Shown piece by piece: positions 1 to 30,621 of a DNA stretch of 30,621 bases (positions are counted from its first letter, which is position 1; every line of letters starts with the position of its first letter). The notes under the pieces were generated by a model. The model saw only the letters and a list, made by a program, of their open reading frames with translations. It did not search any database and was not told the DNA's origin. This stretch comes from a virus, in IMG/VR virus record IMGVR_UViG_3300007344_000147, positions 1 through 30,621 of that record. One strand, written 5' to 3'. The position numbers and the translations under genes were made by a program.

Positions 1-1156
1 CTCTTCCAGTTGTTCCAGAAATACTTCCCGTAATCACTTCATTGAACTTAAATGTTCCAGTTCCACCAGTAGAATCGGGGTTGCCAATTGTAATGTCTGG
101 TGCAGATGTATAACCAAGTCCAGCATTAATAATTTGAATACTACTTACAGATCCATTACTTAATACTGCAGTTGCTGCAGCAGAAACTGTAGATATTCCT
201 GTAAAAATAATTGTAGGTTGGGTAAGATATCCAGATCCAGATTCTGTAACTGTTATTGGACCAATAACTCCATCACCAATAGTTGCGGTTGCTTCTGCTC
301 CAGATCCTTCCCCTCCAATAAAAGTAATTTGTGGAGCAGTTGTGTATCCAGATCCTGGATTAGTGATTAAAATCTTTTGGACCCTTAAGAGATTGGGATC
401 AGATTCGCAAAAATCAACTATACCACTAATCATTTCAGCAACAGCTGTTGCTTTTGTTCCTCCCGATCGTGGAGAAGAAAACTTAACTTCTGGAGCACTT
501 GTATAACCAGAACCTCTGTTGGTAATTGTTACAAATCTTACTCCACCATTTACGATTGTTGTAGTTGCTTCAGCAGTTACCCCAGCACCAATCATATTCA
601 AAGTTTGAATATATCCATAATCTTGAATATTATCATCAATAATATCAATATCAGTATCAATAACTTCATCTTCATATCTGAAGAGTTCGCAAGATAATTG
701 ATAAACGTAATTTTTCTGAAGCTGATAAAATGGTTTTTCATGCTCCACATACTTAATCTCAAATAATCTATCACCAAGAGGAAAATAAATTAAATCCCCT
801 TCCTTTGGTCTGGATGTCAATTTCGAATTTGGAATTTTTTTGATAAGATTTTGAATATAATTTTCATATCTTTCCTTTGAAATCGTAAGAGTTAAATCAT
901 CCAACTCTTGAATTCCAAATTTTGAAAGAATTGTTCCTTGTCCAGAATAACCATCATATGATTCTACATATGCTTCAATTGGAAATGCTGTATTAAATTC
1001 AGACTCAACAACTTCTTTTATTACTGTTTTCTCATTTACAAATTGTCTCGGTAAATAGAAAACGTCAATACCATACATTCTAAGAGACTCATTGATTAAG
1101 TCTTGGAGCATTCCCTGCTCACTTTTAGAACCGTTTAGTAGAAATGGATTAAGCAT
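1..1156 (-). CDS. 14: Neck protein gp14, partial (C-terminus beyond left edge)
   Basis: T4-type gp14 works with gp13 at the head-tail neck, completing the packaged head for tail joining. The frame opens at an ATG at 1154-1156, five bases after the gp13 stop, and stays open to the window edge (385 codons). The protein begins MLNPFLLNGSKSEQG and continues with the LPRQFVNEKTVI stretch that I recognise from cyanophage gp14; assignment also rests on its place directly after gp13, as in T4. From about residue 195 the sequence changes to four Gly-Tyr modules (GSGYTSAP at about 205, GSGYTTAP at about 268, GSGYLTQP at about 305, GLGYTSAP at about 345). T4 gp14 is about 256 aa, so this version is already longer and carries a repeat extension. 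The role of the extension is unknown; an exposed neck decoration is an inference. Confidence 0.85.
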   Translation of the reverse strand, partial: MLNPFLLNGSKSEQGMLQDLINESLRMYGIDVFYLPRQFVNEKTVIKEVVESEFNTAFPIEAYVESYDGYSGQGTILSKFGIQELDDLTLTISKERYENYIQNLIKKIPNSKLTSRPKEGDLIYFPLGDRLFEIKYVEHEKPFYQLQKNYVYQLSCELFRYEDEVIDTDIDIIDDNIQDYGYIQTLNMIGAGVTAEATTTIVNGGVRFVTITNRGSGYTSAPEVKFSSPRSGGTKATAVAEMISGIVDFCESDPNLLRVQKILITNPGSGYTTAPQITFIGGEGSGAEATATIGDGVIGPITVTESGSGYLTQPTIIFTGISTVSAAATAVLSNGSVSSIQIINAGLGYTSAPDITIGNPDSTGGTGTFKFNEVITGSISGTTGR

Positions 1157-1160
1157 AAGT

Positions 1161-1994
1161 TTAACCTATCATATCTAAAGGTGGAAGTTCATAAGTCGAA
1201 GACATCTTTTCCATTAAAGAATCAATTTCTCTTTGAGCATCTTCAACAAGAGTTCTACCATCCAACTCAACTCCTCCTGGAAGTTTAAGACCTCTAAATT
1301 TATTGGAAATGTTATATCCCCACTGTCTCTTCATAAGTGCAGTCAAATATGGTTTTAGGAAAGAATCATTCCAAACTTCACTATAACTAGTTGGGTCCAT
1401 TATTTGATAACAATCGATAATGAGATAATCTCCAACATTAATAGAATTCCAATCAATATCAAGATACAATCTATCTTGTCTCTTATTAAACCTAATTTGC
1501 TTATCCGTATTTAATAAAAACTCAATATCTTGAAGTTTTGTTTTTATCATTGAATATGTGAGAAGTTCTAAAGAACCCCACTGATAAAAATCATTTAAAA
1601 ATAATTGGTATTTTACACCAAAAAGATTTCCGGAGATAGTATTTTCACCTTCATATTTGAAAATTTTATTAACTCCAATTACATTTGTGGGTATTGGTAG
1701 ATAATTACTATTTTCTTTATAATCAAACTGAGTTGTTATACCATTAATTGTATTATTAACTGAGGTCGTTGTAATTCCAACTTTTCCTTTACCCCTATCA
1801 ATATCTTCTTGAGTTACTTGATACTTTAAATAATTTTGAATGACTCCATCAAAATGCCTTTCATAGAAAAACTGAAGTGCATCATCAACAAGATCATCAA
1901 TCTGTTCATCTGCAATGTTGATTTCCAGAACTGGATAACCCAATTTTCGTAGACAATAATCTATTAATTGTTGTCTTGTGGATGGTTTTGCCAT
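1161..1994 (-). CDS. 13: Neck protein gp13 (head completion)
   Basis: This 277-aa protein is the gp13-type neck protein, which binds the portal after DNA packaging together with gp14. T4 gp13 is 309 aa, so the length fits. The N-terminus MAKPSTRQQLIDYCLRKLG, followed by an acidic helix with DEQIDDLVDDALQ and ERHFDGV, is the conserved opening of this family in T4-like cyanophages. Unlike gp14 and gp8 it has no obvious repeat insertion. Its ATG is six bases after the stop of the 56-aa gene upstream, and gp14 starts five bases after its own stop, so the three are probably translated from one message. No strong Shine-Dalgarno sequence is visible, which suggests translational coupling. The call is firm from sequence and gene order together. 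Confidence 0.9.
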   Translation of the reverse strand: MAKPSTRQQLIDYCLRKLGYPVLEINIADEQIDDLVDDALQFFYERHFDGVIQNYLKYQVTQEDIDRGKGKVGITTTSVNNTINGITTQFDYKENSNYLPIPTNVIGVNKIFKYEGENTISGNLFGVKYQLFLNDFYQWGSLELLTYSMIKTKLQDIEFLLNTDKQIRFNKRQDRLYLDIDWNSINVGDYLIIDCYQIMDPTSYSEVWNDSFLKPYLTALMKRQWGYNISNKFRGLKLPGGVELDGRTLVEDAQREIDSLMEKMSSTYELPPLDMIG

Positions 1995-2000
1995 TAGAAT

Positions 2001-2171
2001 CTATGTAAATTTAGATACGATTTCTTGTTGCTTGAAATATAATTTGACAAATGCTTTTGCAATATGCTTTGCTTCCTCAATATTTTCTATACTATCTATA
2101 TCTCTAGCAAGTTTCTCATACTCAAACATTTTACTAAAGTTTTCAAGTTCAACCAAATCCAAATCAATCAT
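2001..2171 (-). CDS. Small conserved hypothetical protein (56 aa) upstream of gp13
   Basis: I do not know its function. The frame runs from ATG at 2169-2171 to TAG at 2001-2003 and encodes a 56-aa, highly charged, helix-rich protein starting MIDLDLVELENFSK and containing a run of the type EAKHIAKAFVKLYFKQQE. Its start overlaps the stop of the 72-aa gene as ATGA, a classic coupled-translation junction, and its stop lies six bases before gp13. There is no Cys, signal peptide or membrane segment. Proteins of this size and pattern occur just before gp13 in T4-like cyanophages, as far as I recall. The overlap, the spacing and the gap it fills between two genes make it very likely to be real. A minor neck or tail assembly role is only a guess from position. 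Confidence 0.75.
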   Translation of the reverse strand: MIDLDLVELENFSKMFEYEKLARDIDSIENIEEAKHIAKAFVKLYFKQQEIVSKFT

Positions 2172-2386
2172 TTTAGAGTACTCTTTAATAGACTTTTAAT
2201 TTCATTAATATCATTTTTTAGAGAATTTAAATCATTTTCAATGTTCTCAATTCTTTTCACCTCACTTTGTTTTATATTTCGCATTTTAATATAATTCTCA
2301 TACTCATTAATGTTAGTATTAATGATTGATTTGGTTTTTTCGTCACGAATTAGATTTTCGTGACCTTCTATTTTACTATAGTTCAT
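2168..2386 (-). CDS. Small coiled-coil hypothetical protein (72 aa)
   Basis: This 72-aa protein has a likely coiled-coil C-terminal half: residues 42-70 read as regular heptads (RIENIENDLNSLKNDINEIKS), rich in Asn, Glu and Lys with Ile and Leu at core positions. The N-terminal part contains EGHENLIRDEKTKSIINTN, a pattern I associate with small proteins at this place in cyanomyoviruses. Its ATG overlaps the stop of the DUF4815 gene by one base (TAATG), and its own stop overlaps the next start (ATGA), so it lies in a chain of coupled genes. In T4 the gene in roughly this place is wac (fibritin), a long trimeric coiled coil. This protein is far too short to be fibritin and I see no foldon. A small oligomerisation or chaperone function is an inference. 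Confidence 0.8.
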   Translation of the reverse strand: MNYSKIEGHENLIRDEKTKSIINTNINEYENYIKMRNIKQSEVKRIENIENDLNSLKNDINEIKSLLKSTLK

Positions 2387-5300
2387 TATGCCAATGCAAT
2401 TACTCTAAGGTCTCTTAATTTTGGTGGATATACTTGAATATTTGAAGAAACAGTTAGTTTAATGGTAAAATATCTGAATTCTGCCAGATTATCAACACTA
2501 AACTCATAATCTTTGAAGTAATTCTCAGTATTTCCATTTCCAAATAGTTCATTATTTGGAACAAATTTATCAGATGTTCCATCACTATTGTTAATATCAA
2601 TCACTTCTCCGGATAAAAGTTTATTTGAATATCCTGGGAATGGATAGTAGATTGGAGTTTCTGTTGGATCCTTCATTAGTGCATAGAATGCTCTAATATC
2701 AGAATTTCTGTTAATATATGCAGCAATATAAGTTCTTAGTGAAGTTGCAGGAACTTCCAAAGAAATTGGTTTTGTTATATAGAAGAACGCTGTTGGATCT
2801 TTTTCTATAGTAGAAATTCTAGAATCATTTATATAATCTTCAATAGGTCTATTGATTCTATTTGAAACCAAAATTGCTCCGACACGATCTAGATCAATTA
2901 CTGGAGTTAATCTATCATTTTCAGTTGATAAGAATGTTCTAAGTTCTAAAGACTTGCCTGCTGGTTGATTTTGTAAATAAGTGGTTTCGTTTATTTTGGA
3001 GCAGATTAATCTACTTGTGCTCATGTTATTATCAACATTCAAATCAACTCTTTGATATCCTTGATCAACAAAGGAAGGTTCAACACCACCAATACTTGTA
3101 GCAGAAATAGTTCTCAAATCTGAAGCAATATTTGTTTCTGGTAGAATAAAAGTTTCAAGATTTGGTTTAATAATTTCGAACTGAATATTACTTGATGCCT
3201 TAACAGATAATCCACCAGTAGACTTTGTATCTCTAAAGTATAATGGTTTAAGTGTAGTATCTGATCTTACAGTATCGATGTAGATTGTGTAATAGTCTAA
3301 TCCAATTGGATCAAGAACAGAAGCGTCTTGAAGATTGTGAGTTGTATTAATTCTGGTAAGTGAAACTCCATTCAATTCATACTTATAAACATCTGATCCT
3401 TCAAAGTGTGAGGAAATAACTCTTAATGTTTCAGTATCACTACTAATAATATCACGAGTAATGCCAGTTATCTGATTTCCAGAAATTCCAGTATATTTAA
3501 TAATTTCTTTATCAATCAATATAAATCCAGGATTTGTTATTGAAACTGGAGCACCTTCAAAAGTTGCAAATATTGAAGTATCGGAAAGAGTAATTCCTGA
3601 TAAACTAGTATCATTTGGTGAAATGTTTTCAATCAAAGTTACTGGAGAAATATCCGAAACAATATTGGACAATTCTACAAGATTAACTTCGGAGTGCATG
3701 CCATGATTTTGATGATTTACTTTAATGTGCAGACCATCCGTAATTTCTGTAAGTTCAGTAATATTGACTGGATTTGTTATTCCATTATTTATATTGACGT
3801 TAGTCAAAGATTCATTTGTATAAGTTAAAGTATAACCAATTCCAGTTAAGAAATTGCCTTGTACATTATCAATAATAAGTTGATTAAAATCTGTTACATC
3901 ATCTACAGTTAACAATAAGTTTCTACCTAAAGTTTGATCACCTAATTGACTTACTGATAATACATCACCTTTCTCATATCCAGTTCCAGTTGCCGAGATT
4001 GTGGCAGCAATTGCAACTCCATCATTAAAAGTTCCATCTGGAAGGATATTTCTTCCAATAGTAATATCTGCTGTTGCTAATCTTCCTTCAGAAGAAGAAT
4101 TTTCTAATGGAACGTTAAAGTATGTGAAAGAAGTTCCATTGGATGGGGTATATCCAATTCCACTATTTGTAATTGAAACACTTGTAATAGATCCTGTAGC
4201 ACCAACATAATTTCCTGTAGCACCAGTACCATTTTGAACTATTGTATTACCTAATTTAAATAATGGATCTGAAAGAGTTTCGGAAATATCAACTTTAATT
4301 TTTCTTGAGAAAATTTCTAGAGGATTATTTCTCAATGTTGAGAATTGTTTATTTTTCTTGGTCAAATCTGGATTGAAGAAACTTGCATTACCTTCAGTTT
4401 CAAATACCGCAGAATATAGGGTAAATTTCAGATCTTCAAATTGACTTGGGGTCCAAGTAGAAGCATTTTGGGATTTGAATAGAGAACCAATTGTACTAAT
4501 GTCTGGTTGACTTGCAACAATAGTTCTTCCAGATTCTGGTAAAGATGCTGTAGTTATATCAACTTCACCAAGTCTCGAAATCCAAACGTAATAATTTGTT
4601 GAATCTGATTTAATTACTACAGCGTGTTCAGATTCTCCTTTGAGATAAACTGGAGCATCAAATTGAATTCTTGTTGCTACAGAAGCATCTTCAGAAATTT
4701 CAATGTCTTCAGGATATACAATAACCTGAGAGAATGGATATATTTCCCCAGTTGGAAGACCTAAAGACATTGGTCTTAATTCAACAATAACTGGAAGAGA
4801 ATCATCTTTGGATTGGAAGAATATGTCGATTGCTGTTACGAATCTTCCTTCTTTAGCACTAATTGTGAATGATTGTGCTAATGGATCCAATCCAATTGGT
4901 GGAATTAAATCAGTTGATGCGGTATCTTTTGATTCTTTCCACTTTAAAAGGAATGCGCCGGAAGAACCATCTGCGCCAGAACCATCATCGATTCCGCCGC
5001 CACCACCGCCACCGTAGGTGCCACCTCTTCCACCATCTTCCTCTCCACAATTTGGAACTTCTCCATCTGTTCCACCAGAACCTGCAAATTTTATACCATT
5101 TCCGCCAGGTCCTCCAGTTCTAGATGAACAGTCTTTGTATTTTGGATGTCCACAGTTTCCTCCACCGACTCTACCGGCACCTCCTCCATATCCACCTCTA
5201 TCATCATCATCTCTATCATATCTTCCATCTTCACCTCTTCCTCCACCACCACTATTTTTTCCTCCAAATCCTTTAGAAGAACTTGATCCACCTACGCCAC

Positions 5301-8300
5301 CTCTGGCAGATATATTTTTACCAAGAATAAAACTTGCCCCACCGTCCCTTGCTTTATTGTCAGAAGTTGCTCCTCTTCCACCAGATCCAACAACAACTGT
5401 TAGAGTCTCTCCAGGATTTACTGATATCTTTTTGGAACAAACTCCGCCGCCGCCTCCGCCGCCGCCTGGTTTATTACTCTTACCATATCCGCCACCACCA
5501 CCAGCACCAACTCCAGAAGCCTCAATAGAAGTTACTCCCTTTGGAACAGTAAATGTATATGTTCCTGGAACTGTATATAACTTAAATTGTTCAATTTTCT
5601 TTGATACTGGTTTTGGACCAGGAGATGGTTTTGGACCAGGAGATGGTTTTGGACCAGGAGATGGTTTTGGTACAGGGGATGGTTTTGGTTCTGGTTTTGG
5701 ACCAGGAGATGGTTTTGGACCAGGTTTTGGTTTTGGTTCTGGTTTTGGCTCTGGTTTTGGCTTTGGATATGGTTTTGGTTCTGGTTTTGGTGGGGGAGCA
5801 GGAACCTGAACTGCAACTGGTTTTGAAAAATCTGTTGTAGATATGGGCAATGTTTCCGTTAAAGTTCCAACTTCCTTTATAGTGTCTCTAATTGTTCCAA
5901 AAGATTCTTGAGTTGTCTTAATTGTACCTTTTGCAAAAAATGCTGCTTCGGACAAACTATTGAGAAGACCAGGAACTGTCGAATTACTCTTAAGACTTGA
6001 AAGTCTTATAACCTTAGATCCCGTAGTAAATCTTGGATTTCTTCTAATACCTGGATCTGGAATATAAAGAGATGCAATTAATGTTCCAACGTTATCAGTA
6101 ATAAGTCTTACTGGTTTTACTTTTGCAGTTGCACCACTAGATGATCCAATTAGAATCATTCCAGAAGAAACATAACCAAAAGATTCTCCAATTGCCTCTT
6201 CTGATAAGAGGAAAGTATCAACATTTAAAAACTCAGATGCTTCAGAATAACTTGTTGGAACATTTTGAGTTCTATCATATGGATTAAATGTATATGATGC
6301 GGTTGGAGAGTCATATCTTCCTTCTCTATGATCTGGTTGGCAAAGTCGGAATTTAATATTTGCACTTGAAAAACCATCAAAAGCAGACTTTAAATTGGTA
6401 ACAGTTTCGCCAACTTGGAAAATGCCAGATATCATTTCCACTTCCAAAAGTTTTGGAACCATAAATTCATCAACATTTTGTCCGTCAAAGAACGCATACA
6501 TTTGTGTGTATGGTTTTAATTTCTTTGAAACAACTTCTATGTTTCTCGATCTGCAATATGTTGCAATATCAATACTTACTACATTATCTCCATATGATAC
6601 TGGAGTATCTGAGAATGTAATTCTTCTAGTATCACCAATTCTAGTTTTGGAACCTTCTTTGTCTACAGCATAAACAACATCTTGATACCATTTTCCATTT
6701 TTTTCATATTTTGGACCTCTAGAAACTTCTCTAGGGGTAGATACTGTAGTCCATGAAGTTTCCCAAGCACCAAATAAAACTGGAGCCCATCCTGAGTTTG
6801 GATCTGGAACCTCATCCAACTCAACATTAATAATTTGAGTTTCTCCACCTTCAACTCCCAAATTAATTGGATCCAAAACAATAGGATCTAACCAGATATC
6901 AGATGCTGGACTAAGACTTGAAACTCCTCCATAGAAAGTAACCAAATATGGAGTTACATTTTCAACTCTTGTTGCATACTGTTGAATAATTTCTTCAGTC
7001 TCCGAATAATCAAGGGTTAAAACCCCCTTTCCAACAGGTCCAACTGATTTTTTAACATTTTCACCAACAATAGATTGATTTGACTTGTAATCAAAATCTA
7101 AATCATTAAAATTAATATCTCCTCTTGAATTTGTATGTCCAAGAATTAAATCTATGGAGGTGGTATATACAGAAGGTCTTAATTGAGAATTTTCAACATC
7201 AATTGAATTTTTGGCAATAAAGGTGGATTTTTGGGAAGTTAATGTTGTGAAATTATCAACAAAGAATCCTGATTTAAATCTATCCAACCCATTTGCATCT
7301 TTAATAGTAAAACTTGCAGTCTCTTTTTCCAGTAAAGATAGAGTTGTATAATACTCAAGATTTTTAATTCTATCTTCAAGTTTCTTGATATCTACCATTC
7401 GATATCTTTTGTGCTTAGCAAGATTAATTCCTACTTCATCATTGGTGCAGAAATATGCTGGGAGAGTAATTGTTGCAATATCAAGAGATTCTGAGAGATT
7501 TAATGGTGCCTGTGGATTTTCTGCAGGATCGCCAATCATTAATTCAAATTTACCGTCTTTAGATAAAACAATTTTATCAATTCTTGGCAAATAATATGAA
7601 AAATCTAATATGATATCTTCATCGGATGCTAAAATTGGCGTATTTTTATTATCATCATTTACAAAATTATTTGATAATGACTCAAATGGAGATCTTTCGC
7701 CTTCAGAAACGTTATAAACAGAAACTCTAGGTCTTAAATCTAAAATGTTATAATTTCTTATTCCATCAAAAGAAGGGATATCGCAATAGTCAAACTGAGA
7801 ATATGAATCAACTGAGAAGAAACTTCCTTCATCTGCAGAATCGATAGAAGTTGATTCAAAAACAATTTTTAACTTTTTAAGAGGTTCTCTAGAACTTTCT
7901 TTTCTAGTTATTCTACCATAATCATAGAAAGTATTCTTTTGTCCATTATTGAAAATAAAATTGTCAGTAATATCTCTACAATTTCCCCTATTCAATGCTG
8001 AAATTGAAGAGACTATGTTAGATTCTTTAAACTCAACACCTTCCCCATCATTAAAGGATGAAGAATTTAAACTAATATAACTTACGGTATTATTGTTGAT
8101 TCTTTCGACCAAAATGGCAACACAATTACTATCTTGTCCAACTATTTCTTCACCTAAAATTAAGTTTGAAGTAGTGAAATCAGTTATATTTAATGTAATT
8201 GACTGTAGTTGTGGAGTATCACTAGCACTAGATGTTTCAAATACTCCTAAAAGTTTTGTTACATCTGGATATCTTAAACAAATATCTTCATCTTGAACTC

Positions 8301-10746
8301 TAGTACCATAAGGATAGTTACCAAACTCTAGACCATCATTGAGAGTGGTTTGCCCTACACCAGAATAATTATATTTTGACTTATCTACTATAATAGAATT
8401 AACTCTATTTCTATTTTTTACTTTTGCAGAAACATTAAGTTTCTTTATTGTGTAAGTTAAAGTTGCTGTTCCGCTAGTAGCAGTTAATCCATTTATTCTT
8501 AAACTTTGAGATCCTAACGTGAAGAAAAACTTATCTTCTCTCAGTGGTTCTACACTTCCATCAGAGTAAAAAATAGAATATCTTTCTTCATCATATGGTA
8601 AGAATCTTTCATTTGCAGAAAGAACAATAGTCTCTGAAGTATTTGCTGAAATATTAATCGTTTTTTGTCTTCTTATAATTAATTCAGAATCTTCCAAATC
8701 CAAAGAAGAAATCTTATCCTTAGGAAAAACTGTAAATAAAGTATTGTCAGTAGAATCTTGTAATCCAGATTTTAGAATTCTAAAATCGGAAACTGATAAG
8801 GTAGTAGAAGGAAGAATTGATACACAAACACCAGAAACAGCAGTAACTGATTCAATTTCCAACGTTTTTTCAGAAATTGAAGTAATTTTTGCATAAGTTG
8901 GTTCAACATTCCCTGGAGTTGAGTATGCAATAATATCATTTACCTTTGAAGCACCTCTAAAAACAAAATTAGAACTTGTTACAGTGCTAATTCCACTAAC
9001 TTCAGGAGAAATGGTTACAGACCCTACAAATGATTTTACTTTTTGTACTAAATCTGCACTAAAAGTTGCACCAGAACCAACCGGTGGTGCATAAACTGAT
9101 TTAAAATCATTTACATCATACTCAGTAAATGATTGTATAATTCTATTATTTTGAATACTATCAAAACTAAGTTTTTCGCCTCTTAAGAATTTGCCATCAA
9201 TATTATATGCAGTAACAATTCCGGAATTTGTAATTGATTCTCTCAAATATGCCGAAGCTCCACTGGAACTTCCTTTGATAAATGTTGGTACTTGTAATGT
9301 GACAGGATTATTTAAATTTAATTCAATGTATGGTTGAACATCAAATAAAGTAATATCCCACTCATTAGAATTTGGAAATATTGTATTATATGAACCAGAT
9401 TCTAATGCAAAATCATATACTCTAGCAAGACCAATCTCCTTACCAGGTGCTACATTATCATCTACACCAAGTCTTTCTGATCTTAATGATACCGTATAAT
9501 CCGTTGAAATTCCTAGAGATGGATTTCCATCAACTCTATTCAGAGTAAACGTTGAACCGGTTGTATAAACAATACTTTGATTTTCTAAAGTTTTTTCAAT
9601 TCTTGGTTTTGGAAAATCTATAAAAGTTGGATTAGGTAGTTCTACTTCAAATCCTCTAATATATGCCTTTCCTGGAGATACTTTATAAATTCCAAGAGAT
9701 TCATCGGCAACATTATTGCCATATGTATTTTGTCCTGATTTAAATATTCCCTTATTTCCCTTTAAATTATCTAATGATTCTCTAACATCAACTTTAAATG
9801 GCGTTACATAATAATCACCAGATTCATCATAAGTTCTTCTTGCAAACTCATTTGCAAGAAGATTATACTCAGCATCTCTTTGTACTTTATCTGGGGATCC
9901 ATCTACAACTTTAAATAATTCGATGTACCCTTCATCTTGAGACTCTGTAAATGAATATTTTGCCAAAGATGCTGTAATAGAAAGTCTATCAGCACCTGGA
10001 GCAGCAAAATTTGTAAATCCTTGCGAATTATCTACGAGAGATTCATCATCATCTGCAGTAACAATATCTTCAATTACTTTCAATCCAATACTATAATTTA
10101 CATTATTTGCAACAGGATCTAATATTAAAGTTTCCTGCTTAATATTTACAAAATAACCTCTAATAAAATACACACCATCAGCAATAGTAACAGAAGATCC
10201 GACAATAGAAGAATTTTCAGTAGTAACTCTTCCTACTCCTTGGCCTGCCTGAATATTAGTAAATCCACCAGAAACTATAGGAACATCTCCTTCGGAAAGT
10301 AAAACTTCTCCAGAATTAAACTGTCTAGTGTTTTGAGTGGAATTTGAATCTCTGTATGAAACATAAATTATGGTATTTGATGTTGGAGATTCATTTGCTG
10401 GCAAAACAAATTCAACTCTCCCTTTTACCTGAGAGTCTTGTCCAATCAAATACTTGCCAATAAAATTATTCAAATACAAATCTACAGAAATACCAAGATA
10501 ACTTGATTCTACTTGAATTCCTTCATAATAATTATTGTATACAACGTTTCCGCCGAGAACTGGAGATCCTTCCTTAAAGATATGTGATCCAAATTTTTCA
10601 ATTTGATTTTGAAGAATTGACTGTAAAGTTGTCAATTCTCTGGACTGAATGGGGTATCCTGGCTTAAAAAGAACCTTATAAAAGTTCTTTTGATCATCAA
10701 AATCATCAAAATAAGGAGTTACATTCAAATTAGTTTCTTGTGGCAT
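2386..10746 (-). CDS. DUF4815-family giant baseplate or tail structural protein with adhesin-like insertion
   Basis: This 2786-aa protein opens with [16 protein letters not shown] and then [17 protein letters not shown], the signature N-terminus of the DUF4815 family of T4-like cyanophage structural proteins. Further conserved blocks are [19 protein letters not shown] at about residue 1122 (heptad-like), [11 protein letters not shown] at about 1945, and a C-terminal block near [20 protein letters not shown]. Between them lie a Pro-Lys-Gly linker (about 1646-1713) and a polyglycine domain (about 1717-1935), annotated separately. A module of the type [16 protein letters not shown] lies at about 2374-2464. 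The gene sits between gp8 and gp13, where T4 has genes 9, 10, 11, 12 and wac, so it may do the work of the outer baseplate and short fibres. That role is inferred. The start lies 12 bases after gp8 and lacks a clear Shine-Dalgarno sequence, suggesting coupling. Confidence 0.85.
4945..5600 (-). other. Polyglycine domain encoded inside the DUF4815 gene
   Basis: This is a protein-domain region, not a separate gene. It begins with [20 protein letters not shown], the usual entry strand of phage and bacterial glycine-rich domains, followed by long Gly runs, a spacer of the type [14 protein letters not shown], a charged segment ([13 protein letters not shown]), and an end of the type [11 protein letters not shown]. 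Four Cys residues occur (in VCSKK, GNCGH, KDCSS and PNCGEED). Similar polyglycine sandwiches form the receptor-contacting tip of gp38 adhesins of T-even phages; that comparison is by composition and pattern, not alignment. On the plus strand it appears as runs of CCGCCG and CCACCA, far more G+C-rich than its surroundings. Confidence 0.75.
5609..5790. repeat. 18-bp tandem repeat encoding a Pro-Lys-Gly linker
   Basis: On the plus strand the unit GGTTTTGGACCAGGAGAT occurs three times in perfect tandem (5609-5662), then once with changes (5663-5680), then again at 5693-5710, followed by degenerate 6- and 12-bp derivatives built from GGTTTTGG. The unit length is a multiple of three, so gain or loss of copies keeps frame. 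On the minus strand it encodes SPGPKP hexapeptides grading into EPKPKP dipeptides inside the DUF4815 protein. The product should be an extended, positively charged tether leading into the polyglycine domain. Confidence 0.9.
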
Positions 10747-10758
10747 GACTGTTATTGA

Positions 10759-12276
10759 TTAGAATTGTAAAACGACTTTAATATCCTCTTTTTGATTTAA
10801 AGATCTGCTAATTGAAGGTCTATTATCAATGTATATAATATCTCCTGTATATTTTTTTACCTCTGGATTAGCAAATCCATTTTCAAAATTTTGACCAAGG
10901 TACACAGTACCATTATTTATTACCGTAGATATACCACTAAAATCATCATCAACTTCAATAATAATATTGTTTACGTCAATATTATTTTCACTGGTAAATT
11001 GAATTTGGGAATATCCATTAACAGAATTTGTTGATATTCCCGATGTTGTATACCCATATAATGTTCTATCTTGCCAATATTTTATAACTCCAGTTTCACT
11101 ATCATAAGAAACAACTCTTCCTACAGCAGTTCCAACACCAACAATATCTTGAGTGAATGTTGAGTTTGGTAAAATTGTTGCAGAATTAGGTCTCAATTTT
11201 AATGCATATACAGAACTTGCCTTTTGTTTATTTAAAATTGATGTTGAATCGAATGCTTCTGGATTTTGAACAATTCCAACTCTTGCAACTTTGTTGCCAA
11301 CAATAAAGTCAGGATCTCCAATATCATTTTCAATTCTAGAATAAAGAAGAACATTTGTTGAACCAAGTTCTCTGTAAATATCTGCTCCATGACCTCCTTT
11401 TGGTGGAATAATAACAGAAAACTTTGGAGGATCTGTTAAAAATAATCCAGAACTTTCTAAATCAATTGTTCCATAAGTATATCCACTTCCTCCATTAGAT
11501 ACGAAAACGCTATCAACAGTTCTGTCACTACCAATAATAATAGTTACTGTAGCACCTGATCCATCACCTTTAATTGGAATATTTTGATAAAGTCCAGGTG
11601 CACCTAAATTTCTACCTCTATCTAATATAGTAACAATCTTCAATTGTCCGCTTGAAGATGCATTTTCAATTACTGCAGAATAATCTGAGTTAGTTTTCCA
11701 ATCCCTAGGAACTGGAATAAAATTGGTGCTATCAAATTTAATAATTTCGCTAGGTCTTATTGTATAAAGATATTTCCAAATATAACCATCTCCACTTGTA
11801 CCAGCAGCCCTTGGTTCCAAATCTGTAAAAGTTGGTTCATCTAATGATGGATTTCCACTAGAAGATTCTGGAGTCGTTCCATTTTGGAGGCAAATATAGA
11901 CTCTATAATCTTGAGTTATAACATAATAATCGGAAGCATATAAAGAGGTGGAATCGGTTTGATTTGCACGTTTGTCTATACTTATATCATTACGATACAT
12001 ATCATAAGTTCTTCCAGACTCCCAATTTATTCTTCTTATAACAGGAGAAACATCACCAGGAGATATTTTTTTCAACGAAAACATAGTATCCCACACTGTA
12101 TTTTCTTCATTAAAATTATCTCTTGGAAAGGGTGGCAACTCTTCCCAAGTAGATAAGTATTCTGTTGAGTTTGACAAACCCAAAAATACATAATATGCAT
12201 TATCTGGAGAATTGACCTTTTCAATAAAACCAAGTGCATTAGATATCCTAAGTTGGTCAGTTATAATTGCCGACAT
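10759..12276 (-). CDS. 8: Baseplate wedge protein gp8
   Basis: gp8 is a wedge subunit that binds gp6 and gp7 and helps hold the outer baseplate. The 505-aa protein matches T4 gp8 at several points: SDYYVITQDYRVYICLQNG and GDGYIWKYLYTIRP correspond to the T4 YRCLDVPD and GDGYVWEYLFEIPP region, and the C-terminus GDIIYIDNRPSISRSLNQ corresponds to T4 GEMIYMENRPPIIMAMDQ. T4 gp8 is 334 aa, so about 170 residues have been added, mostly in the middle. Part of the addition (about 235-273) is a Gly-Tyr module with GDGSGATVTI and NGGSGYTYGT, as in gp14 and the gp7-like protein. A late promoter octamer lies 20 bases before the start, and the DUF4815 gene follows after 12 bases. The assignment is secure. 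Confidence 0.92.
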   Translation of the reverse strand: MSAIITDQLRISNALGFIEKVNSPDNAYYVFLGLSNSTEYLSTWEELPPFPRDNFNEENTVWDTMFSLKKISPGDVSPVIRRINWESGRTYDMYRNDISIDKRANQTDSTSLYASDYYVITQDYRVYICLQNGTTPESSSGNPSLDEPTFTDLEPRAAGTSGDGYIWKYLYTIRPSEIIKFDSTNFIPVPRDWKTNSDYSAVIENASSSGQLKIVTILDRGRNLGAPGLYQNIPIKGDGSGATVTIIIGSDRTVDSVFVSNGGSGYTYGTIDLESSGLFLTDPPKFSVIIPPKGGHGADIYRELGSTNVLLYSRIENDIGDPDFIVGNKVARVGIVQNPEAFDSTSILNKQKASSVYALKLRPNSATILPNSTFTQDIVGVGTAVGRVVSYDSETGVIKYWQDRTLYGYTTSGISTNSVNGYSQIQFTSENNIDVNNIIIEVDDDFSGISTVINNGTVYLGQNFENGFANPEVKKYTGDIIYIDNRPSISRSLNQKEDIKVVLQF

Positions 12277-12295
12277 TTTCTAACATTTTTTTGAT

Positions 12296-12303
12296 TATTT
12301 ATA
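12296..12303 (-). promoter_or_regulatory. T4-type late promoter octamer before gp8
   Basis: The minus strand reads TATAAATA, the exact T4 late promoter core recognised by gp55 with gp33 and the gp45 clamp; cyanophages use a close variant. It sits in the 34-base gap between the stop of the gp7-like gene (12311) and the gp8 ATG (12276), where a promoter would be expected. The leader would be short. AT-rich sequence can produce this octamer by chance, but the placement supports it. Confidence 0.6.
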
Positions 12304-12310
12304 ACCAATT

Positions 12311-15300
12311 TTATGGTTCATAATCATAATTTGAGAATTTCAATGGATTAACTCTTTGAACTATTGGATTATTATCAATTAAGAAAGATTTTGGATCAAT
12401 TCTCTTCGATAAATTAGAAATTTTGCCCCAACTAAATTGACCAATATCATTGATGTATGAAGCACCAAAGTCATCATATAAAGTAGAAACAGCACATATA
12501 ATCCTTCTGACCAAAATATTGCCATATTTGGGACTGAACTTATTAACAGTAACTGCTGGGAAAATAACTTGATATATATTATTCAAATTTGTAGAAATTC
12601 CTATAACATTTCCTGCATTGTTATAAGTTGTGTTTGGGGAATTTGCAATATTTGCATTGCTTATAGAAAAGTAGTCTCCTAGATCCAACTGAGATACTGT
12701 AATTGCAGATCCAACAACAGTATTTCCTATGAATGCAGAATCTCTAAGAATAGAATCTTCTGGAATATATAAATCAAATACCAAACCAGGTACAACAACA
12801 GGACCAATAGGAATACTTGCAATTGTAGTAACTCCAACAATTACTCCATAGTCTCCAAAGAAAGAAACATCTGGTATTACTTCAGTCTTAACTGTGGGTG
12901 GATCGATTGAAATTTGTGGAGTTTCAATTTGAGAAACTTCAAACTGTATTGGTCTTGATAAAGGATAATTTCTAAAAGTTTCACCAATTCCAGGATTATC
13001 AAATACATCAACTTCTAAAATATCACCAACAGAGTATCTAAATCCTTTATTCGTAATATTAATATTAGTCCTATCAATTATGAAGTTTTGAGTAATTGGA
13101 TCAACTAATAGGTTAACATCAGCAGATGCGTTTTGACCAATACCAGTCTTCGTTTTAAGTCTGGCAGAAGTAAAGGTACTGTTTGATGAATTTAAAGTTT
13201 CTGGAAAACCAAGACCTTCAGTTTTAACTCTTAAAGATTTTATTGGACCATAAGTATATCCTATTCCAGAATTTGTTACTGTTATAGAATTTACGGACCC
13301 AGAAGAAATAGTTGCTGTTGCTGTTGCAAACTCTGTAGAATCCAATGTTTCAATATCGGCAACAAATCCAGATTCGAACAGATTTATTTCTTCACCAACT
13401 TCAAATATATTCAAACTTGTTGGGATAACTTGAATAAAATTATCAGATGTAATTCCAGCAAGAACTCCAGAAGCACGACTATTTCTACCAAGCAAAAATT
13501 CTCCAATAGTCGCTGTCGAAATTCCAGTTGTGGATATAGTACCAACTATATTATCAATATTGGTCAATCCAATTCCAATTGGAGATGGATTTGTAAAATA
13601 TGGATATTGAATAGAAACATTTGGAGCAGTTGTATAACCTTCGCCACCATCAAGAACTAAAATGGAAGATACCTCACCATTAACAACCTGACATGTTCCA
13701 ATTGCAGGTGATTTTTGTTCTTGATCAATTATTTTAATCAAATTTCTTTCTTTATCCTCAATAGTTTCTGCTGCATTATCAAAGAATGGTTTCAATGTGT
13801 CAACATAAAATTCAGTTGAAGATGGAGTTATTTCTGATATTATTTTTGCGGAAGGATATATACTTGCCTCATTATAAACTCTATCTTTTCCAATAAATTG
13901 CCCATCAATAACAAGATCTTCAGTTTGTTTTGATAGTAAAACAGGTCTTAACAAATTAAAGTCTTCGACAATACCTTTGTCAGAGTAAATAAAAGTATTT
14001 GCAAAGTCGGATGCGACAATATCAGAAACAATTCTTTCATTCTCATTTAATTTTTTAACATCATTTGTAATAGTTAATGAATCTCCAATTTTAACATTTT
14101 CTAAAACATCAACATCAATTACATCAACATCACTATTTCCTCTATAGAATATTATAGTGACAGTGTCTCCAAATTTTGGAGGTTCTGGGAACACTATAAT
14201 ACTTCCGCCATTAAATTCATATCCTTCACCAGGAACTTGGAGAATATCATTAAATAGAACTATTAAAGTTGCTTCGATATCAATTGCAGATCCTTTTTTA
14301 GCTCTAATGGACTTAATTTCTCCATTGATTTTGATTGGGAAAATCTTTCTTCTATTATCGAATAAATCGTCGAATTTATCAATAACTTGAAGATCACCGA
14401 TAGACCAAGAAGAAAACTTAGTGTCATATACATCATCTATGAATATTTGGAATTCACTAAATGGATATTGCGTATTTGTGGGTATTCCAATCAATCCATC
14501 AGTTGGAATTGTTAATATCTCAAAAGGTCTATACCCATATCCATTATTTACAAATTTAAAGTCAATAACACTACCATCTTCACCAACTAATATATTTAAT
14601 TTTGCACCAGTTCCAATTCCTATAGAAGGAGAATCTGAACTATAAATTAATGGAATGTTATAATATCCTATAGGCGAATCAAATTCAATATTTGGTGGCG
14701 AAAATCTTCTGATAGTTACTACATCATTGGAAGTAATTGTTGATAGTGGACTGTCAAGTGTAATGAAAGTATTTCCAATTCCCGTAATTTTTACATTAAA
14801 ATCTGAATTTACTGTAATATAATTATTAATATTATTAATATTTTTAATATTATTAACATAAAGAACAGTTGATCCAGCAGCAATTGATTCAGATGCTCTT
14901 GTGTCAAATACATCATAGAAAGAAGTAAATGCAATTCCAGGATCAACAAAATTTATTGAAGTTGAAATTGATCCTGAAATTACAGTTGTAAATCCAATAT
15001 AATTTACGTCATAATCACCACTACTTTCCGTTCTAATTCCAATATCAACTATTTCTGTAGACAATTCTGTTAGTTTTACTGAAATTCTGGATCCTGCAGG
15101 AATATCTTCATCTAAAGCACTGGATAGTGTAATTGTAGAAGCAATTGGATCATATGCAGTAATTTCCACATCATTATATACCGTACCTATTCCAGTACTA
15201 CATAATGCTCTTGAAGAATATGGAAGTTTGTCAAATAAACTTTTTTCATCAACGACTTCTAAAGTAAATGTTCCAGAAACTGCAATAGAAGATGTAGAAA

Positions 15301-18300
15301 CAAAAATTTCTTTACCATCAACTAATCTATATCCACTTCCAGTAGAACCAATAGTTATGTTTGAAATTGATCCAGTATCATCAATAGTGACTGTTGCGCC
15401 AGCAGTTTTTAATGGTTGATATCCAGAACCAAATGTAGAACCAGTGCTAACTATTATGCCACCAACGGGAAGGTTTGTTGAATTAATATCATCAAGATTT
15501 GAAACTTCATCCTGTTGCTTAAAGACTATTGTTGTTTCTCCTCCAAGGTTTCGACTTAGTGTAAACGAACCTTCTGGATTACTATCCTCATCAAAAGGAG
15601 TTTGAAGTATATTTTTAACCAGAACAAACAGGTTTGATGTTGAAATACCAGATACTGGTAAACCTTTCTCCTTCAAAATAAACTCACTTGTAATTCCAGT
15701 AAATTCTTCAGAAAGACCATCTAATAAAATATTGTCAGAGTATGTTGGATTTTCTCCATTAATTTCTCCACTTTTATTAAATATTCTTCCGGAGAAAGAA
15801 GAACCAGTAGAAATTCCAACAAAATCAACTTCATCTGGTTTTGGATTTTTTGGTGTTATTGGAAGTGGACCATATGGAGGATCATAGAAATGGATTGTAT
15901 TGTCAACAATATTATAATCTCCAACTAATTTTGTACAAGCAGTACCAACAGTATGGACTCCTGGTAATGATCCCAACCAGAATCTATTAACAAGTAGTGT
16001 ATTCGTTGCACCAAATCCAACAACTTTAACTCTGAGAATTTCATTATCTACTTGGAAAACATCTCCACCAATAAACACATTTGGATTTGTTACTTTAACT
16101 CTCACATCTTTCAGTCCTAAAGGTTCTGCCAAAGTTGTTTCGAACGAAGTTGAAACAATAGGTGCCTGAATCATATTATCAATAGTAATTAATGATCTAG
16201 AATTTCCTCTCTTACCTGTTAATGTATGATTTGTTCCTGTCCCATAACTCACCAAATCCAGATATTCAGGAACAGATCTTAATGCCTGAGATGCCGATGC
16301 AGAAACTCTTATATTAATATCGTTTTCTTTAATAATGTAAAGAGTTGATGGAAGTATATCTGTTACACCTATTCCCGGAATATCAGTTAATGCAATTCTA
16401 ATCGGATCATCTCCATTTGGATCATATACAACTTCTTCTCCAGTACTAAAATAATGATTTGGTATTTTAATAGTGTCATCAAACAAATTAACTGAAACAA
16501 AACTAGAAGCATTGAAAACTCTTCTTAAAATGCGATTATTTTTATAGAATAGTTCAAATGATCTTCTAATTGCATTCTGAGTTCCAATATAATCTGTAGT
16601 ATATGAATTAATTTGAGACTCATTTAATGGTAATATAAGTTTATCTGGAGTTTCTGGTGCTTCCGTAATTGTCTTAACTCCCTGATAATAATATCTAATG
16701 CTAATATTTCTATCTGGCAGTGGAGTAAAGAATAATCTACATCTATTTCCTACAATTTCTGTTGTAATTGTTCCAAGTCCAACTAAAGAATCGTCACTAA
16801 TAACAGAACCAAATTGAGTTTCATATACATCCAAATCATTATTTACAGTTGTAAGTTCTAGAGAATTGTATATACCATTAGTCGTGTCTTCAATAGAGAG
16901 ATAATAATATGCACCACCATATACTAAAGTATGCTGATGAACTTCAACTTTTGTGGGAGAAGGACTTAATGGAATGTTTACAAATCCAGACTCTAATCTA
17001 GTATTACTTAATGCTAATAAACCTGATGTTGTTCTTGTAATATCTGCAACAGAAATATTTAAAACATTAACTTCTAGTGTTGATCCATATGCAACTGTAG
17101 GAGTTGCATTGACAATTAAATCTGATCCCAAGATTTCTGCACTATAAGTTGCAAATCCTATTGGGGGATTTACCGCTTCTGTATACAACTTTCCATATTC
17201 GGTTATGTAAACATCTGTTCCATTATGAGTGAGGTTTAGTTCTACAGATTCTCTAAATTGACCAGTTTGGTCATTTAAAGTAACTAGAACCTTGGAGGAT
17301 CTATTTGAAAGATGAACTGTTGATATTCCAATTGTATCAGTTGACCCGCTAGGAATAGTTGTTTTTTGGTTGTCTATAGTTACAATATTGCCCAATTCGT
17401 ATGATTCAGTTGTAGTTGATCCTAGACCAACAAAAGTATCGAACAAACTATATGAAACCAACTCAATATCAAAATCATTAAATTCAAAATCAAAAGGATT
17501 AAAAGTAATTTCTCCAAAATTTCCATTAATTGCAAATTCAAAATTACCAAGTTCCTCTAGAGTATCTAATCTTCCATATTGATTAACATATCCATTTAAA
17601 TCATCATGTATTATGGAAAGTATTCCAAACTGCCTTTCATTAAAGAACAATTTATCTTTAACGTATGTAAAATATTTTCTATACCTAGTTTGGAAGATTG
17701 GGAATCTATCTGCAACAACAAATTTTTCTTCCCTTGGAATGTTATTAAATTCGCCACTAAAATCATCTATTGTCAAAACTCTATTTCCAATAGACTCTGC
17801 AAAATCTTGAATTGGAATCGTATTGAATACAATTTGGTCAGATGCAATTCTTCCATCAAGCAAATATGCATTTTCCGAAACCATATCGAAATCCACATAA
17901 GAATTTAAATCAACTACCGAAATTAAATCGGAAACTGAGTTTAACTCTGAATATGAAATTGTGGTTTTATTTTCTTCCCCAGTAAAAGATTCAACCTCAA
18001 AAGTGGAGAATTTCTTAAATCCAGAAACATGATTGAGACTTGATACTGCATCTTCCCATTCAGAGAATTGTGTTTTGGATTTTAAGTCATATGAGAAGTA
18101 TTGATAATAGAAACTATCCTGAATTCTTTGACTATTATCATTGAGGAATCCTATATTAGTGTCCCAACCTCTAGTAACTTCAGCTGAAGAACTTGTCTTA
18201 TATTCAGATTCATAGAATTGTACTGTTCCAACAACTCCAGTTAAGTTTGAAGTCCTTCCTGTGATTTTATCACCAGTTACAAACTTATCATCGGATAGAA

Positions 18301-21300
18301 TGCTAACAAATTCATTATCCCTATCCCAATACTCAACAATACCAGTAAATCCACTAGTACTAGTGACTTGTTCACCAAGAATAAAATTATTTTTTTGGAG
18401 AGTTATATTGAAAGTTGGAAAATAACTTTGAGGAACAACATATCCAAAAGAATTGACTGGTCTATAATCTCCTGGAATTTCATCACCTTCCAAGTAGTCA
18501 GTCATATCAATTGAGAAACTTGCGCCACTGCCACCGATAGCTTTGTTTACATTTTCTACTGTAAATAAAGCATATCCATAATTTTCGGAATTGATTCCTT
18601 TTACATTTTGATTTATAGTAACCTCATTTGTAATAGGATCAAAAATAATATCATTAACTCTAAAGTTTTCCAATAAAACTTTATCTCCATCATCAAAAGG
18701 AAAATCTGCTTCACTGCTGAATGATGGATTTAGTATGAAAGTTAATACCTTCGAATCTACATTATATGATACACTTCTAACGCTGATTCCGTTTGAATTA
18801 TTGATTGGCACAATAATTGGAGTCTTATTAAAAAGACCAGAACTATTTTGAATAATTTCAACCTTATAATCTTCTGGAATAAACTTCAACTCTGATTGAG
18901 AATCAAACTCATTTGTCAATCCATCAAGAACTATTAAATTCGGTATAAGAGTATAATCTTTTCCAATAGTTAGCACTTCAATATCTTTAAATATGCTTAA
19001 TGGCTCTACATTAATTAATTGGGGCAAATTGCCAGTTGGTCTCAAGCTATAATCTACACTATAATCAAATCCAATATTTTGAACATCTACTTTTTTAACA
19101 AATCCAATTTTTCTACTGGAAGGAAATAATAATGCTCCGGTTCCAGTTTTTGAAGTAATTGATGTAATTCCTGGCAACACTCTGTACTTTCTATCTCTAG
19201 AAAGTACATCCACTTTAGAAATGGATCCAGTTGTTGAATATGAGGATGTATTATATGAAAGTGAGGAATTTGTTTTTAAGTAAGATGTTTTTTCTGGTCT
19301 AGTCGATATAAAATATTCAAAATAATTTGAACCGGTAGATTTAACTCTTTTTCTTCCAGAATATACACTATCCAAAACGAACAAAGTGCTGTCATTTTCA
19401 ATATTCTCATTATCAACCCTATATTCAGTTTTAGAATCCGGAATGTTTAAATTTGTATTTGCTAAAGATAACTTATAATAAAGTTTTTTTGGAGTATTTT
19501 CATTTATTTGCAGCCTTAATTTTGCAAAATTTTCAACTCCAATTTTACCAGATTTTGTTACAGTAAAAGAATCATCTTTTTCAGATTTTATAAACTTATT
19601 TACAAAATTTTCATCAGAATATAAATCAAAATCAAAAGCAGGAACAGAATTTGCGTTATTTACAAATGATAAAGATTTGTCAGTCAGGTCAAAGTTTATA
19701 ATTTGGTTTTTATATAACTCTATTGATGGATTTACTTGAGAAATTTCTCCAAATGAAGTAATTGTAATATCAATAACACTAGGATTTTTTGAGATAGAGT
19801 CCTGATAAGTTTCAGAAAGACTGAAACTATTATCATCTTTAACAACAATATAGAAAATTTTATTATTTTCTATTGAAGAAGTTAAATCATCTGTGGTGTG
19901 TATAACTTTTTCACCAGTAGAGTATCCATGATTTGAAATTGGAATTGTATTATCTATTGGATTTGTTTGAACAAATTCTTTAGGTTCAAATACAAGTCTT
20001 CTATTTTCATCATTATATTTTACAATAAAAGTTTTTTCTGAAGTATCTTTTACTTTAATATCGACAGATTCATTGTAAAATAGAGATGGGTCTTGTAAAG
20101 TTCTTACTCTTGCAACATTTTTGGCAATCTTACCAACCAAAGTATCCGAATTATCTGTTCTAATACTGTGATATTTTCTAGATCCAACGTTAGTATAATA
20201 AAATAAAGTTGCATTGGACACTGGATTCAGATATTCACCGGTTGTAGTTAACCCCACAATATCTGTGGAAATTCCAATATAATTTTGATCGAACACATAT
20301 GCATACAAATCACTAGGATCAGTCAAAGGAAATTCATTTATTTTGTCTTCCGACACTAAAATTTGAGATCCTGTATTATTACTGTATACAATTTTATCAC
20401 CAGTTTTAAGTCCATGATTTGGCAAATATATTTGCCTTGTATTAATATTTCTAACAATCCATTTTTGAACGTATGATGTTACTCCAGTCCCAACAATAGA
20501 ATTTATTTGTGTTGTGGATAAATCGCTTACATTATAGTCTATTGTTATAGAACTAAATCCAACATTAAGAACTTCAACTTCTTCAATATTGTCAAATTCA
20601 GTGTTAGATGATCCTGTCAAATTTATAAAATCGCCAATTTTGAAGTTTGATGAATTTATGAAATTGTTAAACACTAAACCAACTTTAGGTTCGGGATCTC
20701 CAGATACTAAAGTATCGGTAGAAATTCCAACTTGATAATTTAATGGATCAATTTCAAGTAAAATATTTGATATACTTCTTTCGCCTGTACCAATACCAAT
20801 AGAAACTGAAGGATCAAAATATATTTCTTTGTTTATTGGATAATTTTTATCCCCAAAAAATACTGGAGATGAAACATCATCAACAGCAGAAACTTCAAAA
20901 AATCTTGGTTTTTCAACTAAAATTGATCCAGCTGGATGGGAAGCAATTCCAGCAAGAGTTCTTAAAATTCTTATTTGGGAATTTTCCGGTATGACATTTA
21001 GAACTTTAAATTCCTCATCACCAATTTGATAAATGTCACTTGGTCTTATGGCAGATTCCTTTAAATTTCCATTTACTGAGATTAGTTTTGGTATAAAATT
21101 ATCTGAGATTCCTCCTACATCAATTTGTTCATTTAATATTAATTCGTTTGTAAATACAGTAATAGTTGAACTAATATCTTTTTTTCTATTTGTAAGCAAT
21201 TCATCCAATCCAATTATTGATATAAGGTCTCCATCATTTAGATTATGTGGATCAGATGATACGCCAATAACAGAATTTGAAAAACTAGAAGATCCAAATT

Positions 21301-24300
21301 CAACATTTGGTATTTTTGTGGATATTAAAGATATTTCCTCAACTTCTTTTCCGGAAATTTCGGATACTTCAGCAAAAGATTCATTTCCAAATTCATCTTT
21401 AGCAAATTTAATTTTATCACCTACAGAATAATTTTCTCCTCCGGATATTATAGTAACTTCATCAATTATACCTCTTTCAGTTCTAGATACTTTGTTTAAT
21501 TGATCTTCATAGTCAATAGGGTTGAATATAAAATCATACCCTGCAGTATCACTCAAAAGTTTATACTTATTTGTATTTCTAACCAATCCCAAATCTTCAA
21601 AAGATGCCGAATTTTGACTACTATCAGTAGTACTATCAAAATTAAATTCAATAGGAGTAGATTTGTATTGATTTCCAATAAAATATGGGAAAATAGGTCT
21701 TAAGTATTTTTGGCTGAATTGAGTATCAACTTCTCCCAATGTTGAAAAATACGCATAAACTCCATTAGGATACTCCGGAGTTACACATAATCTTCCATTA
21801 TATTCATCAAGATCACCACTATCAAAGTATGAATAATCTTCGACAAAAAATCCTATTGGGAAAAAAACAGTACTTGGTCTATTTGGTTTTAAAGAAATAG
21901 AATAACCAGACTGCATTTTTTTAACTAATCCACCTCCAACTGGATTAGTAAATCCAAATGGACCATAAATTGGATTTCCATCGTATGCCCAACCTATAAT
22001 TGGAGAGTGTGTAGTTGATTCAGAAGACTCATTTCCATTAAAATCTACTTCCAAATCTTTTTTATAAAAAATTTGATCAAGTTCTATTCTAGAAACTAAA
22101 AGATTTTCTCTTAATTTTCTTGGTGCATATGAATGTGTTAATTGAGTAATTCTTTCACCATCTTCATTTTTAGTATCATAAAGAAAAATATCATTTGATG
22201 TAATCTCATTTTTAAAGATCGATCTTTCTACATTATTTACATTCCATCTTTGTATAGAAATATCAAATGCTGCTCCAGATCCAGAAGATACAACTCTAAG
22301 AGAAGTTCCATTGGAATCATAGTTTATTCCTTCCGATGTAACTACTACATCAATAATCCTACCATTGGAAATTTTTGGTATCAAATTAGCACCAGATCCA
22401 ATACCATCAATTTCAATAGTAGGAGTGGAATTATAATTAGATCCACCATTAACAATCAATACTCTTTTAATTTGTCCGTTTACGATAATTGGACTTAACT
22501 CACATCCAGAACCATTTTTTACTTCAATTAATGGTTGTCTATTATAATTTAATATATTTTCCGATCCATAGTTAGATCCGCCATTTTCAATCGATGTTGA
22601 GAAAAGTTCACCAGAAAATGATGGTATAATTTTAGCACTAATATCATCTAAAGGTAGAGATCTATTTTTAAAATCGCCAACTATTTCAACTTTAATTGGT
22701 TGATAATTTAGAATATAAGGACCTACACCAAAATCAGTAAAATTGACAAATATGTTTCTATTTAAATTAAATTCTTTTGGATCTGAAGGATTTGTATTAA
22801 TTCCACATAGTCTAAACTCGTTATTATCAACAACGCTGACATAATATTCAGTATTTGTAGTTAATCCAGATATAGAAGTTCCTTCAGAGTTATATACAAC
22901 TATTTCGCCAGTTTTATATCCATGGTCATCAATTTTTATAGAATTTCTATAAAGATCTACATTTGAGTTTTTAAATGTAAGTTTTTTATTTGTATAATTT
23001 TTTCCAGATCGTATTACTCTAATAGATCCAATCTTTGATTTTTTATTAACACTTTTCAAATAATGTTTTCCGGGAGCAAGGGAAGTTAAAATTATTGGGT
23101 TTGTTTTATTGATAGAATCCAAGAATGTTCCATAAACTTTTAACGTAAAATCAGAATCTGGGGAGATAAAATAATCGACATCTCTTTGCAAACCTTCAAT
23201 TGGAACATCTGTATAATCATATCTAACCCTTTCACCCTCATAAAACTTGTGCTTTAAATTAAATGTGATAGTATAATTTGACAAATTTACTTGATTACTC
23301 TCAGCAATAAATTCCACAAAATGATCAAATACAGTCATATTTGGAACTGCTATAGCATTTGCACCATTTCCACCCGATATTCTTATTTCGGGAATGCCAT
23401 CATAATCAAATCCACCATCCAAAACTTCAATTTTATTCAGAGATCCTCTGATATGTGAAATTACCGATGCACCAGAACCTGATGAATCTATAATATTGAG
23501 AATTGGTGGATTTATAACATCATATCCACTTCCAAAAGATTTTGGTTCAACTTTATCAACAGATCCATAATATATAAAATCATTTGACTTATAATTTTGA
23601 ATTTCTACTCCATTGGCAAGAATGCCAATATTTCCAGAAGGAGTTAAACTTCTTTCATTTGGTTCTAATGGTTTTGCAATTTTTTTGAAAATATTTTTTG
23701 GAGATATTGATCTATTGAAATTAGATTGCTCATCATCAGTAGTATTCTGGAAGAAAATTAGTTCATTTGTAGATCTAAAAAATTTATTTTGGGACCCCAC
23801 CAATCGAGTTGTTGAGTTGGATAATCCAACATCGAGAAATATATTATTGTCAATATTATTTCTACTACTAGAAAGTTTTATTTGAGTCGAATTATTAAAT
23901 GATCCAAGAACTTTTGCATAATAAATTCCTTGATCAATATTTAAAGAATTTCCATCAGGTCCAGATTGATAATAAAGAGCATCTCCAGTAACAAATGAAT
24001 TTTTTCCAATATTTAAAATTTTATCAATTTTTTGAGAATCATTGGCATTAATTTCTTCAGTGATAAAAAAGTCTTCGCCAAGAGTTATAGTTTCATCACT
24101 TAATGCAATAGATTCTTTTCCATATTTTGGCAATGATTGGGAAGAAACATATAGCACATCATCTGTTCCTTTATATACATTTTGAACATCAGTAACATAG
24201 ATATCATTAGATTCTGGAAAAGTTTGAGAGTTGTAAGTAAACTTAAACTTTCCAGATTTTCTTTCAATTTTATATTTTTGAGAAGAATCAAAATTAAGAG

Positions 24301-25837
24301 GTAATGAAATATTTAAAGTGAAAATGTCTTTTACAGATTCAACAACCGCATCATAAGTCTTCAAAGGTCCAGTGATTGATGTTAGTATTGCTTCATCTCC
24401 AGCATAAAATATATGATCATCATACAGAGAGAGTGTATATATGCTATTTTGCTGATTACTAATTGAAATGGATTTAATATTATAAGAAGGTGATATATTA
24501 AATTTCCAATCATTGTACTTTGATTCTTTGAGATCTTTTCCCAAAGTTCTCAAATTAACTCTATTTCCACTAACAATATACCTAGAATTTGGATCAACTA
24601 CTGCTTCGGATAAAACCCCTGTAATTCTAAACTTGATAGGATTTTCGTCATCACCAAAAGTCAATCCACCTTCACAAGTATAATTCAAATAAATGTTTGT
24701 TTTCTTTGAAATGCTTCTTGTTACCAGACAACCTAAAAATTGATTTAAATTTTTTCTTTCATACGTAATTGTCTGGGTTGTATTGTCATCATAGTATACT
24801 ATGAGAGATCCATTCTTTTCTGGAAATCCATATGTACTATCTACAGTTATTTGAGTTGATCCCGGAACAACATCTTCAACAATTATTGTTTTTGGACCAA
24901 TTACAAATTCTCCATAGACTGATCCTCTCAAATTAATATCTTTATTAAAATCAAAATCAAGACCTAAGATATAATAAGTCTGTTCTTCTCTATTGATTGT
25001 TTCAACTTTATTGACAGTTCCATAAGCAGAAGAAATAAATTCTTTGCCATCTACAATTAGAGTATTTTGAAATATTGTAGTATTAACAAGATCTTTTGGA
25101 TCACCATCGATTGCTTCAACAACTAATTGCTGATTTTTTCTATATTGAGCATCTGAAGGTCTAATCAGATAATCCCTTGGTTTAATTACCTGAACATCGT
25201 CACCAAATAACGCTTTAAATAATATTTTATACGAAGCATCTGTTCCCTTTGCAGTATAAAAATCCTTTAATTGCTTTATCAGTATATTTTTATTGATTTT
25301 TAAGGAAGAACCGCTAAAAAAGGATCTATCTTCAAAACCTGGAGCAAACTGAGATTTTATTTTTTTAAAAAATTCATTAATGAATAAAATATTCAAGTTT
25401 TTAACAGTAGAAGAACTTGAATGCTTTTCTGCACTTGTTGATTCAAATTCTAATCCATTTTCATAAGAAGTAATGCCACTAAAACCTCTAATACAATCAT
25501 TGAAGGATGAATAACTTTTTGACTTGTAAAAAATAATTTCACCATCAATTTGAATCAATCCATGTGTATCAGGAAATCCCAATGTATTTTTAACAAAAAT
25601 GCTAGTGTCGGAAAAAGAAACATCCTTAGTTAAAGTTGTAGTTTCAATTAAATTAGTAAGATTGTCAAGTTTAACATACTGGTCAATATTTTGAAGTATA
25701 TCTAAAACCCCTCCCTTATACTCAAGTCCAGAATAATATTCTACAAATAGACTTTCAACTAGAGGATAATTTTCCCTAACGAAATTGGGAAGTTGGTTTT
25801 TTACAACATTACTAATTTTAATCCTTGATTTTTGCAT
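12311..25837 (-). CDS. 7: Giant gp7-like baseplate wedge protein with modular extension (4508 aa)
   Basis: gp7 starts wedge assembly in T4 by binding gp10 and gp8. Here the first 330 or so residues resemble the C-terminal third of T4 gp7 (1032 aa): DFYTAKGTDASYKILFK at about 191-207 matches T4 DFYSTKGIEASYKFLFK, with a preceding helical segment (LVESLFVEYYSGLEY). The gene also lies between 6 and 8, as in T4. The rest is mosaic and repeat-rich: modules of the type GFPDTHGLIQIDGEIIFY (about 72, 320, 3238), H-G-TG-V-Y modules (about 858, 968, 1804, 1967, 3125), Gly-Tyr modules (about 765-850, 1075-1200, 4066, 4190), a YHYH-family domain (about 1275-1390), and a tandem module pair (about 2830-3052). 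No signal peptide or membrane segment is apparent. The start is five bases after the gp6 stop. The gp7 core is well supported; the role of the extension is unknown. Confidence 0.85.
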   Translation of the reverse strand: MQKSRIKISNVVKNQLPNFVRENYPLVESLFVEYYSGLEYKGGVLDILQNIDQYVKLDNLTNLIETTTLTKDVSFSDTSIFVKNTLGFPDTHGLIQIDGEIIFYKSKSYSSFNDCIRGFSGITSYENGLEFESTSAEKHSSSSTVKNLNILFINEFFKKIKSQFAPGFEDRSFFSGSSLKINKNILIKQLKDFYTAKGTDASYKILFKALFGDDVQVIKPRDYLIRPSDAQYRKNQQLVVEAIDGDPKDLVNTTIFQNTLIVDGKEFISSAYGTVNKVETINREEQTYYILGLDFDFNKDINLRGSVYGEFVIGPKTIIVEDVVPGSTQITVDSTYGFPEKNGSLIVYYDDNTTQTITYERKNLNQFLGCLVTRSISKKTNIYLNYTCEGGLTFGDDENPIKFRITGVLSEAVVDPNSRYIVSGNRVNLRTLGKDLKESKYNDWKFNISPSYNIKSISISNQQNSIYTLSLYDDHIFYAGDEAILTSITGPLKTYDAVVESVKDIFTLNISLPLNFDSSQKYKIERKSGKFKFTYNSQTFPESNDIYVTDVQNVYKGTDDVLYVSSQSLPKYGKESIALSDETITLGEDFFITEEINANDSQKIDKILNIGKNSFVTGDALYYQSGPDGNSLNIDQGIYYAKVLGSFNNSTQIKLSSSRNNIDNNIFLDVGLSNSTTRLVGSQNKFFRSTNELIFFQNTTDDEQSNFNRSISPKNIFKKIAKPLEPNERSLTPSGNIGILANGVEIQNYKSNDFIYYGSVDKVEPKSFGSGYDVINPPILNIIDSSGSGASVISHIRGSLNKIEVLDGGFDYDGIPEIRISGGNGANAIAVPNMTVFDHFVEFIAESNQVNLSNYTITFNLKHKFYEGERVRYDYTDVPIEGLQRDVDYFISPDSDFTLKVYGTFLDSINKTNPIILTSLAPGKHYLKSVNKKSKIGSIRVIRSGKNYTNKKLTFKNSNVDLYRNSIKIDDHGYKTGEIVVYNSEGTSISGLTTNTEYYVSVVDNNEFRLCGINTNPSDPKEFNLNRNIFVNFTDFGVGPYILNYQPIKVEIVGDFKNRSLPLDDISAKIIPSFSGELFSTSIENGGSNYGSENILNYNRQPLIEVKNGSGCELSPIIVNGQIKRVLIVNGGSNYNSTPTIEIDGIGSGANLIPKISNGRIIDVVVTSEGINYDSNGTSLRVVSSGSGAAFDISIQRWNVNNVERSIFKNEITSNDIFLYDTKNEDGERITQLTHSYAPRKLRENLLVSRIELDQIFYKKDLEVDFNGNESSESTTHSPIIGWAYDGNPIYGPFGFTNPVGGGLVKKMQSGYSISLKPNRPSTVFFPIGFFVEDYSYFDSGDLDEYNGRLCVTPEYPNGVYAYFSTLGEVDTQFSQKYLRPIFPYFIGNQYKSTPIEFNFDSTTDSSQNSASFEDLGLVRNTNKYKLLSDTAGYDFIFNPIDYEDQLNKVSRTERGIIDEVTIISGGENYSVGDKIKFAKDEFGNESFAEVSEISGKEVEEISLISTKIPNVEFGSSSFSNSVIGVSSDPHNLNDGDLISIIGLDELLTNRKKDISSTITVFTNELILNEQIDVGGISDNFIPKLISVNGNLKESAIRPSDIYQIGDEEFKVLNVIPENSQIRILRTLAGIASHPAGSILVEKPRFFEVSAVDDVSSPVFFGDKNYPINKEIYFDPSVSIGIGTGERSISNILLEIDPLNYQVGISTDTLVSGDPEPKVGLVFNNFINSSNFKIGDFINLTGSSNTEFDNIEEVEVLNVGFSSITIDYNVSDLSTTQINSIVGTGVTSYVQKWIVRNINTRQIYLPNHGLKTGDKIVYSNNTGSQILVSEDKINEFPLTDPSDLYAYVFDQNYIGISTDIVGLTTTGEYLNPVSNATLFYYTNVGSRKYHSIRTDNSDTLVGKIAKNVARVRTLQDPSLFYNESVDIKVKDTSEKTFIVKYNDENRRLVFEPKEFVQTNPIDNTIPISNHGYSTGEKVIHTTDDLTSSIENNKIFYIVVKDDNSFSLSETYQDSISKNPSVIDITITSFGEISQVNPSIELYKNQIINFDLTDKSLSFVNNANSVPAFDFDLYSDENFVNKFIKSEKDDSFTVTKSGKIGVENFAKLRLQINENTPKKLYYKLSLANTNLNIPDSKTEYRVDNENIENDSTLFVLDSVYSGRKRVKSTGSNYFEYFISTRPEKTSYLKTNSSLSYNTSSYSTTGSISKVDVLSRDRKYRVLPGITSITSKTGTGALLFPSSRKIGFVKKVDVQNIGFDYSVDYSLRPTGNLPQLINVEPLSIFKDIEVLTIGKDYTLIPNLIVLDGLTNEFDSQSELKFIPEDYKVEIIQNSSGLFNKTPIIVPINNSNGISVRSVSYNVDSKVLTFILNPSFSSEADFPFDDGDKVLLENFRVNDIIFDPITNEVTINQNVKGINSENYGYALFTVENVNKAIGGSGASFSIDMTDYLEGDEIPGDYRPVNSFGYVVPQSYFPTFNITLQKNNFILGEQVTSTSGFTGIVEYWDRDNEFVSILSDDKFVTGDKITGRTSNLTGVVGTVQFYESEYKTSSSAEVTRGWDTNIGFLNDNSQRIQDSFYYQYFSYDLKSKTQFSEWEDAVSSLNHVSGFKKFSTFEVESFTGEENKTTISYSELNSVSDLISVVDLNSYVDFDMVSENAYLLDGRIASDQIVFNTIPIQDFAESIGNRVLTIDDFSGEFNNIPREEKFVVADRFPIFQTRYRKYFTYVKDKLFFNERQFGILSIIHDDLNGYVNQYGRLDTLEELGNFEFAINGNFGEITFNPFDFEFNDFDIELVSYSLFDTFVGLGSTTTESYELGNIVTIDNQKTTIPSGSTDTIGISTVHLSNRSSKVLVTLNDQTGQFRESVELNLTHNGTDVYITEYGKLYTEAVNPPIGFATYSAEILGSDLIVNATPTVAYGSTLEVNVLNISVADITRTTSGLLALSNTRLESGFVNIPLSPSPTKVEVHQHTLVYGGAYYYLSIEDTTNGIYNSLELTTVNNDLDVYETQFGSVISDDSLVGLGTITTEIVGNRCRLFFTPLPDRNISIRYYYQGVKTITEAPETPDKLILPLNESQINSYTTDYIGTQNAIRRSFELFYKNNRILRRVFNASSFVSVNLFDDTIKIPNHYFSTGEEVVYDPNGDDPIRIALTDIPGIGVTDILPSTLYIIKENDINIRVSASASQALRSVPEYLDLVSYGTGTNHTLTGKRGNSRSLITIDNMIQAPIVSTSFETTLAEPLGLKDVRVKVTNPNVFIGGDVFQVDNEILRVKVVGFGATNTLLVNRFWLGSLPGVHTVGTACTKLVGDYNIVDNTIHFYDPPYGPLPITPKNPKPDEVDFVGISTGSSFSGRIFNKSGEINGENPTYSDNILLDGLSEEFTGITSEFILKEKGLPVSGISTSNLFVLVKNILQTPFDEDSNPEGSFTLSRNLGGETTIVFKQQDEVSNLDDINSTNLPVGGIIVSTGSTFGSGYQPLKTAGATVTIDDTGSISNITIGSTGSGYRLVDGKEIFVSTSSIAVSGTFTLEVVDEKSLFDKLPYSSRALCSTGIGTVYNDVEITAYDPIASTITLSSALDEDIPAGSRISVKLTELSTEIVDIGIRTESSGDYDVNYIGFTTVISGSISTSINFVDPGIAFTSFYDVFDTRASESIAAGSTVLYVNNIKNINNINNYITVNSDFNVKITGIGNTFITLDSPLSTITSNDVVTIRRFSPPNIEFDSPIGYYNIPLIYSSDSPSIGIGTGAKLNILVGEDGSVIDFKFVNNGYGYRPFEILTIPTDGLIGIPTNTQYPFSEFQIFIDDVYDTKFSSWSIGDLQVIDKFDDLFDNRRKIFPIKINGEIKSIRAKKGSAIDIEATLIVLFNDILQVPGEGYEFNGGSIIVFPEPPKFGDTVTIIFYRGNSDVDVIDVDVLENVKIGDSLTITNDVKKLNENERIVSDIVASDFANTFIYSDKGIVEDFNLLRPVLLSKQTEDLVIDGQFIGKDRVYNEASIYPSAKIISEITPSSTEFYVDTLKPFFDNAAETIEDKERNLIKIIDQEQKSPAIGTCQVVNGEVSSILVLDGGEGYTTAPNVSIQYPYFTNPSPIGIGLTNIDNIVGTISTTGISTATIGEFLLGRNSRASGVLAGITSDNFIQVIPTSLNIFEVGEEINLFESGFVADIETLDSTEFATATATISSGSVNSITVTNSGIGYTYGPIKSLRVKTEGLGFPETLNSSNSTFTSARLKTKTGIGQNASADVNLLVDPITQNFIIDRTNINITNKGFRYSVGDILEVDVFDNPGIGETFRNYPLSRPIQFEVSQIETPQISIDPPTVKTEVIPDVSFFGDYGVIVGVTTIASIPIGPVVVPGLVFDLYIPEDSILRDSAFIGNTVVGSAITVSQLDLGDYFSISNANIANSPNTTYNNAGNVIGISTNLNNIYQVIFPAVTVNKFSPKYGNILVRRIICAVSTLYDDFGASYINDIGQFSWGKISNLSKRIDPKSFLIDNNPIVQRVNPLKFSNYDYEP
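16680..17350 (-). repeat. Diverged tandem module pair in the gp7-like protein
   Basis: Two adjacent protein segments share a pattern. Copy 1 (about residues 2830-2915) has SSKVLVTLND, then ELNLTHNGTDVYITEYG, then ATYSAEILGS. Copy 2 (about 2951-3052) has PTKVEVHQHT, then ELTTVNNDLDVYETQFG, then GTITTEIVGN. The order and spacing of K-V-x-V, E-L, D-V-Y-x-T-x-(Y/F)-G and E-I-(L/V)-G elements agree, although the DNA has diverged. I read this as an old internal duplication of a beta-rich module. Confidence 0.55.
21675..22012 (-). other. YHYH-family domain in the gp7-like protein
   Basis: Residues about 1275-1390 contain HSPIIGWAYDGNPIYGPFG, followed by FFPIGFFVEDYSYF, DLDEYNGRLCVTPEYPNG and FPYFIGNQYKS. 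These are the hallmark blocks, in order, of the YHYH domain family found in marine bacterial and cyanophage proteins of unknown function. The tetrapeptide that names the family, usually after PNG-T, reads YAYF here, so both the expected first-Tyr-His and final His positions are altered. This is a domain inside the larger gene. Confidence 0.75.
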
Positions 25838-25842
25838 TTCTA

Positions 25843-27756
25843 TTATTCTCTAATTAATTTTCCATTCGTATAACTTGAGGTTGTAATATAGTTACTTCCG
25901 GAAATATCATTTCCGGAAGAAATATTGTCAGGAACAGAAGTGACTGTTAGTTTATTAGTATCAAGTTGTAAATATAAATCTTGCAATCCAATGACGTCAT
26001 TGGATTTTGGAGTCACTGAAATTTCAACAATGGATTCTCCACTATCTATAACAGTTGAAACTATGTTAATTGGATTTAAAAGTACCTCACCTTTCACATA
26101 ATCTACAGTTCCTACAGATTGTCTGACCTGTATTGGATTTTCGGATTCTGTTGATAATTTAAACAAAAATAGATTTCCAGTTTTCTGGTCTGGATTTGGT
26201 TTATCTGCAATATAAACTACGCCAGTAATTCCAGAAACAGAAAAACCAGAAGTTTTTATGTTGTATCCACTTAAACTATTGATATGAATTTGGTTACCAA
26301 AACAAATTTCATATTCTGCAAATTGATTAACTGATGCTCTAAAATCCCTTCTTAAAGAAACTTTTGTAATATTTGAAGTGATTGACTTGTCACTCTGATC
26401 AATTATATTCAAAACTTTACTATATTTAAATCTGATATCACTCTGATCAGACTCAAGAGATTTTGAATATTTTTCTAAATTGGAAATTACTTTATTTTTT
26501 GGAGTTTGACCATTATCAGTTAAGTTTTCATTATAATAAATTGTACTATCAAGTTCAATGTATAAGTATTTTAAATCAATAACATCAACTACAATTCCAG
26601 CAACAGTATATTTTCTAAGCATATTCTTCAAATTCTGAGCTGCACTTGAAGATAAAAATGTTCCACTTTGAGGTTTGACCGCGACAAAAACTTTTCCATA
26701 TCTTGGCGGATTTAAATCTTCTCCACCAAAAACGTTTACAGATTCTAATTCTGGAAAAATTCTTGGAACAATTGCCTTGAAGTCATTTGCTGTTACTGCT
26801 CTATTTTGTGAAGAGTAGTATTTTGGCGAATAATTTCTAATTGATTGAACAGATTCAATCTCATTACCACCATAAGATGTAGTATTTGTTTCAATTGTGG
26901 AGATTCCCCTAGTAACTAAACCAGTATTAGAGTTTAATTTTCCAGTAAAGGTAAACTGAGATAGATTATTTCCAAGTGGTCCATTAGAAACAACGTATGA
27001 TGCTTTAATTAAATTATTATTTTCTAATTTATTTCCAAAAATTCCATCTCCAAAAATTAATTCATATTTTTGATCGGCAATTTCTTGAATGAAAAATATC
27101 TTTGAATCTGATTCAACATCAATAATATCTTGTGCTAACTTATATCGAGTTGAAATCGTACTTAAAGAATTTTTAAATACAGACACTGATAAAGTGCTTA
27201 TGTCAACATTTGCATTGTCAATAATATATCTTTGAGGTGGATTAGGTATTAATGAACTTACGAAAAACTCACTTGATAACAAAGTTCCTTCACAAATTTC
27301 AATATTATCAAAGAATGCAATTCCATTTACAACAGGAACTGTAATATCTTCTTTTATGACAAAAGTATAACTTTCCCCACTAAAATCAGATTCTGTAGTG
27401 CATACAATTCCTTTAGATAGAGTTACAATTCTTGGAATTGATGGATAATCAGATACATCAACGAAAAATGATATATTTGCTTTTGCTGCAGTTCTTGATC
27501 TTGGAACATAACCAATATTTCTTGCTAGTGAAACTACATTTTCTCTAAGAGTTGCACTATCAATAAAAACTTCACCGCTAACCATGTTAGCATTGTATGA
27601 AGAGATGTATGTATTATAAGCAAGAATATCTATCAAGACCGACAAATTCGATCCTTCAAAATCATAATCCGTAAAATCTGAACTTGATCGAAGGTAATCT
27701 TTAATTGATGACCTTATTTGATCAAAGTCTAAGTCTGTAAAATTTATTATTGCCAT
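25843..27756 (-). CDS. 6: Baseplate wedge protein gp6 (J-like)
   Basis: gp6 forms the ring that ties wedges together in the inner baseplate and belongs to the Baseplate_J superfamily. The protein is 637 aa; T4 gp6 is 660 aa. The N-terminal part has FTDLDFDQIRSSIKDYLRSS, DYDFEGSNLSVLIDILAYNT and SLARNIGYVPRSRTAAKA, the conserved J-family pattern. A central block, NRAVTANDFKAIVPRIFPE at about 318-336, leads to VNVFGGEDLNPPRYGKVFV, the usual J-family signature. No large insertion is evident, unlike its neighbours gp7 and gp8. The ATG directly abuts the gp25 stop (TAA then ATG), and the gp7-like gene starts five bases after its stop, so gp25, gp6 and gp7 are almost certainly cotranscribed and coupled. 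The assignment is firm. Confidence 0.95.
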   Translation of the reverse strand: MAIINFTDLDFDQIRSSIKDYLRSSSDFTDYDFEGSNLSVLIDILAYNTYISSYNANMVSGEVFIDSATLRENVVSLARNIGYVPRSRTAAKANISFFVDVSDYPSIPRIVTLSKGIVCTTESDFSGESYTFVIKEDITVPVVNGIAFFDNIEICEGTLLSSEFFVSSLIPNPPQRYIIDNANVDISTLSVSVFKNSLSTISTRYKLAQDIIDVESDSKIFFIQEIADQKYELIFGDGIFGNKLENNNLIKASYVVSNGPLGNNLSQFTFTGKLNSNTGLVTRGISTIETNTTSYGGNEIESVQSIRNYSPKYYSSQNRAVTANDFKAIVPRIFPELESVNVFGGEDLNPPRYGKVFVAVKPQSGTFLSSSAAQNLKNMLRKYTVAGIVVDVIDLKYLYIELDSTIYYNENLTDNGQTPKNKVISNLEKYSKSLESDQSDIRFKYSKVLNIIDQSDKSITSNITKVSLRRDFRASVNQFAEYEICFGNQIHINSLSGYNIKTSGFSVSGITGVVYIADKPNPDQKTGNLFLFKLSTESENPIQVRQSVGTVDYVKGEVLLNPINIVSTVIDSGESIVEISVTPKSNDVIGLQDLYLQLDTNKLTVTSVPDNISSGNDISGSNYITTSSYTNGKLIRE

Positions 27757-28158
27757 TTATCGGGTTGGCTGTAATACAAAAACTAACTGTTGTGGTGGAA
27801 CATCTATACCTATAATGTTATATCTAATAGTAACATTAAATTCATTGTTATCAAAATTAGGTTCAACCAAAACTTTCGTTAAAGAAACTCTTGGTTCATA
27901 AGATCTAATAGTACTTTCAATTTGAGATTTAATTGTACTTGCAGAAATTGCATCTATATTTTCAAACAGCGACTGGCTAATGTCAGATCCAACATCTGGA
28001 TTAAAAAATCTTTCCCCTGGTAGGGTTAATACTAAATTACGAACTGACCTAGCAATCGCCGTTTCATTCTTAAGAGCCAAAACATCGAAAGTCAATGGAC
28101 TGACCTGAAGAGATAAACTAATATCCTTGAATGATTTACTAATTCTCTCTAAAGGCAT
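27757..28158 (-). CDS. 25: Baseplate wedge protein gp25
   Basis: gp25 sits beside gp6 and gp53 in the inner baseplate and seeds sheath assembly; it is the phage counterpart of the type VI secretion TssE protein. The 133-aa length equals the T4 protein (132 aa) almost exactly. The key motif LPGERFFNPDVGSDISQSLF lies at 47-66, and the family pattern I-x-x-YEPRVSL follows at about 84-94. The motif LxTxxGERxxxPxxG is diagnostic. There is no strong Shine-Dalgarno sequence before the start; a possible late promoter octamer lies 25 bases upstream. It stands at the head of the wedge operon gp25-gp6-gp7. Despite the family name 'lysozyme-like', no catalytic residues are expected. Confidence 0.95.
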   Translation of the reverse strand: MPLERISKSFKDISLSLQVSPLTFDVLALKNETAIARSVRNLVLTLPGERFFNPDVGSDISQSLFENIDAISASTIKSQIESTIRSYEPRVSLTKVLVEPNFDNNEFNVTIRYNIIGIDVPPQQLVFVLQPTR

Positions 28159-28182
28159 TTATATAAAGATATAGTCTCAAAT

Positions 28183-28190
28183 TATTTATT
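28183..28190 (-). promoter_or_regulatory. Possible late promoter before gp25
   Basis: The minus strand reads AATAAATA, matching the relaxed cyanophage late consensus NATAAATA. It overlaps the stop codon of the 86-aa gene and lies 25 bases before the gp25 ATG. The position at the head of the wedge operon supports it; the low sequence complexity of the region weakens it. Confidence 0.4.
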
Positions 28191-28449
28191 AAGGATTTTG
28201 ACCGTAAAATGGTTCAGTCCCATAAGACCAATCATCATAGTCATTATCATTGCGAATTTTCTCATGAATTTCATTCTGGTGAGCAAAATCGTGCTTTTTT
28301 GGAGTAATATCGTCGTTATTAATCTCCCTGAGCATCTGTTTTTTAGAATCTGATGATGTTTTGCACCAATAATCAGTGATCAGACTCGTTGTTCCCCAAA
28401 TTTCTTTCATATAATTTACGTCCCTATCTGGATTTGGTTGAATTGCCAT
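28189..28449 (-). CDS. Conserved hypothetical protein (86 aa)
   Basis: I cannot assign a function. The protein is 86 aa, acidic and polar, with many Asn, Asp and Lys residues and a C-terminal aromatic-acidic stretch (DNDYDDWSYGTEPFYGQNP). One Cys (WCKTSSDSKKQ) is present; there is no membrane segment or signal peptide. The start MAIQPNPDRDVNYMKEIWG is preceded by AAAGGAAC about nine bases upstream, a reasonable ribosome binding site, so the first ATG is preferred. It lies between the 151-aa gene and gp25 in the same direction. I considered gp53, which often lies near gp25, but it is far too short and shares no recognisable motif. A small protein expressed with the late structural genes is as much as can be said. 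Confidence 0.75.
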   Translation of the reverse strand: MAIQPNPDRDVNYMKEIWGTTSLITDYWCKTSSDSKKQMLREINNDDITPKKHDFAHQNEIHEKIRNDNDYDDWSYGTEPFYGQNP

Positions 28450-28496
28450 CTGTTTGTTCCTTTTTTGAGGGTTAAACAGAACTTTTTAAGGGGTTT

Positions 28497-28952
28497 CTAT
28501 CCCTTTTGAGGTATTTTATGGTCTTTACCTAGAATTTCCTCAAGCAGTTCCTTGTTCCAATGCTCATAATATTTGGTTTTTGATAGATTTTCTCTAGATT
28601 TTTCTAATTTTTCTCTAGATTGAGATAAAATTAAATTATATTTACCATTATTTGTTTGAATACCTTGTATAAAAGTTTTATAATGACCACAATCCTCTAA
28701 AAATATGTAGTCTTTGTAGATATTATTGTAGATTTCGCACCACATCTGTATTGCAGAAGCATCTAGGTAGTCCTCAACAACAAAAATGACGACATCATAC
28801 CCCTTTAAAGGCATAATATCGTCAATATTTGATAGTATAATTTTATAAGAAGCAGTTGAAGAGAAGGGGCAAATTGCAAAATTACCCAATTCGGGTCTTA
28901 ATTTTGATATTTTGAAGATCCAATTCTGGATATGCTCTTCAATTTCCTTCAT
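28497..28952 (-). CDS. Hypothetical protein (151 aa), start set by strong RBS
   Basis: I do not recognise this protein. From the chosen start it begins MKEIEEHIQNWIFKISKLRP, then ELGNFAICPFSSTASYKII, a hydrophobic strand pair around DVVIFVVEDYLDASAIQMW, then FLEDCGHYKTFIQGIQTNN, and ends in a charged helix (SREKLEKSRENLSKTKYYE). It looks like a soluble alpha/beta protein; the CPF and EDCGH Cys/His residues could bind a ligand or metal, but that is speculation. The frame is open further upstream to an ATG at 29117, giving 206 aa, but that extension would lie across the 46-aa gene in another frame. GAGGGGGA lies eight bases before the ATG at 28952, which decides the start. Confidence 0.75.
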   Translation of the reverse strand: MKEIEEHIQNWIFKISKLRPELGNFAICPFSSTASYKIILSNIDDIMPLKGYDVVIFVVEDYLDASAIQMWCEIYNNIYKDYIFLEDCGHYKTFIQGIQTNNGKYNLILSQSREKLEKSRENLSKTKYYEHWNKELLEEILGKDHKIPQKG

Positions 28953-28960
28953 TTTGGATT

Positions 28961-28968
28961 TCCCCCTC
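28961..28968 (-). promoter_or_regulatory. Strong Shine-Dalgarno site for the 151-aa gene
   Basis: The minus strand reads AGAGGGGGAAATCCAAAATG, with the purine block eight bases before the ATG at 28950-28952. This is one of the clearest ribosome binding sites in the window and fixes the start against a longer open frame. A 7-bp stem with a 3-base loop (28970-28986) lies directly upstream of it. Confidence 0.7.
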
Positions 28969-29013
28969 TTCTTTTGCCTCAAAAGAGAGACTTTGGATGA
29001 CCGGATATAAGAA

Positions 29014-29154
29014 TCAACCCTGTCCCCTACTACGCTTACGTGCTTTATTACGAGAAGTTGCAGCATACTTGGTATGTTTGCCAGAACCCTGCCGTGTTTT
29101 TTTGGGTTTTGATTCAATTAAAACACCACCATTAAAAGAAGGTCTCTTAGCCAT
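29014..29154 (-). CDS. Small, very basic conserved protein (46 aa)
   Basis: The frame from ATG at 29152-29154 to TGA at 29014-29016 encodes 46 residues, beginning MAKRPSFNGGVLIESKPKKT and continuing RQGSGKHTKYAATSRNKARK before ending in RSRGQG. About a third of residues are Lys or Arg and acidic residues are nearly absent, so it should bind nucleic acid or another polyanion. I recall proteins of this pattern (KKTRQG-GK-TKYAATSRN-A-K) from T4-like cyanophages, without a known function. Its start overlaps the stop of the 40-aa gene by eight bases, implying coupling, and the ribosome binding site may be the GGAGGAAAT inside that gene, six bases upstream. It lacks a membrane segment. The basic composition and likely conservation make it a real gene rather than a chance frame. 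Confidence 0.8.
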   Translation of the reverse strand: MAKRPSFNGGVLIESKPKKTRQGSGKHTKYAATSRNKARKRSRGQG

Positions 29155-29269
29155 TTACAATTTCCTCCAATTTAAGTTCATTCGGATCAATTTCAACACC
29201 CTCATAAAATTCATATGAAAGTTCTGAAAGGACTTCCGCACATTCTTCATGAGAAAGTCCTGTATACAT
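29147..29269 (-). CDS. Small acidic hypothetical protein (40 aa)
   Basis: From ATG at 29267-29269 to TAA at 29147-29149 this encodes 40 residues, MYTGLSHEECAEVLSELSYE and then FYEGVEIDPNELKLEEIVNG. It is strongly acidic and looks helical, with an EGVEIDPNELKLEE segment that resembles a conserved tail of small cyanophage proteins. AAGGGGAAATA lies just before this ATG, so I prefer it. An in-frame ATG at 29297-29299 would add ten residues and lie three bases after the glycosyltransferase stop, but it has no visible ribosome binding site. The end overlaps the basic 46-aa gene by eight bases. An acidic protein coupled to a strongly basic one suggests they might act as a pair; this is conjecture. 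It fills a gap that would otherwise be empty. Confidence 0.65.
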   Translation of the reverse strand: MYTGLSHEECAEVLSELSYEFYEGVEIDPNELKLEEIVNG

Positions 29270-29273
29270 TATT

Positions 29274-29280
29274 TCCCCTT
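29274..29280 (-). promoter_or_regulatory. Shine-Dalgarno site choosing the 40-aa start
   Basis: The minus strand reads AAGGGGAAATAATG. The purine block ends four to five bases before the ATG at 29267-29269 and favours this codon over the in-frame ATG at 29297-29299. Confidence 0.55.
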
Positions 29281-29301
29281 TGTAGAGAATATTAAACATT
29301 A

Positions 29302-30102
29302 TCAGATAATACGAGTCTTTTCGTGCCCAACGCGAATGCGAGGATCACACCAAATCTCATATCCCTGATCTTTTGCATCAAGACAGAAGGAAACATCCTC
29401 TCCACACATATCTTGTACTGCACCAGATTCAAAAACTTGCATCTTCGGAGCAAACCAAGGATATTCAAGATTCTCAAAGACTCCATTCTGAATTAATACC
29501 CAACCAAATCCTGTATAATCAACAGTAAATGGTTTCTTACGCTTACTGATACTCTCAACAGTTTCGTGATTCATCACACCACCATTGTTACGGAAATCAT
29601 CTTCCTCTAACCAATGTGCTACAGAAGTTGTACGACCATCTTCTGTCGCATACCATCCAGCAACAATACCACGCTGCTTAGATGTATCAACAACTCCTTC
29701 ATCATCAATTGCTTCAGCAGGAAATGCCAAATCACAAAGTTGCCAAAACTTCTCAGTATTGAAAACAATATCACTATCAATCCATAGTTGATAATCATAT
29801 TGCAACTTACCGTCCCAAGGAACCTGATTTGGACCCCTCAGAACATTCGCACCAAGACACTTGCAACGCGCAAAGTTTACCATTGATGAATAATCTTGAG
29901 AAATCTGTATTCCACATCCATTTTGTACAAGATCAAAACAGAGTTGAACAAATGACTTCAAGAATGTATATGAACATCCACGCCCTGGTAGACAAAATAC
30001 AATGCTCTTGCCCCGCATTCTTTCCTTGATTGCATCAATATCCCAATCCTCAGATGTCTGAATACTGGGAGCTTTTGCTTTAACTGTAAATCCTTTTGCC
30101 AT
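29302..30102 (-). CDS. GT-A fold glycosyltransferase
   Basis: Enzymes of this fold move a sugar from a nucleotide donor to an acceptor, using a divalent metal held by a DxD motif. The 266-aa protein shows the expected order: an N-terminal Rossmann-like part (KSIVFCLPGRGCSYTFLKSF, 32-51), the DxD motif in YQLWIDSDIVFN (DSD at 109-111), an acceptor-side segment GFGWVLIQNGVFE (198-210), the GEDVSFCLDAKDQGYEI helix (234-250) with the catalytic acidic residue, and GHEKT (259-263) with a His suited to metal binding. There are nine or more Cys residues but no signal peptide or membrane segment, so it acts in the host cytoplasm. The acceptor is unknown: a virion protein or host surface glycan are options. 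A late promoter octamer lies 36 bases upstream and AAGGA about 11 bases before the ATG. Similar genes lie beside structural genes in marine T4-like phages. Confidence 0.8.
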   Translation of the reverse strand: MAKGFTVKAKAPSIQTSEDWDIDAIKERMRGKSIVFCLPGRGCSYTFLKSFVQLCFDLVQNGCGIQISQDYSSMVNFARCKCLGANVLRGPNQVPWDGKLQYDYQLWIDSDIVFNTEKFWQLCDLAFPAEAIDDEGVVDTSKQRGIVAGWYATEDGRTTSVAHWLEEDDFRNNGGVMNHETVESISKRKKPFTVDYTGFGWVLIQNGVFENLEYPWFAPKMQVFESGAVQDMCGEDVSFCLDAKDQGYEIWCDPRIRVGHEKTRII

Positions 30103-30137
30103 GAGTAATAAAATCCTTCAGATCAATTTTATCGTGT

Positions 30138-30145
30138 TATTTATC
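30138..30145 (-). promoter_or_regulatory. Possible late promoter before the glycosyltransferase gene
   Basis: The minus strand reads GATAAATA, fitting the relaxed late consensus NATAAATA, in the 59-base gap between the 64-aa gene and the glycosyltransferase start at 30102. The distance of 36 bases to the ATG leaves room for a leader with the AAGGA ribosome binding site. Confidence 0.4.
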
Positions 30146-30161
30146 TTTTGTAAACCCCCCT

Positions 30162-30356
30162 TCAAAACGAAGACTCAGATACTGTTTTTTTATTTACGAT
30201 TAGTTCTTCGTAATTTAAATCCTCTCTCTGATACTCGCTTGAAGTCAAATCTACAAGTGTAAGTAGAGTATTCCAGGTATTGTAAAACTCATCCTCCTTG
30301 AGTGAGTAATACAAACATTTATCCTTTGCATATATGTGATAAACTTTTTCTAACAT
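30162..30356 (-). CDS. Conserved hypothetical protein (64 aa)
   Basis: I do not know the function. The 64-aa protein begins MLEKVYHIYAKDKCLYYSLK and continues EDEFYNTWNTLLTLVDLTSS before a charged tail. The VYHIYAKDKC-x-SL-EDEF-TW-TL pattern is one I associate with small proteins of T4-like cyanophages located beside structural genes. It looks like a small alpha/beta domain without membrane segments. Its ATG is ten bases after the stop of the 51-aa membrane protein, so the two are probably cotranscribed. A 59-base gap with a possible late promoter separates it from the glycosyltransferase gene. The C-terminal end (KKTVSESSF) is polar and probably disordered. Confidence 0.7.
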   Translation of the reverse strand: MLEKVYHIYAKDKCLYYSLKEDEFYNTWNTLLTLVDLTSSEYQREDLNYEELIVNKKTVSESSF

Positions 30357-30366
30357 ATTGAAATCT

Positions 30367-30522
30367 TTATTGTCTCAATGCATTATATATCATCACTACA
30401 ATAGACCCAAATAAGACCATCAGCGGAAATCGAAATACATTGAATACTTTCTCAGGATATCTTATGATCCATCCCGCAAAAATAACTTTCCAAAAACTCC
30501 AATACGGTTTACGTTTACTCAT
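30367..30522 (-). CDS. Small membrane protein (51 aa)
   Basis: From ATG at 30520-30522 to TAA at 30367-30369 the frame encodes 51 residues: MSKRKPYWSFWKVIFAGWII, then RYPEKVFNVFRFPLMVLFGS, then IVVMIYNALRQ. Two hydrophobic segments (about 8-20 and 32-47) flank a short polar stretch (RYPEKVF), with a basic N-terminus, so it should sit in the host inner membrane as one or two passes. It has aromatic-rich edges typical of membrane proteins and no Cys. I do not recognise a named family; short membrane proteins of this kind occur in cyanomyovirus structural regions. A holin is possible by size but nothing specific supports it. The ribosome binding site is weak (AAGATATAAGA). It leads directly into the 64-aa gene. 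Confidence 0.65.
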   Translation of the reverse strand: MSKRKPYWSFWKVIFAGWIIRYPEKVFNVFRFPLMVLFGSIVVMIYNALRQ

Positions 30523-30569
30523 TCTTATATCTTAAAATTTTTTGCGCGAAATTTTTTTTATGTTTTTGG

Positions 30570-30621
30570 AATCCATAGGGCGTTTTAGAAATCCATAGAG
30601 GGTTTTAGAGGGGGTTTTAGA
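30570..30621. repeat. 20-bp imperfect direct repeat at the right edge
   Basis: On the plus strand AATCCATAGGGCGTTTTAGA (30570-30589) is followed directly by AATCCATAGAGGGTTTTAGA (30590-30609), which differs at two positions, and then by the 12-base GGGGGTTTTAGA (30610-30621), a shortened copy at the window edge. The repeat lies upstream of the 51-aa gene, with an AT-rich stretch containing GCGCG between them. Whether more copies follow cannot be seen. It could be a protein-binding array in a leader region, or the coding end of a gene entering from the right. Confidence 0.7.

Follow-up and report, generated by a model that had tools for sequence, protein, structure and literature searches.

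In the T4 baseplate wedge, two copies of gp6 are bound by gp7. According to PMC7029224, T4 gp7 does not occur in cyano- or pelagimyophages and VrlC apparently serves as its substitute, and PMC3037559 lists gp7 among the non-cyanophage core genes. A (gp31)2-gp32 wedge in another cyanophage is described in PMC10966104, where the tail structure of cyanophage A-1(L) is of another type; a literature search by title found no baseplate structure of a T4-like cyanophage. Here we analyzed a stretch of 30,621 bases (the window, meaning the whole of that stretch) in which a giant gene lies between gp6 and gp8, as T4-type gp7 does.

A giant frame in the baseplate operon

The initial annotation described one uninterrupted frame of 13.5 kb for 4508 amino acids, covering 44% of the window, and this was borne out by the ORF list and the translation: the ORF has an ATG start, 4508 codons and no internal stop, and takes up 13,527 of the 30,621 bases. 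No strand had been given there; all features named here lie on the minus strand, and the plus strand, read in a single frame across the same interval, contains many stops. An alignment of the giant with a 4516-aa orthologue on another contig (L093) spans 4501 codons and has 22 gap columns; the two differ at 0.205, 0.122 and 0.407 of first, second and third codon positions, respectively. Since the differences fall mainly at third positions, the frame is translated and did not stay open by chance.

Downstream along the minus strand, the genes follow in the order gp25, gp6, giant, gp8, a 2786-aa DUF4815 protein, a gp13-type and a gp14-type gene (Table 1). The placement of the giant gene between gp6 and gp8, established in the window by profile matches, recurs in the 9 isolates whose annotation shows it. 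Between gp8 and gp13 the window holds the DUF4815 protein and a 72-aa ORF only, and none of gp9-gp12; as the record is a 30.6-kb fragment, these might sit elsewhere in the genome.

The giant adds a member to a known family, in which its size is ordinary. It matches phrog_2885 with 2928 bits for the protein, the best stretch running from residues 2-4108 to profile positions 6-3989 of 4179, and has no match in NCBIfam. In a search of 50,697 phage records, its first 400 residues gave matches in 466 (E<=1e-5), all at less than 60% identity, and its last 800 residues in 174; 'baseplate wedge initiator' is the annotation of many records among the matches listed. By name, the 466 records comprise 372 Synechococcus, 61 Cyanophage, 24 Prochlorococcus, 5 Marine and 4 Methylophilales entries; the window therefore most likely derives from a T4-like cyanophage. 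Unbroken products of seven isolates measure 3895 (S-SRM01), 4067 (Bellamy), 4225 (ACG-2014f), 4314 (S-CAM7), 4446 (P-HM1), 5195 (P-SSM2) and 6619 aa (S-SZBM1). With two isolates in which the product is a pair, the nine span 3895-6619 aa, so that the initial annotation was right about large proteins being known at this locus in cyanophages, and 4508 aa lies within the range.

The initial annotation had named absence of the protein from virions as a finding that would speak against it. The largest relative is reported in them: Table 1 of PMC9146016 lists S-SZBM1_208, a 'baseplate wedge initiator' of 6619 aa, with 71 peptides and 13.5% coverage from CsCl-purified particles, and the passage of that paper on wedge proteins does not mention it. 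The S-SZBM1 gene adjoins gp6, and its product matches the window giant at the anchor, the YHYH region and part of the C-terminal block. In this relative, then, a giant of the phrog_2885 family is reported as a virion component. S-CREM2 ORF122 (5.8 kb; 91 unique peptides in Table 3 of PMC10665884) may be a shorter relative.

Table 1. Features of the window; residues refer to the giant protein, positions to the window.
Feature	Residues	Position	Strand	Evidence
Giant gp7-like baseplate wedge protein, 4508 aa	1-4508	12311..25837	minus	ORF and translation; phrog_2885 'baseplate wedge subunit'
gp7-like anchor	1-409	24611..25837	minus	hmmsearch, hhalign, AF2 secondary structure, VIA-align
Best sequence match to T4 gp7 725-814 (DFYTAKGTDASYKILFK)	184-294	24956..25288	minus	hhalign
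Small beta-barrel module between anchor helices	66-148	25394..25642	minus	HMM E=2.2e-32; beta in model 1
Second copy of barrel module, in anchor beta domain	316-395	24653..24892	minus	HMM E=2.3e-24
FCCH-like domain 1	605-675	23813..24025	minus	HMM E=1.6e-9
FCCH-like domain 2	849-928	23054..23293	minus	HMM E=1.9e-22; model 2 match to Uba1/Uba6 FCCH
FCCH-like domain 3	960-1042	22712..22960	minus	HMM E=1.2e-23
GxGY hairpin repeat pair	1080-1162	22352..22600	minus	HMM
YHYH-family half domain	1272-1367	21737..22024	minus	PF14240 E=1.5e-22
Optional segment	1681-1800	20438..20797	minus	Conservation profile; filled in 0.34-0.41 of aligned relatives
FCCH-like domain 4	1797-1869	20231..20449	minus	HMM E=6e-14
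FCCH-like domain 5	1958-2031	19745..19966	minus	HMM E=8.2e-19
First gene boundary	2698-2716	17690..17746	minus	Stop and new start in 19 of 75 related contigs
Second gene boundary	3054-3083	16589..16678	minus	L075/L110 and L111
FCCH-like domain 6	3116-3204	16226..16492	minus	HMM E=1.3e-19
Third gene boundary, gp9/gp10_N gene in gap	about 3274-3281	15995..16018	minus	S-SSM7, Sf-FS3; S-SSM7 alignments overlap the site
Conserved C-terminal block	3713-4080	13598..14701	minus	25-47% identity in aligned isolate products
gp25		27757..28158	minus	PF04965 E=1.6e-15
gp6 (baseplate wedge)		25843..27756	minus	PF21379 E=1.6e-16; phrog_219
gp8		10759..12276	minus	PF09215 E=2e-18
DUF4815 protein, 2786 aa, VrlC of other cyanophages		2386..10746	minus	PF16075; homology to S-SRM01 'VriC' and P-HM1 'VrlC'
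gp13-type head-tail adaptor		1161..1994	minus	phrog_211 E=8.1e-44
gp14-type neck protein with GxGY repeats, incomplete at record end		2..1156	minus	PF11649 E=1.4e-31

The anchor, T4 gp7 and VrlC

According to the initial annotation, the start of the giant resembles T4 gp7, specifically its C-terminal third, while the N-terminal two thirds of T4 gp7 are apparently gone; the resemblance and its place in the C-terminal third agree with what we found. BLASTP of residues 1-420 against T4 gp7, a single comparison, aligned residues 192-217 with 733-758 at 14 of 26 identical positions (E=2e-6). Plain phmmer with the whole giant returned no PDB match, hence family profiles were needed. The profile of the anchor family (47 sequences, residues 1-740), run with hmmsearch against 177,635 distinct PDB sequences, placed two T4-type gp7 sequences on top (E=1.3e-5 and 3.2e-5), with the third match at 0.038. 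Heat-labile enterotoxin chains matching the same profile (E 0.038 to 0.078) were dismissed as chance.

Aligned by hhalign to T4 gp7 alone, the anchor profile gave 86 columns (92.9%, E=3.8e-7). Against six T4-type gp7 sequences, residues 184-294 aligned with T4 725-814 over 90 columns with a probability of 96.9, E=1.9e-10 and a score of 83.1, as compared with 16.8 for the reversed control and 13.3-21.3 for 20 column-shuffled ones (n=21). The reverse search, from the T4 gp7 region into the phage records, recovered at least one cyanophage (S-SCSM1, E=7e-3) among the 40 records listed out of 1432. For the N-terminal two thirds of T4 gp7, no match was found in residues 1-740 by hhalign or in the whole giant by BLASTP, searches that remote forms could escape.

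The AF2 model of residues 1-740 (model 1; mean pLDDT 66.7) predicts helices at 8-55 and 149-211, most of them at pLDDT below 50, and a beta domain after them. Foldseek against the PDB found no match at E<=0.001 for this model or for model 2 (residues 715-1690). With VIA-align, model 1 aligned to T4 gp7 twice among 50 rows: to 5hx2_A at rank 45 (model 233-409 to 765-842, Z 8.0, rmsd 2.2 over 78 residues) and to 5iv5_BJ at rank 14 (model 1-410 to 638-844, Z 8.6 over 125 residues, rmsd 23.5). Both rows stand among unrelated small barrels, and Z values of 8.0-8.6 are close to chance level; they carry weight only because they are collinear and in the same register as the sequence match. From the profile alignments and the predicted model together, we regard the N-terminal anchor as gp7-like; its homology, seen in the sequence, is with the C-terminal third of T4 gp7.

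This bears directly on the published view, in which T4 gp7 is missing, VrlC stands in its place and the giant would be some other structural protein. Besides the statements of PMC7029224 and PMC3037559, that view can draw on the empty phmmer search and on the fact that VrlC may well be a baseplate protein, as the copy in the window has a relative of known structure, 9euf_0 (DUF4815 domain-containing protein, E=1e-46), for which a literature search found no paper. The genes called VrlC in P-HM1 and VriC in S-SRM01, however, lie after gp8, and it is the DUF4815 protein of the window that is their homologue, with 38% identity over 1143 residues to S-SRM01 'VriC' and 36% over residues 1-526 to P-HM1 'VrlC' (in the parts compared). 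The giant shares with them only a 51-residue match to P-HM1 VrlC (E=0.001). In BLASTP the DUF4815 protein does not match T4 gp7 at E<=0.01, and gp7 is absent among its 11 PDB matches, whereas the giant matches gp7 by BLASTP, hmmsearch and hhalign. Since VrlC is the DUF4815 gene after gp8 and lacks a gp7 match in the BLASTP and PDB searches, we take the giant, and not VrlC, as the gp7 of the cyanophages examined, and regard the substitution by VrlC as very improbable. At the level of sequence, the statement in PMC7029224 is contradicted for these cyanophages, whose gp7 is hereby identified against a printed claim of its absence.

Modules of the arm and the YHYH region

Modules were located by iterated HMM searches on a set of 16 proteins. 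After the anchor, a chain of small modules continues to residue 4508 and includes six FCCH-like domains, GxGY repeats and half of a YHYH domain (Table 1). The claim in the initial annotation that more than 4000 residues had been added after the core stands, as a long extension predicted to be beta-rich where modelled (to residue 1690). In model 1, residues 313-385, at the second copy of the barrel module, align with the tail tube of phage Mystique (9n71_A; Z 10.7, rmsd 1.7 over 72 residues). In model 2 (pLDDT 77.8), a barrel near 1562-1645 aligns with a baseplate chain of phage JBD30 (Z 10.8, rmsd 1.8 over 77 residues), and among predicted viral structures the model comes closest to the wedge initiator of Bellamy, from the giant's own family.

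The FCCH likeness rests on predicted structure: residues 837-931 of model 2 align with the FCCH domains of Uba1 and Uba6, the best rows having Z about 9 and rmsd 2.1-2.2 over 75-76 residues, and PF16190 (E1 FCCH) has no match in the giant at E<=0.01. A PF16190 match below the cut-off was seen in S-SSM7. GxGY repeats number nine in the giant at E<0.05 (eight at E<=0.0011, one at 0.04) and also occur in gp14 (five), gp8 (one) and the DUF4815 protein (one, of 14 residues only). Searched against the PDB, the profile of residues 715-1690 gave a single match (E=0.67), that of 2716-3660 three matches, all at chance level, among them a fusion glycoprotein (0.31) that was dismissed, and that of 3660-4508 none. 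PF03906 had no match in the window, an uninformative result as the controls were silent too.

The initial annotation took the function of the added part to be undescribed. This does not apply to the YHYH region, for which PMC7824862 predicts a metal hydrolase with a Zn site. An alternative view of the giant follows this line and makes it mainly a host-surface adhesin or an enzyme (the YHYH metal hydrolase), its structural role being secondary. The region is among the best conserved parts of the giant (0.57 identity) and is kept in the distant P-HM1 and S-SZBM1, and H1235, H1277 and D1286 show no variation across 42 rows, which would suit such a view as the predicted Zn site does. The PF14240 match, however, while strong (81 bits against a curated cut-off of 25), covers only profile positions 87-182 of 193, which belong to the domain's second half. 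The Y-H-x-H signature belongs to the first half and is present in 15 of 16 family rows; the window has L1233-T-H-S1236 at this place, and in all 10 phage rows tried the two signature histidines have given way to other residues, under either of two alignment modes. These replacements weaken the Zn-hydrolase idea of PMC7824862 for the giant, and we consider a mainly adhesive or enzymatic protein unlikely.

The bacterial rows were drawn from 148 genomes of a single phylum searched for the family, 14 of which gave a match, and from four further genomes. From 24 fetched loci, 17 had a readable domain and 16 were aligned, L250 being left out as the same place as L245. One of the rows from bacterial genomes (L233) is itself phage-like. 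We also considered the Y-A-Y-F of the second half as a lost signature and rejected it: bacterial members share it, and the signature sits in the first half.

Split relatives and the proposed baseplate arm

In some relatives the chain is encoded by two genes, with three different cut sites, and in two isolates a gp9/gp10-type gene lies in the gap; these observations are new here, and a literature search in partial texts found no account of split gp7 genes or of the module make-up of the giant. Of the 75 related contigs covering residue 2715 at the first site, 19 break off there and begin again, and the remaining 56 are unbroken. Nine junctions were examined at base level; in these the first gene finishes with ...TSFNI or TSFSI, and an ATG lies 5 to 8 bases beyond its end; over the 19 contigs, spacers measure 5 to 15 bases (that of L053, whose second gene is interrupted shortly after its start, was taken as 6, the ORF list giving 198). 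The second gene lies in another frame in 7 of the 19 and in the same frame behind a stop codon in 12, so that read-through could still yield one chain in those 12. A further contig (L023), with a 254-base gap and a second half that resumes in another frame, was left out of the count.

The 19 split contigs include near-copies, and the ten non-redundant ones retained in the tree form one clade (SH-aLRT 99). This tree was built by a quick method from 49 rows, near-copies and rows without a state having been dropped, and PHM1 and SSM7a are long branches in it. It calls for three changes in total; the well-supported branches alone require only two, for the fused group. The second boundary, at about residue 3083, is found in L075 (the same contig as L110) and in L111, which are 66% identical over the region searched. 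At the third, S-SSM7 and Sf-FS3 carry gap genes of 340 and 341 aa that match PF07880, the N-terminal domain of T4 gp9/gp10 (E=4.2e-11 and 9.8e-11). Ten isolates were read, seven being unbroken and two split; S-SKS1 was set aside, its apparent four-way split being rejected because reading continues in another frame at the junctions, which we took as frameshifts in the record. We infer three separate fissions of giant gp7 genes, an argument that draws more strength from the different residues at which the boundaries lie than from the tree.

The initial annotation had also considered that the protein might be cut into separate units; on this point the picture is divided, with a single frame in the window and two genes in those relatives. 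A related possibility is that the giant is made as one chain and then cut by a protease, anchor and arm being separate in the virion and the arm having its own attachment site. Separate encoding in some relatives means that the parts can probably work as separate chains, which would fit; most contigs nevertheless are unbroken (56 of the 75 covering the first site), and the 71 peptides of the 6619-aa relative given in PMC9146016 are silent on chain integrity. We judge proteolytic separation to be quite unlikely.

Our preferred reading is that the giant is probably the gp7 of a T4-like cyanophage, in which an anchor of the type of the C-terminal third binds gp6 and the remainder forms an outward baseplate arm. 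By analogy with T4, the anchor would bind two gp6 copies per wedge. The remaining 4100 residues would run outwards as an arm that forms the baseplate periphery and carries domains for fibre docking and host contact. This arm would do the job of the first two thirds of T4 gp7 and of gp9-gp12, genes that the window lacks between gp8 and gp13. A greatly altered outer shape of the baseplate, which the initial annotation expected from such a mass on six wedges, may be a consequence. As some relatives encode the chain as two genes, the arm probably need not be one polypeptide. Only one of the two pieces bears the anchor, so that in a virion containing both, the second would have to be attached through other contacts; with the distal part a separate gene product in these relatives, the arm is probably held by contacts between modules and not by the peptide chain alone.

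A broader picture can be offered tentatively, as a possibility we consider clearly less probable than the identification of gp7 itself. The cyanophage baseplate periphery might be one exploded gp7, an anchor followed by a string of exchangeable small modules that take the roles of the T4 gp7 domains and of gp9-gp12. Such a string would assemble itself through module contacts and could hence be cut into genes at several places, and a gene for a gp9/gp10-type fibre connector could be inserted in a cut with the machine left intact. Relatives with the arm in two pieces offer a natural route to telling the wedge-binding part from the part that meets the host.

Among known systems, the phrog_2885 'baseplate wedge initiators' of P-SSM2, P-HM1, Bellamy and S-SZBM1 share with the giant the place in the operon, the anchor, the YHYH region and the C-terminal block, and differ from it in divergent sequence (25-47% identity in that block) and in optional segments. 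The split gp7 of S-SSM7 and Sf-FS3 has the same overall chain, divided between two genes (3007+3001 and 2995+2492 aa, respectively) with the 340/341-aa gp9/gp10_N gene between them, whereas the giant of the window is one frame. Likeness to the E1 FCCH domain of Uba1 and Uba6 concerns the predicted fold of one small domain, at 12-16% identity in the best rows, and does not imply ubiquitin chemistry. With T4 gp7 (1032 aa; PDB 5hx2, 5iv5), the giant has in common 90 profile columns, a weak structural match collinear over about 200 T4 residues and the placement between gp6 and gp8. T4 gp7 has its additional domains before the common region, whereas the cyanophage giant has about 4100 residues after it and, unlike T4 gp7, two barrel modules within it.

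The GxGY repeat and family assignment

The giant gp7-like baseplate wedge protein (4508 aa) shares its GxGY hairpin repeat with the gp14-type neck protein, which has five copies, and with gp8, which has one; a single module is thus common to proteins of the neck and of the baseplate in this phage. Several of the PHROGs families that match the giant (phrog_4406, phrog_701 and phrog_19630) are filed there under 'head and packaging', a category that looks misplaced because the gene sits between gp6 and gp8.

Coordinates of the features discussed
Feature	Location	Strand	Remark
Giant gp7-like protein	window 12311-25837	-	
gp14-type neck protein	window 2-1156	-	runs off record
gp8	window 10759-12276	-	
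DUF4815 protein	window 2386-10746	-	
phrog_1574 protein	window 29302-30102		upstream of baseplate genes
gp9/gp10_N-domain gene	L083:29039-30061		S-SSM7, split-giant gap
gp9/gp10_N-domain gene	L107:11043-12068		Sf-FS3, split-giant gap
Three proteins beside giant	L254:14260-19232		S-SZBM1
Giant	L105:1897-14283		S-SKS1

Other genes of the window

The DUF4815 protein, for which there is a solved relative (9euf_0, E=1e-46), contains a linker rich in Pro and Lys; after this comes a glycine-rich domain, PF21722, at residues 1724-1935. The phrog_1574 protein weakly resembles glycosyltransferase families.

The giant in related phages

In the deposited S-SKS1 record the giant is broken, with breaks resembling small frameshifts, and is partly without annotation. 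S-SSM7 and Sf-FS3 have a split giant, between whose halves lies a gene with a gp9/gp10_N domain. In S-SZBM1 three further proteins are encoded beside the giant: a YHYH protein that stands alone, one of the gp9/gp10_N type and one of 615 aa. Peptides for all three appear in Table 1 of PMC9146016. The start of the 615-aa protein matches that of the split-off half in Sf-FS3.
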